Origin: Chitinophaga pendula
Lineage (GTDB): Bacteria; Bacteroidota; Bacteroidia; Chitinophagales; Chitinophagaceae
Assembly (NCBI RefSeq): GCF_020386615.1
Contig: NZ_CP077769.1
Span: forward strand, 7,241,501-7,305,500
DNA length: 64,000 nucleotides
Direction of reading: 5' to 3'
Below, piece by piece: positions 1-64,000 of this stretch. The translations under genes and the position numbers were made by a program. Position 1 is the first letter of the stretch. Each line of letters starts with the position of its first letter. The notes beneath the pieces are model-generated. The model was not told the DNA's origin. It worked only from the letters and a program-made list of their open reading frames with translations, and ran no database searches.

Positions 1-662
1 TAGAAGGTGCAGTAATGTTCGCCCTGAACCAGGGAGAAGTATGTACTTGTCCCAGCAGGATACTGGTACATGAAAATATCTATTCCAAATTTATGGACAA
101 GGTAGTGCAGCGTACAAAAGCCATCCGTATGGGTAATCCGCTGGATGGTACCGTGATGATGGGGGCACAGGCTTCGGAAGACCAATACAATAAGATATTG
201 AGCTATCTGGAGATCGGTAAGCAGGAAGGTGCACAGGTATTGACAGGAGGTGAAGCATACCATCAAAACAGTGGCCTGGAACACGGCTATTATGTACAGC
301 CGACTATCCTGAAAGGCAACAATAAGATGCGGGTATTCCAGGAGGAGATCTTCGGACCGGTAACCTGTGTAACTACCTTCAAAACTACAGAAGAAGCGAT
401 ACAGATCGCTAACGATACACTTTATGGACTTGGTGCCGGTGTATGGACGCGTGATGCCCATGAAATGTACCAGGTACCGAGAGCGATACAGGCAGGTCGT
501 GTATGGGTGAACTGTTACCATGCGTACCCTGCACATGCACCTTTCGGAGGATATAAGAAATCAGGTTTTGGCAGGGAGACGCACAAGATGATGTTGAACC
601 ACTATCGACAGACGAAAAATATGCTAATATCTTACAGCAAGCAGAAGCTGGGATTCTTCTAA
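1..662 (+). CDS. NAD(P)-dependent aldehyde dehydrogenase, C-terminal part (5' end outside window)
   Basis: This is the last ~219 residues of an aldehyde dehydrogenase. The reading frame is open to the window edge (codons from position 3 read [14 protein letters not shown]), so the ATG at 15 is internal and the gene starts upstream. The GEVC segment carries the catalytic cysteine of the family. [22 protein letters not shown] and the C-terminal [12 protein letters not shown] are the standard cofactor/oligomerisation signatures. The enzyme oxidises an aldehyde to a carboxylate in the cytoplasm. The DUF779 gene that follows is the usual companion of acetaldehyde dehydrogenases of the AcoD/ExaC kind, which favours a short-chain aldehyde; the substrate is otherwise an inference. 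A normal ALDH is about 500 residues, so roughly 55% is missing. Confidence 0.95.
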
Positions 663-752
663 CTGATTAGGACTTGATGTGGATGACTTATGAGGGGGAG
701 CGGCAGCATGGATACTGCCGTTCCCTATGTTTTTAATCAAACCAGGTGTCTC

Positions 753-1118
753 ATGAAAGTAGCACGCATAGTAGCCACGGATAAAGCGCTATCCCTGATA
801 GAACGATTGACAGAACAACACGGTGCACTGATGTTCCATCAGAGCGGGGGCTGCTGCGATGGCTCTCAGCCGATGTGTTTTACAGCCGGGGAATTTAAAA
901 CAGGTAATAGTGATGTGTTGCTGGGCGAAGTGGCCGGCTATCCCTTCTATATGAGCAGGGACCAATTTGAATACTGGAAACATACACAGCTGATATTAGA
1001 TGTAACTCCCGGCCGGGGTAGTAGTTTCTCGCTTGAAATACCCTTGGGTGTTCGTTTTCTAACCCGGTCGCGGGTATTTACTGCAGCAGAACTGGTACAA
1101 CTTACTTCCATTGAATAA
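753..1118 (+). CDS. DUF779 family protein, partner of aldehyde dehydrogenase
   Basis: A 121-residue protein of the DUF779 family, recognised from GALMFHQSGGCCDGSQPMC near the N-terminus and from its position right after an aldehyde dehydrogenase. The paired cysteines of SGGCCDGSQPMC suggest metal binding or redox chemistry, but no activity is established for the family. An ATG at 690 in the same frame would add 21 residues (RGSGSMDTAVPY...) that do not look like the family; the ATG at 753 fits the usual ~120-residue length and is preferred. The 91-base gap after the dehydrogenase suggests co-transcription. A small hairpin follows the stop codon. Confidence 0.85.
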   Translation: MKVARIVATDKALSLIERLTEQHGALMFHQSGGCCDGSQPMCFTAGEFKTGNSDVLLGEVAGYPFYMSRDQFEYWKHTQLILDVTPGRGSSFSLEIPLGVRFLTRSRVFTAAELVQLTSIE

Positions 1119-1119
1119 T

Positions 1120-1137
1120 AATAACCAACGGGTTATT
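1120..1137 (+). terminator. Small hairpin after the DUF779 gene
   Basis: AATAACC-AACG-GGTTATT forms a 7-bp stem with a 4-base loop two bases after the DUF779 stop codon. There is only a weak pyrimidine run behind it (TTCCC), so it is a possible but weak terminator for the ALDH/DUF779 unit. Confidence 0.4.
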
Positions 1138-1151
1138 TCCCATTGTCTTTT

Positions 1152-1224
1152 ACCTTTTTGCGTAAATAGTTTTCCCGATCTGCGTATCCGATAAATGAAC
1201 AGCTGTTTACTTTTGTATTGTTAA
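1152..1224 (+). repeat. Direct repeat copy A (two conserved boxes)
   Basis: Copy A of a gapless direct repeat, 380 bases from copy B. Box 1 (about 1152-1180, TTTTGCGTAAAT-N2-TTTTCC-N-GAT) matches copy B at roughly 24 of 29 positions. Box 2 (about 1204-1224) ends CTTTTGTATTGTTAA against CCTTTGCATTGTTAA. The ~25 bases between the boxes have diverged completely while the spacing is kept. TACTTTTG at 1208-1215 matches the Bacteroidota -7 box TAnnTTTG, so this copy may be a live promoter. Confidence 0.55.
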
Positions 1225-1531
1225 CCGGTTCTATCTGGTTAGCAATACGATACCGGGTACTCCGCCAGGTATTTATCAATGTAATTACTGATCCCGGCAG
1301 CGCCCTGACCGGACAGTATTGCATGTCTCGCCTCTGTACGTTTAAGAAAATCAGCAAAACCTTACAGATGAAATTATAACTATCCTACCTAGAGAACCAC
1401 TGTATTGGACCGGTGCTATTTGCTTGTTAAAGCCATAGCTACAATGTTGTTTGCAGGCGATAGCCCGGTTTATGCTATCAACGTCCCTTCTATTCCTATA
1501 GGTCCATGGCCGTTGTGTCATGGACTAATTT

Positions 1532-1604
1532 TCCCTTTTGCGTAAATCATTTTCCTGATTGGACCACGGCCGGCCATGGTAAATAGTTTCCTTTGCATTG
1601 TTAA
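1532..1604 (+). repeat. Direct repeat copy B (two conserved boxes)
   Basis: Copy B of the module at 1152-1224, in the same orientation and with the same distance between the two conserved boxes. The position matching the -7 element reads TTCCTTTG (1588-1595), which has lost the TA, so this copy may be an operator or a weakened promoter. It lies about 210 bases upstream of the preferred start codon of the haem receptor. The diverged middle contains the near-palindrome at 1563-1580. Confidence 0.55.
1563..1580. promoter_or_regulatory. 18-base near-palindrome
   Basis: ACCACGGCC/GGCCATGGT is an inverted repeat with 8 of 9 base pairs and no spacer. Such a compact GC-rich palindrome in an AT-richer leader is a plausible binding site for a dimeric regulator; nothing in the window identifies the protein. 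Confidence 0.35.
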
Positions 1605-1817
1605 ATCCTGCTCCGCCGCAAGATATGCACGCCGTTATAACGGTGATGCTTGTTATTTTTTATCCCTGCTCTCAGCAATAAGATGGTTCAGGCAGATCCT
1701 TTGGACTGACCTGTCTGTGTACAGCTGTGCCGCTTGTAAAAGCAGCACTGTTGATGACAATTCCGGATGATAAAAGCCTGCCATTTGCTGGGCGATAAAG
1801 AGCGTTTTCGCAAGTGC

Positions 1818-4115
1818 ATGAAACTGTATATTTTACTCCTTGTTAGTTGTATAACCAATTGCCTGTTCGCACAGGCCCAACAGCCTACCGCCGTATTAAG
1901 AGGGCGTGTCTTTACAGCAGGAAATACTCCCGCTGCCGGGGTAACCGTGCACGTGAGTGGTATTGCAAAAGGTGCCAGCACCGACGAAGAAGGGCGTTAT
2001 CGGTTTAAAGCACCTGCCGGCAAACAAACACTGATCGTACGGGCTGTAGGCCAGCAGGAACAACGAATCCCTGTTGTGTTAACTGCCGGAGATACAACCG
2101 ATGTACCACAAACCCACCTGACAGTCGCACAATATCACTTGGATGATGTGGTAGTGACCGGCCAGTTCGAACCGCAATCCATGCGTAATGCTGTACAGCG
2201 GGTACGTACTATCAGCAATGAACGTATTAAACTACGGGGTGGTACCGATATCATAGGGGTGATCAATAACGAACTGGGTGTGCGCCTTTCCAATGATCTC
2301 GCGCTGGGCGAAACACGCATCGAACTGATGGGCATGGGGGGCGCCAACGTCAAAATATTACTCGATGGCGTTCCGGTCGTTGACCGTGGCGACATCAAAC
2401 AGAGCCTCGGGCAGATAGATATCAATACAGTAGAAAGGATTGAGATCATCGAAGGGCCTATGTCCGTGGTATATGGTACCGACGGTCTGGCTGGGGTGAT
2501 CAACATTATTACCCGTAAAAGCAGCGGAGAAGACCGGTTGTCTGTTTCCGCCCGTGTACAGGAGGAAACCGTAGGCAACGAATACAATGCCTTTACTAAA
2601 AAAGGGGTGCATAACGAAAACCTGCAGGTCAACTGGGAACGTAAGGGATGGTATGCCGGCGCCGGCGTAACCCGCAATAACTTTGGGGGATGGCAAGGTG
2701 GCAATTCAGGCCGTAAGAAAGAATGGAGCCCCAAAGACCAATGGCTGGGGAATGTTTCCTTCGGCTATGGCAAGAAGAACTGGAAAGCCTGGTATCGCCT
2801 GGATTACCTGAATGAAGATATCTGGAGCGGAGGCAACATCAACCCGGCAAATGGAAAAACGACAGATCAGCATTATATCACCAATCGTTATACCCATCAG
2901 GGACAAGCCGAGTATAAGTTGAATGATGCCTGGAGTTTCAACGGCATAGTATCTTACCAGGACTATAAACGCCGTACCAAATCCGATATCATCAATTTTG
3001 TGGATGGGACTTCGCAGCCAGACCCTCAACCTGGGGCGCAGGCGCTTTCTACTTTCAATACCTGGTTCTTCCGCGGCACTGCCCAATATCGTTTTTCCTC
3101 TGCCGTGTCCTTTCAGCCCGGTATAGAATATAAACGTGATGCTGCAGGAGGCGAACGTATAGAAGGTACGCCAGTTATCGCTGACTATGCTTTCTTCATT
3201 TCTTCTGAGATCAAACCGTTATCTATTCTGAATATACGGCCGGGACTGCGATTCAGCAAAAACTCCGCTTATGATGCACCACCGGTGATACCTTCACTGA
3301 ATGCAAGGCTTGCTATTACCAAAGATATTGACCTGCGGCTGGGATATGCACGCGGCTTCCGGGCGCCGGCATTGCGCGAGTTGTACTTTTATTTCTTCGA
3401 TGCCAGCCACTCTATCAAAGGTAATCCCAATCTGAAAGCAGAACATTCCAACAGCTTTACCGGCTCGTTGACCTGGCGTCCTGTCCATCAGGAAAGGACC
3501 CGGTTAAGTATAACGTTGAGTGGCTTTTACAACAATTTCGATAACCTGATCGCTACGGCAAAAAGCGCAGAAGATCCCAGGATATTTACATATATCAACG
3601 TCAATAAATTCAAGACGACCGGCGGTATGCTGGAGGGTACCCTGAACTGGAATAACCTGCAATTGTCAGCCGGATTTTCCTACATCGGCAGATATAATGA
3701 GTTCTTCAAGGACACCACACAGGTTGAAAAAGGCCGTTCGCTTCCTCAGTTTGTCTGGAGTGCGGAGATCAATACAGGAGCTACCTGGAAGTTTCCCAAA
3801 CTGGGCGGTACCCTTAGCGCCTTCTATAAATTCACTGGCAAACGTCCGGAGTATGTATTGGCCAGTACTACCCCCAATGGCCCTGCTGCTGTGTTGCTTT
3901 CAGAAGTGCAAGCCTTCCACTGGATGGACCTCACTGCTACCAAAAAGATCAACAAACTGGTGACGCTCAATTTAGGGGTGAAGAACCTGTTTGACATAAA
4001 TACCCTCCGCAATACAGTTATGGATAATCGCGGTGGGCATAACACCAATGGTCCTGTGCCGCTGGCATATGGCAGGTCTTATTTCCTGGGGCTCAACTTT
4101 AGCTGGAATCGCTAG
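1818..4115 (+). CDS. TonB-dependent outer-membrane receptor, haem-receptor type
   Basis: A 765-residue outer-membrane receptor. From the ATG at 1818 it has a clean signal peptide (MKLYILLLVSCITNCLFAQ), a carboxypeptidase-like regulatory domain (about residues 25-110), a plug domain with LLDGVPVVDRGDI and SVVYGTDGLAGVINIITR, and a 22-strand-type barrel ending in a terminal aromatic/Arg segment (LNFSWNR). An ATG at 1767 in frame would put 17 charged residues before the signal peptide and is not preferred. The barrel contains GFRAPALREL followed by a histidine and GNPNL, the FRAP/NPNL box typical of haem receptors such as HmuR and HemR. The next gene is HmuY-like, so haem (or a haem-like compound) is the probable ligand. 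The function as a haem receptor is inferred from motif plus neighbour. It has a terminal hairpin only after the second gene, so the two are probably one operon. Confidence 0.85.
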   Translation: MKLYILLLVSCITNCLFAQAQQPTAVLRGRVFTAGNTPAAGVTVHVSGIAKGASTDEEGRYRFKAPAGKQTLIVRAVGQQEQRIPVVLTAGDTTDVPQTHLTVAQYHLDDVVVTGQFEPQSMRNAVQRVRTISNERIKLRGGTDIIGVINNELGVRLSNDLALGETRIELMGMGGANVKILLDGVPVVDRGDIKQSLGQIDINTVERIEIIEGPMSVVYGTDGLAGVINIITRKSSGEDRLSVSARVQEETVGNEYNAFTKKGVHNENLQVNWERKGWYAGAGVTRNNFGGWQGGNSGRKKEWSPKDQWLGNVSFGYGKKNWKAWYRLDYLNEDIWSGGNINPANGKTTDQHYITNRYTHQGQAEYKLNDAWSFNGIVSYQDYKRRTKSDIINFVDGTSQPDPQPGAQALSTFNTWFFRGTAQYRFSSAVSFQPGIEYKRDAAGGERIEGTPVIADYAFFISSEIKPLSILNIRPGLRFSKNSAYDAPPVIPSLNARLAITKDIDLRLGYARGFRAPALRELYFYFFDASHSIKGNPNLKAEHSNSFTGSLTWRPVHQERTRLSITLSGFYNNFDNLIATAKSAEDPRIFTYINVNKFKTTGGMLEGTLNWNNLQLSAGFSYIGRYNEFFKDTTQVEKGRSLPQFVWSAEINTGATWKFPKLGGTLSAFYKFTGKRPEYVLASTTPNGPAAVLLSEVQAFHWMDLTATKKINKLVTLNLGVKNLFDINTLRNTVMDNRGGHNTNGPVPLAYGRSYFLGLNFSWNR

Positions 4116-4174
4116 TAGTGACGTCCGGCAATACATAAATCAATAACAATAAAACCTATAAAAAATATAAGCAA

Positions 4175-5236
4175 ATGATGATCAGAAATGCAATGATGCT
4201 GTTTGCAGCAGTGAGCGTATTTAGTGCCTGTTCTAAAAGCGACGATAATAAACCCGTGATCCCTCCACCTTCCGATGGTTCTAAAATAACCCTGGATGGC
4301 GGCACCGGTGGTGCTTCTGCTACCAATACTGTATATGTAGATTTTAGCAGTAATAGTACTGCCAGCGTAGCGCGCAACAGCTGGAACCTCGGTTTCTTCG
4401 GCGGCAATGATTATCGTGTGATACTGAACTATAATACCAGCACAGCAGCTACTGCCACTACTAAAAATGATATTACCAAAGTAACGGTAGATGACGCAGC
4501 GGCAATAAACCTGGAAATTGCACTAGGTGAAGGTAAACTGGAGTATGTAGATGATGCTACCGGCGATATTTCCAAAACGGTGATCGCTGCCGTATCTGCT
4601 ACTGATGCAGATAACAAAGTGTACCTGATAAAACCTGATGGGGCAACAAAAAAAGAAGACTGGTATAAAGTACGTGTAGTACGCAATGGCAACGGGTATA
4701 AATTACAGTATGCCAAATTGAGTGAAACGACGATCCAGACAGCAGACATCAGCAAAGATGCTGCTTTCAACTTCTCCTTCTTCTCTTTTATCGGTGCTAA
4801 ACTGGTAGTGGTAGAGCCTAAAAAAGCAGATTGGGATATCCAATGGGGACTGGCAATGTATTTCACATTCAATCCTGATACTAACGGCAATATTCCTTAT
4901 ACATTCTCTGACCTGGTGTTCATCAATAACCTGGCAGGTGTAACAGCTGCGGAAGCTACCGAAGCAAATGGTTTCAAGTACGATACTTTTACAGCGGCTG
5001 ATGTTACGAATACTAAACTGGTATTCAGTGGTAAACGTGATGCAATCGGCAGCAAATGGAGAACTACTGGCGGCCCGAATGGTGGTGCTACGGGTATCAA
5101 ACGTGATCGCTTTTACGTAGTAAAAGATGCGGCAGGTAACTACTACAAGCTGAAATTTGTAAGCATGGGTCTCGGCCAGGATGGTGGTGTTAGAGGTAAG
5201 CCTGAGATCGAGTATAAACTAGTTAAGAAAGCATAA
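4175..5236 (+). CDS. HmuY-like haem-binding lipoprotein
   Basis: A 353-residue lipoprotein encoded 59 bases after the haem-type receptor. The N-terminus has a lipobox (FSAC, cysteine about residue 19) followed by a charged and proline-rich linker, as expected for a surface lipoprotein. The segments NTVYVDFSSNS, RNSWNLGFFGGNDYRVILNY and YTFSDLVFINN resemble the HmuY fold, in which a beta-rich lipoprotein takes up haem and passes it to its TonB-dependent receptor. At 353 residues it is clearly longer than the classical ~215-residue HmuY of Porphyromonas gingivalis. The two histidines used there for haem binding cannot be placed here by eye; this protein is very poor in histidine, so the binding mode may differ. 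A second methionine follows directly (4178). Confidence 0.75.
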   Translation: MMIRNAMMLFAAVSVFSACSKSDDNKPVIPPPSDGSKITLDGGTGGASATNTVYVDFSSNSTASVARNSWNLGFFGGNDYRVILNYNTSTAATATTKNDITKVTVDDAAAINLEIALGEGKLEYVDDATGDISKTVIAAVSATDADNKVYLIKPDGATKKEDWYKVRVVRNGNGYKLQYAKLSETTIQTADISKDAAFNFSFFSFIGAKLVVVEPKKADWDIQWGLAMYFTFNPDTNGNIPYTFSDLVFINNLAGVTAAEATEANGFKYDTFTAADVTNTKLVFSGKRDAIGSKWRTTGGPNGGATGIKRDRFYVVKDAAGNYYKLKFVSMGLGQDGGVRGKPEIEYKLVKKA

Positions 5237-5263
5237 GTTTTTAGGTGAATCGATGTAATATGC

Positions 5264-5295
5264 ATCCCGCAGGTGAAGACCTGCGGGATTTTTTT
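5264..5295 (+). terminator. Rho-independent terminator of the haem locus
   Basis: ATCCCGCAGGT-GAAG-ACCTGCGGGAT forms an 11-bp perfect stem followed by seven T residues. It lies 27 bases after the HmuY-like gene and ends the receptor/lipoprotein unit. Confidence 0.95.
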
Positions 5296-5673
5296 ATATA
5301 ACACATCTGCCCGTGCATTGCTTTTTCCGATTGTGTAAATTGAATTCCTGTTTCGAGATACAACACGCCGCTATCCGCAATACTTCGCACCGTCATCATT
5401 ACTCCGCCCGGTTAGTATGCAATACCCCAAAGGGAGTGCATTGTTGTAGCTGTTTTGTTCCGCAGCCTCAAACTCGTTATCAATTGCTGACAATTTGTCT
5501 GCTGGTGTATATGGTGCGATAGGGCTCAGTTCTAAAGCACTGTCTGCGCCTTTCGTGCAGGAATTGCCGTCTGGACAGGGAATCACAGTGCTGCTCTGAT
5601 ATAGGACCTGCTTTACGGAGGGACTAAGTTTTTATGGCGGCATTTAGCACATTTTTTGTTGTTTTAGGCTGCT
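5296..5673. other. 378-base intergenic region before dnaJ-like gene
   Basis: Open frames on both strands here (up to about 70 codons) have no recognisable features and I do not call them genes. I see no clear promoter box; the T-rich stretch just before the start at 5674 probably includes the promoter of the DnaJ-like gene. Confidence 0.5.
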
Positions 5674-6594
5674 ATGGATATAAAAGACTATTACAAAATA
5701 CTAGGCGTCAGTAAATCCGCTACAGCGGATGAATTGAAGAAAGCCTACCGTAAGCTGGCGGTGAAATATCATCCGGATAAGAATCCGGGTGACAAAGCGG
5801 CAGAGGAGAAGTTTAAAGAGATCAGCGAAGCGTATGAGGTCCTGAATGATCCTGATAAAAGAAAGAAATATGACCAATTTGGTGAAAATTGGAGAAGCTA
5901 CGAACAACATGGTGGCCGCGCTGAAGACTTCGATTGGTCCCGGTATGGTGGTGGCGGAGGTGGTTATGGCTACCAGGGTAATATGGACGAGATGTTTGGT
6001 GGGGATGAGCAGTTCTCTGACTTTTTTGAGCGGCTTTTCGGTGGGCGCTTCAGCAACCGTCAACAGCAGCCGGCTCGTGGCAATGATGTACAGGCCAGGA
6101 TGGAAGTGTCACTCGATGATGCCTTTAACGGAGGTACACGCCAGGTAGAAGTAAACGGCGCCCGACTCAATATTAAACTCAAGCCTGGCCTGCAGGATGG
6201 CCAGGTGATCCGGCTCAAAGGAAAAGGGATGTCCGGTCGCAAAGGAGGTGCCAACGGGGACCTGCTTATTGCCATTCAACTTACGGGCAATACACAATTT
6301 GAACTGAAAGGGAAGGACCTGTATACCAAGTTGCCGGTAGATCTCTATACAGCGGTGTTAGGTGGTAAGATCACGATACCTGCGCTGGGTGGACCTGTGG
6401 CGATGAACATACCCGCAGGAACGGACACCGGTAAAGTATTCCGCCTTAAAGGAAAAGGAATGCCGTACTATGATAAACCGGAGGAACATGGTGATCTCTA
6501 CGTCGAATTACTCGTACATATACCACAACAGCTCTCTGATAAAGAAAAAGAACTCTTTACAGAACTGGCACGGCTCAGGAAAAAGGAAGCATAA
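5674..6594 (+). CDS. DnaJ/CbpA-type co-chaperone without zinc finger
   Basis: A 306-residue class B J-protein. Residues 1-70 form the J-domain ([20 protein letters not shown]) with the HPD tripeptide that stimulates Hsp70 ATPase. A glycine/phenylalanine-rich stretch follows (about 75-130), then the two C-terminal beta-sandwich substrate-binding domains with [18 protein letters not shown] and [19 protein letters not shown]. The four CxxCxGxG zinc motifs of DnaJ proper are absent, as in CbpA. It therefore acts as an accessory partner of DnaK in the cytoplasm. It stands 37 bases before a drug exporter gene on the same strand and may share its transcript. Confidence 0.93.
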
Positions 6595-6631
6595 AGGACT
6601 GATTATATATTGATCACTCATATGACCTGCT

Positions 6632-8053
6632 ATGCGGAACCAAAACAGATCCGGTGTTTTATGGGTAATGGTACTAGGCACGATGATGGCTGGCCTGGAC
6701 TCGAGTATAGTTAATATTTCGCTGCCGGTGATGAGCCGGCAGTTTGATTGTAGCCTGGATGATATAGAATGGGTGATCACAGTGTATATGCTGAGTTTTT
6801 CATTACTCATGCCTATGACCAACTGGCTGAAGAGTAAGTTGGGATTCTTTAACCTCTATATTGCCGCTATCGGTTTGTTCACCTTGGGCTCTGTGCTGTG
6901 CGCATTGTCCGGTAGCTTGGAGACTTTATTGATAGCACGTGTGATACAGGCATTGGGAGGAGGCGCCATTGCCCCTGTCTCTATGGCGATCGTGTCTTAT
7001 GTGTTTCCTGCCCGGGTGCGCGGTTCTGTATTGGGATGGTGGGGGTTGGGCAACCTGATGGGCCCTGCTATGGGCCCAACATTAGGGGGATTCCTGACAG
7101 AACATTTCGGCTGGCCTTCTATCTTCTTTATCAATTTACCCATTGGCATCATTGCGATTGCATTGTCTTTCCGTTATCTAGGTTTCCTCCGGCAGCAGGT
7201 AATGGTCAAAATACCATTTGATCTTTCCGGCTTTGTCGCTTTTACGATATTCCTGATCACCTTACAATATGGGATTGCAAAGGCAGAACGTATCGGATGG
7301 ACCGGCCCGCAGATACTGATCTCATTGGCAGTGGCCATCGTCGCGCTGGTTTGCTTCATTTTTATCGAAAGAAAAAAAGAATTTCCGCTTATCGATCTGC
7401 AATTGTTTCGCAACTATGCTTTCGTCAGCTGCATCCTTGTTACTATTTCTCGCTCCGCAGCACTATTCGGAGGATTGTTCCTATTGCCTTTTCTGCTGCA
7501 GGGACTGTTAGGATACTCAGAGTCCGCTTCGGGTTTGCTGATCCTGCCTAATGCATTGCTAATGGCGGCACTCATGCCATTTGCGGGTAAATGGTCAGAC
7601 AAACATGGTTCCCGGAAGATATCGATGGTTGGACTGGCATTGCTGGCATTGTCCATGTGGATGTTCTCTCTCCTGGATCAGGGAAGTCCGATAGCACTCA
7701 TATTAACCGCCATGTCTATCCGGGGCATTGGCATGGGATTGCTGGTAGCTCCACTGAGCGCCGCTACTATCAGTGCTGTAAGGCCTGCCGAAGTAACGAT
7801 GGCCTCTGCCGTCAGCAGTTTATTGCAACAGGTAGGAGGTGCATTGGGGATAGCCGTATTGGCGATCATCAGCCAATCCGCCATCAGGACACATATGGCT
7901 GCAGGCATGAGTGAACCGCTGGCACAACACCTAGCCCTGCAGACCGGCTTTCGGGTTTCCATGGGAATATTGCTGGTCACACTAATTCCTGCTTGGTTCC
8001 TGCCCAGGAAAAACACAGCCGTTCCCGACGACGATCAACGTATACATACCTGA
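6632..8053 (+). CDS. MFS multidrug exporter, DHA2 (EmrB/QacA) family
   Basis: A 473-residue inner-membrane transporter with about 14 predicted membrane helices, the number typical of the DHA2 drug:proton antiporters. The first helix carries the family motif LDSSIVNISLPVM (motif D1) and helix 5 the antiporter motif C region (GLGNLMGPAMGPTLGGFL). It probably expels hydrophobic or cationic compounds using the proton gradient. No adjacent EmrA-like membrane-fusion protein or TetR/MarR regulator is present, so substrate and regulation are unknown. The start at 6632 gives a short cytoplasmic N-terminus before the first helix, as usual. Confidence 0.92.
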   Translation: MRNQNRSGVLWVMVLGTMMAGLDSSIVNISLPVMSRQFDCSLDDIEWVITVYMLSFSLLMPMTNWLKSKLGFFNLYIAAIGLFTLGSVLCALSGSLETLLIARVIQALGGGAIAPVSMAIVSYVFPARVRGSVLGWWGLGNLMGPAMGPTLGGFLTEHFGWPSIFFINLPIGIIAIALSFRYLGFLRQQVMVKIPFDLSGFVAFTIFLITLQYGIAKAERIGWTGPQILISLAVAIVALVCFIFIERKKEFPLIDLQLFRNYAFVSCILVTISRSAALFGGLFLLPFLLQGLLGYSESASGLLILPNALLMAALMPFAGKWSDKHGSRKISMVGLALLALSMWMFSLLDQGSPIALILTAMSIRGIGMGLLVAPLSAATISAVRPAEVTMASAVSSLLQQVGGALGIAVLAIISQSAIRTHMAAGMSEPLAQHLALQTGFRVSMGILLVTLIPAWFLPRKNTAVPDDDQRIHT

Positions 8054-8112
8054 TGGCGCTTCAGAAAACTAAGCAGGACAGCGTGAGGAAATATGCGAAG
8101 TACTGGATAGCG

Positions 8113-8325
8113 TTACAGGATCTTCCTGAAAAAATCAGTTTCCCTGGCCCATTCGGCCAAGGCAGATACGATAAAATAAGCAGCAGCGGCAATCATGAGA
8201 AGGAGGCCCGCAATGCCTAATTTGAAAAATGCTTTTACACCGAGTAATCCCGCCGAATGCGCAGAATAAGCCAATAATGCGATTAGTATACCCCCCGCGG
8301 CGGCAATTAATGCTGTTTTCTTCAT
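8113..8325 (-). CDS. Small two-helix membrane protein, unknown function
   Basis: A 70-residue open frame on the minus strand starting MKKTALIAAAGG. It has two strongly hydrophobic helices separated by a short loop (about residues 4-25 and 37-58) and a charged C-terminus (EWARETDFFRKIL). Composition and start are typical of real small membrane proteins, and the opposite strand has no competing gene, but I recognise no family. The longer version from 8337 adds only MLIP. It is isolated, transcribed towards the end of the drug exporter gene. Confidence 0.5.
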   Translation of the reverse strand: MKKTALIAAAGGILIALLAYSAHSAGLLGVKAFFKLGIAGLLLMIAAAAYFIVSALAEWARETDFFRKIL

Positions 8326-8516
8326 GGGTATCAACACAGTTAAAAATGGTCAAAAGAGGGTTAAGAATATTAAAGATAACACTTTTGTGTGATAGTGCGT
8401 GGTGGAATATATTTTGCAATAATCCCTTATCAAATAGCAAGCTTCTGATTAATATCCGTGCATTAATATTAATATTAAAATATTCAGTAAAGTACTAATC
8501 TTAACAAGGCATTGAC

Positions 8517-8524
8517 TATATTTG
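8517..8524 (+). promoter_or_regulatory. Promoter -7 box (TATATTTG) of the CNNM/CorC gene
   Basis: TATATTTG matches the Bacteroidota TAnnTTTG consensus and lies 25 bases before the ATG at 8549, in a very AT-rich upstream region. No clear -33 TTTG is seen. It argues against the in-frame TTG at 8522, which would overlap the promoter. Confidence 0.45.
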
Positions 8525-8548
8525 GCGTTGCGAACCAATAGTTACTTC

Positions 8549-9838
8549 ATGGTCCTTGATGTTTTCCTGACTATCTTTCTGGTACTCTTAAATGGTTTTT
8601 TTGTTGCTGCAGAATTTGCAATCGTAAAAGTACGTTCCTCTCAGATCAAAAGCTCCGGCGGTGTCGGACAAAGGCTCTCTAATGTATCCCGGCATATTAT
8701 CAGTAACCTGGACGGCTACCTGGCTGCCACACAGCTGGGTATCACCCTGGCTTCACTTGGCCTGGGTTGGGTGGGTGAAGAGCTGATGACCACTCTTATC
8801 ATCAATCTGTTCAATACGCTGGGACTGAACATTCCCGACAAGACGGCACATACCATCGCTATTCCGATAGCATTCCTTTGCATTACCATACTACATATAG
8901 TATTCGGTGAACTGGCCCCTAAGTCGCTGGCTATCCGTAAACCGCTGCCTACTACCTTTGCAGTTGCTTTCCCGCTGCGTGCATTCTATTTTATATTCCG
9001 TCCTTTTATCTGGATGTTGAATGGCCTCGCGAATGCCATCCTGCGCATATTCGGAATTACGCCGGCAGGTGAACAGGATATCCACTCAGAGGAAGAACTT
9101 AAACTCATCATCTCAGAAAGCCATGAAGGTGGTGCCATCGAAGAGACGGAAAGAGAATTGATCCAGAATGTATTTGACTTCGATGATCGCAGGGTAAAAG
9201 AAATACTCACCCATCGCAAAGAGATTGTGGTGCTGGATATATCCTGGCCGGTAGAGAAGCTGCTGGATGAGGCGATCAAAGAAGGATACTCACGATATCC
9301 CGTTACACGTAACTCGCTGGATGAACTGGCAGGTATTATCTATACGAAAGACCTGATCAAAAGCGTGCATGAAAAGACACTGGCTAATATAAAAGATATC
9401 CTCAAGCCTGTGTTCTATGTACCGGATAATATGAAGATCAAAGACCTGCTGCGTACTTTCCAGAGTAAACGTATACAGATTGCTGTTGTGACCAATGAAT
9501 TTGGAGATACCACCGGTATAGTGACGATGGAAGATATCCTGGAAGAGTTAGTGGGGGATATACAGGATGAACACGATCAGGAAGCACCTGTCGTAGAACA
9601 AAAAGATGAAAAAAACTTCCTGGTTGATGCGCACGAATACCTGGTAGATATAAATAGGTTATTACCGGTAGAACTACCCGAAAGTGAAGATTATGAAACA
9701 CTTTCCGGTCTCATCAATTATCGCCATGGTAGTATACCGCAGGAAGGAGAGGTATTGGTCATTGATGATTACGAAATACTGATCCTGAAAATGTTCCGCA
9801 GCTCTGTGGAAAAGGTCAGACTACGACTGCTCAAATAG
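8549..9838 (+). CDS. CNNM/CorC-type (hemolysin family) membrane protein
   Basis: A 429-residue membrane protein with the three classical modules: an N-terminal DUF21 (CNNM) transmembrane domain (residues ~1-185, beginning VFLTIFLVLLNGFFVAAEF), a pair of CBS domains (about 205-330, with VTNEFGDTTGIVTMEDILEE) and a C-terminal CorC_HlyC domain (about 345-425, ending in a GEVLVIDDYEI type motif). Members are implicated in magnesium or cobalt export and divalent-ion balance; haemolysin activity in the old name is not meaningful. Start chosen at ATG 8549 rather than TTG 8522 because of the promoter box and because the membrane domain begins there. Single-gene unit closed by a hairpin. Confidence 0.92.
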   Translation: MVLDVFLTIFLVLLNGFFVAAEFAIVKVRSSQIKSSGGVGQRLSNVSRHIISNLDGYLAATQLGITLASLGLGWVGEELMTTLIINLFNTLGLNIPDKTAHTIAIPIAFLCITILHIVFGELAPKSLAIRKPLPTTFAVAFPLRAFYFIFRPFIWMLNGLANAILRIFGITPAGEQDIHSEEELKLIISESHEGGAIEETERELIQNVFDFDDRRVKEILTHRKEIVVLDISWPVEKLLDEAIKEGYSRYPVTRNSLDELAGIIYTKDLIKSVHEKTLANIKDILKPVFYVPDNMKIKDLLRTFQSKRIQIAVVTNEFGDTTGIVTMEDILEELVGDIQDEHDQEAPVVEQKDEKNFLVDAHEYLVDINRLLPVELPESEDYETLSGLINYRHGSIPQEGEVLVIDDYEILILKMFRSSVEKVRLRLLK

Positions 9839-9868
9839 CCATAACGTATTTACGGGATATAAAAGAAA

Positions 9869-9888
9869 AACCGCCTTAAAAGGCGGTT
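9869..9888 (+). terminator. Hairpin terminator after the CNNM/CorC gene
   Basis: AACCGCCT-TAAA-AGGCGGTT forms an 8-bp stem 30 bases after the stop codon. The T-rich tail is weak on the plus strand (TTACTTATTCC), while an A-run precedes it, so termination may be stronger for transcripts coming from the other side. Confidence 0.75.
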
Positions 9889-9982
9889 ACTTATTCCTTG
9901 TAATTCCACGTTATGAAAAAAATCTTTCAAACAAAAACTATAAAACGTATTGCTCCCCAATACTATTCATTTATCCCCAATT

Positions 9983-10028
9983 TGAAGTTAAAGCAGTGTT
10001 AAGTATTGGTTGCTTAACAATAACTTCA
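9983..10028. promoter_or_regulatory. 46-base nested inverted repeat upstream of the GntP gene
   Basis: An outer pair TGAAGTTA (9983-9990) / TAACTTCA (10021-10028) encloses an inner pair GTTAAG (9998-10003) / CTTAAC (10013-10018). The whole lies about 85 bases before the permease start, upstream of a possible -7 box (TATATTGT at 10087-10094, one mismatch to TAnnTTTG). It could be an operator for a dimeric regulator or a leader hairpin. Confidence 0.4.
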
Positions 10029-10113
10029 CACGTTCTGCCTGAAAGTAAAGACTGTTTTCGGGCGCTAACTTCCCTGCATCTTTCCTTATATTGTGTAGAT
10101 AAACCCGGAACGC

Positions 10114-11442
10114 ATGAACAATACTTTCATAGCACTGCTCATCAGTTTGGTAGCTGGCGTGGGTCTGATCGTACTGCTTACCGCTCGTTATCGTATGCAC
10201 GCTTTCTTTGCATTGTTTGCGGCCTCGTTTTTTGTAGGTATATGTGTACAGATGCCCGTACCGGCTATCCTGACAGCTATGAAAGATGGTTTCGGACATA
10301 TTATGAAGTCATTGGGGTTTATTATCGTACTGGGCACAACGTTAGGGGTGCTGCTTGAGTATACAGGTAGCACCCAGGTAATGGCCCGGTTTATCCTGAA
10401 ACGGGTAGGTGAACGGTATGCTGCCGCAGCGATGAGTATTACAGGCTTTATAGTAGGAATGCCCATCTTTTGTGACTCCGGGTACATCGTATTGAGCGGC
10501 CTTAGCAAATCCTTGTCGGCACGCACAGGTATCGCTACCGCTATCATGTCTGCCTCCCTGGCTACCGGCCTTTATGCAGTACATTGCCTTATCCCTCCCC
10601 ATCCCGGCGCCGCCGCTGCTGCTGGACTACTGCAGGTGGATTTTGGTAGGCTTATATTAGTAGGCACCCTTGTCGCCATCCCCGCAGCCGTTGTAGGTAG
10701 CTGGTGGGCACACTTTGCCGGACGTAAATTTGAACATGTACCCTCCGTCGCAGCGGAGGATACTATAGCGGCCGGGCATCGGCAGGAGCCGACCGTCTGG
10801 CAGGCTTTTCTCCCGGTGATAATACCTATCCTGCTGATCGCAGCAGGGGCCGCCTTCGGAAAAGATACTTCCACCGCAGCTACGGTATGCCGCATAATGG
10901 GAGACCCGATACTCGCACTCACGACCGGTGTGGTACTGGCCTTTTGGGGAAATATATCCTGGACCAAGGATGTGGTGGGCAAACTATTACAGGATGGAGC
11001 AGAAAAAGCGGGAGGAATTCTGGTGATCATCGGAGCAGGGGGGGCCTTCGGGGCAGTACTGGCAGCCACAGATATCGGTAAACACTTCGGTGATGCATTG
11101 CCGCTAGGCTCCCTCGGGATATTTTTCCCCTTTTTATTGACCTTTATACTGAAGACCGCACAGGGCTCTTCTACCGTTGCAATCATCACGGCTGCTTCTA
11201 TTATACATCCATTACTACCGGCACTGGGATTACAGGATGATACCGGCCGTATGTTATGCGTATTGTCTATGGGAGCCGGTTCTATGATGATCTCGCATGC
11301 TAACGATGCTTACTTCTGGGTGATCGCTAAATTCTCGTCGCAGGACATGAAACCGATGTTAAGAGTCTATTCTATCGCCACTATCTGGATGGGAGTGGTA
11401 TCTTTTGCATGCATTTACCTGCTTTCTTTATTACTTAGATAA
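10114..11442 (+). CDS. GntP-family gluconate/sugar-acid permease
   Basis: A 442-residue inner-membrane permease of the GntP family, with about 12-14 hydrophobic helices. Family hallmarks are the GFGHIMKSLGFIIVLGTTLG segment near residue 55, SITGFIVGMPIFCDSGYIVL, the helix-breaking IPPHPGA motif and the C-terminal HANDAYFW motif. It should import gluconate or a related sugar acid with protons. No gluconate kinase or other catabolic gene is adjacent, so the exact substrate is open. It is a single-gene unit: a palindromic element lies upstream and a strong hairpin follows. Confidence 0.93.
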   Translation: MNNTFIALLISLVAGVGLIVLLTARYRMHAFFALFAASFFVGICVQMPVPAILTAMKDGFGHIMKSLGFIIVLGTTLGVLLEYTGSTQVMARFILKRVGERYAAAAMSITGFIVGMPIFCDSGYIVLSGLSKSLSARTGIATAIMSASLATGLYAVHCLIPPHPGAAAAAGLLQVDFGRLILVGTLVAIPAAVVGSWWAHFAGRKFEHVPSVAAEDTIAAGHRQEPTVWQAFLPVIIPILLIAAGAAFGKDTSTAATVCRIMGDPILALTTGVVLAFWGNISWTKDVVGKLLQDGAEKAGGILVIIGAGGAFGAVLAATDIGKHFGDALPLGSLGIFFPFLLTFILKTAQGSSTVAIITAASIIHPLLPALGLQDDTGRMLCVLSMGAGSMMISHANDAYFWVIAKFSSQDMKPMLRVYSIATIWMGVVSFACIYLLSLLLR

Positions 11443-11449
11443 AGTGATG

Positions 11450-11479
11450 CCAGTTGAAGGACAATCGCCCTTCAACTGG
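11450..11479. terminator. Bidirectional terminator between GntP and SusD genes
   Basis: CCAGTTGAAGG-ACAATCGC-CCTTCAACTGG gives an 11-bp perfect stem in the 53-base gap between two convergent genes. AT-rich sequence on the right side (TTATTTAAAT) fits termination of the permease transcript; it can also stop the SusC/SusD transcript from the other side. Confidence 0.85.
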
Positions 11480-11495
11480 TTATTTAAATCATCAG

Positions 11496-13205
11496 TTACC
11501 AACCGGGATTCTGTGTATAAGCAGGTCCGGTTACCACCGCATCTATCTGTTGTTGAGGGATAGGACGCAATGTATGCTTGGGTAAGATAATATCACCCAC
11601 GTCTGTGTTATACTTACGTACCCTGTCCAGTAATGTACCCGTTCTTACGAGATCCCACCACCGTACCATTTCGCCACACAACTCCCTGCTGCGTTCTTCA
11701 AGGATGAAATCCATATTAAGATCTCCTACGGTGATATCCATTCGCTGAGGGTTAGGATTGGGATAGGCTGCACGCTCACGTACTGCATTAATATATTTTA
11801 GAGCGTCACTCGCACGGCCAGCTTTATATAATGCTTCTGCCGCTATCAGGTAAGTCTCTGCCAGTCGATAAACGATCACCGGTCTTATAGAAGGCATATT
11901 CATATCCAGGCGTTTGGTATCAAAGTATTTGGTCATTGCAGGACACATCGCATTGCCGAAGGTGGCCAGATTGATTAGTTTATAGGGCGCTGCATTGACC
12001 TCATAGGTAGGATTACTCAGGGTCCGGATCACGATAGCCGTATCCCCCTTTTTAAATTTAGGTGCACCTGGCTGAGCGCCGATGGGAGCACCTGGCGGCA
12101 CTGGGTTGGGCCAGGTGGGAATGTTATCCGAAGAGTTAGATATCCACACGGTCTGGAAGCTCTTATTAAAACGCGTATCCAGCGTTTTGTCCCGAAACGC
12201 TGTCTGGATAAGCCATTGAGTCGGTGCACATCGTATATAAGGTCGGCCATAGGCGATATCCCTTGTCATGCCTCCTTCATATTCATAGCGAGGTACCCAC
12301 ATATGATTTAGTACATTGTCCGCCCCGCTGCTGTTGCCAGGCCCGTTAAAAGGCAGGTTGGCGGTATGTTGCACCGTCCACAATACTTCTGTATTGGACT
12401 CATTCCCTTCTTCAAATACACTTTTGAAGTCCTGTAGCAATTGCAGACCAGCAGATGGAGCAACACGCTCGATAAGGTCCTGGGCGATAGTATAGGCCTG
12501 CTGAAAATCGTCCGCCTGCCTGATGGAAGAAGTTGCCCTTGTAAGATATACTTTGGCAAGTACATGCATAGCCGCGGCGCTATTGGCTTTCCCTGGCAGT
12601 ACATTTACGGAGCGGGGACCTGCCGGCAATACAGCAATGGCATCTTTCAGGTCCTGGATGATCAGCTTATATACTTCCGACATAGGATCACGCTTGGCAG
12701 CAGTAAGTGCCTGGTCCTGGAATCGTGTGTTGAGTGTAACATCCCCCCAGAATTGTACTAGTATAAAATAGAAATTAGCACGCAGGAATTTCGCTTCTGC
12801 TATATACATCGCTCTCTTTTCCGCCGTGATCCCATTCACTTCAGGCGCCATCTGGATAATACCATTAACCGTGTTGATATGTGTATAGCAGGAACGCCAG
12901 ATATTATTCACTGTACCATTTTCCGTATTATACTTACTGTTATACTTTACAATGTCGCCATTACCATCGATACCGGATATGAATTCATCTGTACCCAGGT
13001 CCGTCAGGGTGAACAGATCTTGTGTGCCCCAGAACATCCTTGTACCACCGTAAGCAGCGTCCAATGCCATCTGCAGCCCTTGCGGTGTTTTGAGCAATTC
13101 AGGAGTCAGTATCGCGAATGGGCGTTCCTGCAATTCCTGCTGACAGCCAAAGGCCAGGCAGCAACATATTGTGAACTGTATTAAATAAGCAAATCTCTTT
13201 TGCAT
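11496..13205 (-). CDS. RagB/SusD-family glycan-binding lipoprotein
   Basis: A 569-residue SusD-type lipoprotein. It begins with a signal peptide and lipobox (CLAFGC, cysteine about residue 21) and has the SusD TPR-like region with FLRANFYFILVQFWGDV, and the C-terminal YRLAETYLIAAEALYKAG...AVRERA signature. It sits on the cell surface as the lid of the SusC transporter and binds the glycan. Only 19 bases separate it from the SusC gene, with which it forms one operon. A GH29 fucosidase upstream suggests a fucose-containing or related glycan. Confidence 0.96.
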   Translation of the reverse strand: MQKRFAYLIQFTICCCLAFGCQQELQERPFAILTPELLKTPQGLQMALDAAYGGTRMFWGTQDLFTLTDLGTDEFISGIDGNGDIVKYNSKYNTENGTVNNIWRSCYTHINTVNGIIQMAPEVNGITAEKRAMYIAEAKFLRANFYFILVQFWGDVTLNTRFQDQALTAAKRDPMSEVYKLIIQDLKDAIAVLPAGPRSVNVLPGKANSAAAMHVLAKVYLTRATSSIRQADDFQQAYTIAQDLIERVAPSAGLQLLQDFKSVFEEGNESNTEVLWTVQHTANLPFNGPGNSSGADNVLNHMWVPRYEYEGGMTRDIAYGRPYIRCAPTQWLIQTAFRDKTLDTRFNKSFQTVWISNSSDNIPTWPNPVPPGAPIGAQPGAPKFKKGDTAIVIRTLSNPTYEVNAAPYKLINLATFGNAMCPAMTKYFDTKRLDMNMPSIRPVIVYRLAETYLIAAEALYKAGRASDALKYINAVRERAAYPNPNPQRMDITVGDLNMDFILEERSRELCGEMVRWWDLVRTGTLLDRVRKYNTDVGDIILPKHTLRPIPQQQIDAVVTGPAYTQNPGW

Positions 13206-13224
13206 ATATCAGTATTTAATCATT

Positions 13225-16200
13225 TTAAAATGTCATATTGACACCGAATACATAAGAGCGCATCGGAGGGGTGTCTACTCCCAGTGTACCGGCAGATTCC
13301 GGATCAAGGCCGCCATATTTATTGACATATTCAGAGAACAGGATAAATGGTTCTTCTGCTGTTGCGTAGATACGGAATGATTTAGCACCCATATTGCGCA
13401 GCCAGGATGGGGGTAAACTATAAGCCAGGCTCAGACTGCGTATTTTCAGGAAGCTGCCGTTAAAGTAACTCAGTAGCTCTGAATAAGGCGTATTGGTAGA
13501 GCCGGCAAATGGACGTGGGTAGTAGTTCTCTCCATTGGTAGGTGTCCAGTAGTGTATGTTCAGATTGTTGTAGTTACTTTGGAAAGTATTGATAAAGCTA
13601 CCACTCTGGTGCATACGGCTTACCAAAGTGCTACCTATACGGGCAAATGCTACAACGGTCAGATCAAACCCACGATAGGAGAAACGGTTGGTCATCCCTC
13701 CTTCCCATTTGGGTTGGCCGGATCCCAGAAAGATACGGTCGTTACCGTTGATTTTTTTATCTCCGTTTACATCGTCCACCCGGATTGTACCAATTACTCC
13801 GTCTACTTTATTGACAGTCAACCCTAAGGCTTTTGCCAGCGCACTGTCTCCGGGAGTAGCCTGCCATACGCCTACTCTTTTATATCCGTAAATAGTGCCG
13901 ATAGGCTGCCCTACAAACCAACTATTGCTGATATCGTTCTGTACACCGTCTGCCAGTTGTTTGATCTTGCCACGGTTGATGAAAAAGTTCAGGTCAGTAC
14001 TCCAGTTAAAGTCGTTCCGTCCCTTGCCTTGTATGTTGATAGTAGACAATTGTATTTCTATCCCTTTGTTTTCAGTCTTGCCTACATTTCTCAATATAGC
14101 AGTAGGGATACCCGATGTAGCGGGAAGGTTCTGTTGTAACAGCAGAGAGCTGGTAGATGCCTTGTAGAATTCGATATTACCACTGATACGGTTGTCGAAT
14201 AAACCGAAATCTAATCCCAGGTTGAACGTAGCTGTATATTCCCAGGTTAGGTTAGGGTTAGGGATAGTAGTCTGATAGGCACCCACTACTGTGAGGTTAC
14301 CGTAGTTGTAGGTCATAGGAGACAATGCCCCCAGGGTCTGGTAGGCTTGGATAGCCGTATTGCCGACCTTTCCATAGGTTGCTCTCAGTTTCAGGTTGGA
14401 GACATTTTTGACGGACCGCATAAATGGTTCCTGGATAATATTCCATGCTACGGCGCCAGATGGGAAGATATCATATTTGCTGCCGGGCGCCAGCCGGGAA
14501 GAACCGTCAGATCGCATGGTGAAGGACAGGAGATACCGGTCTTTGAACGAGTAGTTCAGACGTCCCATATAGGAGAGGATCGTCCATTTCTCCTGATCAC
14601 CGTCGCCTGTCATAAAGGCGCCATATTGTGGATTGAAATACTGCAGGTCATCAATAGCCACATTACTGTTGCCAAAACCTGTTCTCTCCATCTGGTATTG
14701 CTGGAAACTATATAGTCCGGTGAAGTTGATCTTATGTTTTTGTGCGAAGGTCTTGTCGTATGTCAACAGGTTCTCTACGGTATAGTTAGTAGAGTAGGTG
14801 TTCTCATTCCTCGCCCTGGAAGGACCTCCCAGGTTATTGGTCGTGTTGCTGGCCGTAAAATTGCCATATTGATTAGAGCGTATCTCTGCACCGGCGTTGA
14901 TACGATATTTTAATCCGTTGGCTATTAACACTTCTCCGTAAATGGTACTAAAGGTACCAAACCGTTTCCGCTTTTCTACGACTGCACCGGGTACCAGGTT
15001 GGATAAGGGGTTCCATACCTGTGCCGCATTACCCGGAATAAAACCTACCAGGCTGCCATCCGGATTGTAGGGAGTGGCCAATGGATTCGCTCTCAATACT
15101 TGTCCCATCGGATTAGCGTTCTCCCCGTTCGTCTGACTAAGTGTATTGAGCGAGTTGATCCCTATCTTAAATCGTTTACCGAATTGTTGATCAACGCTTA
15201 TTTTCACGGTATACCGGTCAAATGACTGACCGGGGTAGATACCCGTCTCCCTGAAATATCCGCCGGAGAAGGCATATTGTGTCTGCTCAGTGCCACCGGC
15301 AACGCTTAGCTGATGATTGGTCGTCATGCCGTTTTTATAGATGAGATCCTGCCAGTCTGTACCACGTCCGGTACGAATGGATTCCTTTTCCACTGCGAGG
15401 AAGGTATTATCCTGATCAGAAAGCCATAGCGGGTCATCCAGTCCCTTGTATTTACCGGGATTGTTATTCATGATCGCCCACTTTTTGAAATCAGCGAACT
15501 GCTGGCCGTTCATGATGGGATATTTTCCACGTGGTGCACTAAAACCACCGTAGCCGGTATAAGAAATGACAGGTTTGCCTGCTTTACCTCTGCGGGTGGT
15601 GACGAGGATCACACCATTGGCGCCCCTGGAACCGTAAATGGCGGTAGATGAAGCATCTTTCAGCACTTCAACGGACACAACATCGTCCTGGTTAAGATCA
15701 TTGATATTGCCGTTGAACGGAATACCATCGACAACGAATAACGGATCATTGTCGGCCCGGAGCGAACGGGTACCGCGTATCAATATCCGGGGAGAAGAGC
15801 CCGGCTTGCTGTTACCTCCGTTTTTTTGTACATCGATGCCTGCACCCTGCCCCTGTAATGCCTGACTGATGTTGGCTACAGGTACGTCTTTAAGTGCCTT
15901 TTCGTTGATGGAGACAATAGAACCGGTAATATCTGATTTCTTCTGCACGCCATATCCAACCACGATCACCTCATTCAGATCACTGTTATTGGGCGATAAC
16001 CGGATAGATAATGGTGCAGCCATAGCAGCATCTATTGTCAATTCCTGTGTAATATAACCGGTATAAGAAATGCGGATCGTGCTGTTGGCCGGAACAGTCA
16101 GCTCAAAGCCTCCGTCTGACCGGCTGGTAGTACCCTTCGTACTCCCTTTGATAAGAATGACAGCCCCGGGGAGCAGTTCTCCGGTAGCCGTCACTACAGT

Positions 16201-16359
16201 GCCTTTTACCTGGATATTGCCTGTTTGAGATTGTCCGTATACAGCTGAAGTGATGAATAACAGGTAGAGGGAAAATAGTAGCCATTGTCGGCCCGATGGG
16301 CGGAAATGCCGCCTTAGATGCAGCAAATTGCGCATCTGTAAAAAATGCAGATGTTTCAT
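13225..16359 (-). CDS. SusC/RagA-family TonB-linked outer-membrane transporter
   Basis: A 1,044-residue SusC-type transporter. After the signal peptide (ending VYGQ, about residue 43) come the carboxypeptidase-like domain (VKGTVVTATGELLPGAVILI), the SusC signature DLNEVIVVGYGVQKK, the plug with PLFVVDGIPFNG and VLKDASSTAIYGSRGANGV, and the barrel. It imports oligosaccharides captured by the SusD partner in a TonB-dependent way. There is no STN domain, so it does not signal to an anti-sigma factor. A second methionine at residue 9 is an alternative start. It is preceded by a 326-base gap with a LacI-type operator-like site. Confidence 0.97.
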   Translation of the reverse strand: MKHLHFLQMRNLLHLRRHFRPSGRQWLLFSLYLLFITSAVYGQSQTGNIQVKGTVVTATGELLPGAVILIKGSTKGTTSRSDGGFELTVPANSTIRISYTGYITQELTIDAAMAAPLSIRLSPNNSDLNEVIVVGYGVQKKSDITGSIVSINEKALKDVPVANISQALQGQGAGIDVQKNGGNSKPGSSPRILIRGTRSLRADNDPLFVVDGIPFNGNINDLNQDDVVSVEVLKDASSTAIYGSRGANGVILVTTRRGKAGKPVISYTGYGGFSAPRGKYPIMNGQQFADFKKWAIMNNNPGKYKGLDDPLWLSDQDNTFLAVEKESIRTGRGTDWQDLIYKNGMTTNHQLSVAGGTEQTQYAFSGGYFRETGIYPGQSFDRYTVKISVDQQFGKRFKIGINSLNTLSQTNGENANPMGQVLRANPLATPYNPDGSLVGFIPGNAAQVWNPLSNLVPGAVVEKRKRFGTFSTIYGEVLIANGLKYRINAGAEIRSNQYGNFTASNTTNNLGGPSRARNENTYSTNYTVENLLTYDKTFAQKHKINFTGLYSFQQYQMERTGFGNSNVAIDDLQYFNPQYGAFMTGDGDQEKWTILSYMGRLNYSFKDRYLLSFTMRSDGSSRLAPGSKYDIFPSGAVAWNIIQEPFMRSVKNVSNLKLRATYGKVGNTAIQAYQTLGALSPMTYNYGNLTVVGAYQTTIPNPNLTWEYTATFNLGLDFGLFDNRISGNIEFYKASTSSLLLQQNLPATSGIPTAILRNVGKTENKGIEIQLSTINIQGKGRNDFNWSTDLNFFINRGKIKQLADGVQNDISNSWFVGQPIGTIYGYKRVGVWQATPGDSALAKALGLTVNKVDGVIGTIRVDDVNGDKKINGNDRIFLGSGQPKWEGGMTNRFSYRGFDLTVVAFARIGSTLVSRMHQSGSFINTFQSNYNNLNIHYWTPTNGENYYPRPFAGSTNTPYSELLSYFNGSFLKIRSLSLAYSLPPSWLRNMGAKSFRIYATAEEPFILFSEYVNKYGGLDPESAGTLGVDTPPMRSYVFGVNMTF

Positions 16360-16685
16360 AACGGTGATTTGTGTTTAGGTAATGCGTATAACAGCGATGC
16401 GTATACGGAACAGACTAAGTAATGGTCATTTTCATAAGCATTAGATATTTGTTTGTACTAAAGCGTTGTAAACGATTACTAGAAAATACGTGCTGACAGT
16501 AAAATGGCCTGTTGCTGTTGATCCTTATTTACATGCGATTGTTACTACGTCCGGTGATGCGGATGAATAAATGGTTTTTCCTGCGGGGAGTGAATGATCT
16601 TCACTTATAATTGCGAGCCCTTTCGTATCAATGTCGTAATATCCACTGCTATCATATTGGATATACCAATCAGGTGTACCTGCTG
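16360..16685. other. 326-base control region between fucosidase and SusC genes
   Basis: This gap separates the GH29 gene from SusC/SusD on the same strand. It contains a LacI-family operator-like palindrome (16467-16480) and, closer to SusC, the direct repeat ATGCGTATA (16382-16390 and 16397-16405). I found no good TAnnTTTG box for SusC on the minus strand. The arrangement suggests that SusC/SusD have their own promoter. Confidence 0.5.
16467..16480. promoter_or_regulatory. LacI-family operator-like site upstream of SusC
   Basis: TGTAAACGATTACT matches the LacI/GalR-type consensus TGnAAnCGnTTnCA at 13 of 14 positions, with the central CG. It lies 108 bases before the SusC start and parallels a perfect site in front of the fucosidase gene. 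Confidence 0.55.
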
Positions 16686-18062
16686 CTAACGGGCAGCGGC
16701 AATTTCAACTTTAATGACAGTAGCAATTGTATCAGGTGCTTGCTTTGGTACTGCGATGACCAATGCGTCATCATTATTGCTGGTCTTCAGTTTTTTCCCG
16801 TTTGCAAGCAATTTTACCGAGCGGATCTGTCCTTTCAAACCCGGCACTGTTAGTTGTTGATCGGCAGGCCAGTCAAACACAGATAAGTAAAGGGTAGTAC
16901 CGTTATTAGTACTTTTCTGAGTACAACGTCCCCAGGGGAGTGTGGATAATGGGCTGGCTTTTGTACCATAGATGGCGTCCCCGTTTACCTGCATCCATTG
17001 TCCGATGCCCTGCAGTGCGGTTACACTTTCAGCAGGGAAAGAGCCATCAGCGGTAGGTCCTACATTGAGCAGGTAATTGCCGCCCTTGGAGGCAATATCG
17101 ATCAGATTACGTACCATGGTAGTTGTAGACTTCCACTTGTTGTCTGTTTGCTTATATCCCCAGGTACCGTTCATTGTCATACAGGTTTCCCAATCCCTGC
17201 CATCGAGTTCCTGCAAATTCGGTATTTTCTGTTCCGGCGTCTTGTAGTCGCCGGTATAGTTAGGACGTTTTAACCGGTCGTTTGTAATAATGGCAGGCTG
17301 CAAAGCCAATTGCTGCTGTAGTTGCTCAGCAAACTCGTCCGTCATATTAGTAGGAGTATCCCACCATAATACGGCTACATCTCCGTAGTTGGTAAGTAGT
17401 TCTTTAACTTGTGGTACGGCTACCTGTTGCACGTAGTTACGCATACTGTCTGTAGTTTGCGCCGGATCCCAATGTCCGCCGTGCGCCAGCGTATATGCAT
17501 CTATACGCGCAGAATCGGGGTTTGCCCAGCCTTCCGAGGTGACTTTTCTCGCCGCTGCACCGCCGGGATTATTCCAATCCTGTGCCTGTGAATAATAGAA
17601 ACCCAATCGTATACCGTGTTTTTTGCAGGCTGCAGCAAGTGGCTGTAACAGATCTTTGCCATAAGGAGTGGCATCTACCACATTGAACTTGCTGGCAGCA
17701 GTCTTAAACAACGCAAAGCCATCATGGTGTTTGGCCGTGATGACAATATACTTCATACCCGCATCCTTCGCCATGCGTACCCAGGCATCAGGATCATATT
17801 TTATTGGATTAAATTGCTGTCCGAATTGCTGATAGATGGCTACCGGTATTTTCCCTCTGTTCATGATCCATTCCCCTCCACGACCTATCGGCTGCCCGTT
17901 ATACACACCGGCAGGTACGGCATATAACCCCCAATGAATAAACATCCCGAAACGTGCTTCCCGCCACCATTGCATACGCTCATCCCGGCTCATCTTCTTC
18001 GTCTGAGCCGGCAAATAACAAGTATGTAACACTAAGATGGCAATAGCAAGGAGCTTTCTCAT
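16686..18062 (-). CDS. GH29 alpha-L-fucosidase, secreted
   Basis: A 458-residue glycoside hydrolase with signal peptide (MRKLLAIAILVLHTCYLPAQ). The catalytic barrel shows WWREARFGMFIHWGLYAVPAG, YIVITAKHHDGFALF and HGIRLGFYYSQAQDW, all GH29 hallmarks. The nucleophile is the Asp in AVLWWDTP. TGDYKTPEQKIP has a Glu in the position used as acid/base in the GH29-B (alpha-1,3/1,4-specific) subfamily, and NLIDIASKGGNYLLNVGPTADG follows. It releases L-fucose, or possibly L-galactose, from glycans in the periplasm. A perfect LacI-type operator lies about 80 bases upstream. The gene is on the same strand as SusC/SusD and is part of the same small locus. Confidence 0.94.
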   Translation of the reverse strand: MRKLLAIAILVLHTCYLPAQTKKMSRDERMQWWREARFGMFIHWGLYAVPAGVYNGQPIGRGGEWIMNRGKIPVAIYQQFGQQFNPIKYDPDAWVRMAKDAGMKYIVITAKHHDGFALFKTAASKFNVVDATPYGKDLLQPLAAACKKHGIRLGFYYSQAQDWNNPGGAAARKVTSEGWANPDSARIDAYTLAHGGHWDPAQTTDSMRNYVQQVAVPQVKELLTNYGDVAVLWWDTPTNMTDEFAEQLQQQLALQPAIITNDRLKRPNYTGDYKTPEQKIPNLQELDGRDWETCMTMNGTWGYKQTDNKWKSTTTMVRNLIDIASKGGNYLLNVGPTADGSFPAESVTALQGIGQWMQVNGDAIYGTKASPLSTLPWGRCTQKSTNNGTTLYLSVFDWPADQQLTVPGLKGQIRSVKLLANGKKLKTSNNDDALVIAVPKQAPDTIATVIKVEIAAAR

Positions 18063-18521
18063 GTTGAATGATATTGTGTGGTTGATAAACGGAAACTAAC
18101 GTGGTATATAATATTGATCCTGTAAACAGTTAAGTGTATTGCAAACGTTTGCAGACTGCTGGTAAAAAAAGAGAGCAATGCTCTTCAGTTCTTCAAAACG
18201 TAGAAAAATTTCCTCCCAAATTGCTTACAAAAAATGGGATACTTGGTAGCATAAAGATCGAGAAAAATTAAAGATAACTTATAATGGCATTTTAGCTAAA
18301 GCACGTACTTTTTTGGTGACTATAAAGAATCTTATCTTATGCTATTACATATTCTGAAAACAACTTTGCCACCCCCATTGGCAGCCATTATATTGATAAA
18401 ATGCGAATGTATTGCACAGCAACTTTACCTCATTTCTTTAAAAAAGCGATAAAAAGTGCTACATTCATCCTGTAAGGGGTATTTTTTCCCCCACAACATT
18501 ATTTGAATAAGATCATTTACA
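18063..18521. other. 459-base divergent intergenic region
   Basis: It separates the fucosidase (minus) from the helicase (plus). The left half holds the 14-base LacI-type palindrome. The right half is AT-rich and must contain the helicase promoter and leader; I see no hairpin or reliable box there and no small gene. Confidence 0.5.
18140..18153. promoter_or_regulatory. Perfect LacI-family operator-like palindrome
   Basis: TGCAAACGTTTGCA is a perfect 14-base palindrome matching the LacI/GalR consensus TGnAAnCGnTTnCA at every fixed position. It is 78 bases upstream of the fucosidase start. No LacI-family gene lies in the window, so the regulator would be encoded elsewhere. Confidence 0.7.
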
Positions 18522-19856
18522 TTGAACTTCACAGAATTCGGATTCGACGACAGATTGCTGGATGGCATTGATGCAATGGGTTATGAAGTCGCTACCCCGG
18601 TACAACAACAGGTGATCCCCCTGATGCTGGCGGGTAAAGATATCATTGCTTCTGCCCAGACCGGTACAGGCAAAACTGCAGCCTTCCTGCTGCCCGTTAT
18701 CAATAAGTTACTTACATCCCCTCATGATGCCCAGCACATCAATTCCCTGATTATTGTCCCTACTAGGGAACTGGCAGTACAGATCGCGCAGACACTTGAA
18801 GGGATCAGCTATTTTACCTCCCTGAGTTCTATCGCCGTTTATGGTGGTAGCGGAGGCGCCAACTTTGCTATCGAGAAGAAAGCCCTTTCCGCAGGCGTAG
18901 ATATCGTTATCTGCACCCCCGGCCGTATGATCGCCCACCTCAATATGGGCTATGTAAAACTCGATGGCCTGAAATACCTGGTACTGGATGAGGCAGATCG
19001 CATGTTGGATATGGGCTTCCACGATGACATCATTAAGATCATCTCCTATTTGCCCAAAGAAAGACAAAACTTCCTCTTCTCTGCCACCATGCCTGATAAG
19101 ATCAGGAAGCTGGCGCACAACATATTACGGGACCCGGTAGAGGTAAATATTTCCATCTCTAAACCTCCTGAAAAGATAATACAGGAAGCTTTCGTTGTCT
19201 TCGAAGAGCAAAAAGCTCCCCTGATCAAACACTTGTTACAACAGCGGGATTTTGAAAGCGTACTGATCTTCTGCTCACGCAAACAAAATGTGAAAGAGCT
19301 GTGTGCCGAACTCAAAAGAGCGCGCTTCAAGGTGGAGCAGATCCATTCCGACCTGGAACAGGAACAAAGAGAGCAGGTGCTGATCGATTTCAAAAATAAG
19401 AAACTACGTATCCTCGTGGCAACAGACATACTCAGCCGTGGGATCGATATAGAAGATATTGACCTGGTAATCAATTACGATGTGCCTAACGACGGTGAAG
19501 ACTATGTCCACCGGATCGGTCGTACCGCCAGGGCAGCAGCAGAAGGAACCGCTTATACCTTCATCAGTCCTAAAGAGCAAAACAAGTTCCATCGTATAGA
19601 ACAGCTGATCGGTAAAGAGGTGACGAAAGCACCCGTACCACCGCAATTCGGAGAGGCCCCTACATATAAACCGTCCTCAAATGGTGGCGGTGGCAGAAAA
19701 GGAGGCAACCGGAACCGGTTCAGAGGTAAAGGCCGCGGACCGCAAGGTGGCGGAGGCAAAAAAACGAACAATGGCGGCGGTGGTGGAAACAGCAAACCAC
19801 AGCAGCCCCACAGAGCTCACAATAAAGGACAACATAACCGGCAGGGAAACGCCTGA
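18522..19856 (+). CDS. RhlE-type DEAD-box RNA helicase, TTG start
   Basis: A 444-residue ATP-dependent RNA helicase. In order: Q motif (ATPVQQQVIP), motif I AQTGTGKT, Ia PTRELA, Ib TPGR, II DEAD, III SAT, IV LIFCSRK, V ATDILSRGIDI and VI HRIGRTAR, then a glycine/arginine/asparagine-rich tail (about 385-444) typical of RNA-binding tails in RhlE proteins of this phylum. It would unwind RNA during ribosome assembly or decay, especially in the cold. The start is TTG at 18522: an in-frame stop lies at 18504-18506 and the first internal ATG (MGYEV) would remove the phenylalanine upstream of the Q motif. Single gene with its own terminator. Confidence 0.95.
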   Translation: MNFTEFGFDDRLLDGIDAMGYEVATPVQQQVIPLMLAGKDIIASAQTGTGKTAAFLLPVINKLLTSPHDAQHINSLIIVPTRELAVQIAQTLEGISYFTSLSSIAVYGGSGGANFAIEKKALSAGVDIVICTPGRMIAHLNMGYVKLDGLKYLVLDEADRMLDMGFHDDIIKIISYLPKERQNFLFSATMPDKIRKLAHNILRDPVEVNISISKPPEKIIQEAFVVFEEQKAPLIKHLLQQRDFESVLIFCSRKQNVKELCAELKRARFKVEQIHSDLEQEQREQVLIDFKNKKLRILVATDILSRGIDIEDIDLVINYDVPNDGEDYVHRIGRTARAAAEGTAYTFISPKEQNKFHRIEQLIGKEVTKAPVPPQFGEAPTYKPSSNGGGGRKGGNRNRFRGKGRGPQGGGGKKTNNGGGGGNSKPQQPHRAHNKGQHNRQGNA

Positions 19857-19883
19857 TCCCTTCGGCTATAAATAAAACGACTG

Positions 19884-19921
19884 CTCCCGTTCCCGGTGAT
19901 AAAGGAACGGGAGTGCTTTTT
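19884..19921. terminator. Terminator between helicase and Lrp genes
   Basis: CTCCCGTTCC-N10-GGAACGGGAG followed by TGCTTTTT: a 10-bp stem with a T-run, ideal for the helicase transcript. Its right end touches the stop codon of the convergent Lrp gene. Confidence 0.92.
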
Positions 19922-20375
19922 ATAATGGTATCCTGGTATGATTGACCACTTCGCGCAGGATGAAAGTACTGTTGGTATCCGATACATATCCCAGATCAGA
20001 GATCTGCTTCAAAAATTGCTGATACTCCTCCATACTACTAACTGCCAGCTTGATCTGGTAATCATATTGCCCCGAAGTCTGGAAACATTCCAGCACCATG
20101 TTTATCCCGCCTATCCGCTGTTCAAAGTTCTCAATCGTCGACGTATTATGATCCCGCAAGGAAACGTTGCAGAGCACCAACAGACACAAGCCCATCTGTA
20201 GACGATCCACTAATGCCACATATCCCTTGATCACTCCTTGCTGCTCCAGTTTCTTTACCCGCTCGAATATAGGAGTGGAAGAAAGGTGCAGCCTGGCAGC
20301 TATTTCTTTGTAAGATAGCAGGGCGTCTTCCTGTAATAAACGCAGGATCGCCCGGTCTGTATCATCTAATTGCAT
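19920..20375 (-). CDS. Lrp/AsnC-family transcriptional regulator
   Basis: A 151-residue regulator with an N-terminal AsnC-type winged helix-turn-helix (MQLDDTDRAILRLLQEDALL, then SYKEIAARLHLSSTPIFERVKKLEQQGVI in two parts, about residues 1-60) and a C-terminal RAM ligand-binding domain (about 70-145, with SGQYDYQIKLAVSSMEEYQQ). Start at ATG 20375; the frame is open upstream to 20447 but those residues do not fit the family. It is divergent from an NAD(P)H oxidoreductase gene, 164 bases away, so it probably controls itself and that gene, in response to an amino acid or similar small molecule. Confidence 0.93.
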   Translation of the reverse strand: MQLDDTDRAILRLLQEDALLSYKEIAARLHLSSTPIFERVKKLEQQGVIKGYVALVDRLQMGLCLLVLCNVSLRDHNTSTIENFEQRIGGINMVLECFQTSGQYDYQIKLAVSSMEEYQQFLKQISDLGYVSDTNSTFILREVVNHTRIPL

Positions 20376-20450
20376 ACGTATAGAATGAAATACTAAAAAA
20401 TGGAAGAAAATAGAATGATTATGGCATTTTATTCTCAATAAGTACAAATA

Positions 20451-20466
20451 TGGGAATGTTTTCCCA
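20451..20466. promoter_or_regulatory. Inverted repeat in the Lrp/oxidoreductase divergent region
   Basis: TGGGAA-TGTT-TTCCCA is a perfect 6+6 inverted repeat. The half-site recurs 31 bases downstream as ATGGGAATATT (20481-20491, compare ATGGGAATGTT at 20450-20460), about three helical turns away. A looser pair AGAAT/ATTCT lies at 20412-20435. These are candidate sites for the divergent Lrp protein. Confidence 0.45.
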
Positions 20467-20539
20467 AATAATTTGCCTGTATGGGAATATTATGCTGAAG
20501 TGGCTAAGTTTGCTGATAGATCATTTAAACAATAAGACA

Positions 20540-21085
20540 ATGAAAACATTAGCCATTATAGCGCATCCGAATATCAGTGAATCTGTTATAAATAAACATC
20601 TTGTACACACCTTAAGTAGCCACCCGGATACCGTCACTATACATCACCTATATGACCAGTATCCGGATTGGAATATAGACGTCAAAGCAGAACAGCAGCT
20701 GGTAGAACAACACGACCGCATCCTGTTCCAGTTCCCTTTCTATTGGTTCAGCTGCCCGCCGCTGCTGCGTAAATGGATGGACGACGTACTCACCTATGGA
20801 TGGGCATACGGAAGGACCGGCGACAAAGTCAAGAACAAACAACTGCTGCTGGCAGTGTCCGCAGGTATTGAACAGGATGATTATAAACAGGGTGGGAAAT
20901 ACCTGTACACGATGAAAGAACTGCTGCGGCCATTCGAACTGACAGCACTTTATACGGATATGATCTATAAAACCCCGTTTGTAGTATATGATACCGACAA
21001 CCAGACCGGACAAGACCTGGCACGCATCAGCCAGGAATATACCGCATTTCTGGAAATTCCTTGTGCCGCTGGCACAGCATGCTAA
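20540..21085 (+). CDS. NAD(P)H oxidoreductase, flavodoxin-like fold (KefF/MdaB type)
   Basis: A 181-residue flavodoxin-fold quinone reductase. MKTLAIIAHPN is the typical first strand and FMN phosphate loop. FQFPFYWFSCPPLLRKWMDD and YGWAYG are family motifs that line the FMN site. KNKQLLLAVSAG follows. It likely reduces quinones or other electrophiles with NAD(P)H in the cytoplasm. The ATG at 20540 is chosen because the family begins directly with the first beta strand; upstream in-frame codons from 20450 would overlap the presumed operator. It is controlled, by inference, by the divergent Lrp regulator. Confidence 0.9.
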   Translation: MKTLAIIAHPNISESVINKHLVHTLSSHPDTVTIHHLYDQYPDWNIDVKAEQQLVEQHDRILFQFPFYWFSCPPLLRKWMDDVLTYGWAYGRTGDKVKNKQLLLAVSAGIEQDDYKQGGKYLYTMKELLRPFELTALYTDMIYKTPFVVYDTDNQTGQDLARISQEYTAFLEIPCAAGTAC

Positions 21086-21121
21086 GACATGCTTTTCGCC
21101 TGGTAATACGTACATTTAGGT

Positions 21122-21967
21122 ATGCAAAATCAGGCCGTAGAAATAATTGACCGGCAGCACTTTCAGGATAGCTATCACTTCCTGGCGCCCTCCGCAGATC
21201 TGGCGGATTATGTCATATGCTACTGGCTACTGGACATGCGAGAACCAGGATTCAGACAAACTTCCTACAATGAAGTGCTGCTGGCCAATATGTACTCCTC
21301 GCTGGTCATCAACCTCGGTAATCCTTTTGAATTATATAATACCAACGGACAACTGCTGCACTCCTGTAATAAAAGTCTACTCATAGGCTATCACGCAGCT
21401 ACAGTATCCTATCGTCACCTCTACAGTAACTACCTGGTCGGCGTGAAGTTTAAGCCCGGTGCACTGAACTATCTGTTCGGCGTTAAAGGAGCCGATATGA
21501 TAAAACAAGCGATACCAGCAGGGCACGTGATCGATCATATTACCTCCACAGAATCCCGCTTGTACGACGCCGGCAACCTGCCTGCTATGAAAGTCGTACT
21601 CGAACAGTTGATACGTCATTATCTCAGAAAAGCATATCCTGACAAACCTTTCGATTTTGTACGGCGCTCCTTCCAGGAGCCTGTATTGGTACAAGCTAAA
21701 TATCAACTCAGGAAACTGGCTTCGCTATTGTACCTGACCCCTCGTACACTAGAGCGATATTTTGCGCAATCCCTGGATATTGCTCCCAAAAAATGTATGA
21801 AAATATTACGCTTCCGGCATGCGCTGGATGCCTACCTCAAAGAAGGCTATAAAGCCGATTGGGAATTACTGGGCTATCATGACTTCTCTCATTTCTGTAA
21901 AGAATGGCATGAGCTGGCTGATGGCGCTCCGGGAATGCCTGTTCGCCCTTCTGGGCTAGCCGGATAA
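21122..21967 (+). CDS. AraC-family transcriptional regulator
   Basis: A 281-residue regulator. The N-terminal ~160 residues resemble the DUF6597-type sensing domain (ADLADYVICYWLLDM, LVGVKFKPGALNYLFGV). The C-terminal part (about 190-275) is an AraC helix-turn-helix pair with LASLLYLTPRTLERYFAQSL, and GYHDFSHFCKEWHELADGAP standing for the second helix-turn-helix and the usual GFxDQSHFxREFK motif. It lies 36 bases after the oxidoreductase gene on the same strand and could be co-transcribed with it. The target is unknown. Confidence 0.9.
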   Translation: MQNQAVEIIDRQHFQDSYHFLAPSADLADYVICYWLLDMREPGFRQTSYNEVLLANMYSSLVINLGNPFELYNTNGQLLHSCNKSLLIGYHAATVSYRHLYSNYLVGVKFKPGALNYLFGVKGADMIKQAIPAGHVIDHITSTESRLYDAGNLPAMKVVLEQLIRHYLRKAYPDKPFDFVRRSFQEPVLVQAKYQLRKLASLLYLTPRTLERYFAQSLDIAPKKCMKILRFRHALDAYLKEGYKADWELLGYHDFSHFCKEWHELADGAPGMPVRPSGLAG

Positions 21968-22015
21968 TGTCGCCTTTTTACACCAGATCATCTATAGCGG
22001 TCCGTTAAGTTTGTT

Positions 22016-23302
22016 GTGAACAAATCGCATTTCACTATGTATGCCGCACAACGTCAGCGCCTGCAGCAACAATTGCCTGCACGATCCGCTGTAATCCTCA
22101 CTACCAACGATCAACTACCCAGCAATGAAGATGGTACCTTACGTTTTGTACCATCTACCAGTTTGTTTTATCTCACAGGTATCACACAGGATGATACGAT
22201 GCTGATACTATGCCCCGATCATCCGGAACCGGCACTTCGGGAAGTACTATTCACCCGCCCTGCCGACGAGCTATTTCTCAAGTGGCACGGCCGTCGGCTT
22301 ACCACCGCACAAGCCAGCGAGATCTCTGGTATTGCTACCGTGTATGATATCCCTGCCTTCGAAAGCGTATTGCGAAAGGTCGCCGCTGTAAGTGACCAGC
22401 TCTACCTGTACTCTAATGAACATAGCCGGGCGACACCGTTTATCGCTACTAAGGAAGATCGTTTGCTGGAAAAGGTAAAAAGCATGTATCCCTTACACCA
22501 GTATCAGCGGCTATACCCGCTTCTGGCCCGGCAACGGTCCGCAAAAACGCCGGCAGAGCTAGAACAATTACAGAAGGCTTGTGATATCACCGGCGCCGGC
22601 TTCCGCAGAGTGTTGCAATTCGTACGCCCGGGCGTAATAGAAAAACAGGTAGAAGCAGAGATGATACATGAATACATGCAATATGGCGCTACCTGGGCCG
22701 ACTATACGCCGATAGTCGCTGCCGGAGCAGATACCTGTATCCTGCATTATGTAGATAACAATAAATGCTGCCAGGACGGAGATATGCTGCTCATCGATGC
22801 GGCTGCCGGATGGCAATATTATAATGCCGACATGACCCGTACCATCCCTGTTAATGGACGCTATTCCCCTCGTCAGAAAGAGATATATAACGAAGTATTA
22901 CAGGTACACACCCGGATCCGGGAGTATGTACGCCCCGGACTCACCTTACCGGAAATATTCGCTTTCTCCAATGCGTTACTGCTGGAATCATTGATAAGAC
23001 TCGGATTATGTAGTACAACAGACATAAAGGACAGGGGGGAGAAATATTATCTCAACAAACATTGTTATCATAATTGCTCACATTTCATAGGCCTCGATGT
23101 GCATGATGTCGGTTACTTTCATGAACCGTTACCCACAGGTGCCGTTATCAGCAATGAACCGGGTATCTATTGCGAAGCAGAGGGTATCGGAGTACGTATC
23201 GAAAACGTACTGGCTGTAACAGATACTGGCTGCCAGGACCTTATGGCTAATATACCGGTTACCGTAGAAGAAATAGAAGATATTATGAACAGTGGCAAAT
23301 AA
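22016..23302 (+). CDS. Xaa-Pro aminopeptidase (aminopeptidase P family, M24)
   Basis: A 428-residue metallopeptidase that removes an N-terminal residue before proline. The N-terminal domain (about 1-165) has the creatinase-like fold; the C-terminal pita-bread domain carries all five metal ligands: the Asp in LIDAAAGW, the Asp in YNADMTRT, the His in CSHFIGLDVHD, the Glu in SNEPGIYCE and the Glu in RIENVLAVTD. Start: GTG at 22016 gives NKSHFTMYAAQRQRL; the ATG at 22037 is almost as likely. Its cytoplasmic role is peptide breakdown. No operon partner is evident. Confidence 0.93.
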   Translation: MNKSHFTMYAAQRQRLQQQLPARSAVILTTNDQLPSNEDGTLRFVPSTSLFYLTGITQDDTMLILCPDHPEPALREVLFTRPADELFLKWHGRRLTTAQASEISGIATVYDIPAFESVLRKVAAVSDQLYLYSNEHSRATPFIATKEDRLLEKVKSMYPLHQYQRLYPLLARQRSAKTPAELEQLQKACDITGAGFRRVLQFVRPGVIEKQVEAEMIHEYMQYGATWADYTPIVAAGADTCILHYVDNNKCCQDGDMLLIDAAAGWQYYNADMTRTIPVNGRYSPRQKEIYNEVLQVHTRIREYVRPGLTLPEIFAFSNALLLESLIRLGLCSTTDIKDRGEKYYLNKHCYHNCSHFIGLDVHDVGYFHEPLPTGAVISNEPGIYCEAEGIGVRIENVLAVTDTGCQDLMANIPVTVEEIEDIMNSGK

Positions 23303-23327
23303 TGGAATTCGGTGACAGGTGAACTTA

Positions 23328-24221
23328 TCAGTTGCGCTTGTCACCGATTGCCTGTATATTCATGCCATACTTGTCTTTAAAGTAGGTGGCCAACAGCATA
23401 TACTTTTTCCGCACTAATCCATTCTTATCTGTCTGCCTGTTGAAAAAAATGGTTTCAATATCCGCTTTCCGGTAGGTAAAGATCAATGTCAGATAAGACA
23501 ATAGGTCATACTGCGGTGTGGGAGCTTGCTGGAAGCCCGGCGACAACAGGAATCCGTAATCATATTTATTGGCAGAAGTGATATCCGTTCGATGATAAGG
23601 GCTGCTGTTAAAGAAATCTACCGGCAGGTCTTTCATGAACTCCCCATTCGTCGAAAAGATCAGCCAATAGGCAAATGCCATGTTAAGGTCGATCTTGAAG
23701 GTATTCCGTTCTGCAGGTGTCATCTTCAGGATACTCCTGTCCAGTTTAGGCAGCAGGAGGAAGTCATGCCCGCGTATAGGAACCTCGAATGCATTGTAAA
23801 CCGTATCTTCAGAATCTTCATCCCAGGCTCTGTCGGCTAACAGTATCTTAAAGGGCAGGTATTTCTTCAGAAAAGAATCGCTATAAAAGCCGAACCAGTA
23901 TTCACCCAGCAGGTCCACAGCGGCAGGTAACATCTCCGGTTCTATAGGACGTGCCACATAGGTATAATAACCGGTGAGCCCATAACGGTAATCCCGCTCT
24001 TCATATTTGTATAATATGTAACTACCGTAGCGTTTGTACCAGTTGAAAATGATCTCGTCATAAGGAGCATTTCCTTGTGGCATAGGATAGAAGGTGGCAG
24101 GCCCCGGTGCGGGTGTCACCGGCATCTCCTTTTTACAGGCAAACAAAGCCAGCAACAGTGCGAAGAAGGGAATGACTACAATCGGATGAAAATGATGGCG
24201 TAAAGTTGTGATCATGGGCAA
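23328..24221 (-). CDS. Metallopeptidase-like lipoprotein (Mx1-type), catalytic motif apparently lost
   Basis: A 297-residue lipoprotein with lipobox LFAC (cysteine about residue 29), encoded 16 bases after a SusD gene. Its overall pattern resembles the putative zinc-binding metallopeptidases (Mx1-like) that often follow SusC/SusD: a central amphipathic helix, a GFLLSPGF-type segment in place of the usual GFVSPYA, and the C-terminal KKYMLLATYFKDKYGMNI helix. Where the family has HEFxHIL, this protein reads LNMAFAYWL, so the HExxH zinc motif is absent; I see no HExxH elsewhere. It may be a non-catalytic binding lipoprotein of the SusCD complex. Family assignment is by eye and moderate. An alternative start is two codons downstream. 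Confidence 0.6.
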   Translation of the reverse strand: MPMITTLRHHFHPIVVIPFFALLLALFACKKEMPVTPAPGPATFYPMPQGNAPYDEIIFNWYKRYGSYILYKYEERDYRYGLTGYYTYVARPIEPEMLPAAVDLLGEYWFGFYSDSFLKKYLPFKILLADRAWDEDSEDTVYNAFEVPIRGHDFLLLPKLDRSILKMTPAERNTFKIDLNMAFAYWLIFSTNGEFMKDLPVDFFNSSPYHRTDITSANKYDYGFLLSPGFQQAPTPQYDLLSYLTLIFTYRKADIETIFFNRQTDKNGLVRKKYMLLATYFKDKYGMNIQAIGDKRN

Positions 24222-24237
24222 AACGTTTAGTCATGGA

Positions 24238-25710
24238 TCAGGGGTTCTGTATCAAGGCAGGATTCTGGGCGATCGCATCCTCCGGAATAGGTAATACGTA
24301 GCGATTGCTATGGACATCCAGCATAAAGGGCTCTGCTGGTCCTGTAGGATCTATATAATAGACATGTAAGAGAGCTGGCATACCATTTCGGCGTAAATCG
24401 AACCAGCGCTGTTCTTCAAAGCAGAGTTCCCGCCTGCGCTCTTCCAGGCAAAATACTTTCAATGCCCAGGCACTACCCTGGAAGTCTGCCATCGTTTTAG
24501 GACGATAGGAGTTGATCGACAGGCGGTTCGCACGTAGGAAGTTGAGGTCTGCCAACGCGCCCGCCAATGCACCTGCCTTGCCATCGTAGATGGCTAAGTG
24601 GATATTGGCTTCTGCCCGGTTGAGGAAAGCCTCCGGCAAACGAAAACTTCTGCCGTATTTGGCCTTTGCACTCAACTTGGCTGACTTGCGAAGACCACTC
24701 TTTTCCTGCATATAATAGCGTACACGGAGATCTTCCCTTTCGTATAGGGCCATCAGCTCATCAGATGGTACAAAGCCCGTAGGTGCGGCACTCACTGGCC
24801 GGGTGATCAGGTAATCATCCTGGGGAGAACCAAAAAGGAACAGTAATTCCTTATTCACCTCATCCAGGCATGCCGGCGGCAGTGAACCGGGAATCCCCGT
24901 ACCGTCTGCCATACGGCTCAGATCGGACAACTCATACCGCTCCGCCAATAACTTACTGCTGTAATACACGACCTTATCCCATTCTTCCGTATAAAGGAAT
25001 ATCCTGCTGGCCAGCAGCCAGGCCATGTATTTGTTGATCCGGAACAGGGAAAAGGGCGCATCACCCTGCTCCAGCAGGTCGCAGCCCTGGGTAATATCCT
25101 TACTTACCTGCCGGTATACCGCGCCTACTGTGTTACGTTGCAAAGGGGCACCCGACAGCTTACTGGTGATGACCAACGGCACTCCCAGGCTCCGGTCGGG
25201 ATGGCCGGTATTGTCGTTATAGGGACGGCCATACAAGTTGACCAGCATAAAATAGTAATACGCGCGGAGTACCTTTGCTTCGCCTTCCAAGGTTGCTTTT
25301 TCCCGTGGACTGCCCTTTACTTCCGGCAACAGGTCCAGCACAACGTTGCAACCCTTGATACGATCATAGTACCTGCTATAGATACTTTCCTCCCCGGTCG
25401 CTGCCTTCATGTCTTTATACAGGCTGCTGCTCCAGCTAAAGGCAGACTTACCATACTTCAACAATTGTTTATCCCCGTTCCTCGCATCACATTTGACATC
25501 ATCATCCAGCATGTTCAGATAGGAATAAAAATGTTTATCCTCCCGGGGATATCCTTCCCAGTTGAACAATGAACTAAGCTCAGTAGCCGTTTTGGGTACT
25601 ATATCATCCCCTGCCGGGGCATCTAAGAATTTTCGGCAGCTGCCGGTGCTGCTGAGTAAAAGTATTAACAGCAGGTAGCGGCTGTAGGTATTTCGTTTCC
25701 GGCTCATCAT
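24238..25710 (-). CDS. RagB/SusD-family lipoprotein
   Basis: A 490-residue SusD-type surface lipoprotein with lipobox STGSC (cysteine about residue 25). The SusD core is visible in AKVLRAYYYFMLVNLYGRPY and the C-terminal LEERRRELCFEEQRWFDLRR and YVLPIPEDAIAQNP motifs. It forms the lid of the SusC protein encoded 40 bases upstream. The locus contains no carbohydrate-active enzyme but a peptidase-like lipoprotein, so an oligopeptide or other non-glycan ligand, as for RagAB, is more likely; that is an inference. Confidence 0.95.
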   Translation of the reverse strand: MMSRKRNTYSRYLLLILLLSSTGSCRKFLDAPAGDDIVPKTATELSSLFNWEGYPREDKHFYSYLNMLDDDVKCDARNGDKQLLKYGKSAFSWSSSLYKDMKAATGEESIYSRYYDRIKGCNVVLDLLPEVKGSPREKATLEGEAKVLRAYYYFMLVNLYGRPYNDNTGHPDRSLGVPLVITSKLSGAPLQRNTVGAVYRQVSKDITQGCDLLEQGDAPFSLFRINKYMAWLLASRIFLYTEEWDKVVYYSSKLLAERYELSDLSRMADGTGIPGSLPPACLDEVNKELLFLFGSPQDDYLITRPVSAAPTGFVPSDELMALYEREDLRVRYYMQEKSGLRKSAKLSAKAKYGRSFRLPEAFLNRAEANIHLAIYDGKAGALAGALADLNFLRANRLSINSYRPKTMADFQGSAWALKVFCLEERRRELCFEEQRWFDLRRNGMPALLHVYYIDPTGPAEPFMLDVHSNRYVLPIPEDAIAQNPALIQNP

Positions 25711-25750
25711 ACACTTAATATTATAGTGGGCGCAATAACATCATTTCAAG

Positions 25751-28700
25751 TTATAAGGTAACTCCCAGGCTAAAAGCATAAGACCTCGTCCGGGGTAACA
25801 AGGTCGAGTTCTCAGAGGCTGATATCCCTGCCATCTCCGGATCCTGCCCTTTCAGCCGCTTGTCAGCGATCACAAATGCATTATTTACACTGATAGATAA
25901 CGCAACTTGTTTCACATTTCTGAGTAAAGGCAGGCGCTTGCTGGCCAAATTATACCCCAGCGACAGGAAATTACAGCGGATATGGCTGGCATTGACCGTA
26001 CGCAGGTCGCTGTAATTATACAGAGTATACCGGTAAAGCGTACTGCCATCCCGGCTGAGTGACAGATCCCTGAACTGATCGCCAATAGAGTAATGGTTAG
26101 GATAAAAGTTGAAGGAATAAATAGACGGGATGTTAGTGTATCGCTCATCCCCTGGTTGCTGCCAGCGATGTACCAGCTCCTGGCTGACGTTCCTGTCCGG
26201 CGCCGGCGGCCGGAAATAGCCCGAGCCTCCCGCCGGCGCCAACGGGTCGAGCCGCCGGTAATACTCCAGCTGTACGTTGAAACTGGTAGTAAAAGAGAAT
26301 TGTCTGTATTGTAACTGGGTATAAAATCCTCCGTTCATAATAGGCTCTGTAGCGCCGGAATAACGCATATACCGCATCGGCTGATCCCCTTTTAACAGTG
26401 ATGGGTCTTTGTCAACATCCAGGTATTGGAACTGCGGCTGACCGTCCTTGCCGGAAAGCCCCGCATATGGAAAAGACCATATTCCGCCTACCGGCATATC
26501 ATTGATCAGACCATCTCCGCTTACCAATGCCAGCTGATTAGGAGTATACCGTATGTTCGAAACCCGGTTCTTATTCCGCGATGCCTGCAGCTGCAGTATC
26601 CAATGCCAGTGTTTATTATCCAGCGCCGTATAGACAACAGATGCCTCCCAGCCAGTATTACTGATACTGCTTTCGTTAATATACATCTCTTTGATGCCAT
26701 ACTCCTGCGGTAAGGCTTTCCGGCTGATAATATCTGTAGACAACCGGTGATAATAGTCAAAGTTGAACTGGACCTTGCCACCGGCCAGGGCCAGTTCCAT
26801 ACCCGTATTCCAGGTCCGTGTCTTCTCCCATCCCAACATCGGATTAGATAGCTGTCTGATACCCAGGAAGAAATTGCCGGTCAGCGGATCCCTGCCTAAG
26901 TTGACCGGGTGCGTGCTGATATAAGGAGAGATCGTCTCTACAGTATTACCCTGATGCCCGTACGAAGCCTTCAATACCAACGCATGCGGGCATCGCCATT
27001 GGGAGGCCCAATGTTCCTGTAATACATCCCAGCGTACACCGGCAGACCATACCGGGTTAAAGCGTTGTTTTGAACCCATGGTGAACCGGTTGGATGCATC
27101 GTACCGTGCATTAACGCTGACCGTATACTTACGGTCATATACATATGCCGCACTTCCCAGCAGGGAAACGTAATTGGTCAGCAAACGACCGGTGCTGTAA
27201 TCTTCAGGGATATCTTTGGATGGGAGCAATTTGTAATGCGGAATGTTCCGGTCCCGTGAGGTGACCCGCGTATAAATAGTGCTACGTACCTCGGTGCCTG
27301 CCATAACATTGAACTCGTGCTGTTTTCTGGCACCGAAGGCTGGCGTGTAGGTAGCGATATTACGCCATGTATAAGCTTTCTTCAATAGCTGGTCTTCGTC
27401 CGAAATCCCGGGCCTTGGAGCAGGTACTCCGGGGGACTGCAGGCCGGGAGGAAACAATTCCGGTATATAAGGCCCTTTTCTTAAGAGAGCAACCGCATAA
27501 GATTGATCATCTGCCCTCCGCTGTTCGAGCGTACGTTCGTAACTGGGAGCAAACATGGATTCTATCTTGAGCGCGGGTAATACCTGCACACCTACCGTCA
27601 ACGCAGCGTTGATCGAATGATTCCGGCTGGTGTTCCCGGTATGCTGCAACTCATGCAGGAAGTTAAACGGCAGGTTGGGCCGACCCAATAACAGGTCATC
27701 CGGCTCATACAACTCGCCCATACTGGCATAATAATGTTCATTCACCCCCAATGCACGGTTGGTCATATAAGCATATTCATAAGGGTTCAACCCTTCATAA
27801 AATCCTTTTGTGGTCCTTGATGACGCATTGACGATCAGCCCAAGGGTAAATGATTTGTGCGGACGGGCATCCACACGCAACAGTGCGTTGACACGCTCCA
27901 TCTCATTGCCGATAGCACTGCCTTTCTCGTTAGTATAACCACCGGAAGCCCGGTAACTTAATTTGTCACTTCCTCCGCTGATGCTGAGATAATGGTTGTT
28001 GGACACTCCGTTCCGGAATAACACATCAAACCAGTCCGTATTATTTTGCTCCATACGGGCGATCTGCTGGTTGAAGGTGGCCTGGTCGATCTCTTTATGC
28101 AACAGCCGGTACATAGCGCCTTCATAGCCTGTCAGCAACAGGTTTTCGTCAGGGAATATGATACCTTTTTCATAGATCTCCCTGGAAAAGGCAACACGGT
28201 CTGCCGAGTTCATTAAACCCCGGTGACGGTAAGTCGGCTGGCTGGTAACGGTAATATCGGTGCGATAATACAGTTGCGGAGGGCCTGGTTTGCCCTTTTT
28301 AGTAGTCACGACGATCACGCCGTTGGCGGCTCTCGAACCATAAATAGCAGTGGCAGCGGCGTCTTTCAGGAAGGTGATATCTTCAATATCTGCAGGGTTC
28401 AAACCGGAAATGCTATTGCCGCGTATACTTAAACCGGCATCAAGTGATGCCAGCTCTTCCCGGCTTAACAAACCTGTCAGTTGCTGCCCCTGGTAGGGAG
28501 CAGGATCTTCCCGAACGATACCATCTACTACCCATATCGGCTCCCGGTTACCTACCAGCGTTGCTGTTCCCCGTATCCGTATCTGGGGGTTCGCGCCCAC
28601 CCCGCCGGAATTGATCATCACATTCACCCCGGGGATACGGCCTTGCAACAGCTGATCCACCCGGTGTACGCCGGGCTGGTCCAACAGGCTACCTTTCACT

Positions 28701-29398
28701 TTTGATGCAGCACCCGTCATCTCCCAGGGCTGCATCTGCTGGTATCCGGTAATATATACCTCTCCCATATCCTGCACCTGGCTTTTCAACTGTACCCTGA
28801 TCTGGCTGCGTCCTGCTATAGGCACCTGTATCGGCTCGTAGCCCAGGCAGGAAAAGCGTAAGGTGCCCTGGAACGGCGCCGTAATGGTATAACGTCCCTG
28901 CTCATTCGTATAGGTGCCGGCGCTACTGTTGGGTAATACCACACTGGCCCTGGGCAAAGGCTCCCCATGATCGTCAATGACGGTACCGGTAATGTTGAGC
29001 AGACTATCCTGGCTGTCATCCTCACCGGCTGTCATCGCCTGGCGGATAATCACAATACCGCGTGTCACCACATATTCCTGTGAGGTACCTTGCAATGCAC
29101 GGTCCAGCACCCTTGATAATGGCTCGCCAGTCATATCCAGGGTGATCCGGTGCTGCAAGGTAGCCTTCCCGGCAGTATATATAAATTGTACGTTCACCTG
29201 TTTGCGCAGCAGCTGCAATAACTCACTCAAAGATACCTGGTGGGCTTTCACCGTTACCGGCTGAGAGAGTATTTCATTGTGTTGCTGGGCGTACAGAGGC
29301 TGGCCATAAAAGAAACCGGCTGCGTACAAGATCGCGCAGTATATTAGTTGCTTCCATAGACGAAAGCAAAGCCGGTTGGCCAGGATACGGGTTCTCAT
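25751..29398 (-). CDS. SusC/RagA-family transporter with N-terminal STN signalling domain
   Basis: A 1,215-residue outer-membrane transporter. After the signal peptide (ending LYAQ, about residue 38) comes a secretin/TonB N-terminal (STN) domain (about 48-118, VSLSELLQLLRKQVNVQFIY), then a carboxypeptidase-like domain (ITGTVIDDHGEPLPRASVVL), the plug (EPIWVVDGIVREDP, FLKDAAATAIYGSRAANGV) and the barrel. The STN domain contacts the periplasmic part of a FecR anti-sigma factor, so transport is coupled to transcription. A FecR gene lies just upstream (30087-31124), which is the obvious partner. It leads an operon with SusD and the Mx1-like lipoprotein. Confidence 0.96.
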   Translation of the reverse strand: MRTRILANRLCFRLWKQLIYCAILYAAGFFYGQPLYAQQHNEILSQPVTVKAHQVSLSELLQLLRKQVNVQFIYTAGKATLQHRITLDMTGEPLSRVLDRALQGTSQEYVVTRGIVIIRQAMTAGEDDSQDSLLNITGTVIDDHGEPLPRASVVLPNSSAGTYTNEQGRYTITAPFQGTLRFSCLGYEPIQVPIAGRSQIRVQLKSQVQDMGEVYITGYQQMQPWEMTGAASKVKGSLLDQPGVHRVDQLLQGRIPGVNVMINSGGVGANPQIRIRGTATLVGNREPIWVVDGIVREDPAPYQGQQLTGLLSREELASLDAGLSIRGNSISGLNPADIEDITFLKDAAATAIYGSRAANGVIVVTTKKGKPGPPQLYYRTDITVTSQPTYRHRGLMNSADRVAFSREIYEKGIIFPDENLLLTGYEGAMYRLLHKEIDQATFNQQIARMEQNNTDWFDVLFRNGVSNNHYLSISGGSDKLSYRASGGYTNEKGSAIGNEMERVNALLRVDARPHKSFTLGLIVNASSRTTKGFYEGLNPYEYAYMTNRALGVNEHYYASMGELYEPDDLLLGRPNLPFNFLHELQHTGNTSRNHSINAALTVGVQVLPALKIESMFAPSYERTLEQRRADDQSYAVALLRKGPYIPELFPPGLQSPGVPAPRPGISDEDQLLKKAYTWRNIATYTPAFGARKQHEFNVMAGTEVRSTIYTRVTSRDRNIPHYKLLPSKDIPEDYSTGRLLTNYVSLLGSAAYVYDRKYTVSVNARYDASNRFTMGSKQRFNPVWSAGVRWDVLQEHWASQWRCPHALVLKASYGHQGNTVETISPYISTHPVNLGRDPLTGNFFLGIRQLSNPMLGWEKTRTWNTGMELALAGGKVQFNFDYYHRLSTDIISRKALPQEYGIKEMYINESSISNTGWEASVVYTALDNKHWHWILQLQASRNKNRVSNIRYTPNQLALVSGDGLINDMPVGGIWSFPYAGLSGKDGQPQFQYLDVDKDPSLLKGDQPMRYMRYSGATEPIMNGGFYTQLQYRQFSFTTSFNVQLEYYRRLDPLAPAGGSGYFRPPAPDRNVSQELVHRWQQPGDERYTNIPSIYSFNFYPNHYSIGDQFRDLSLSRDGSTLYRYTLYNYSDLRTVNASHIRCNFLSLGYNLASKRLPLLRNVKQVALSISVNNAFVIADKRLKGQDPEMAGISASENSTLLPRTRSYAFSLGVTL

Positions 29399-29808
29399 TC
29401 GGAGATGCCTGATTTTTAGTTGATAGCAAAAGCGTTCTTCGTGAACAGGGATATTGCGGGCATAGTGCGCCGGATTACCTGTGTCTGTGTCCTAAATGGT
29501 TTTGCAGCTTATACTCCGGTATAGCAGACGATTGGTTGTGTACAAATACTCCAATAAAGCTGTTATTAAAAAACAAGGAAATACTGATGGTGTTTGTCCA
29601 ATTAGAGATATAGCCTTTCTCAAGTCAGCATACCTATTCTTGTATCTAAAGTTAAACTATAATTTCAAAACTAGGTAGTGTTTTTACCTCACAAACATCA
29701 TATTAGTATATGATTGACCGTAAGAAACTGTTTCTCCCTCATTCCTAAACAGATAGGCATGCTAATCCCTTACTGACGGCACTCTACTGCATTCCGCTTA
29801 CAGCAACA
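29399..29808. other. 410-base leader region of the STN-SusC operon
   Basis: No gene is seen. It carries a promoter-like pair on the minus strand (29666-29695) that would leave a leader of about 260 bases before SusC. Within the leader are the inverted repeats GTTC-TTCGT-GAAC (about 29434-29446) and TATAC-TCCG-GTATA (about 29511-29524). A long leader fits possible post-transcriptional control. Confidence 0.4.
29666..29695 (-). promoter_or_regulatory. Bacteroidota-type promoter of the STN-SusC operon
   Basis: On the minus strand TTTG (29695-29692), 18 bases, then TAGTTTTG (29673-29666) matches the -33 TTTG / -7 TAnnTTTG arrangement of the primary sigma factor of this phylum. It lies between the small membrane protein gene and SusC. 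Confidence 0.45.
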
Positions 29809-29994
29809 CTACAGCTTTCTGAAGAGGGTAAGACAGATAACCACCAGTAAAAATGCCGCAGCCATATGTATAATAGCCAGACAAATCATCAGGATGGCCG
29901 ACGTATCAGGAAGATCGAAAAAGGGTAAAACGGCTACAGTCAGGAAAATAATAGCCAGACATAACAGGATATAGAAAGGGATACGATATCTCAT
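29809..29994 (-). CDS. Small two-helix membrane protein, unknown function
   Basis: A 61-residue frame MRYRIPFYILLCLAIIF... with two hydrophobic helices (about 6-27 and 34-56) around a short FDLPDTSA loop and a basic C-terminus (LFRKL). Composition is typical of a real small membrane protein. It follows the FecR gene on the same strand by 92 bases and may be part of that transcript. I recognise no family and infer no function. Confidence 0.45.
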   Translation of the reverse strand: MRYRIPFYILLCLAIIFLTVAVLPFFDLPDTSAILMICLAIIHMAAAFLLVVICLTLFRKL

Positions 29995-30086
29995 AAGTTT
30001 GAGGTATTGGGGTTCAAAATGCTCATGCCCTATCAGGGATAAAAGCTAAGTTAAGCAGATTTAGCAGGAATATGGTTAACCGGAAG

Positions 30087-31124
30087 TTATGGGTGATCCG
30101 AAAAGATCAGCGTATGGTCTTGCTTTTTGACATCTACATGTAATACATCAGAAAGTACGGCTTCCAGGGTAGAGATATCGGGTATGTCAAGTGCCGCATT
30201 GATCAGATAACTGTTCATAGTGCTATCTTTCAGGATCACACGGTAACCGTAATAGTCTTCTATTTGTTGTATCACCTCACGCAGCGGTGTATCTGTAAAG
30301 GTGAATTTGCCCTTCTTCCAGCTGCTGGCACGGGATGTGTCGGCAGCCAGCAATTGAGGGGCCTGCCCATCGATATAAGTGATCGCCTGGCCGGGTAAGA
30401 GACGTTGTTCCGGATACACTGCATCTTTATAGCGGACAGTGATCCGGCCGCTGTTAAGCACTACCTGCGCCGTCTGCCGTCGGGTATGTACATTAAAGCT
30501 GGTACCCGTTACGATCACATCCAGTGTCGGCGTATGGACGATAAAAGGTTGCAAGTGCTGATCTTTGTCTGTAATCTGCCGCGTAATATCAAAAAATGCC
30601 TCCCCCGCTATCCATACTTCCCGGGTGCTGCCCCGGAAATGAGTAGGATAACGCAGAACGGAATTAGCATTGAGCGTAATGACGGACGCGTCTGGCAATG
30701 TGACCTGCCGGCGCAGGGCATCTGCCGTGCGGATGGTCGTATGACGATCGCCGAACCACCACCAGATACCAAAAGACAATAAAAAGAGGATAACCGCAGC
30801 TGCCCACATCCGGGTATGCTGCCAGTAAAGGCGACGCTGCTTCGTCACCTTACGGGCAGGCGTGTCGGTACCTGCCTCTATATGCTGCCAAAGCCGCTCT
30901 ATCTGCTCATCGCTGGGCGATTGTTCAAGAAAACGTAATTTGGTGATCATATCCCGGGCAGCCTGCACTTCTGACTCCTTCTCAGGGTGTAACTGCAAAA
31001 ACTGTCGCCAGAAAGCCTGTAGCTCTGCCGGATTGTGCTTTACCCATTCCAGAAAACATTCATCTGCCAGGTAATCAGCAACCGCATAACGTGCATAAGT
31101 CTCGTAAGTAGGATGACGTCTCAT
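30087..31124 (-). CDS. FecR-family anti-sigma factor
   Basis: A 345-residue inner-membrane signal transducer. The N-terminal ~105 residues are cytoplasmic and bind the sigma factor. One membrane helix (MWAAAVILFLLSFGIWWWF) follows. The periplasmic FecR domain contains VTLPDASVITLNANSVLRYP and EVWIAGEAFFDI, and the C-terminal DUF4974 domain contains FTDTPLREVIQQIEDYYGY. It keeps an ECF sigma factor inactive until the STN domain of its transporter signals. The sigma gene is not adjacent: three genes separate it from 34921-35538. The STN-SusC gene follows. ATG 31133 is three codons upstream and is an alternative start. Confidence 0.94.
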   Translation of the reverse strand: MRRHPTYETYARYAVADYLADECFLEWVKHNPAELQAFWRQFLQLHPEKESEVQAARDMITKLRFLEQSPSDEQIERLWQHIEAGTDTPARKVTKQRRLYWQHTRMWAAAVILFLLSFGIWWWFGDRHTTIRTADALRRQVTLPDASVITLNANSVLRYPTHFRGSTREVWIAGEAFFDITRQITDKDQHLQPFIVHTPTLDVIVTGTSFNVHTRRQTAQVVLNSGRITVRYKDAVYPEQRLLPGQAITYIDGQAPQLLAADTSRASSWKKGKFTFTDTPLREVIQQIEDYYGYRVILKDSTMNSYLINAALDIPDISTLEAVLSDVLHVDVKKQDHTLIFSDHP

Positions 31125-31355
31125 AGTGTGCATCTGTCCAATCCCATTATCAACAATAAGGAATTGCCTCTTCCCGTAAAAGTTACGAATTATTTTCCAG
31201 TCGGCATGGCCGGAATACTAGTTCCTTCAACCAACCTCCTGAAACGGAAGGGCAGATCAGTAATATCACTTGTGTATAACGACAAATACAGATATATTCG
31301 TATAGTGGGCGATGTTAGTATCCGAAAATACCTTCACCGCCCCTGTATATACAGG

Positions 31356-32951
31356 TTAAAAATTGTAAGTAAAAGACAAACTGGCACCTGTATAAGCCGG
31401 TACCATCCGGCAGATACCTCCCACGCACAATAGCCCGGCCCGCTGCCGTCCATAACTGAGCGACACCCGCGCGGCCTTGTATGTAAACGCACTGCCGAAA
31501 TTATAATAATGTATCTTTTTAGTCTGATAGTTCACCATATCTCCGGCAAATACCGACCAGCCAGGTACTTTACTGTACTCTACTAGCAAAGCTCCCCAGT
31601 TACCCTCATCGTCTTTGGTCCACAGATGTTGTAACTCAGCCCTGATCGTATTCTTCCGGTTGATGGTATACTGTATATCTGCTATCGCCGTATTGGCATG
31701 TACCACACCATATTTACCGCCTTGTATATACTCTTTGTTGTAATGAAGGTTCATATACGACAGGATCGTTTTCAATGCCGGCGACCACTTCTTCTCCAGT
31801 GTCACGTTCAGGTCCCGGTACAATAAGGTCGGTCCTACCCGCCAGAAATCAGCAGTAAAACCTTCCTTACCTCTTGTCTGGAATGTGTCCAGGTTATGAT
31901 AAAGAGAGGCTGTCAGCGACAATTTAGTGCCGTATTTACCGCCCAATGCCGTACCCCGCTTGAACTGGTAGTAGATGTCTGCTTTGCCGCCCATCTCACC
32001 CAGCGTCTGTGTCGCATAAGGATAGATATTAGGCAGCGCATAAGTGTACAACTTCGTCATCGCAGGCAGATAGTTGACAGTACCGATGTTATCTGTCGCT
32101 CCCCTGTCCGATCTGAAATCCATGCTCTCCAGCCGCCGGAATGCCAGATCGATGCCCAGTCCTTTATTGGTGGTGATCACCTGGCCAATGTACAATGCAC
32201 TGCCGGGCTTCTGGATGTTCTTGTTCAGGTCCATCGGGTCAGCACTTTTGTATACATACTCCGTATTCAACTGGTAGTGGGCGCTTGAGATACCTAACCG
32301 GCCCGAGTAAGCATTCACCGCCGGCGGAAAATGTTCATCCGGACCCGTATAGTCCTGGTAACGGTTTATATAGCTACCGCCTACTGTTAATTCCCAGCTG
32401 CGTTTTTTGCCTAGTAGCTGCAACAGGTCGAGTTCCAGGTCAGCACCGCGTATACGCCCATTACCGTTATCCATCAGGATACGCTGCAATCCGTAAGATG
32501 CCTTAAATCGTATGCCACCGATTGGCGTAAACCTTACATTCACCCCATCCAGCACGTTGTCAAGCCCTAGCTGCCGCTCTTCATAAGTCCGGAAGATCAA
32601 ACCGTTTCCGTACTGCTCATAAAAATGCCCGGCAGTAATATCGATCTTGTCCGTACGGTAACCGGCAAACCGATGCGTGATCTTCGTCCCCTTCAGGCCG
32701 TTCACATATCCTTGTAATGCAGGTAAGTAACCTTCCAGTTGTACGCCGGCATAAAAATTCTTCAGCGTATAGTTGAGGGTGAAATAAGTGTTGGAACCAA
32801 AATGGTCATTAGGGGCTTGCGCTGCCGTTACCTTGTCATCCACATAATACTGATGCGTCGTCTCCAGCCCTCCGCTTAGCTTGCCGGGTATCTCCTGCGC
32901 AAAGGCAGGAGCACTGTACCCGGCCAGCAGTAATAGCCATAGTTTTTTCAT
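31356..32951 (-). CDS. DUF6029-family outer-membrane beta-barrel protein
   Basis: A 531-residue exported protein with signal peptide (MKKLWLLLLAGYSAPAFAQ). The remainder is a run of alternating aromatic/polar beta strands ending in phenylalanine (ASLSFTYNF), typical of an outer-membrane barrel. Segments such as GHFYEQYGNGLIFRTYEERQ and LDNVLDGVNVRFTP match what I remember of the DUF6029 family. The role is unknown; family members commonly sit beside Omp28-like and TlpA-like genes, as here. It starts just after the TlpA gene (94 bases). Confidence 0.75.
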   Translation of the reverse strand: MKKLWLLLLAGYSAPAFAQEIPGKLSGGLETTHQYYVDDKVTAAQAPNDHFGSNTYFTLNYTLKNFYAGVQLEGYLPALQGYVNGLKGTKITHRFAGYRTDKIDITAGHFYEQYGNGLIFRTYEERQLGLDNVLDGVNVRFTPIGGIRFKASYGLQRILMDNGNGRIRGADLELDLLQLLGKKRSWELTVGGSYINRYQDYTGPDEHFPPAVNAYSGRLGISSAHYQLNTEYVYKSADPMDLNKNIQKPGSALYIGQVITTNKGLGIDLAFRRLESMDFRSDRGATDNIGTVNYLPAMTKLYTYALPNIYPYATQTLGEMGGKADIYYQFKRGTALGGKYGTKLSLTASLYHNLDTFQTRGKEGFTADFWRVGPTLLYRDLNVTLEKKWSPALKTILSYMNLHYNKEYIQGGKYGVVHANTAIADIQYTINRKNTIRAELQHLWTKDDEGNWGALLVEYSKVPGWSVFAGDMVNYQTKKIHYYNFGSAFTYKAARVSLSYGRQRAGLLCVGGICRMVPAYTGASLSFTYNF

Positions 32952-33045
32952 GTAAGCTGATAATGGTATTGTTCAATAATATGGCCGTAAGCAGCCATGA
33001 CCGGACACAGCAAGTGATCCGGCCAATCGTCTCGTAACGTTGGGT

Positions 33046-33570
33046 TTATGGCTGCGCGAGCTTTTTGACGCTGTCGTACAACGTATGCTCGTCGCCGGGA
33101 TTGTAGCCGGCATGCCGCTCTACGATCCGGCCCTGGCCATCCAGCACCAGCGTATAGGGAATATTGGCAATACCCAGCGCACGGCGCAACTCCTGGTTGT
33201 AGTCGTTGTATACAGTATACTCCCAACCCCTGGAGGCTACCAGCGATTTGATACCGGCACTTGTCCTGGCATCATCTATGGAGATCGCTACCAGCTTGAC
33301 ACCAGATTCCCGCTTCCAGTCCGGATAATTGTCAGCAATAGCCTCCAGCTCCGAAATACAGGGTTTGCACCAGGTCGCCCAGAAACTGATCACAACCGGC
33401 TTGCCGTCGTTTTCAATGTTCGATACCGACACCAGTTTACCTTCCATATCTTTCACTTGTACACTGGGTAGTTTTTGCTCCTTCAACTGAGCATAGGTAG
33501 TAGAATGGCAAAGCAGTGTCAACACGGCGATACCAAACATTATAAGCAGATGTGCAGACAATTTGTTCAT
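33046..33570 (-). CDS. TlpA-like thioredoxin-fold protein, exported
   Basis: A 174-residue protein with signal peptide (ending TTYAQ, about residue 28) and an AhpC/TlpA-type thioredoxin domain. The active site reads FWATWCKPCISE (WCKPC). VAISIDDARTS and IPYTLVLDGQGRIV with the cis-proline complete the fold. It should act in the periplasm as a thiol-disulfide reductant. The neighbour is another thioredoxin-fold lipoprotein with a CxxC, suggesting they exchange electrons. A terminator-like hairpin lies directly before its start codon. Confidence 0.93.
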   Translation of the reverse strand: MNKLSAHLLIMFGIAVLTLLCHSTTYAQLKEQKLPSVQVKDMEGKLVSVSNIENDGKPVVISFWATWCKPCISELEAIADNYPDWKRESGVKLVAISIDDARTSAGIKSLVASRGWEYTVYNDYNQELRRALGIANIPYTLVLDGQGRIVERHAGYNPGDEHTLYDSVKKLAQP

Positions 33571-33590
33571 GGTAATATGCTGATAATGTG

Positions 33591-33667
33591 AAAAAATAGG
33601 TCTGGCGCCAGTAACCGCATAGTCAGCGTACCTTCTATGTGCCCTTCACAGCACTGGCCACCAGACC
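33591..33667 (-). terminator. Hairpin plus T-run between Omp28-like and TlpA genes (possible attenuator)
   Basis: On the minus strand GGTCTGG-TG-GCCAGT pairs with ACTGGC-G-CCAGACC (33667-33653 and 33612-33599), enclosing about 40 bases with a further small CATAG/CTATG pair. Right after the stem comes TATTTTTT. The structure ends about 20 bases before the TlpA start codon, so it can either end the Omp28-like transcript or attenuate the downstream genes. Confidence 0.65.
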
Positions 33668-33703
33668 CGAGATGGTTGGCATATTTATGATTGGAATGTA
33701 GGA

Positions 33704-34636
33704 TCAATCAAATGCTTGTGTTTTGCCAGCGCCTACTACCTGTGCATTATACACGGCAATAAGTTTACCTTCATCATCCTGTCCATACACAAAAGCAACT
33801 ACCTGTACGTTAGCCGCAGTATAATTGCTGATGTCGATCGTATACTTTTTAGTGAAGATGGCGCCTTTCACTTTGTAATCGCCGGGAATCTCATCACCAT
33901 TCGCATCAGTAGCTACTTTCCTGATCACATGATCCAGCACATAATTGTCGATGCTCTTAGGCAGGTCAGGCAACTTAGACAATAAAGGAATACCTTTATA
34001 AGCAGCGTTACCGGCATAGTAGTTTTCCTGTTTGCCTTTCAATCCGCTTTCCAGCACATAGATCACCAGTTTACGTTTCTGATCATTTACAGCAGTACCC
34101 GAACCTACTTTCGCTACCACTTCCAGGTTAGTACCCGTTACGGTAGTAGCAAGTGAAATGCCCAGAGGAGCATCGCCTTTCAGCGCTTCAGTAGTGGCAG
34201 ATTCTGCTGCAGCAAAAGTTGGTTTGATACTGTTACCGGCATAGTCGAAATCAGCTTCTGCCTTACGGCCGATCACTGTGGTCGGAAATCCCGTTACACC
34301 TAACTTATCCATGATAGCTTGTGTAACCGTCTTGTCGATCGCAAATGCATCACCATAGTGCATGGCAGTAATAATTAGGTTAGGTTGCTTCTTTGCCAGC
34401 TCCTCCAGCAGGATCGGCATACGCGGACACCAGCCGCACCACAGCCCGGTAAACTCTTCTGCAATCGTCTTTTTGGTATACTTGGCAGGTGCGCCCATCT
34501 CTACACCATTGGGACCAGGGCCAGGGCCGGGACCAGGACCAGGATTGTCGTCTTTCTTACTGGAACAGGCCACAGCAAGTAACAGACTAAAGGCTAACGC
34601 AAATTTTTTGTAGGGGATGTTGGTTTTTGAATACAT
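33704..34636 (-). CDS. Omp28-like thioredoxin-fold lipoprotein
   Basis: A 310-residue lipoprotein. From ATG 34636 it has a signal peptide with lipobox LAVACS (cysteine about residue 23), a Gly-Pro repeat linker (about 31-42) and a thioredoxin-like domain beginning TIAEEFTGLWCGWCPRMP, whose CGWC is a redox-type CxxC. The C-terminal half is an Omp28-family beta domain (NYVLDHVIRKV, AANVQVVAFVYGQDDEGKL). Omp28 proteins are surface lipoproteins of unknown role. The reading frame continues 13 codons upstream, but ATG 34636 fits the signal peptide best. It lies in a run of sigma factor, Omp28, TlpA, DUF6029 and FecR genes. Confidence 0.85.
   Translation of the reverse strand: MYSKTNIPYKKFALAFSLLLAVACSSKKDDNPGPGPGPGPGPNGVEMGAPAKYTKKTIAEEFTGLWCGWCPRMPILLEELAKKQPNLIITAMHYGDAFAIDKTVTQAIMDKLGVTGFPTTVIGRKAEADFDYAGNSIKPTFAAAESATTEALKGDAPLGISLATTVTGTNLEVVAKVGSGTAVNDQKRKLVIYVLESGLKGKQENYYAGNAAYKGIPLLSKLPDLPKSIDNYVLDHVIRKVATDANGDEIPGDYKVKGAIFTKKYTIDISNYTAANVQVVAFVYGQDDEGKLIAVYNAQVVGAGKTQAFD
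34511..34543 (-). repeat. Gly-Pro codon tract
   Basis: Thirty-three bases of repeating GG(N)CC(N) units on the coding strand encode five to six Gly-Pro pairs directly after the lipid-anchor region of the Omp28-like protein. It probably acts as a flexible surface tether. Synonymous third positions vary, so it is not a pure microsatellite, but length variation between strains is plausible. Confidence 0.8.
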
Positions 34637-34920
34637 ACTTTCTAGTTTTTGGTTATAAAAGGTTCTCAAAGGCATTGCTGTAATGTGAGCTACAGTACAG
34701 CATACAGCGTCCCTGCCCGCACTGTGGTGTAAGTGCCGGCTAATGGATTGTATAATATGGTCTATATAGATCGGGTCCGGATAGTCTCTTATACTGTATG
34801 AATGGTTGGCAACATACAGGGGGCGTGACTCTCTATATAATCATATACAGCAGTCCCATTTTTCTTCCCTTCCGGGAATAGTTTTTTTTGAAATTTTTTT
34901 TTCGCTCGCTACCGCAACGG

Positions 34921-35538
34921 TCAGCGGGAAACAGATAACAAGTGCAGAAATGTAGATAAGTGCTTATAACTGTATAACATACACAACAAGGCAGGAATAT
35001 AGAACTCTTTTAACTTTCCGAGTGCCTTACAGACCGCTTTATAAGTCGCATTCACAGAAGTCTGCATAATCTTAGCTATGTCTTCGTAAGAGGCATCTTC
35101 ATAATAACGCAGGAATAAAGCCTCCTTTTGCCGGGGTGGAAGCTGAGCCAATGCCTGTTGCAACTTTTTATACGCTAAGAATTGCGTCTCATCCGTAATG
35201 AACTTACTCTCCCAGGATAACTCCGCCTCGAAGCTATAGGTCTCATCCAGTGTATCATACTGGCGGCGGGATTGTTGCTCCATCTTCCGGAATAATATAC
35301 TACGAAAAGCTTTTAACAGATAATGTTTTACAGAGACAGGTACTGACAATTTCGCACGCGTATCCCATATACGGACAAACATATCCTGTATACAATCTTC
35401 TATAAGTGTCTCATCGCGGGTGAACTTATATCCGTAATTAAAAAGGGTCCGCACGTAGGTGTTATACAAGGATGCCAGCGCGTCTTTATTGCCTGACTGG
35501 AAGGCGCTCCAATGTTCCTGCTCCTCGCTGTTGGGCAT
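34921..35538 (-). CDS. ECF-type RNA polymerase sigma factor (FecI-like)
   Basis: A 205-residue sigma-70 family ECF factor. Region 2 is in residues ~20-90 (LYNTYVRTLFNYGYKFTRDE, IEDCIQDMFVRIWDTRAKL) and region 4 in ~130-180 (LAQLPPRQKEALFLRYYEDA, YEDIAKIMQTSVNATYKAVC). An extra ~25 hydrophobic residues follow region 4 (FYIPALLCMLYSYKHLSTFL), somewhat longer than the family norm. It probably directs transcription of the SusC/SusD locus when released by the FecR protein encoded at 30087-31124. AT-rich sequence with TATA-type palindromes (TCTATATAGA at 34761-34770) lies between it and the Omp28-like gene. Confidence 0.94.
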   Translation of the reverse strand: MPNSEEQEHWSAFQSGNKDALASLYNTYVRTLFNYGYKFTRDETLIEDCIQDMFVRIWDTRAKLSVPVSVKHYLLKAFRSILFRKMEQQSRRQYDTLDETYSFEAELSWESKFITDETQFLAYKKLQQALAQLPPRQKEALFLRYYEDASYEDIAKIMQTSVNATYKAVCKALGKLKEFYIPALLCMLYSYKHLSTFLHLLSVSR

Positions 35539-35706
35539 GTCTATGTGATTAACGAATGGATAAGGTTACACAACTAAAATTAATAATAAAAATGCAACAT
35601 GCTGTCAAGAAAGTTATCCTACATCGCAACAGCAACAGGTGTTAAAAAAATAGATACCTATACAGAAAAAATATACTACCTATCCGCTCCAGCTTATTAA
35701 TATATG

Positions 35707-35714
35707 TACTTTTG
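35707..35714 (+). promoter_or_regulatory. Promoter -7 box (TACTTTTG) before peptidase E
   Basis: TACTTTTG matches TAnnTTTG and ends 8 bases before the ATG at 35723, implying a very short leader. No clear -33 box is seen. Confidence 0.4.
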
Positions 35715-35722
35715 TTACCACT

Positions 35723-36430
35723 ATGGAAAAGAAGATCGTTTTAGCCAGTACCTCCACCTTATTCGGAGGCGCTTACCTGGACTACCTCACACCCACTGTA
35801 ACGACCTTGTTCGAAGGCGTAAAAGAAATCATATTCATACCCTATGCCCGTCCGGGTGGTATCTCTCATGATGACTATACGGCACGTGCCACTGCCTATT
35901 TTGCTACACAAGGTATACAGGTACAAGGGCTACATACCTTCTCTGACCCGGTAGAGGCTATCCGTAATGCCAAAGGCTTCTTTACCGGCGGAGGCAACAC
36001 CTTTCTGCTTGTCAGGCAATTGCATGAAAACAATTGCATGCAGGTGTTGAAACAAGCCGTGGAAAATGGAGCGCCCTATCTGGGTACCAGTGCTGGTAGC
36101 AACATCGGTGGCATCAATATGCAAACCACTAACGATATGCCTATCGTATACCCTCCCAGCTTTGCGACTATGGGGCTTGTACCTTTTAACCTGAACCCTC
36201 ATTATCTCGATCCTATCGAAGGCTCTCAGCATATGGGCGAAACCCGGGAGACGCGTATCCGTGAATTCCATACACAGAACGACATACCCGTGGTAGGCCT
36301 CCGCGAAGGCAACTGGATCCGGGTCAATAACGATACGATCGTAGTAGAGGGCATTCATACCACCCGCATATTCGAACAGGGGAAAACGCCTTACGAAATA
36401 CCGGCAGGTGCTCTCCTCTCCTTTAAATAA
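35723..36430 (+). CDS. pepE: Peptidase E (S51 Asp-specific dipeptidase)
   Basis: A 235-residue serine peptidase of the S51 family, which cleaves Asp-Xaa dipeptides in the cytoplasm. The nucleophile serine lies in the elbow GTSAGSN, preceded by GGGNTFLLVRQL, and the histidine lies in NLNPHYLD; the C-terminal GLREGNWIRV segment is also conserved. Length matches the family (~230). It is followed within 13 bases by a methyltransferase gene and probably co-transcribed. Confidence 0.93.
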   Translation: MEKKIVLASTSTLFGGAYLDYLTPTVTTLFEGVKEIIFIPYARPGGISHDDYTARATAYFATQGIQVQGLHTFSDPVEAIRNAKGFFTGGGNTFLLVRQLHENNCMQVLKQAVENGAPYLGTSAGSNIGGINMQTTNDMPIVYPPSFATMGLVPFNLNPHYLDPIEGSQHMGETRETRIREFHTQNDIPVVGLREGNWIRVNNDTIVVEGIHTTRIFEQGKTPYEIPAGALLSFK

Positions 36431-36443
36431 TAATACCACAGAT

Positions 36444-36971
36444 ATGGAATTGAATGAGGCGGTAGCGTTAATACAATATCCGCGGCAGCAATTGCTGATG
36501 CCGGAAACCTGGGCTGATCTTGGTTGCGGAACTGGACTCTTCACCCGGGCGCTGTCACAGCTACTGCCTCCCGATAGTACCTTATATGCCGTCGATAAGG
36601 ATAAGAACGCATTGAACGCGATTCCTCGTATACCGGGTATACACCTCCAAAAGGTAGTCGCCGATTTTACCGCCGATACCTGGGAAGGAGAACGCCTGGA
36701 TGGTATACTAATGGCTAACTCCCTCCATTATGTAAGCGACCAGCCGGCCTTCCTTCAACGTCTGCTTCAACATATGCAACCTGCGGCAGGATTCCTCATC
36801 GTAGAATATGATACCTCCATCGCGAATCCCTGGGTCCCTTACCCGTTGAGTTACCCGGCCCTGCAACAATTATTCACCAGCCAGGGATATCAACATATAC
36901 AACGCCTGGGCACCCGCCCTTCCGTATATGGCCGTCCCATGATGTATGCCGCATATATTAGCCGGAAATAA
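36444..36971 (+). CDS. Class I SAM-dependent methyltransferase
   Basis: A 175-residue methyltransferase with the SAM-binding motif I WADLGCGTGLFT, an acidic residue at the end of strand 2 (AVDKDKNAL) and the post-motif DGILMANSLHYV. The substrate cannot be inferred. The ATG at 36444 gives the normal N-terminus; a longer frame from 36408 overlaps the end of pepE. It is short for the family but seems complete, ending in the usual beta strands (RPMMYAAYISRK). Confidence 0.88.
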   Translation: MELNEAVALIQYPRQQLLMPETWADLGCGTGLFTRALSQLLPPDSTLYAVDKDKNALNAIPRIPGIHLQKVVADFTADTWEGERLDGILMANSLHYVSDQPAFLQRLLQHMQPAAGFLIVEYDTSIANPWVPYPLSYPALQQLFTSQGYQHIQRLGTRPSVYGRPMMYAAYISRK

Positions 36972-36995
36972 CCAGTCACCTATAGACTTACATAT

Positions 36996-38011
36996 ATGTT
37001 CAAGCCAATTTTATTTTCTATTATAGCTTTCCTCACGATAAACACTACTCGTCTGTCCGCCCAGGATTGGGGTATCGGCAATACCCGTACGGAATATCGT
37101 GACAATGCCGGTGTCGGGACTAAATCCGGATTCTATGAATCGCAAAATCCTGTCAACTTCCCCCGGTGTATAGCAGTTGGTGGCTCCTGATGGATATACG
37201 ACATTCCAACACAGCTTATAATCATGCTATGCAGTTTGCCGGTGGTTTCTTCGATCAGCACCTATACTTCCGTAAGACCAACAACAGTGCGACCACACCC
37301 TGGTCGCGCGTATTGCTCGAAAGGGATAATAAAGTAGGCATCGGCACCATTGATCCCACTGCTGCACTACAGATAGGCGACTTTGCAACGGGAACGAATG
37401 CCCAGAAGATAGTGATGCCGGGAGTATACAACATTGAGCGGGTAGCCCTTGGACAGGATGGCAACGGGAATTCCTCTCTGGAGTTCGTAAACCACTCCGA
37501 CGCTAATGTCTCCTACGGTATTAAAGTAGGTACCAATATTGACAGGTACGGCGGTGGGTTATATATTGCGACAGCTGCATCTACTAACGATTACAGTAAA
37601 TTAAGTTATAGAGATCAACCTGCCATCTTTGCCAATGCTAACGATAATAGTGTCGGCATCGGTACCAATGCCACCTATGGATACCGGCTGGCCGTCGCCG
37701 GCCCCATGATTGCCGAACGTATCAAGGTAAAGCAGGTCACTAACTGGCCGGACTATGTCTTTAAAAAAGACTATCAGCTACCTTCCCTGAAAGAAGTGGC
37801 TACATTTATAGATAAAAACGGACACCTCCCGGGAATACCTTCCGCCGCCGAAATAGCCAATGACGGTATCGAAGTAGGCGACATGAATGCCCGGCTGCTA
37901 CAGAAAATAGAAGAAATGACCTTACATCTTATTCAGCAACAACAGGTTGTGGAAAAATTGCAACGGGAAAACGAAGCAATCCGGCAGCAATTGCAAAAGC
38001 TCAGCAAATAA
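36996..38011 (+). pseudogene. Tail-fibre-like secreted protein, disrupted by one frameshift
   Basis: The frame from 36996 starts with a signal peptide (ending RLSAQDWG) and reads GFYESQNPVNF, then meets a stop at 37188. The rest continues in another frame as SSWWLLMDIRHSNTAYNHAM and runs to 38011. Joining the two gives one coherent protein of about 338 residues with repeated KVGIGTIDP- and SVGIGTNATYGYRLAV-type segments and the common C-terminal module of Bacteroidota tail-fibre-like proteins (NWPDYVFKKDYQLPSLKEV, KNGHLPGIPSA) plus a coiled coil. The break falls in a run of five C at 37160-37164; six would restore the frame. It may be a real mutation, phase variation or a sequence error. Confidence 0.85.
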
Positions 38012-38014
38012 CCA

Positions 38015-38046
38015 GATCGGGCGGACCAATAACGGTCCGCCCGATC
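38015..38046. terminator. Strong hairpin between convergent genes
   Basis: GATCGGGCGGACC-AATAAC-GGTCCGCCCGATC is a 13-bp perfect GC-rich stem four bases after the tail-fibre-like gene and about 85 bases before the end of the condensation-domain gene. No T-run follows, but its strength and place fit a bidirectional terminator. Confidence 0.75.
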
Positions 38047-38132
38047 CCTTCCTGATAACATGACTATAGCTCAGGTCCACCTTTCCCTTATCTTTCCTAT
38101 AGTTGAGGTATATCTTTCCCTGCTTCCTCCCG

Positions 38133-39473
38133 TCATGACACCGTTCCAGGCGCTGCGATTACTACTTCCGGCGTCGTTCCTGCCACCACCAGCAATGCAC
38201 AGAACCGATCATGTAAATGTGCCACCTGCGCAGGCGTATAAAAGCTTTGATGGTAATTCCACAGTAGGGTGCCTCCCTCGCCATCGTCAATAAGGATGAT
38301 CGACAGCGGATAATATACCAGGTCCAGGGGGTGATGTCCCTCAGCAGGTAGCTCCCAGGAACGGTTCTCAAACGCCTCATTCATATAGTTCAGGTGCAAC
38401 ATGGATCCGGACTGTAATGGCAGATCCCGGTAATCGTCATAGCTGAAGATCAGGTGCTTTAAAGACTGGATAAATGATAGATATACTTGCCGCACAAGCT
38501 GGCTGACCGTTTCGTGCCCTGCCAGTTGTATCCGCAGGAAAACCCCACCCATCAGGTGACCGATCAGGTGTTCCGTTTGCTTGCGGAAACGGTCGCCTGC
38601 GAGCGTAGAGATCATCAGATCGGATAATCCGAACTCCTGGTGAAATAATAGTGCAGCATTGGCGATCAGTACACCCAGCCGGCTTACACGTAGTTGCACT
38701 GCCAGCTGCTGTAATTGTGTATACGCATCCGCCGTCAGCCGTGCTACATACTGCATGGCCCCACCGGGTTGATGAAGGGTCGTTTTGATGAAGTCATCAT
38801 AGACCGCCGGGTCGGAAGGAACAGTTACGCCCTGCCCGGCCAATCGCCGGATCAGCCGCTCCTGCAGCTGCGATAATAACAGCGGTGATAGTTGCTGCTC
38901 CCAATACCTGATCCGCTCGGCCTGTTTGCCATACCATTCCTCATTTTTGACCCTGGAATAGTCCTTCAGCTGTAATGGCAGCACCGGCAAGGCAGGTACG
39001 GTACCCTGCAGCCATGCATCATAAGAGCGGGTGAGGTCCTGTATCAGCACCTTCATGGACCATTCATCGGATATAATATGGTGCATGGCCAGGAACACGG
39101 CTGTATGGTCCACATAAATAGCTACCAGCACCCGGAATAAAGGTCCCCGCGTCAGGTCACGCATCGCTTCCATCATATAGGGAGAAAGACCGTCGATCGT
39201 ATAAGGCTCCGGACGACTGTCCAGGTACGTCACCTCGAAACCTTCCGCTACAGTCCCCGCCAGCACCCGCTGGAAAAGTACTTCCTCCTGCATCATAAAT
39301 ACGGTCCGCAAGCTCTCATGCTGCTCCAGCACGGTCCGGTACGCATGCTCAAAAGCAATAGCATCAAAGTCGGTAAAGGTGACCTTGCCTATCAATACCT
39401 CAATGTCATATTGTTGGTGGATCTTCCAGTCTTCCTGCTGCTTAACAAACGATTCATGTAGGTCCTGGCTCAT
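38133..39473 (-). CDS. Free-standing NRPS-type condensation domain protein
   Basis: A 446-residue protein that is a single condensation (C) domain of the CoA/carrier-dependent acyltransferase superfamily. The catalytic motif HHxxxD is present as MHHIISDEWSM (about residue 130), preceded by LFRVLVAIYVDHTAVFLAM and followed by typical C-domain segments (HLIGHLMGGVFLRIQL, SLKHLIFSYDDYRDLP). No adenylation or carrier domain is fused. It would join a carrier-bound acyl group to an amine or alcohol. The separate ACP and AMP ligase encoded at 43780 and 46274 are probable partners. It is transcribed away from that operon across a 599-base gap. Substrate unknown. Confidence 0.88.
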   Translation of the reverse strand: MSQDLHESFVKQQEDWKIHQQYDIEVLIGKVTFTDFDAIAFEHAYRTVLEQHESLRTVFMMQEEVLFQRVLAGTVAEGFEVTYLDSRPEPYTIDGLSPYMMEAMRDLTRGPLFRVLVAIYVDHTAVFLAMHHIISDEWSMKVLIQDLTRSYDAWLQGTVPALPVLPLQLKDYSRVKNEEWYGKQAERIRYWEQQLSPLLLSQLQERLIRRLAGQGVTVPSDPAVYDDFIKTTLHQPGGAMQYVARLTADAYTQLQQLAVQLRVSRLGVLIANAALLFHQEFGLSDLMISTLAGDRFRKQTEHLIGHLMGGVFLRIQLAGHETVSQLVRQVYLSFIQSLKHLIFSYDDYRDLPLQSGSMLHLNYMNEAFENRSWELPAEGHHPLDLVYYPLSIILIDDGEGGTLLWNYHQSFYTPAQVAHLHDRFCALLVVAGTTPEVVIAAPGTVS

Positions 39474-40072
39474 AGTGTTGGGTTTTAAACGGTAATGGAT
39501 ATGCGCTTTCCGGTAGCCCGGATGCTCACTTAATGATACAAATTTTTACGCATAACCAAAACCACACCCTCCGTTGAAAACTTATTCCGCAAAAATTAAA
39601 GGCCGCTTGCTTTTTATAAGAAAAGGTTCTATTTTTAATGGCCCCCTGTGTTTGTAGTAGACCCGGTAACAACATTAATTGCGACAGATAACGTAAACAG
39701 GCCCCGGCCTCCGCGCTTAGTAACACGTATTTTGAACGATATTATTTCACAACCGCACCTACAGAGGTGCACGTTTTAATTAATCACAATATTGATGAGG
39801 ATGCCAGCGTAACAGGAGTGGACAAGAATGTTATCCAGGTGAACGTACGGAAAAGCAGTCCTTATGGAAACCACCAGATTCATAGTAGTATCGCATTTCA
39901 GCATTGAACCAGACACTATCCAATACATCAATCATACTGGAATGCCAACTTGTTAAATATTGCCTTTGATCGGAACACATCCGTATCCTGGCCGCCATAT
40001 GCTGCCATGATACCACTATCGCGCTGATCATTGGCTCATGCCTTTGTTTTATTTACCCTAAAGACAACGACC
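39474..40072. other. 599-base divergent intergenic region with short open stretches
   Basis: This gap separates the condensation gene (minus) from the GT2-led operon (plus) and must hold both promoters. A stop-free stretch on the plus strand at 39692-39907 (72 codons, no ATG; a GTG at 39767) reads like protein in parts (VHVLINHNIDEDASVTGVD) and could be a gene remnant. A 30-codon frame with its own ATG runs at 39864-39956 (METTRFIVVSHF, ending GMPTC), and a 17-codon frame (MAPCVCSRPGNNINCDR) starts at 39638. All could be chance. None is supported as a gene. Confidence 0.35.
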
Positions 40073-41296
40073 ATGGGAGGATCACTTAGTTGGTTAGCCT
40101 GGAGCATGATCGGCTTGCTATCACTCAAGTATTGTATCTATTTGCTCATCGCAAAAGTAAACGCCGGCAGAAAAAGATTGCAGACAACCCCCATTGTCCC
40201 GCCCATCTCTTTTTATAACGATACCCTCACGGTACTGATACCTGCTTACAATGAAGAAGTCACGGTAGCCGAAGTGGTCAATGCACTACTACACGACGAA
40301 AGAGGCGCGCTCCGCATCATTATTATCGACGACGGCTCCTCCGATCGTACACTCGACATACTCCAGACGCACTTCGCCGGCCACCCCAGGGTTACCATAC
40401 TTTCCCGGCCTAACGGTGGCAAATCTGCAGCCCTCAACTATGGTCTGCAGCAGGTGACCACCCCATTCGTCAGCATCATAGATGCAGATACCGTCGTACG
40501 GCCCGGGGTACTCTTCCGCAGCCTCTCCGTCTTCGACGACCCGCTGGTAGGCGCAGTATCCGGCAACATCCTCGTGGGTAACGCCACAGAAACCCTGCCC
40601 GTAAGATGGCAGAAGATAGAATACCTCACCCTCAACTACGAAAAATACATCCTCCAGCAACCCAACTGGATCGCCGTAATACCCGGCGCCTTGGGCATCT
40701 TCCGCACCAGCGCACTATACCGTGCCGGCGGCTTCCACGAACATGCCCTGACAGAAGACTATGATCTCACCGTCCGCATCATCCAACAGGGATATAAAGT
40801 GAAATATCTCCACATGGCCAAAGGACAGACAGAAGTGCCTGCCTCCTGGAAAGCCTTATACAAACAACGTCGCCGCTGGATATACGGTAACCTCCAGTCC
40901 ATGTTACTGCACCGCAAATGCTTTTACAGCAAACAATATCATAGCACCAACCGCATGGCCTTGCTCCTGGACCTCGTGTATAATAAACTGATGTTCGCCT
41001 CCGGCTGCCTGCTCGATATTACGGCGATCGTATCCCTGGTAAGCACATTTAGCTTGCCCGTATATTATGGCGCCTACCTGCTTATCGATAGCCTGCTGCC
41101 GCTATATATATTGTACCGCCATCATGCCGCTTTACGTAATTATATATGGCTGCTGCCACAACGCCTGGTATTCAGAGGTCTGACCACCATTACCATGATC
41201 GATGGCATGATTACATTGCTGCTCAATGGAAAACAAAAGTGGAATAAATTGGCCCGTACCGGCAATTTCACCCTTCAGGAAGCTGATAGTATATGA
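40073..41296 (+). CDS. GT2 family membrane glycosyltransferase (PgaC/IcaA-like)
   Basis: A 407-residue processive-type glycosyltransferase. An N-terminal membrane helix (about 7-28) is followed by the GT-A domain with VLIPAYNEEVTVAEVVNALL, IIIDDGSSDRT, the metal-binding SIIDADT, the acceptor motif TEDYDL and the QRRRW (QxxRW) motif. Three or so membrane helices close the protein. This is the layout of poly-GlcNAc synthases PgaC/IcaA and related enzymes; here it may build or transfer a sugar onto the product of the cluster. The ATG at 40073 is chosen over the TTG at 40031. Its stop overlaps the next start as ATGA (41293-41296), implying translational coupling. Confidence 0.92.
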   Translation: MGGSLSWLAWSMIGLLSLKYCIYLLIAKVNAGRKRLQTTPIVPPISFYNDTLTVLIPAYNEEVTVAEVVNALLHDERGALRIIIIDDGSSDRTLDILQTHFAGHPRVTILSRPNGGKSAALNYGLQQVTTPFVSIIDADTVVRPGVLFRSLSVFDDPLVGAVSGNILVGNATETLPVRWQKIEYLTLNYEKYILQQPNWIAVIPGALGIFRTSALYRAGGFHEHALTEDYDLTVRIIQQGYKVKYLHMAKGQTEVPASWKALYKQRRRWIYGNLQSMLLHRKCFYSKQYHSTNRMALLLDLVYNKLMFASGCLLDITAIVSLVSTFSLPVYYGAYLLIDSLLPLYILYRHHAALRNYIWLLPQRLVFRGLTTITMIDGMITLLLNGKQKWNKLARTGNFTLQEADSI

Positions 41297-43743
41297 ATCG
41301 AAAAAAAGGATATATCATTTTCGTCCCCTTCTTCCTTATCCAGCTTGCCTGGGTATGCAGGCAGGGATATGCACAAACAACACAACCACATGCAAAAGGA
41401 CGTGTGCTCGATCTTACTGGCAATGCCCTGCCACAGGTCTCCGTATCGCTGGTCAACACTGCCGACAGCCAGCATATACGGCATACACTGACCACACCAG
41501 ATGGCTATTTCTGGATACCGCTACCGCAGCAAGGAAATTTCCGGCTCCACATTACTGCCATCGGCTTTCAACCGTGGTGGTCCGCTCCCTTCGCCGCAGA
41601 AAATACCCGTCTCGATACCATTCGCTTGCAGGCCGCCATCTCTGCACTGTCAGCATTTACCGTCAAAGGCCGTAAACCGCTGATCACTCAGGAAGCCGGA
41701 AAACTGATCGTCAACGTCAGCAACAGCATCAATGCCCAGGGAGCCTCCGCATTCGAACTCTTACAGAAAACACCGGGTGTCGCCATCAGCAGGAACAATG
41801 ATATCGCACTCAATGGCAAAGGCGGCGTGCGCGTATTGATAGATGATAAACCGCTCTATCTCGAAACAGCCGACCTGATCGTCCTGCTGAAAGGTATGAC
41901 CGCTTCCTCCATCCGGTCTATCGAGATCATCCATCAGCCGGGCGCCCAATACGATGCCGCCGGCAGCGCCGGTATCATCAACATCCGCACCATCCGCAAC
42001 AAACAATATGGCTACAATGGCAACTTCGCCGCAGGTCTAGCTTATGGATATACCGTCAAACAAAATGCTGACTTCAACTTCAACTACCGCAAGCAGCGAC
42101 TGAACATTTTCGGTAACTACAGCCATCTCTTCGGACATTACGGTTATCGATACAGCCTCGATAGAAAAATAGGTGGACAACAATATTATTCCAATACCGT
42201 CGATACCGACAAACGGAATAAAGTAAATGCTACCCTCGGCCTGGATTACCAGTTGGATGAACACCAGACCGTAGGTGTTATACTGGGTGGCAATTTCCGC
42301 TTCGGACCGGGCATCACCAATACAGAGACCAAGATCATGAGCCGTAATCATCAGCTGGTAGAACAGATGCTCATGGCCGGTAATGACTACTATCACCAGG
42401 GCAATGCCCGATACACTTCCAGCATCAATTATAAATGGGAAGATACCACCGGGCACCTGCTCAGCCTGGATGCCGACTATGGCTACTTTGATGGCAGCGC
42501 CAAAAACCTGCAGCCTAACACTTATTATAATGCACAGTCAGGGCAGGTCACCAGCAGTAACCTGTACCGGACGCTCAACGGTACCGGTATCAACCTGTAT
42601 GCCCTCAAAGCGGATTATCATACTCCCTGGTGGAAAGGAAAATTACAAGCGGGTGCTAAATGGTCGTCCGTACGCTCCGCCAACGATTTTAACTTTTATC
42701 ACGTGACGCCATCCGCCGAAGTAGAAGACCCGCAACGTTCCAATGCCTTTACCTATCGCGAACAGGTATGGGCTGCGTATACGCAATATGACCGGCTCGT
42801 CGGTAAAATCAGGCTACAGGCCGGCGTGCGTGTGGAAAATACCGTGTCAAAAGGTATCTTACGATTTAAAGGTAGTAACAGCAGCAGCCAGCAGGAACAG
42901 GTGAATAACAACTATTTCAGCGTCTTCCCCTCCGCCGCTGTTACCTATACGCCTAATGAACACCATTCCTTTTCACTGTCATACAGCAGACGTATCGATC
43001 GCCCGGCGTATCAATACCTGAACCCTTTTGTATATCTGCTGGATGAATTGTCGTTCTGGCAGGGCAACCCCTTCCTGCAACCCCAATTCGCCAATCGATT
43101 TTCAGCAGAATATGGCTATAAAGGCCGCACATTTGTAACGTTAGCCTATACACGTACCAGTGACTTCAGCGCGCTGGTCACCGATACCCTGGAAACCAAC
43201 AAGATCGTGATGATACCGCGTAACCTGGGGCTGCAACATCACCTGTCGCTGGGTATCACACATACGCAGCAACTGTTATCATGGTGGCAGCTGTCTGTTA
43301 ACGGGCTCGCCTACTATGTGCAGAATAAAATGGCCTTCGACCAATACCGTGCCTTTAATCTCAATGCTACTGCCTGGACACTGAATTTACAGCAGACCTT
43401 CCAGCTGCCGCTGAAGATGGAAGCAGAATTAAGTGCCTTATACAACTCCCGGACTTTGATAGGTGCCAACGAACGGATCAAAGCCAACGGACAGGTCGAT
43501 ATCGGCGTGCAGAAAAAGATCATGGGAGATAAAGGGGCACTTAAATTGGCCGTCACCGACCTGTTCCTCACCAACCGCTGGGATATCACAAGCGGATTCA
43601 ATGACTTTACAGTCCATAGCTATGGCAGAGGCGAGTCCCGGCAGATAAGAGCTTCCTTCTCCTATCGCTTCGGCAGCAATACCATCAAAGCGCATCGCGA
43701 ACGGCAACAGGCATTGGACAACGAAACAGAACGTATCAAATAA
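41293..43743 (+). CDS. TonB-dependent receptor-like outer-membrane barrel (OMP_b-brl_3 type)
   Basis: An 816-residue outer-membrane protein with signal peptide (ending QGYAQ), a carboxypeptidase-like domain (about 35-105), a plug-like domain (FELLQKTPGVAISRNNDIAL, GKGGVRVLIDDKPLYL, IHQPGAQYDAAGSAGIINI) and a large barrel with PAYQYLNPFVYLLDELSFWQ. This is the OMP_b-brl_3 family rather than SusC. It lies in the middle of a biosynthetic operon, coupled to the GT2 gene, so it may move the product or its precursor across the outer membrane or re-import it. No ligand can be named. Confidence 0.92.
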   Translation: MNRKKGYIIFVPFFLIQLAWVCRQGYAQTTQPHAKGRVLDLTGNALPQVSVSLVNTADSQHIRHTLTTPDGYFWIPLPQQGNFRLHITAIGFQPWWSAPFAAENTRLDTIRLQAAISALSAFTVKGRKPLITQEAGKLIVNVSNSINAQGASAFELLQKTPGVAISRNNDIALNGKGGVRVLIDDKPLYLETADLIVLLKGMTASSIRSIEIIHQPGAQYDAAGSAGIINIRTIRNKQYGYNGNFAAGLAYGYTVKQNADFNFNYRKQRLNIFGNYSHLFGHYGYRYSLDRKIGGQQYYSNTVDTDKRNKVNATLGLDYQLDEHQTVGVILGGNFRFGPGITNTETKIMSRNHQLVEQMLMAGNDYYHQGNARYTSSINYKWEDTTGHLLSLDADYGYFDGSAKNLQPNTYYNAQSGQVTSSNLYRTLNGTGINLYALKADYHTPWWKGKLQAGAKWSSVRSANDFNFYHVTPSAEVEDPQRSNAFTYREQVWAAYTQYDRLVGKIRLQAGVRVENTVSKGILRFKGSNSSSQQEQVNNNYFSVFPSAAVTYTPNEHHSFSLSYSRRIDRPAYQYLNPFVYLLDELSFWQGNPFLQPQFANRFSAEYGYKGRTFVTLAYTRTSDFSALVTDTLETNKIVMIPRNLGLQHHLSLGITHTQQLLSWWQLSVNGLAYYVQNKMAFDQYRAFNLNATAWTLNLQQTFQLPLKMEAELSALYNSRTLIGANERIKANGQVDIGVQKKIMGDKGALKLAVTDLFLTNRWDITSGFNDFTVHSYGRGESRQIRASFSYRFGSNTIKAHRERQQALDNETERIK

Positions 43744-43779
43744 ACGCATCGATTTCATCTCATAAAAAGCAAGTCCATT

Positions 43780-44028
43780 ATGAAAGACAAAATCATCCAG
43801 GCCATCGAAAATGTAACAGGAGAGCCCGTTAACCTTGAACTGGCTAACAGCTCTACCAACCTGCTCGTCGACCTCGGCCTCAACTCACTTAACCTTATGC
43901 AGTTCATCGTGGAACTCGAAAAGGCTTTCGATATCGAACTCGATATAGGCGCCCTCGACCTCGCTACCTTTGATAGCCTGGATGCCATCGGCGCTTTCGT
44001 CGCAGAAAATCAGCAGAAGCATGCCTGA
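43780..44028 (+). CDS. Acyl carrier protein
   Basis: An 82-residue stand-alone carrier protein. The phosphopantetheine attachment serine is Ser36 in DLGLNSLNLMQF, the usual (D/N)SL motif at the start of helix II, followed by the acidic helix EKAFDIELD. It should carry an acyl or aminoacyl thioester. The adenylating ligase encoded at 46274-47611 is the likely loading enzyme and the condensation protein a likely user. No phosphopantetheinyl transferase gene is in the window, so a housekeeping one must serve. Its last 8 bases overlap the next gene. Confidence 0.94.
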   Translation: MKDKIIQAIENVTGEPVNLELANSSTNLLVDLGLNSLNLMQFIVELEKAFDIELDIGALDLATFDSLDAIGAFVAENQQKHA

Positions 44029-45097
44029 GCAGGACATACATAATGGCACATGTGCCATCTTGTCTTCCCGGCTGGGATTCGGGCAATACATCCCATCACT
44101 GCTGCTGCAGCAAAAGCTGCAAGCCGCCGGTCTCAACGCCACCCTTTCTTTTGTAGAAGATGGATATGCTATCGACAAAAAAGCCACCTTCGAACAGACA
44201 AAGGCCGCCTTCAATGGCAACCCCCACCTGGCGAAGGTAGCCGCCAGACTACAGCTGAACAAAGCAGGACTGATCGACCCTGCCGCTAAAGCTTCATGGC
44301 TGGCAGGCTGGCAGGCAGCGCAGTGTACTACCTTCCTCTGCTTCTCCGGCTACTGGGCCGAAGTGCTAATGGCGTATGCTCGTATTCGTGATATCGATAT
44401 CAGCTGTATCCTGATGGATGCAACCCCTTCGCCGGTATGGGAACCGCTCTTTAAGGATACCCATATCCAGCTGCACCGGTATCCGCTCTTCGACCTGGCC
44501 ACCGCGCAGTTCCATTATAAACTGGACATACCGCAGCCGCTACCGGTGCTGCCATTGGAACAGCGACCACCACAGGTATTAGCCCATGGTGGCGGATGGG
44601 GCATCTTCCAGCCGGTACAGCTGACTGCTATGCTGTCTGCCGGCCTGCAGGTACACTGTATCGTCAACGACGCCAAAGATGCCACATCGCCAGAGATACA
44701 CTACCTGCTGAACTTACCGCCCGAAGCCGGGGAACACAAGTTTCCTGCTCTACAAAGCCTGCAGGACCATACCCGGTTCACCGCTGCCGACCATCATCCC
44801 GTCCTCGACCGGATGGCAGCCTCCCGCGCCGTCATCAGCAAACCTGGCGGTATGACCGTTATCGATGCCCTGCTCACTGCCACCCCGCTGATATTCCTGC
44901 AAAGCATCGGTACACATGAACAGGCCAACCGTTCCTTATGCCTGCAACTGGGAATAGGCATGGACTGGGAAGATTGGGCCGCTACCGGCTACGCGCTTAC
45001 ACCATTGTTACAAATGCATCATATCCTGCGGGATATATATAAAAAGACACCAGACCTCGTGCCGATGCTCATACAACGGCTTAAACAACATCATTGA
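44021..45097 (+). CDS. GT-B fold glycosyltransferase (MurG/UGT-like)
   Basis: A 358-residue protein with a two-domain GT-B look. The N-terminal glycine-rich loop is SSRLGFGQYIPSLLLQQKLQ, the middle linker has VLAHGGGWGIF and the C-terminal donor site has VISKPGGMTVIDALLTATPL and HEQANRSLCLQLGIGM, as in MurG and related UDP-sugar transferases. The start ATG at 44021 lies inside the ACP gene (8-base overlap, ATGCCTGA), so the two are translated together. In this operon it would glycosylate a carrier-bound or released intermediate; donor and acceptor are unknown. Confidence 0.82.
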   Translation: MPEQDIHNGTCAILSSRLGFGQYIPSLLLQQKLQAAGLNATLSFVEDGYAIDKKATFEQTKAAFNGNPHLAKVAARLQLNKAGLIDPAAKASWLAGWQAAQCTTFLCFSGYWAEVLMAYARIRDIDISCILMDATPSPVWEPLFKDTHIQLHRYPLFDLATAQFHYKLDIPQPLPVLPLEQRPPQVLAHGGGWGIFQPVQLTAMLSAGLQVHCIVNDAKDATSPEIHYLLNLPPEAGEHKFPALQSLQDHTRFTAADHHPVLDRMAASRAVISKPGGMTVIDALLTATPLIFLQSIGTHEQANRSLCLQLGIGMDWEDWAATGYALTPLLQMHHILRDIYKKTPDLVPMLIQRLKQHH

Positions 45098-45117
45098 CCC
45101 TTTAAAACCCAAAAACG

Positions 45118-46290
45118 ATGCAACCCAAGACCACCCTGCATTATACCGCCCTGGGACTGCAGAAGATGAAAAGAAAAGTGCAGGCCATCCGGGAATGTGC
45201 CAAAAACAGAGCAGAAGATGCTTCCTATGCACAAGACCTGCCGGACGAAATTGGCCTCAAACTCACCAATCGCTGCAACCTCCGTTGTACACACTGCTTC
45301 CAATGGGATATCGGCGGATATCACCATAACCTCGATAAAGCAGCCTTGAAAAAAGATGGAGACTTGCGCATAGAAGTAGTCCGTGAACTCTTTGAAAAGA
45401 CAAGGGAGAAAAAATCCTCGCTCTATCTCTGGGGAGGAGAACCAACACTTTATGCCCACTGGGACGAACTCATCGCCCTCCTCAAGGAAGACCCCCGCGA
45501 CACGGTAATGTGTACCAATGGCGTCAACCTGCAAAACCAGATGGACTCCCTCGTCAGTGTATCCGAATGTATCAACATCCTCTTCAGCATAGAAGGACCA
45601 GAGGATATCCACGACAAGATCCGGGGTAAGAATACCTACAAAAAGATACTGGACAATCTCGACCTCCTGATGGCTCGTCAAGCCAACGGCGAATACAAAG
45701 GCACGATCTCCGTGGAAGCCGTGATCAGCGATGGTCTTATCCCACAGCTATACGACTTCTGTGAATTCTATGAGAAAAAAGGGATCGATTCTCTCTTCCT
45801 CAATTTTCCCTGGTACATCCCTGAACAGGTGGCCAACCAGATGGATGAATATTTCGAAGAGCGATATGGCTGGATGAACACCAGCAGAGGACAGCATAAT
45901 TCGTGGCACTCCTTCGACTTCCGCATCAGCCCTGAAATGATCGATGTACTTAAAGTGCAGATCGACAAGATCATGAAGAAGACCTGGGATATCCGTATCC
46001 GTTTCCATCCTGAGCTGAGCGATGATATCGATGACTATATCCTCGGTGGCACCAAACCGGCGCAGAAGAAGTCCCGCTGCCTGGGTATCTCCAACCGTAT
46101 CGACCTGCTGCCCAGCGGAGAGGTGACCCCTTGTAAGAAGTTCCCCGAATTCGTAGTAGGTAACCTGAATAACGGCTCCCTCGAAGAGGTGTGGCAAGGT
46201 GGCGACTATAAGAAGTTCAGGGAAGTACACAACAACGAACTGATGGCCATCTGTGCCAAATGCGAAATCTTATATGCCAATGGTATTTGA
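45118..46290 (+). CDS. Radical SAM/SPASM-domain enzyme
   Basis: A 390-residue radical S-adenosylmethionine enzyme. The iron-sulfur motif CxxxCxxC is CNLRCTHC (Cys53, Cys57, Cys60), followed by LYLWGGEPTLYAHWDELI, which provides the GGEP SAM-binding motif. The C-terminal SPASM part has cysteines in SRCLGIS, EVTPCKKFPEFVVGNL and ICAKCEILY that can bind auxiliary clusters. SPASM enzymes usually modify peptides, but no precursor peptide gene is evident; the neighbouring ACP suggests a carrier-bound substrate. Its end overlaps the ligase gene by 17 bases. The exact reaction is not known. Confidence 0.94.
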   Translation: MQPKTTLHYTALGLQKMKRKVQAIRECAKNRAEDASYAQDLPDEIGLKLTNRCNLRCTHCFQWDIGGYHHNLDKAALKKDGDLRIEVVRELFEKTREKKSSLYLWGGEPTLYAHWDELIALLKEDPRDTVMCTNGVNLQNQMDSLVSVSECINILFSIEGPEDIHDKIRGKNTYKKILDNLDLLMARQANGEYKGTISVEAVISDGLIPQLYDFCEFYEKKGIDSLFLNFPWYIPEQVANQMDEYFEERYGWMNTSRGQHNSWHSFDFRISPEMIDVLKVQIDKIMKKTWDIRIRFHPELSDDIDDYILGGTKPAQKKSRCLGISNRIDLLPSGEVTPCKKFPEFVVGNLNNGSLEEVWQGGDYKKFREVHNNELMAICAKCEILYANGI

Positions 46291-47611
46291 TCGGCACGAT
46301 CTCTACGGCATCTTCCGGCAACAGGTTATACTGTTCCCGGAAAGACCGTACTGTATCAAAGAACATACAATCACCTATCAGGAGGCGCACGATCAGATCA
46401 CCCGACTGGCTACGGCATTGCTGTGCAGGAACACGGACCATCACCCCGTGATCCTGCACATACGGTGCCACCAGCAGTGGCTGCTTTGCTGGTGGGCTTG
46501 CATACGGGCCGGCCTCGACGTGATCCTGCCGCCCGATATCCTCCCGTCAGACCAGCCCCATGCCTGGTTGCTCGACGAGGTGGCACTCGGCGCGCTGCAG
46601 GAAGTGTCGCTCACCGGGCTGCCTGCCGCCGTCAGACCGTCCGATATCTACTTTTACTCCAGCGGCACCACCGGCATGCCTAAACTGATCGGTAATACCA
46701 GCCATCAGCTGGTCTCCGCTTTGCAGGCATTGTACGCACAGCCGCCTGCTTACCTCCGGACCTGCCGGCAGGTATATCTCACTCCGCCGTTGTTTCACTC
46801 TTATGGTCTCAGTGCTATGCTGGAATACACCATGATGGGCGCAACCATTATCCTGCCGCCCGAACGGGGTACGGTAGGACCGGTAAAAGGGCTGTTCCGG
46901 AAAGATATCGCAGCTATCGTCGACAGCATAGAAGGAGTGCCTTACTTTTATACGCAGCTGAATACTATCCTGCCGCGATTGCAGCTGCCGGCATTACAAC
47001 ATGTCGGTTTCGGCGGCGATGCAGTGCCCGATGCCCTGCTGCATACCTGGCAGGCAAAATTTCCCGCAGTGTCCTATTCCGTTCGCTATGGCGTGACAGA
47101 AATACCCTCTGTCGTATGCCTACAAGAGTTCACCGATATCATGGAGGCTGACACCGCCCGCATACAACATTGGCTATCCATCTATAACATTTATCTGCAG
47201 CACGAGCCGGGCGATGAGGCTACGGGCACCGGCGAACTATATGTGGACTATCTCACTGCCAGCGGGGAAAAGATCACAGTCCCCACCGGTGATATCGCGA
47301 TGGCAACAGGCGACCACTTCCGGCTGGAAGGACGCCGTAAATCATTTTTCAAATACAAAGGATTTAAGATAAACCCGCTGCGTATAGAAAGCGTAATAAA
47401 GGCTTTTAACGGCGTGAAAGAGGCGAAGGTGTTTCTTACGGCACAAGCCCGTTTAAAGGCCGAATTTGAGGCGGATTCGGACGTTGCCGTGCCTGCGTTG
47501 AAAGCTTTCCTGGCAGCCACATTACCAGATTATATGCTCCCCGACGAACTGACCCGCGTCGATAATATCCCCCGCACCGCCTCCGGAAAGATCATCCGGC
47601 ATATTTATTAA
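46274..47611 (+). CDS. AMP-forming acyl/amino-acid ligase (adenylation enzyme)
   Basis: A 445-residue member of the ANL superfamily. The core motifs are the ATP loop YFYSSGTTGMPKLIG, the A5-type SVRYGVTEIP, the A7/A8-type TGDIAM...FKYKGFKINPLRIE and the C-terminal catalytic lysine in RTASGKIIRHIY. It activates a carboxylic acid as adenylate and should load it on the ACP of this operon. At ~445 residues it is shorter than NRPS A domains or fatty-acyl-CoA ligases (500+). The ATG at 46274 overlaps the radical SAM gene; the ATG at 46280 is an alternative. The substrate (fatty, aryl or amino acid) cannot be read by eye. Confidence 0.9.
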   Translation: MPMVFDRHDLYGIFRQQVILFPERPYCIKEHTITYQEAHDQITRLATALLCRNTDHHPVILHIRCHQQWLLCWWACIRAGLDVILPPDILPSDQPHAWLLDEVALGALQEVSLTGLPAAVRPSDIYFYSSGTTGMPKLIGNTSHQLVSALQALYAQPPAYLRTCRQVYLTPPLFHSYGLSAMLEYTMMGATIILPPERGTVGPVKGLFRKDIAAIVDSIEGVPYFYTQLNTILPRLQLPALQHVGFGGDAVPDALLHTWQAKFPAVSYSVRYGVTEIPSVVCLQEFTDIMEADTARIQHWLSIYNIYLQHEPGDEATGTGELYVDYLTASGEKITVPTGDIAMATGDHFRLEGRRKSFFKYKGFKINPLRIESVIKAFNGVKEAKVFLTAQARLKAEFEADSDVAVPALKAFLAATLPDYMLPDELTRVDNIPRTASGKIIRHIY

Positions 47612-47774
47612 CACCATATCCGGTATCCTGAAAAAAAGGTATATTAGGTCTCCGCTGTACAAACCCACACTGGTGTAACCCAAAAACAGTGAACAGGTAA
47701 CCAGTGTTCCATACTGAGTCTTTATCCGCACGCTGGCCATCAGCGTTGATAGTAATGCTATTGTTTAATCTAAA

Positions 47775-47789
47775 ATGAAACGTTTATGA
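47775..47789 (+). other. Four-codon mini-ORF overlapping the PNGase F start
   Basis: ATG AAA CGT TTA TGA encodes Met-Lys-Arg-Leu and its stop overlaps the ATG of the next gene (ATGA). It may be a coupled leader peptide or chance; the main start at 47786 is supported by the signal peptide that follows it. Confidence 0.25.
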
Positions 47790-48925
47790 AAACCAGGTTT
47801 CTTACCCATGCCATTGCTGTGGCAGCGCTATCGTGTGTAATATATGCTTGCCAGAAGACAGCAAAAGACACTCTCCCTGATGCTAAAAACGCTACTGGCA
47901 AGCTGCTGGCCCAGGCAGCCATCACGCAGGATCAGACCATCAGGACCTTCGACAAAGAACAGATCGCCAATGGTGGTACCTCCACTAAAACCTTCCAGTT
48001 TCCGGCAGATTACAGCAACACCAAACAGATCCTCATGCACGTGTACCTCGACTGCCCCTCAGGTGGTTGCCCTGCCTGGGATGTATTTGCCAACATCAAG
48101 CTGGTCTCCGCCAACAGTAACCCCAACAAGAAATACAACTATGAGCTGGGGCGCTGGATCACTCCTTATGGAAAAAATAACAGCACCATTCCGGGTGGCT
48201 GGGTTATCGACGTGACGGACTTCCGCTCTCTCCTGGTAGGGGGCGTAGAGCTGCAAACACGCGCCGAAGTATGGAGTGGTACCTGGCTCGTGACCATCGA
48301 CTTTGAGTTCAAAGCGGGAACACCGGAGTATGCGTATTCCGCCGTAGCGCCTATCATGCAATACTGCGACTGGTCCACCGGCAGCAGCACGATCACTTTC
48401 GGCAAAGGGTCTGTCACCGCCAATGCCTACAACGGCAAACAGACAGGCTTCTCTATCAAACTGCCGGACAATGTGAAGAAGACAGCCTTCCGGACCATCA
48501 TCTCCGGCTGGGGACATGCGCAGCCCTATGCACCAGGTAGCCGCGGATTCGCGGAGTGGGCCTTCCGCACACATCAGATCAAGATCAATGATGTCAATAC
48601 CTTCCAGCATGATATGGGTAGCCTCGGCTGTAGCACCAACCCTAAAGTAGTGAAGAACCAGGGTGGCAACTGGACCGGTAACAGAGCCGGATGGTGCCCT
48701 GGTATGGAGGTGCCGGTAAGAAGCAATGTCCTCTCTAATCCCAATGCCGGACAGACCTTTAACTTCAACTACGCGCTGCAGGAAGATCAGTGGAATACAC
48801 AAAATATGGCAGAGAAATGGAGAGATAACGGCGCTAACCCCGACGGGGCGTATTATGCCGTATCTTCTTATGTGGTGATCCAAAGTAATACCCCCTTGAC
48901 CGATCCGGTTGTTACCAACAGATAA
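47786..48925 (+). CDS. PNGase F-like peptide-N-glycosidase, lipoprotein
   Basis: A 379-residue exported amidase related to PNGase F, which cuts the bond between N-glycan and asparagine. The signal peptide ends in a lipobox (VIYAC, cysteine about residue 22), so it is membrane-anchored. The N-terminal sandwich has CPAWDVFANIKL (Asp equivalent to catalytic Asp60) and YELGRWITPYG. The C-terminal sandwich has ISGWGHAQPYAPGSRGFAEW with a Glu where PNGase F has Glu206. It is separated from the ligase gene by 174 bases and probably has its own promoter. It would free N-glycans from host, plant or fungal glycoproteins; the link to the preceding cluster is only positional. Confidence 0.9.
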   Translation: MKTRFLTHAIAVAALSCVIYACQKTAKDTLPDAKNATGKLLAQAAITQDQTIRTFDKEQIANGGTSTKTFQFPADYSNTKQILMHVYLDCPSGGCPAWDVFANIKLVSANSNPNKKYNYELGRWITPYGKNNSTIPGGWVIDVTDFRSLLVGGVELQTRAEVWSGTWLVTIDFEFKAGTPEYAYSAVAPIMQYCDWSTGSSTITFGKGSVTANAYNGKQTGFSIKLPDNVKKTAFRTIISGWGHAQPYAPGSRGFAEWAFRTHQIKINDVNTFQHDMGSLGCSTNPKVVKNQGGNWTGNRAGWCPGMEVPVRSNVLSNPNAGQTFNFNYALQEDQWNTQNMAEKWRDNGANPDGAYYAVSSYVVIQSNTPLTDPVVTNR

Positions 48926-48952
48926 TTATCAGATAACTATCAGACAACTGCT
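48920..48952 (+). repeat. Three degenerate 11-base tandem units at the PNGase F stop
   Basis: AGATAATTATC, AGATAACTATC and AGACAACTGCT follow each other without a gap and include the stop codon. They may be a short slippage product; no function is inferred. Confidence 0.4.
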
Positions 48953-48961
48953 TAAAAAGAA

Positions 48962-48990
48962 ACACCCCGGTGTAAAAACAACCGGGGTGT
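48962..48990. terminator. Bidirectional terminator between PNGase F and GH87 genes
   Basis: ACACCCCGGT-GTAAAAACA-ACCGGGGTGT is a 10-bp stem between convergent genes. The A-rich run on its left (AAAAAGAA) becomes a T-run on the minus strand, so it is strongest for the long alpha-glucan operon. Confidence 0.85.
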
Positions 48991-49015
48991 GCTCATTTCA
49001 CGATACAAAAAAACA

Positions 49016-52000
49016 CTACTCTGCTTTCACAAAACGTTTGACGATCTGAACAGCCCCTTTGGTATACACGAGTGTGTATACACCAGGTGCCAGACGGGAT
49101 ACGTCTATATTTCGCTCATTAGCCATAGTATATAATACCAGGTTGCCGTTGCTATTCAGTATACGGATGTTGCCGCCACTGAGTACCAGCTTGGATTGCA
49201 GCTTCAGCTCCCGGGATACCGGGTTAGGATACAGCAGCAGGTCTGCTGTTGCTTCGGTCGTACCGGAAGGCTGGATGGTATTGGTCCTGGCGGATGCGCC
49301 GCTTACTTCTTCCAGCAGCCAATGCGCGCTTTGCCATACCGGGAAGATCGTTCCCTGCTGTGCATAACCTTTCTGTCCTTCGATATGGATATAGTTAGCG
49401 GACTGCCAGGCATTCCTGAATCGTACATAGCCATCACCGGTGCTTTCTGTTGCCCAGCGGGAGCTCTGCCATCCTGGTGTGCGGGTGGTTGCCGCTACAT
49501 AGTCCTGCAACTGTTCGATATGCATGTAATCGCCGGTACCACGGTTTTTGATCTCGTAGTAACCGCCGCCCACATCTTCCAGTGACCATTGATAGTTATT
49601 ATTGTTAGGCGTATTGCCATAGTTTACCTGGGTGCCGCCATCATAGAGATACACCGGCTGCCAGCGGTTTTTGATGCGGTAGTATTTGGTGCCGCTGCTG
49701 CTGCCTGTAACAGTTACGGAAGCGGTCGCCGTTTTACCCTGGTCTGTAGTCGTAACGGTAATGGTAGCTGTACCGGCTGCAATAGCATTGACGATACCAT
49801 TGCTGTTGACCGTAGCGACTGCTGTATTGTTCGACTGCCAGCTCACGGATTTGTTGGTGGCATTGGCCGGAGCTACGGTAGCACTGAGCTGCTGGCTGCC
49901 GCCTACAGATAGGTTCACCGTTGTAGGAGCAACGGTGACGCCGGTCACGGGTACATTGGTAGTACCACCACCTATGGTCACCTGTACCTGGTCGGCAGCA
50001 GTGAGAGTGCCATCGCTGACGGTGAGCTGGAATACGTAGGTGTTACCATTACTTAAACCGCTGATGTTGGCATTGGCGGTATTAGCGCCGCCGATGGTAA
50101 CGGTGGGGCCACTTACCTGTGTCCACTGGTAGGTAACGGCGCTGCCTTCGGGATCGGTGCCGGTGCCATTGATTGTAACGGTGGTGGTGCCTGCTGCCAA
50201 TGTGCGATCTGCACCTGCATCGGCAACGGGTGGTTGATTTACCGGGGTACCGGTACAGGAGGTCAGGTATACGGTACCGAATACACGGGGATCAGACCAG
50301 GCCATGGTGGTGGTAGCGAAGGTGGCCAGTTGGGCATCGCGTGTGCCACCATCGTCGTCGTTATCCAGCTGTATGTCCAGCCCTATGGGCTTGCCCGCTG
50401 CCGGCGTAGTGCCGATAGTAGACCAGGGGATAGCGACCTCCAGGTTGTAACCGCTGCCGGTAGCATACAGGCGATAGTTGATGCCGGTGGTCCTGGTTAC
50501 GGAGTTGGAGCCGACACGGATGGTGTTGTCGTTCCAGCGGAAGCCCAGCTGGAAGTCATTGGTGCCGTCATAGGTGGCGGTCTTGCTATTGTCGCCGTCG
50601 ATGAATACTTCGATCACATCATCTTCCCACCAGCTGGCGCCCGAGTCGTTGATCTTGTTGGCATCATTTACCTGTACCAGCAGATACAGGTTGTTATTGT
50701 CATACAAAGCACGCCACTGGCCGCCATAGCCGGCAGGTGTACCACCGATCAGCCGGTTGGTGATCGTCTTTATGGGGGCAATAGACCAGGCGCCTTCTAT
50801 CTGCTGATCGATCACAGGGGCAGTGCCATTCACCTGGGCGATCACAGGAGCAGTGCAAGGTGGCAGGTCATTGTCGGCAATGGTGATCACGGCTGCGGAG
50901 TCATTGCCTACCTGGTAACCTGTACCGGGACGTAATGCCAGCCGTAAGGTTTCCGGCCCTTCAAATATGTTGTCATCCACCGGTGTGATAGTGATGACCT
51001 GTGCGGGTTGTGTAGGTGTCAGTTGTATACTGCCGGTCAGTGGCGGTTGTGCAGTATAGTCATTGGGGCTGGCAGTACCGCTGATCACATAACTTACGGT
51101 GACGTTTTGTGTAAGTGCAGCAGCGCTGATACGGAAGGTGCCTGTATTACCGCCTTCTCCGGCAGCGGCATCCGTTGCCGTGATGTTAACGGCAGGCGCT
51201 ACGGTGATACGCCTGGTCGCGCTGAAATTGCCACTTTGCGTAGTCACCGTGATGGTAGCTGTACCCAGCCCTACGGTAGTAACCTTGCCAGTAGAGTCCA
51301 CTGTTGCCACGGCGGTATTAGAGCTGCTCCAACGCAGATTTTTGTTGGTGGCATCTACAGGTACTACCTGTGCTTTCTGGGTAAAGGAGATGCCCTGTGC
51401 GACCGTGGTATCCGTGGCTGGTTGCAATATTACGCCCGTTACCGGGATGTTGATATCGCGTATGATCAGCTTGAAGCTGTTGTTGCGGTTCAGGTAGGGG
51501 CCTGATTCTGTATTCCGGATGGTCAGGTTGTTGAAGACCACAGAGTCGGAGTTGGCTTCTGCATAAATGCCGAAGCCGCCATAGATATCCCGGGGGATAT
51601 CGCGTACCACAGGGTCTAATCCCGTACCGTCTATTAGTGTGTTGTTAAACACCATGTGGTGCAGGTTGTTGCCGTAAATCTGTATTGCATCACGTTGAGA
51701 ATTTAATATGGTGTTATTGTCAAACTGCATATTCAATACCCCTGTCTGCGAATAGATTTCGATAGCGCCCCGTTTCTGGTCCCACAGGTCATAGCTAGTG
51801 CCACAGCCATCGATGGTGTTCTCTGCTACCTTGATCACGTCGCCGGGATACTGGAAGGTGAAGCCGCTGAAGTCGTTGGTGAAACGGATCGCCGAGCCGC
51901 CAACGCCATCCCGTATGATATTGTGATGCACTTCATGGCCGGTACCACCGAAGAGGGCAATACTGCCGGCTCTCCAGTTGTTCTCGATCGTATTGTTGCG

Positions 52001-53329
52001 GAAGGTGTTATTGATGGCGTTCTGGTTATTGCCGGCATCTTTAGCCGGCCATACGGCCAGGCCGTCATCGCCGTTGTTACGCACACTGCTTTGTTCTACT
52101 GTGGAGTTGGAAGTACCCTGGCAGAAGTTGACCCCATCTGCATAGTTGTTGCGGATACGGCATTGGGAGATCATCATGTTGGTGGTGCGGTCTATCGGGT
52201 ACGGGGGATCGTAGCCACCTATCCAGAATCCGCATTCAAAGTGTTCTACCCATACGTGATGTACGGAGGAGTTAGCGCCGTAGGTACCCATGAACCCTTT
52301 GTACACCTTGTACATCTGACCCAGCGGATTAGGTTCGCCACCATATACCAGGCGGGCATTGTTGGCGGTGTTCATCGACAGGTGGGAGATCTCTACATTG
52401 CTGGCCCTGGCCAGTATGCCACCGGCAAATTGCTGGTTGGTAGAGAAGTAGATGTAAGTGTACCAGATGCCGGCGCCCTGTATTTTGACGTTGCTGACAT
52501 TCAGCAATAGTTTATTGCTAAGTAGGAAGCGGCCGGCGGGGATGTATACATGTTTGCCTTGAGCGGCGGCGGCAGCGATACATTGTGTGAAGGCTGCAAA
52601 GTCGTCGTTGTTATCGTCGGGTACCGCGCCGTAGGCGGTAACAGACAGGTAGTTGGCGGGGATGGGCAACGCTGCGGGAACGGGTTCCAGCTCTACGAAG
52701 TCGACACCGTAGGTGATGTTGTCGCCATTATCTTTTTTGATGGTCAGCTTGTCGCCTGCATTCAAGGGGGTATTCAGCCGGAAGTGTACCTCGTCGAAAC
52801 GCATGAGGATCTTACCGCTGCTGGAGGGTATCTGTTGCGGATCGGCGCCGGGGAAGTACTGATATGCCCAATAGGAGGAGAGGGCAATGTTCTGCACTTT
52901 CGTATCATTCACATACAGGCCGAGAGAGCCGGTGAGGCCGGTGCCGGTGCTGTTGTCCGGCATGGTGAAACGCAGATTCACGCCTTGTGCTGCCGCTGTC
53001 AGCGTCCATTCGACGAAGGCGCCATTGCCGCTCAGGCTTACATACTTTTGATGAGAAGCTTCTGAGGCGATGTCTGTTTGTACAAACTGTGGGGATTGCT
53101 GGAGGGAAGCGCCGCCGCCACGTACACCATCTTCTGATTCATAGCGGGTGTAAGGCAGGAGGTTGGCGCCCCGTGGAAGGCCGTCACTTTGTGCGTAAGC
53201 GGGAGGCGAAAAGAAACACAGCAAAAGCAAGGTACTGGTCAGGAGGTACCTGGTCACCGTTTTGCTGTAGCGAAGGGCTAGGCATACCTGGGGTATACCT
53301 CGTGGCTGTGTAAACCAGATGTTTTTCAT
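49016..53329 (-). CDS. GH87 alpha-1,3-glucanase, multidomain, type IX-secreted
   Basis: A 1,437-residue secreted enzyme. In order (approximate, from the ATG at 53329): signal peptide (1-47), an N-terminal carbohydrate-binding-like sandwich (55-215), a parallel beta-helix catalytic domain (225-640), a bacterial Ig-like domain (Big_2), a Calx-beta domain, a family 9-like carbohydrate-binding module (845-1040), a PKD-like domain, a second Big_2, a ricin-like lectin region (1230-1345) and a type IX secretion C-terminal domain (1365-1437, LLLYPNPVSRELKL...GVYTLVYTKG). The active-site aspartates are Asp398 in YADGVNF and Asp421/Asp422 in NNGDDGLAVW; the 23+1 spacing equals that of the three essential aspartates of Bacillus GH87 enzymes. 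It cuts alpha-1,3-glucan outside the cell. The start 15 codons upstream (GTG 53374) is less likely. Confidence 0.92.
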   Translation of the reverse strand: MKNIWFTQPRGIPQVCLALRYSKTVTRYLLTSTLLLLCFFSPPAYAQSDGLPRGANLLPYTRYESEDGVRGGGASLQQSPQFVQTDIASEASHQKYVSLSGNGAFVEWTLTAAAQGVNLRFTMPDNSTGTGLTGSLGLYVNDTKVQNIALSSYWAYQYFPGADPQQIPSSSGKILMRFDEVHFRLNTPLNAGDKLTIKKDNGDNITYGVDFVELEPVPAALPIPANYLSVTAYGAVPDDNNDDFAAFTQCIAAAAAQGKHVYIPAGRFLLSNKLLLNVSNVKIQGAGIWYTYIYFSTNQQFAGGILARASNVEISHLSMNTANNARLVYGGEPNPLGQMYKVYKGFMGTYGANSSVHHVWVEHFECGFWIGGYDPPYPIDRTTNMMISQCRIRNNYADGVNFCQGTSNSTVEQSSVRNNGDDGLAVWPAKDAGNNQNAINNTFRNNTIENNWRAGSIALFGGTGHEVHHNIIRDGVGGSAIRFTNDFSGFTFQYPGDVIKVAENTIDGCGTSYDLWDQKRGAIEIYSQTGVLNMQFDNNTILNSQRDAIQIYGNNLHHMVFNNTLIDGTGLDPVVRDIPRDIYGGFGIYAEANSDSVVFNNLTIRNTESGPYLNRNNSFKLIIRDINIPVTGVILQPATDTTVAQGISFTQKAQVVPVDATNKNLRWSSSNTAVATVDSTGKVTTVGLGTATITVTTQSGNFSATRRITVAPAVNITATDAAAGEGGNTGTFRISAAALTQNVTVSYVISGTASPNDYTAQPPLTGSIQLTPTQPAQVITITPVDDNIFEGPETLRLALRPGTGYQVGNDSAAVITIADNDLPPCTAPVIAQVNGTAPVIDQQIEGAWSIAPIKTITNRLIGGTPAGYGGQWRALYDNNNLYLLVQVNDANKINDSGASWWEDDVIEVFIDGDNSKTATYDGTNDFQLGFRWNDNTIRVGSNSVTRTTGINYRLYATGSGYNLEVAIPWSTIGTTPAAGKPIGLDIQLDNDDDGGTRDAQLATFATTTMAWSDPRVFGTVYLTSCTGTPVNQPPVADAGADRTLAAGTTTVTINGTGTDPEGSAVTYQWTQVSGPTVTIGGANTANANISGLSNGNTYVFQLTVSDGTLTAADQVQVTIGGGTTNVPVTGVTVAPTTVNLSVGGSQQLSATVAPANATNKSVSWQSNNTAVATVNSNGIVNAIAAGTATITVTTTDQGKTATASVTVTGSSSGTKYYRIKNRWQPVYLYDGGTQVNYGNTPNNNNYQWSLEDVGGGYYEIKNRGTGDYMHIEQLQDYVAATTRTPGWQSSRWATESTGDGYVRFRNAWQSANYIHIEGQKGYAQQGTIFPVWQSAHWLLEEVSGASARTNTIQPSGTTEATADLLLYPNPVSRELKLQSKLVLSGGNIRILNSNGNLVLYTMANERNIDVSRLAPGVYTLVYTKGAVQIVKRFVKAE

Positions 53330-53611
53330 AACATTTGTTTGTGAAATAATAAATAGAGGGCTGTCGGTGATCACTCTCCTGGGTTACAGGTGTCGGGTTA
53401 CTGGATCGCGCTGTGCTTCGTGGATCGGGCTTTCAAATATGGTATGCAGGCTCGTGGTATGCCTGCTACTGGTTTATGGGATGGGTTCACTAATCGTTGC
53501 GGTAACTCCTGCCCGGGAACAGCACAAAGGCTGTTCCCTCGCGGACAGGTGTCTTGGAGCCATACGTGGATGATGATTGCTGTTTTTTATATCACAAAGG
53601 CACTGAGCATA

Positions 53612-55735
53612 TTATAATGGCCGGATCGTGATGGCGGCACCACCACCGGCCGCCAGCCGTACAGATAGTATTGTAGCGGCGGTGACGGTACTACGGCTGA
53701 TCTTATATGCTTCGGGGTTGCTTTTCCAGTCTGCATCTGGTGCGTCGGCATAGATCGTCGCCTCATACTTTTTCCCTTTGTCAAGGAAGTTTAATGGAAT
53801 ACTAACGGTACGGCTTTGCTCGTCTGTAATGGCGCCGATATACCAGTTAGTGCTACCTTTTCCTTTACGGGCAATGGTAATGTAGTCGCCAGGTTCGGCG
53901 GCAATGATCCTGGTATCGTCCCAGTCTACGGGTACGTCACGGATGAACTGGAATGCATCCGGATGAGCGGCATAGTGTTCCGGCAGGTCGGCCACCATCT
54001 GTATCGGACTGTAGATGGTAACATATAATGCCAGCTGTTTTGCCAGCGTAGTATGTACTTGCCGCTCGGGTGCATGTGGTGCGTACTGGCGTAGTTTGAA
54101 GATACCGGGGGTGTAATCCATCGGGCCACCCATCAGCCGGGTAAAGGGCAGGATCGTTTCATGTTCCGGCGCGTTGCCGTTGCTGAAAGCATTGTATTCA
54201 TTACCTCTTCCGGCTTCCGAGGCCATCCAGTTAGGATAGGTCCGGTGTAGTCCGGTGGGGCGTGGTGGTTCGTGTGCGTCGATGGCTACGTGGTATTGTA
54301 ATCCCTTCTTAGCGACGCGCTCGTAGTGATTAACCATCCACTGTCCGTCATGGTGTTCTCCTCTGGGGATGATCCGGCCTACGTAACCTGTTTTGACGGC
54401 GGGATAGCCATAGGCCTGCATGAAACGGAAGGCGGTATCCAACTGCCGTTCGTAGTTGGTGACAGCGCCGGAAGTCTCGTTGTGCATGATCAGCTGTACA
54501 CCTTTGCTGTGGGCATAATTTTGCAGGCCTGCTACATCGAAGTCGGGATAGGGTGTCACGAAGTCGAACACTTCTTCTTTCCAGTTGCCGAACCAGTCTT
54601 CCCAGCCGATATTCCAACCTTCTGCCAGTACCGCATGGATACCGTTGGCCGCTGCGAAGTCGATATAACGTTTTACATTGGTGGTGGTAGCGCCATGCCG
54701 GCCGTTAGGCTGGGCTTTCCCGGTAGCGAAGGCCGCAGCATCGTCGGTATAGTTCCAGGTGCTTTTGCCCGTCTGCATTTCCCACCATACGCCTACGAAC
54801 TTCATCGGTTTGATCCAGCTGAAGTCCTGTTCTGCCGGTGGTTCGTTCAGGTTCAGGATGGTTTTGGAAGCCAGCAGATCAACGGCCTTGTTGCTGACCA
54901 GGACGGTTCGCCAGGGGGTATGGCAAGGAGCATGCAGGTATGCTTTATTGCCGGTAGCATCGGGTACCAGGCGCGCACTCAGGCCATAGGATGCACCATC
55001 TACATGTAGCTGCATAGCAGGATAGTTGATCAATGCTGCCTCATGGATATTGATATAAAGTGGCTGCCGGGTCTTTAACAACAGCGGTGTCTGTACGGCA
55101 TGAGGATCAGGAGCTGTTCTGACGGCTATGTCGGTGCTGTTCTTCACCAGTTCCCGGTTGTCTACCTGACTGAGTGTGTTGGTCGTATAAGGGTATTCGT
55201 TAGTGTCGTAGTCGCCAGGTATCCACCAGGCGGTATGATCGCCTGTCTGGTTGAACTGTGTGAGCTCGTCCCGTACGATGAAATATTTCAGCTGTTCCTG
55301 TGTGGGGAATTCGTATCTGAAGCCCACACCATCCTCGAATACACGGAATACGATGTCCAGTAAGCGGCCGCTGCTGGCTTGGCGGAGGTGGATGGTTAGC
55401 TGTTCATAGTGATTACGGATGTCTTTAACCTCTCCCCATACCGGTTGCCAGCGTTCATCTACGGACCGGCGATCTGTACCGGTCAATACAAATCCTTTAT
55501 AAAAGGTACTATCTTCTGCCAGTACGAAACCCATGGCTGAGGGTACTATTAGGGGGGTGCGCTGGTAAGAGACGGTGTAGGTGGGGCGACCGGCGGCATC
55601 AAGCGCGAATTGTAATTTGACCTGTGCCAGCGATGCTTCCGCTGTATCTTTTTGTTGACTATGAGCGCTGCTGATGGTGCAGGCGCCACATAGTATCAGG
55701 AATAATTTGCTGATCGATTTATTACTACTCATCAT
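53612..55735 (-). CDS. GH97 alpha-glucosidase (SusB type)
   Basis: A 707-residue glycoside hydrolase of family 97 with signal peptide (ending SSAHSQ). The N-terminal sandwich (FRVFEDGVGFRYEFP) leads to a TIM-barrel (FVGVWWEMQTGKSTWNY, AEGWNIGWEDW), then the conserved VQLIMHNETSGAVTNYERQ and WMASEAGRGNEYNAF. Glutamates at these two places are those expected of inverting SusB-like alpha-glucosidases, whereas retaining members have Asp and Gly variants. It would split oligosaccharides from the GH87 enzyme to glucose in the periplasm. It is encoded 27 bases after SusD; the GH87 gene follows after 282 bases in which I see no clear promoter. Confidence 0.94.
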   Translation of the reverse strand: MMSSNKSISKLFLILCGACTISSAHSQQKDTAEASLAQVKLQFALDAAGRPTYTVSYQRTPLIVPSAMGFVLAEDSTFYKGFVLTGTDRRSVDERWQPVWGEVKDIRNHYEQLTIHLRQASSGRLLDIVFRVFEDGVGFRYEFPTQEQLKYFIVRDELTQFNQTGDHTAWWIPGDYDTNEYPYTTNTLSQVDNRELVKNSTDIAVRTAPDPHAVQTPLLLKTRQPLYINIHEAALINYPAMQLHVDGASYGLSARLVPDATGNKAYLHAPCHTPWRTVLVSNKAVDLLASKTILNLNEPPAEQDFSWIKPMKFVGVWWEMQTGKSTWNYTDDAAAFATGKAQPNGRHGATTTNVKRYIDFAAANGIHAVLAEGWNIGWEDWFGNWKEEVFDFVTPYPDFDVAGLQNYAHSKGVQLIMHNETSGAVTNYERQLDTAFRFMQAYGYPAVKTGYVGRIIPRGEHHDGQWMVNHYERVAKKGLQYHVAIDAHEPPRPTGLHRTYPNWMASEAGRGNEYNAFSNGNAPEHETILPFTRLMGGPMDYTPGIFKLRQYAPHAPERQVHTTLAKQLALYVTIYSPIQMVADLPEHYAAHPDAFQFIRDVPVDWDDTRIIAAEPGDYITIARKGKGSTNWYIGAITDEQSRTVSIPLNFLDKGKKYEATIYADAPDADWKSNPEAYKISRSTVTAATILSVRLAAGGGAAITIRPL

Positions 55736-55762
55736 GTTGATCTGTCTTTATGGAAGCTGGCG

Positions 55763-57568
55763 TTAATATCCCGGGTTTTGTCGCATTTGTGTGTTTGTAT
55801 TGATCTCATTGACCGGTATGGGCCAGATATAGGATTTGCTGTCCAGCCATTTGATCGGTCCGCCTGCCAGGGAATTAGCATAATAAGTAGCTTCCTGACT
55901 GCCTATACGCCAGCGGCATACATCGAACCACCAATGTCCTTCTCCGAACAATTCTGCCCAACGTTCATAGCGCAGCGGATTATTAGCCAGTACGGGATCG
56001 CTGGCGTTAGTCTTATCCGACAGTGTTTTATAATCTACCGGCGAAGGTACATCTACGGGGTAGTCGTAAGCGCGGCGTTTTACTTTGTTAATATATGCCA
56101 GTGCGGTAGCGTTGTCGCCGGTATTGACGGCTGCTTCTGCGTATAGCAGGTAGATATCTGCCAAGCGTAGCAGGTAGTAGTTGGCTGCATCTGCTGCCGC
56201 TTGCCGGTTGAAGATGGAGTTGTCATAGGTCACGAATTTCTTCAGGCTCCATCCGTGGTAGATGGGCTTCTGCGCTGCGTTGAGCGCGATGAACTTACAG
56301 ATGGGACGCCAGTTGACACCATCGTTGCTGCCACTATCCAGCCAGGGCTGCAGGGCGGAGATGAATAAGCGCGGATCGGCGGTCTTGTTGGTACGTACGG
56401 CCTGTGACTGTTGCCGGTATGCCGGGTCCAGTACCTGTTTGGGATTCTGCCAGGTTTCGGGTTTGCTCTGATCAAAGGCTGGATTGTCTTTCAGCGTATA
56501 GATAGGCAGGTTGAATCCGAATCGTTGCAGATTTTTATCGTTGAAGAATTCATTGCAATAGCCGAGGCCTTTGCCATCCTGCTCTGTGCCATTATCTCCC
56601 AGTATACAGGGCGACCATATGAGACCCTGGCTGGTGGTGAGGTTGATCCTGAAATCGAAGATGCCGTAGCCACCGTTGGAGTTACGGTCCACGTTGATCT
56701 CGAACAAGGATTCTTCATTGAATTCGTTGGCATCGATGCCATTGAATGCTGCGGCATATTTGACGAAGGGCATCAGCGACTTTCCGCTGTTGTTGATCAC
56801 GTCCTGTAAGGTGGTCTTTGCATTGGCCCAATCCTGGGTGAATACATACACCTTTCCCAATAAGGCTTTGGGCGCCCACTCGGTGACGCGTCCTTTATCG
56901 CCTGCGCTCCACTGTACACCTTTGAGCAAGGTGGCGGATTGTTGGAGATCTTTGATGATGAAGTCCCATACTTCTTTTACGGTGTTACGTTTTACCTGCA
57001 TAGCGCCTAATCCGTCGGGGAGTTTAGTAATGATAGGTACCCCCATCTTGTCGCCACCGCCAGCGGTGCTCAGGTAGCTTTCACCAAAGAAGCTCTCCAG
57101 GTAGAAGTAGTAGAGTGCGCGTAGGAAATAGGCCTCACCGGTCATGCGTTCTACCTGTTTCAGCTCATCAGGGGAGGCATAGTTCTTTTTGTAGAATTCT
57201 GCGCGGTCGAGGAAGAGGTTTACGTTTTTGATACCCCTGTACAGACCTACCCATAGCTGGTTGGCGTAGCTGTTGGAAGTGCTCATGTTATTGACCGTGA
57301 TCTCTGTCCAGGAGAGGTCGCCGCCGTAGGTCAGTTCTGCTACGTGTTCTGAACCGGCGAAGGTCTTACATAGTAGCTGGAAGCCTAACAGGTCTTCGGA
57401 ACGCAGGTTGGAATAAGCGGGGACCAGCGTGCTGAAGAGATTGGGTAAGGTAGAGGGATAATCGGCACTGCTGTACACATCTGTACGGAGTACCTGCTTG
57501 GGGTCTTTACGGCAACCCGCAAATGCAGCAGTGATAAATAAAGAAAAGGTTATAATATGTTTACGCAT
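55763..57568 (-). CDS. RagB/SusD-family lipoprotein of the alpha-glucan locus
   Basis: A 601-residue SusD homologue. The lipobox is AFAGC (cysteine about residue 19). Typical regions are GEAYFLRALYYFYLESFFGE, the C-terminal YYLLRLADIYLLYAEAAVN and KVKRRAYDYP, and the ending IPVNEINTNTQMRQNPGY. It binds glucan at the surface as the lid of its SusC partner, 27 bases upstream. The presence of GH97 and GH87 in the same operon points to alpha-glucans, probably alpha-1,3-linked. Confidence 0.96.
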   Translation of the reverse strand: MRKHIITFSLFITAAFAGCRKDPKQVLRTDVYSSADYPSTLPNLFSTLVPAYSNLRSEDLLGFQLLCKTFAGSEHVAELTYGGDLSWTEITVNNMSTSNSYANQLWVGLYRGIKNVNLFLDRAEFYKKNYASPDELKQVERMTGEAYFLRALYYFYLESFFGESYLSTAGGGDKMGVPIITKLPDGLGAMQVKRNTVKEVWDFIIKDLQQSATLLKGVQWSAGDKGRVTEWAPKALLGKVYVFTQDWANAKTTLQDVINNSGKSLMPFVKYAAAFNGIDANEFNEESLFEINVDRNSNGGYGIFDFRINLTTSQGLIWSPCILGDNGTEQDGKGLGYCNEFFNDKNLQRFGFNLPIYTLKDNPAFDQSKPETWQNPKQVLDPAYRQQSQAVRTNKTADPRLFISALQPWLDSGSNDGVNWRPICKFIALNAAQKPIYHGWSLKKFVTYDNSIFNRQAAADAANYYLLRLADIYLLYAEAAVNTGDNATALAYINKVKRRAYDYPVDVPSPVDYKTLSDKTNASDPVLANNPLRYERWAELFGEGHWWFDVCRWRIGSQEATYYANSLAGGPIKWLDSKSYIWPIPVNEINTNTQMRQNPGY

Positions 57569-57595
57569 AAGATCAGTTTCTGGTAGATAGTGGAA

Positions 57596-60500
57596 TTAAA
57601 AAGTAAGATCAATACCGGCAGTGTAGATACGGGCATGTGGATATTGCCATACGGCATCGATACCACGGGTCGTAACCCCACCGGCCAGTTCAGGATCAAT
57701 ACCGGAATATTTAGTGATGGTGAACAGGTTGTTGCCCATCACATAGATGCGGGCTTTCTTCATGCTGATCTTTCTGAGCCAGGTGTCAGAGAAGGTATAA
57801 CCTAACTGCAGGTTTTTGAGTTTGAGGTAATCGCCTTTCTCTACGAAATAACTGTTCGACTTGGAATAGTTGCCATTAGGATCGTTGTTGTCGATTCTTG
57901 GTTGGTTGGTAACCTGGTTGCTGCCGAAGAAGGACGCACCGAATACTTTGGAGGTGGTATTGCCATCGGCAAAGGGATAGGAGGCATAAGCCTTCACACC
58001 ATTGAAGAGGTCTACACCGGCTACGCCATTAAAGAGCAGGGCGAGGTCGAAGCCTTTCCAGCTCAGGTTGATGGCGGCGCCATATACGAACTTCGGATTG
58101 GGATTACCCAATACGGTGCGGTCCTGGTCATTGATGATACCATCGCCATTGACGTCTGCGAAGATCAGGTCGCCCGGTCTGGCTTTGTAGCCAGGTTGCT
58201 GTGGATGTTTGTCGATCTCCGCCTGGCTTTGGTAGATACCTTCTACTTTATATCCGTAGAACTGGCCGAAGGGCAGACCTGCTTTGGTGATGGTAATAGG
58301 TTGATTGACCATGATACCAAAAGAAGGGTTGCCGTAGTTGTTGTTACCATCCAGGATAGGATTGTTATTTATATTATCCAGGTTCAACACTTTGTTCTTA
58401 TTAAAAGCACCGTTGAGGTTTAGGCTGTAGCTAAAGTCGCCGGCCTTATCATGATAGCCTACAGAGAGTTCCAGGCCCTGGTTACGCACCGAACCGATGT
58501 TGGTGTAAAATGGGGTGGTGATACCGGTGCTGCCGGGGATGGGCAATCCGTACAGCATGTCTTTGGTCGTTTTGTTATACCATTCGGCGGTGAAGGTGAG
58601 TTTACTGTCGAGCAACTCGGCATCCAAACCAATATTGGCTTCGTATACGCTTTCCCATTGGATGTTCGGGTTGGGGATGTATGCCTGGCCTGTTCCTACA
58701 TACGGTGATCCGCCAGGGGTGAAGTTCTGTGCATTGAGCACTTCGTAGGTAGGCTGGAACAGGTACGTGGGGATGTTACTGTTACCCAGTACGCCATAGC
58801 TTCCTCTTAATTTCAGCTGGCTGAACATGGGTAGTGCCTGGCGGAAGAAGGGTTCTTCGCTGATGCGCCAGCCGGCGGAGGCGGAGGGGAATACACCATA
58901 TTGGTTGCCTGGGCCGAATACGGTGAAGTTACCATCGCGGCGTATCGCGCCGGATAGGTAGTACTTGCTGCCATAGTTATAGTTGATCCGTCCGAAGGCT
59001 GACTTGATCAGGCCGTTGGGATCGAAAGCCCCTGATACGGTTTGTTGCGATGCCGATGTCTGGATGAAACTCCAGGAGCGACCTCCTACTGATGTTTGTG
59101 TGGCATACTGTGCATTGTACCGGGTAGCGATCTGTTCGTAACCGGCGAGTGCGCCAATGGTATGTTTGCCGATTGTATGGTCGAAGGACAATGTATAGTT
59201 GGAAAGGATCGTAGGCGTGTTAATGTTAAACTTCTGTAGCTGGTTGATGGCAGTGGATACGGAGCCGAAGTTGTAGGCATCCTGGAAGTATTGCTGGTTT
59301 TCGTTGTAATAGGTATAGCCGAAGGTGGTCCGGAATGTCAGGTGCAACGGTAGTTTTACTTCTGCAAATGCATTGGCCTGAAGGTTGAACTTGATATTTT
59401 GTGCATTGGCGGTCCGGATCTGCCCTACCAGGTTGGGGCCACCGAAACCTACGGGCGACTTACCCCAGGGGCTTTTAGGATCGCGGCTGTCGTATATGGA
59501 CATGATAGGAATAGAGCGGAAGGGCGGATTGATCGGTGTGACGATGGCCGGTGCGGTATTGCGGCTCCATACATAGATCTGCTCGCCTACCTTGAAGCGG
59601 GAGCCTATTTTGAATTCTGAGTTGACGCGGGCGCCGGACAGATAGGAGGAGTTGTCCAGGTAGATACCATCCTGTCCATTATAAAAGGCGGATACCAGGT
59701 AGTTAGAATTGGGGGTGGAGCCGGATACGGACAGGTTATAGTTCTGTTCTGTTGAATTGCGGAACAGTTCTTTTACCCAGTCGGTATCAGGCAGGGTATC
59801 TGCTTTGATATTGGAGAGAAAGGTAGGGTCGAGCAGGCGGCGCATCCGTACGAAGTCATCCCGTTTTAATAAGGATAGCGTGAGTGGTTTGGTAACGCCG
59901 TAGCGGGCTGAGAAGTTGACGGTGGGCTGACTGCTCTGTCCTCGTTTGGTGGTGATGATGATCACCCCGCCGGCAGCGGCCGAGCCGTAGATGGAGGCGG
60001 CGCTGGCATCTTTCAGTACGTCGAAGGTGGCGATATCCTGTACGTTGATATTGTCGCCCGACTGGCGAACGCCATCTACGATATATAAGGGGGCGGCATT
60101 ATTCAGGGAGGATACCCCACGGATGATAATGCTGGCGGGTGCATCCGGTGCGCCGGAACTTTTGATCACTTCCACCCCGGCCATACGCCCTTGCAATGCC
60201 TCTGCTGCGTTGGTGACGGGCAGGCTTTTGATCTCTTCCCCCCTTACAGAGGCTACCGCTCCCGTTACATCCTTACGTTTCTGGGTGCCATAACCTACCA
60301 CTACTACTGCGTTCAACCCCGTCTGCTGCGGGTGGAGTTGTACGGCTACCTCCTTTTTGTTGCGGATATTTAATTCCTGGGTCTCGAATCCGACAAAGGA
60401 GATCGACAGGTCTGTTGCTCCGGCGGGTACCGACAGGCTGAAGCGGCCATTGGTGCCTGTGCTCGTACCCGTCTTGCTGCCTTTGACGGTTACGGAGGCC

Positions 60501-60631
60501 CCGGGTAATAATACCCCGGTCTCGTCTGTGACCGTGCCTGTAATGACCCGTTCCTGTGCCCTGGCTTTATGTATGGAAATCAGGATGAATAGGCATAATA
60601 AGAACGTGGAGAGTGTGCTTTTTTTGTACAT
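57596..60631 (-). CDS. SusC/RagA-family transporter of the alpha-glucan locus
   Basis: A 1,011-residue outer-membrane transporter. From ATG 60631: signal peptide (MYKKSTLSTFLLCLFILISI...), carboxypeptidase-like domain (ITGTVTDETGVLLPGASVTV), SusC signature (NAVVVVGYGTQKRKDVTGAV), plug (PLYIVDGVRQSGDN, VLKDASAASIYGSAAAGGV) and barrel ending in LTF. It imports glucan oligosaccharides under TonB power. There is no STN domain, consistent with control by the SusR-type regulator encoded upstream instead of sigma/anti-sigma. A TTG three codons upstream in frame is not favoured. Confidence 0.97.
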   Translation of the reverse strand: MYKKSTLSTFLLCLFILISIHKARAQERVITGTVTDETGVLLPGASVTVKGSKTGTSTGTNGRFSLSVPAGATDLSISFVGFETQELNIRNKKEVAVQLHPQQTGLNAVVVVGYGTQKRKDVTGAVASVRGEEIKSLPVTNAAEALQGRMAGVEVIKSSGAPDAPASIIIRGVSSLNNAAPLYIVDGVRQSGDNINVQDIATFDVLKDASAASIYGSAAAGGVIIITTKRGQSSQPTVNFSARYGVTKPLTLSLLKRDDFVRMRRLLDPTFLSNIKADTLPDTDWVKELFRNSTEQNYNLSVSGSTPNSNYLVSAFYNGQDGIYLDNSSYLSGARVNSEFKIGSRFKVGEQIYVWSRNTAPAIVTPINPPFRSIPIMSIYDSRDPKSPWGKSPVGFGGPNLVGQIRTANAQNIKFNLQANAFAEVKLPLHLTFRTTFGYTYYNENQQYFQDAYNFGSVSTAINQLQKFNINTPTILSNYTLSFDHTIGKHTIGALAGYEQIATRYNAQYATQTSVGGRSWSFIQTSASQQTVSGAFDPNGLIKSAFGRINYNYGSKYYLSGAIRRDGNFTVFGPGNQYGVFPSASAGWRISEEPFFRQALPMFSQLKLRGSYGVLGNSNIPTYLFQPTYEVLNAQNFTPGGSPYVGTGQAYIPNPNIQWESVYEANIGLDAELLDSKLTFTAEWYNKTTKDMLYGLPIPGSTGITTPFYTNIGSVRNQGLELSVGYHDKAGDFSYSLNLNGAFNKNKVLNLDNINNNPILDGNNNYGNPSFGIMVNQPITITKAGLPFGQFYGYKVEGIYQSQAEIDKHPQQPGYKARPGDLIFADVNGDGIINDQDRTVLGNPNPKFVYGAAINLSWKGFDLALLFNGVAGVDLFNGVKAYASYPFADGNTTSKVFGASFFGSNQVTNQPRIDNNDPNGNYSKSNSYFVEKGDYLKLKNLQLGYTFSDTWLRKISMKKARIYVMGNNLFTITKYSGIDPELAGGVTTRGIDAVWQYPHARIYTAGIDLTF

Positions 60632-61099
60632 ACTAGACAAGTATTTATATTGATCAGGGATAATGTTGTGGAACTAGACGTCAGGTACGGTCGCTGAAAA
60701 TGAGCGATCAGTTTTTGGTTGATGGCCGGGAATGTGAAAGCCGGAATTCCTTGTATCAGTTTATTTAACCCAAAGAAAAAAAGCAGTACAGCGGTGGGCA
60801 AATTATATTGGTAAAATATAAGAAATAGCGGTTAATATAGCGGTAGTAAGAGTGCTAAGGTGTTGTTAATTAATTAGTTGTTAATATATTATATAATATT
60901 ATATATAATGGTTTTGGAGCCGTAAAATGCCTGAAAAACGGGTGAGAAAATGGGGCTGGAGGAAGGCGGGCGCTATGCCATCGGTATACGAATGATATAC
61001 GAATGATACAGGAAAGGTGGACGTGAATTAAGGAAACGATAAAGGCTGCGGGTAAGAGCAGCCTTTATAAATGAGATAAGTGGCGGTAATTATTCCTGA
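60632..61099. other. 468-base AT-rich control region between SusR-type regulator and SusC
   Basis: No gene is seen. The centre (about 60830-60910) is extremely AT-rich with overlapping TTAATTAATTAG and ATATTATATAATATTATATATAA palindromes in pieces, a probable site of promoter opening or regulator binding for SusC. A hairpin near the right end (61041-61066) can end the regulator transcript. Confidence 0.5.
61041..61066 (-). terminator. Hairpin after the SusR-type regulator gene
   Basis: AAAGGCTGC-GGGTAAGA-GCAGCCTTT is a 9-bp stem 34 bases past the end of the regulator gene on the minus strand. The tail beyond it is only mildly T-rich (ATCGTTTCC). It would uncouple regulator and SusC transcription. 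Confidence 0.6.
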
Positions 61100-62782
61100 C
61101 TAGACAGCTTTGATTTCCATGACCCGCTTTTCGAATTCTTCGTTGGGGACGATGGATTTATTCTTGATTTTAGTTTTATAGGTATTAATGGTGTTGACGG
61201 AGTACTGCATAATGTGGGCGATCTTTTCATTTTCATGTATCCCCATCCGGATGAGGGCAAAGATGCGAAGGTCTACGTTCAGCAGTTCGCCTTCTTTTAG
61301 TTGCTGTTGATCCTCTTCTTTAAAAAGTGTATTAAATACTGTTACAAAATTGGGGAACAGTTTCAGGAATGCCTGGTCAAAGTTCCGTAGCAGTTCTTCT
61401 TTTTCTTTCCGGAGGTTGATACGGGTGACCAGGGTTTTCAATTCGTCCAGTTTGCGGTCGGCGATCTTTTGTTCCATGGCTTTTTTGAGTTTGTCCATTT
61501 TGTCATAGAACTCGGAGTTGAAGTTGAAGAAATAGCCGATATATTTTTCTTTGATCTTGTTGGCGTCCTGCAGGCGTTCGTTCGCTTCTGCTAATTGGGT
61601 ATTGATCCTCAATTCGTTATTGTGAGCGGTGGTAATAAGTACCTGTGCTGCTTTTAGTTTTTTGACCTGTCGCAGGATCACGACTACGGATACGATGATC
61701 AGTAGTAGCAGGAAGGTGACGGTGATGGCATAAAAGATCAGGTTCCTTTTCTGGCTTTCTACGATACTCAGTTTTTGTGCTTCTATGAGCGGGAGGATGG
61801 CGCTTACCTGTACTTTGCGTTGGCGGGCGCCATAGAATACGGCGTCGGCGATGGCCTGGTTGATACAAAGGGAGGCGTTTTTAACATCTCCTTTTTTATA
61901 GAGCAGGCTGGCCAGGATGAATGCTGCGGAGGTTTCTTTTGTGGATGATTGTATGTCGGCGATCACTGCTGTTGTCAGTAAGCGGATGGCTTTATCGTTA
62001 TCCCGTTGTTGTATATAGAGGTCGCTGAGGGTGGAGGTGGCTACTGCTATCTGATGTGCGGTCAGGTCTTTACGTTCCAGTAGTGCTTTGAGGATGACCA
62101 GTGCGGTAGGTTTGTTGCCTGCCTTCAGTTCCTTTAGCCCGCTGAAGTAGGCATGTTCATAGGAACTGGCGGGCAGCAGGGATAAGGCAGAGTCGAGGTA
62201 CCGTCTGGCGAGGTTATTATAATAAGGTGTGTGGTATTTATCATTGTCAAAATCGCCCAGGTCGTAATAATACCGTCCCATCAAGGTATAGTATTCTGCC
62301 CGTACGCTATCGGCCAGCAGTATAGCCTGAATGTTAGACAGTGAATCGTAGGTTTCTTTGTACATACCGGAGGACAGCAAGGTAAAGCACAACTTGATCT
62401 TAGCCATCATGATACGGTCTGGTGCCTGCAGCATGCCGGCACTTTCCTGTAGTCGCCGGGCATAGTGATAGGCAGAGTCATATTTAAAGACTTTGTATTC
62501 TTCATACAAGGCAGCGCACCCGTCATACTGTGCGCGGTAGTCGCTGCCGGGCAGTTGTGCCAGCTGATGTTTGAGCTGGTCTATACGCTGTTGTTTCTGG
62601 ATGTCGAACCGGGGGATCAGCTGGATGGTAGTGGCAATCTTACCGAGATCAGCTGTAGCAGCCGGTTGGCCATAAGCAGCGGTATGGGTGAGCAGCAGTA
62701 ACAACAGGAAACTGATAGCAGCCGGTATTCGCCGGCCAGCGGTATATGAACTTTGGTTGATGAGGTGGAATCCTTGGCACAT
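61100..62782 (-). CDS. SusR-like membrane transcriptional regulator (DUF6377 type)
   Basis: A 560-residue regulator with the layout of SusR: signal/anchor region, a periplasmic TPR-rich part (about 45-330), one membrane helix (LIFYAITVTFLLLLIIVSVV), a coiled coil (AQLAEANERLQDANKI region) and a C-terminal helix-turn-helix (LRIFALIRMGIHENEKIAHI, YSVNTINTYKTKIKN). Such proteins sense an oligosaccharide (maltose for SusR) in the periplasm and activate the neighbouring sus operon. Here the inducer is presumably an alpha-glucan oligosaccharide such as nigerose. It is on the same strand as SusC, 468 bases away. Confidence 0.88.
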   Translation of the reverse strand: MCQGFHLINQSSYTAGRRIPAAISFLLLLLLTHTAAYGQPAATADLGKIATTIQLIPRFDIQKQQRIDQLKHQLAQLPGSDYRAQYDGCAALYEEYKVFKYDSAYHYARRLQESAGMLQAPDRIMMAKIKLCFTLLSSGMYKETYDSLSNIQAILLADSVRAEYYTLMGRYYYDLGDFDNDKYHTPYYNNLARRYLDSALSLLPASSYEHAYFSGLKELKAGNKPTALVILKALLERKDLTAHQIAVATSTLSDLYIQQRDNDKAIRLLTTAVIADIQSSTKETSAAFILASLLYKKGDVKNASLCINQAIADAVFYGARQRKVQVSAILPLIEAQKLSIVESQKRNLIFYAITVTFLLLLIIVSVVVILRQVKKLKAAQVLITTAHNNELRINTQLAEANERLQDANKIKEKYIGYFFNFNSEFYDKMDKLKKAMEQKIADRKLDELKTLVTRINLRKEKEELLRNFDQAFLKLFPNFVTVFNTLFKEEDQQQLKEGELLNVDLRIFALIRMGIHENEKIAHIMQYSVNTINTYKTKIKNKSIVPNEEFEKRVMEIKAV

Positions 62783-63014
62783 GTGTATGTAGCGCTACTT
62801 ATTATAAGTAAATGCCTGAAGGTACTAAAAAGCCCATGAATTTGCAGGGTCCTACCCGGGTGGGAGTAATAGCGCCTGTCCCATACGTCCTGTTATGCAC
62901 CTTATCAAGTGCCGGATGCAGATCGTCAGATAAATTATGCGGAGCTTCTGCCTTGCTGTTGCTTTGTGGTAAATGATCTTCTTGTATTAATTATTTACCC
63001 AAAAATCTTGTCTT

Positions 63015-63563
63015 ATGCTACAGCCATTCAAACATTTACTGACTGCTTGTACCGTCATATTCACGGTATGCATTACCCTGATGTCTTTTTCAGCCCGTGC
63101 GGGGCTGGATAGTTATGAGATCTACATCAACAAGAAAATGATCCTGCAACAGTATGTCAATCAGCCCTTGCAGTTCGATCAGCTGCAGCTGCATAATGCG
63201 AGTCCGCAGGATCAGCTCATTATTCACTATCGCCATTGTCATGAGCCCAGAACGGGTACTAACCGGAGTATTACGGTGAGGGATGAAAAGGGCGCAGTGT
63301 TAAAGCAGTGGAAGTTCAAAGACGGTGCGAGTGGGATGACGATACCAATAGGGGAGTTGCAGCAGCTGGAAAAAAGTTATGCCGGTAACGACCTGCATAT
63401 TTTCTATACGGCTGATCAGATGCTGCGGCCTTATATGTTAGTTGCTTTACACCTGGTGGATAAACACCGGACATCATTGGTGAATCCGGTGGCTGGTAAT
63501 ACTGTCTGGCTGACACTTTTTATGCATGTTGTTAACCATCGTATGATAACACCGCTCGTATGA
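63015..63563 (+). CDS. Secreted protein of unknown function
   Basis: A 182-residue protein with a clear signal peptide (ending FSARAG, about residue 29). The mature part is mostly beta (YEIYINKKMILQQYV, LQLHNASPQDQLIIHYRHC) and has the feel of a single small beta-sandwich; I recognise no family or active site. The lone pair of cysteines is not evident. It is divergent from the SusR-type regulator (232 bases apart) and convergent with a pseudouridine synthase gene, with no operon partner. Confidence 0.65.
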   Translation: MLQPFKHLLTACTVIFTVCITLMSFSARAGLDSYEIYINKKMILQQYVNQPLQFDQLQLHNASPQDQLIIHYRHCHEPRTGTNRSITVRDEKGAVLKQWKFKDGASGMTIPIGELQQLEKSYAGNDLHIFYTADQMLRPYMLVALHLVDKHRTSLVNPVAGNTVWLTLFMHVVNHRMITPLV

Positions 63564-63620
63564 CAACCTGTATCGTAGCTGTATCACCTTGTGCTGCCTG
63601 GCGGTACAAGGTGATAGGCA

Positions 63621-64000
63621 TTAATAATCTGTGATCCTCAGTTGTTGGAAGAAGGTTGCTTCATCCATTTCCCTTACGCCGCCGGGAGGCAGGTCGCCCA
63701 GTTGGAGATCTTCTATGGATATGCGTATCAGCCGTTGGCATTTGTGTTTGACGGCAGCTACCATTTTACGTACCTGGTGGAACTTGCCTTCTGTTAAGGT
63801 GATGAGCAGCCAGGTATGCGGGATATCGGTCCTGTGTGGGATAGGTAGTGGCCATAGTGTATGGGGGGCTTGTGCGATCATTACCTTGCAAGGTGGGGTG
63901 GTGTAATAGCTACCGCCTTTGATGCGGATACGTACACCATTGCGTAAGTGTTCCAGGCTTTCCGTGCTTACGATATCTTTTACCATAACGAGGTAAGTTC
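63621..64000 (-). CDS. RsuA/RluE-family rRNA pseudouridine synthase, C-terminal part (5' end outside window)
   Basis: The last ~126 residues of a pseudouridine synthase. The frame stays open to the window edge and reads TYLVMVKDIVS, so the start lies beyond position 64000. The family signatures visible are the KTYLV-type segment, LTEGKFHQVRKMVAAVKHKC and LQLGDLPPGGVREM. The catalytic Asp region is not in the window. The enzyme isomerises a uridine in rRNA. Short members of this family are about 180-240 residues, so roughly half is missing. Without the N-terminal part, RluE and RsuA/RluF types cannot be separated. Confidence 0.93.
   Translation of the reverse strand, partial: TYLVMVKDIVSTESLEHLRNGVRIRIKGGSYYTTPPCKVMIAQAPHTLWPLPIPHRTDIPHTWLLITLTEGKFHQVRKMVAAVKHKCQRLIRISIEDLQLGDLPPGGVREMDEATFFQQLRITDY

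Follow-up and report, generated by a model that had tools for sequence, protein, structure and literature searches.

The butirosin side-chain pathway is among the closest described systems to the locus considered here. In this pathway, glutamate is loaded onto the carrier protein BtrI by the ATP-grasp enzyme BtrJ, the carrier-bound amino acid is acted on by a decarboxylase (BtrK) and a monooxygenase (BtrO), and BtrH serves as the transferase. BtrN is a radical SAM enzyme of the Twitch type, and BtrN-like Twitch dehydrogenases oxidise a cyclitol or a sugar alcohol; a full SPASM site has seven cysteines. A single condensation domain can also stand alone as a protein, as in VibH. One part of a published account (PMC4431377) counts BtrJ among the ATP-grasp enzymes.

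The locus lies in a stretch of 64,000 nucleotides from Chitinophaga pendula, referred to here as the window, in which a condensation-domain gene diverges from a run of six genes:

38133..39473, minus strand: condensation-domain protein, 446 aa (Pfam PF00668, 3.7e-34)
39474..40030, no strand: divergent intergenic region between the condensation gene and GT2
40031..41296, plus strand: GT2 glycosyltransferase, 421 aa counted from TTG (Pfam PF13641, 1.6e-32)
41293..43743, plus strand: OMP_b-brl_3 TonB-receptor-like barrel, 816 aa (Pfam PF14905, 2e-98)
43780..44028, plus strand: discrete acyl/peptidyl carrier protein (ACP), 82 aa (Pfam PF00550, PP-binding, 4e-10)
44021..45097, plus strand: GT-B glycosyltransferase, 358 aa from ATG (predicted model and Foldseek)
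45118..46290, plus strand: radical SAM enzyme, 390 aa (Pfam Radical_SAM 7.5e-21, SPASM 6.6e-13)
46274..47611, plus strand: AMP-forming acid ligase, 445 aa from ATG (Pfam PF00501, AMP-binding, 3.4e-27)

GT2 and the barrel overlap by 4 bases (41293-41296), the ACP and GT-B by 8 (44021-44028) and the radical SAM enzyme and the ligase by 17 (46274-46290), while gaps of 36 bases (barrel to ACP) and 20 bases (GT-B to radical SAM) separate the others. All seven frames and these overlaps, as placed by the first-pass annotation, were recovered from the ORFs and Pfam. GT2 may start at ATG 40073, the likelier of the two starts, instead of TTG 40031. The divergent region 39474-40030 contained no match to TTTG-N16-22-TANNTTTG, which we take to be the Bacteroidota-type promoter pattern; three matches occurred elsewhere in the 64-kb window, a number that 7 of 100 shuffles equalled.

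The locus resembles the butirosin system in having a discrete ACP beside its own ligase and in the ATP-grasp enzyme that accompanies most relatives of its core (63/86 loci). It differs in that the window has an AMP ligase rather than an ATP-grasp loader and uses a condensation protein, and Pfam found no enzyme of the BtrK or BtrO type among the seven genes. A family (c7) present in 35 loci included one member whose match to BtrH_N was weak (E 0.057, under the cut-off), and a second member had no Pfam match.

At the E-limits used, the radical SAM enzyme, GT-B, the condensation protein and the ligase were found in the same two only of 79 genomes of the genus, and in the second cluster-bearing genome (G321) the gene order and divergence are those of the window. 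Radical SAM homologues occurred in two of the 79 genus genomes at E<=1e-20 and in two of 395 genomes of a phylum sample at E<=1e-60, and GT-B homologues in the same two genus genomes. The condensation ortholog (53%, E<=1e-50) and the ligase ortholog (52%, E<=1e-40) were likewise confined to these two of the 79 genomes, in searches that scored at most 21 candidates per genome, and the former occupies the identical divergent position (PF00668, 4.2e-37). A 50% ortholog of GT2 was found only in G321; the matches in four other genus genomes (E<=1e-60) are domains of 34-36% identity within frames of 1124-1173 aa.

For a wider comparison, 86 loci were examined. In 69 of these, which range over Bacteroidota, Bacillota, Actinomycetota, Cyanobacteriota and Margulisbacteria, genes for the ACP, ligase, GT-B and radical SAM enzyme occur together, as counted with ACP, GT-B and ligase models built from rows of the same loci. 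An ACP lies near the radical SAM gene in 81 loci, and in 80 it shares the strand of that gene and is no more than 3 kb away. The homologues thus co-occur rather than being scattered. Since nine loci of the P. tyrfis/elgii type keep the ACP and radical SAM genes with no GT-B or ligase in the flanks (one of them, L078, is cut upstream), and since both Sphingobacterium loci are without the ligase (L005 also without the ACP), the four-gene core is not obligate. A small protein in one locus (L007) had no carrier-family match in Pfam and is therefore not named an ACP. Relatives of 64-71% identity (P0003-P0010) lie mostly on metagenome contigs. A plasmid search with the radical SAM protein returned 16 records, of which the two best, both from Streptomyces, were the only plasmid loci examined further; the genes of an unannotated record among these were named by family models.

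The whole set had been read as one biosynthetic cluster. The six-gene unit without the barrel is real in the genus, and the core formed by its ACP, ligase, GT-B and radical SAM genes is conserved in several phyla, but a place for the barrel in the system is not supported. No barrel lies between GT2 and the ACP in L090, the sole syntenic relative found, and relatives of 41-43% identity turn up in 13 of the 78 other genomes of the genus; 12 of these are without the cluster. The barrel is therefore probably a local addition outside the core pathway. The barrel of Sphingobacterium faecium, 44% identical to that of the window (next paralogs <=31%; best paralogs in the own genome 32-33%), lies about 4 kb from its ACP. 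It was considered as an ortholog marking a linked export gene, which the 41-43% relatives in 13/78 genus genomes ruled out.

The carrier protein has its phosphopantetheine serine at S36, in a GLNSL motif identified by alignment. It scored 23.6 bits against the fatty-acid carrier model TIGR00517 (cut-off 70.45) and 22.7 bits against DltC (cut-off 68), and all 13 NCBIfam carrier models among the matches listed were under their cut-offs. The ACP accordingly does not class as a fatty-acid carrier or as a teichoic D-alanylation carrier, either of which had been named as an outcome that would speak against the proposal. The ligase itself has intact SGTTG, YGVTE, TGD and KYKG motifs and reached 56 bits against DltA (NF003417, cut-off 476).

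The first-pass annotation had also suggested that the ligase loads an acid onto the ACP, and the comparison across loci argues in the same direction. An ATP-grasp enzyme occurs in 63 of the 86 loci, an AMP ligase in 11 and both in two; the ATP-grasp family profile matches the solved ligases 8ynd (4.8e-11) and PGM1 (4.5e-6). In a radical SAM tree of 45 rows, from which near-copies were removed and L092 was left out, the Bacteroidota clade including the window comprises 10 rows with support of 100/100, of which seven have an AMP ligase, three neither ligase and none an ATP-grasp enzyme. Outside this clade, 31 rows have the ATP-grasp enzyme only. Because two unrelated ligase families fill one slot beside the ACP, ATP-grasp in most loci and AMP ligase in the clade of the window, it is strongly implied that the ligase works together with the ACP and would load its acid there.

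The radical SAM enzyme carries CxxxCxxC as C53, C57 and C60. It had been called a SPASM enzyme, and the Pfam match to SPASM stands. However, across 38 aligned rows only four further cysteines are invariant in that region (C321, C339, C379 and C382), and profile comparison places this stretch against the Twitch site of BtrN, which holds a single cluster, so that the enzyme is probably not a two-cluster SPASM protein. The likeness to BtrN, CxxxCxxC plus a single four-cysteine auxiliary site, is one read from sequence, and beyond that auxiliary site the match between the radical SAM profile and BtrN is only weak.

The GT-B protein had no Pfam match, and the alignment revealed HGGGWG and SKPGG motifs. 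Its model (pLDDT 90.6) is predicted to fold like natural-product glycosyltransferases: the best solved Foldseek match is CalG3 (3oti, E 2.6e-11), and MurG and MGD1 are also matched. The GT-B fold is shared with GT1/GT28-type enzymes (CalG3 and SnogD, also MurG and MGD1) at a TM-score of up to 0.63, whereas identity among the best 50 matches listed is only 9-14%. The C-terminal sequence matches the processive diacylglycerol glucosyltransferase 9wde (2e-8). For GT2, no close counterpart was found beyond the two loci of Chitinophaga; three other loci gave weak matches (25-33 bits). The GT2 of a Streptomyces plasmid locus was considered as the same gene and ruled out (BLASTP E 1.6).

The condensation protein has an intact HHIISDE motif, and the solved protein CmnI (9uay) is among its matches. 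As with free-standing NRPS parts, the window has a single condensation domain with the His motif and a separate carrier and activating enzyme; condensation, adenylation and carrier functions are thus encoded by separate genes rather than by a modular NRPS. The locus differs from such parts in combining a radical SAM enzyme and a GT-B in a conserved block, and no multidomain synthetase was seen near the cluster. Condensation regions were found in seven of the 86 loci, four of which had contributed sequences to the model used for the count, and in two of the seven they lie solely inside NRPS-type proteins. In G253, the condensation, ACP, ATP-grasp, GT-B and radical SAM genes form one run; in Agaribacillus the condensation protein is about 4 kb away from the radical SAM gene, and in the two Streptomyces plasmids condensation proteins accompany the core. 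In Chamaesiphon (L063), a C-A-carrier-thioesterase NRPS protein of 1353 aa follows GT-B.

Taken together, the six genes (condensation, GT2, ACP, GT-B, radical SAM and ligase) are somewhat likely to encode a pathway that builds a small glycosylated metabolite on a discrete, unfused carrier protein. The AMP ligase would activate a carboxylic acid and load it onto the ACP, where the Twitch-type radical SAM enzyme would oxidise or rearrange it, most likely while tethered. GT-B would attach a sugar, the condensation protein would transfer the acyl group to an amine or hydroxyl and so free the product from the ACP as an amide or ester, possibly on an amino sugar, and GT2 would lengthen the sugar part or anchor it to the membrane. 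What the substrates are, that the reaction takes place on the carrier, in which order the steps follow and that the product is an acylated amino-sugar glycoside are all inferred from homology and gene neighbourhood. There is also a fair case, slightly short of even, for a wider reading in which the locus belongs to an undescribed family that crosses phyla, with an ACP/GT-B/Twitch radical SAM core that is combined with either of two loaders (ATP-grasp or AMP ligase) and with one of several exchangeable releasing enzymes (condensation protein, NRPS termination module, ketosynthase-III-like protein or the faintly BtrH-like protein), the radical SAM enzyme and glycosyltransferase working on a carrier-tethered acid. 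No description of the gene set was found in titles and abstract openings of the open-licence literature, which is weak evidence of absence.

Another explanation is that the module has no product of its own but supplies a larger nonribosomal peptide with an unusual starter or side-chain unit, which the condensation protein would pass on to an NRPS or to the peptide of that NRPS. This would fit the NRPS gene of G321 (adenylation, carrier and condensation; 1165 aa), which follows the ligase by about 500 bases on the same strand, the Chamaesiphon protein mentioned above, an NRPS-type frame of 1316 aa upstream of the exporter in Paenibacillus (L022) and the carrier-domain matches in the host genome, which number at least 150. 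However, no NRPS-sized or NRPS-looking frame was found among the window ORFs of at least 150 aa, part of which were scanned, the flanks are without a condensation-model match in 79/86 loci, and 60/86 have an ABC-2-type permease pair; the peptide explanation is thus considered unlikely. More doubtful still is a role in modifying a surface polysaccharide or glycolipid, where the condensation protein would acylate a surface sugar made by the two transferases, with the ligase and ACP as the source of the acyl group. GT2 does have intact processive-type motifs (DD, DAD, TED and QRRRW) and two hydrophobic segments, and among NCBIfam models it scores best with PgaC/IcaA (TIGR03937), but at 131.9 bits against a cut-off of 422.3. 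The ACP and AMP ligase of the window resemble exosortase-A-associated genes, as do the homologues of hydrolases 1 and 2 that adjoin the radical SAM gene in Sphingobacterium, yet the ligase reaches only 65.4 bits against TIGR03098 (cut-off 592.35) and the hydrolases also fall under their NCBIfam cut-offs. A reading of the ORF lists brought up no flippase, polymerase or exosortase, and GT-B most resembles antibiotic glycosyltransferases.

In a RiPP system, a short precursor peptide would be the target of the radical SAM/SPASM enzyme, with the remaining genes as bystanders; searches with that enzyme speak for it. Foldseek of its model (pLDDT 93.8) ranks the peptide-modifying SuiB, SkfB and anSME first, BtrN is not among the best 50 matches listed, and peptide maturases are frequent among the best 25 of 74 NCBIfam matches, all 74 of which are under cut-off. 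Against this, the protein has no PqqD-type recognition domain in Pfam (E<=1), the gaps of 20 and 36 bases inside the run are too small to house a precursor gene, an ACP is the neighbour that recurs (81/86 loci), and the auxiliary site has four invariant cysteines rather than the seven of a full SPASM site. A RiPP system is therefore highly improbable.

On the wider reading, glycosylation and radical chemistry would both take place on a free-standing carrier protein. If the carrier-protein pathway is correct, Bacteroidota, Bacillota, Actinomycetota and others would have in common a coherent biosynthetic module that ties radical chemistry to the carrier. The two unrelated ligases in one slot yield a direct prediction on substrate loading, and the compact core offers a handle with which genomes can be mined for a new class of metabolites.

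Several other families lie around the core. A PIG-L-type deacetylase family adjoins the ACP in six loci (one member scanned, PF02585 4e-16), and PseB-like and MurU-like families are each present in six loci (a single member per family scanned, with NCBIfam matches under cut-off). GH3 is present in 17 loci (two members scanned) and Gfo/Idh/MocA in 31 (one member scanned). These five may be amino-sugar-type neighbours and were counted as such for the favoured carrier-protein pathway. Two members were also scanned for the two ABC-2-type permease genes of the 60/86 loci, and in one locus of Paenibacillus a single frame fuses Gfo/Idh with an ACP.

All seven genes (38133..47611) were found at the positions and with the overlaps that the first-pass annotation had given, and their families agreed with its description. 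Its radical SAM/SPASM label stood for radical SAM, but the enzyme is probably not a two-cluster SPASM protein: the invariant cysteines of the alignment (C53, C57 and C60; C321, C339, C379 and C382; plus C132) fit a one-cluster Twitch auxiliary site, and the auxiliary stretch can be aligned with that of BtrN, the Twitch enzyme of the butirosin pathway. A passage of PMC9012708 describes Twitch as a shortened form of SPASM that carries a single cluster. The GT-B protein matched no family in Pfam; its predicted model is confident (pLDDT 90.6) and has a fold resembling CalG3, SnogD and MurG.

The proposal that these genes form a unit was borne out by a homologue search and neighbourhood comparison, which revealed the same set in the same order, the barrel excepted, in a second Chitinophaga genome, G321. 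Its cluster runs condensation protein (divergent, 53% identity to that of the window), GT2 (50%), ACP, GT-B (45%), radical SAM (80%) and ligase (50%). The radical SAM gene is rare in the samples searched: it occurs in two of 79 genus genomes, in three of 294 family-sample genomes (E ≤ 1e-20; one is a 27% relative) and in two of 395 phylum-sample genomes (E ≤ 1e-60). The same two genus genomes, and no other, were matched by GT-B (profile, E ≤ 1e-10), by the condensation protein (E ≤ 1e-50) and by the AMP ligase (E ≤ 1e-40); for the last two, up to 21 candidates were scored per genome. The sole close ortholog of GT2 in the genus is that of G321; GT2-like domains (34–36% identity) lie within much longer frames in four other genus genomes. 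Beside the unit, overlapping frames at 36996-37190, with a start that looks signal-peptide-like by eye, and 37166-38011 resemble one frameshift-split gene, and a 50% relative (40% of its length) adjoins the condensation gene in G321.

The barrel, which had been counted as a member of the system, was left out of the core because it is absent between GT2 and ACP in G321, because relatives with 41–43% identity are present in 13 of the 78 other genus genomes (G321 among them, at a distant position), and because the 44% relative near the ACP of Sphingobacterium faecium is hardly closer than these. In the window, the barrel and GT2 share four bases, and co-expression of the two is likely.

A radical SAM profile search of genome contigs gave 353 relatives; the top 80 were retained, 60 of them Paenibacillus by title. 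Together with G321, three further searched genomes (G253, G103 and G674) and two Streptomyces plasmids, these made up 86 loci, a set that excludes short loci and any from the host genome itself. Counted with family models whose input rows came from the same loci, the ACP was found in 81, GT-B in 75, an ATP-grasp protein in 63 and the AMP ligase in 11 (in Lysobacter L083 with 203 bits only); further families were ABC-2-type permeases (60), neighbour family c7 (35), Gfo/Idh/MocA (31), ketosynthase-III-like (21), GH3 (17) and condensation (7). Radical SAM, ACP, GT-B and a ligase occur together in 69 of the 86 loci. The 17 loci without the full core are:

L004, L005, L011, L017, L052, L053, L092, L093: eight loci
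L025, L029, L036, L040, L047, L050, L057, L068, L078: nine Paenibacillus tyrfis/elgii-type loci

The sequences of L053, L078 and L093 stop short in the flank in which the missing gene is expected; L092 is a remote relative (27%). A separate ACP is the only core gene missing from L017, L053 and L093. In L017, a single open frame (8647-9918) fuses a Gfo/Idh/MocA oxidoreductase with an ACP, which hints that the dehydrogenase, too, acts on the carrier-bound substrate. The nine P. tyrfis/elgii-type loci keep the ACP, the radical SAM gene and a ketosynthase-III-like gene; GT-B and ligase were not found in their flanks (L078 is cut upstream).

In Bacillota, the ACP/GT-B slot is usually held by a family of about 420–530 aa. 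The one member scanned had no Pfam match, and the family profile matches the solved ATP-grasp ligases 8ynd and PGM1. The protein adjoining the ACP in a Streptomyces locus belongs to the same family (hhalign 8.5e-58), and the GT-B of that locus is likewise of the same GT-B family (1.2e-74). In a radical SAM tree of 45 rows, the Bacteroidota clade containing the window has ten rows: seven with the AMP ligase, three with neither ligase and none with ATP-grasp. G253 and G674, Bacteroidota rows with ATP-grasp, are placed elsewhere, so that the module has probably crossed between phyla at least twice. A number of these branches are long, and the tree tool warns that their placement is unsure.

The best argument that the ligase would load an acid onto the ACP is that two unrelated acid-activating enzymes accompany one constant ACP and GT-B. 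Where the window ligase has FHSYG, domains that activate amino acids carry an aspartate, which makes an acid lacking the alpha-amino group the more likely substrate. The radical SAM enzyme may then act on the ACP-tethered substrate, as suggested by the tight link of the two genes, which share a strand and lie no more than 3 kb apart in 80 of 86 loci. The ACP-bound acid would be handed to an amine; a C-A-carrier-thioesterase protein comes after the core in Chamaesiphon, as expected from such a transfer. PIG-L, PseB-like and MurU-like enzymes and an aminotransferase (a PseC-like match below cut-off) near other loci suggest that the product may have an amino-sugar part.

The nearest known logic is that of butirosin, but its ATP-grasp loader is absent from the window, and the set is therefore not classed as butirosin-type. 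It is a new form of natural-product biosynthesis on a carrier protein; searches of open-licence papers listed no description of it. The host genome is rich in NRPS-type genes: carrier-domain matches number at least 150 (at C1:2.74-2.87 Mb and elsewhere; scoring covered 150 of 236 candidates), and open frames reach 13,590 aa.

Several neighbouring genes were also observed. In L007:5839-10302, a second block adjoins the core, with a reductase-type NAD_binding_4 protein, a beta-ketoacyl synthase (PF00109) and a phosphopantetheinyl transferase (PF01648); clustering places a similar block in L006, which suggests that the pathway of these Bacteroidota is longer and of a hybrid type. In Sphingobacterium L004 (11191-12887), homologues of exosortase-A-associated hydrolases 1 and 2 (below cut-off) adjoin the radical SAM gene. 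Directly 3' of the window ligase, on the same strand and outside the unit as far as seen, lies a PNGase F-like gene (47786-48925; PF09113 5.1e-10, PF09112 4.9e-05), and 49016-53374 encodes a large alpha-1,3-glucanase-like protein with CatAgl domains, CBM9 and a Por_Secre_tail sorting domain.
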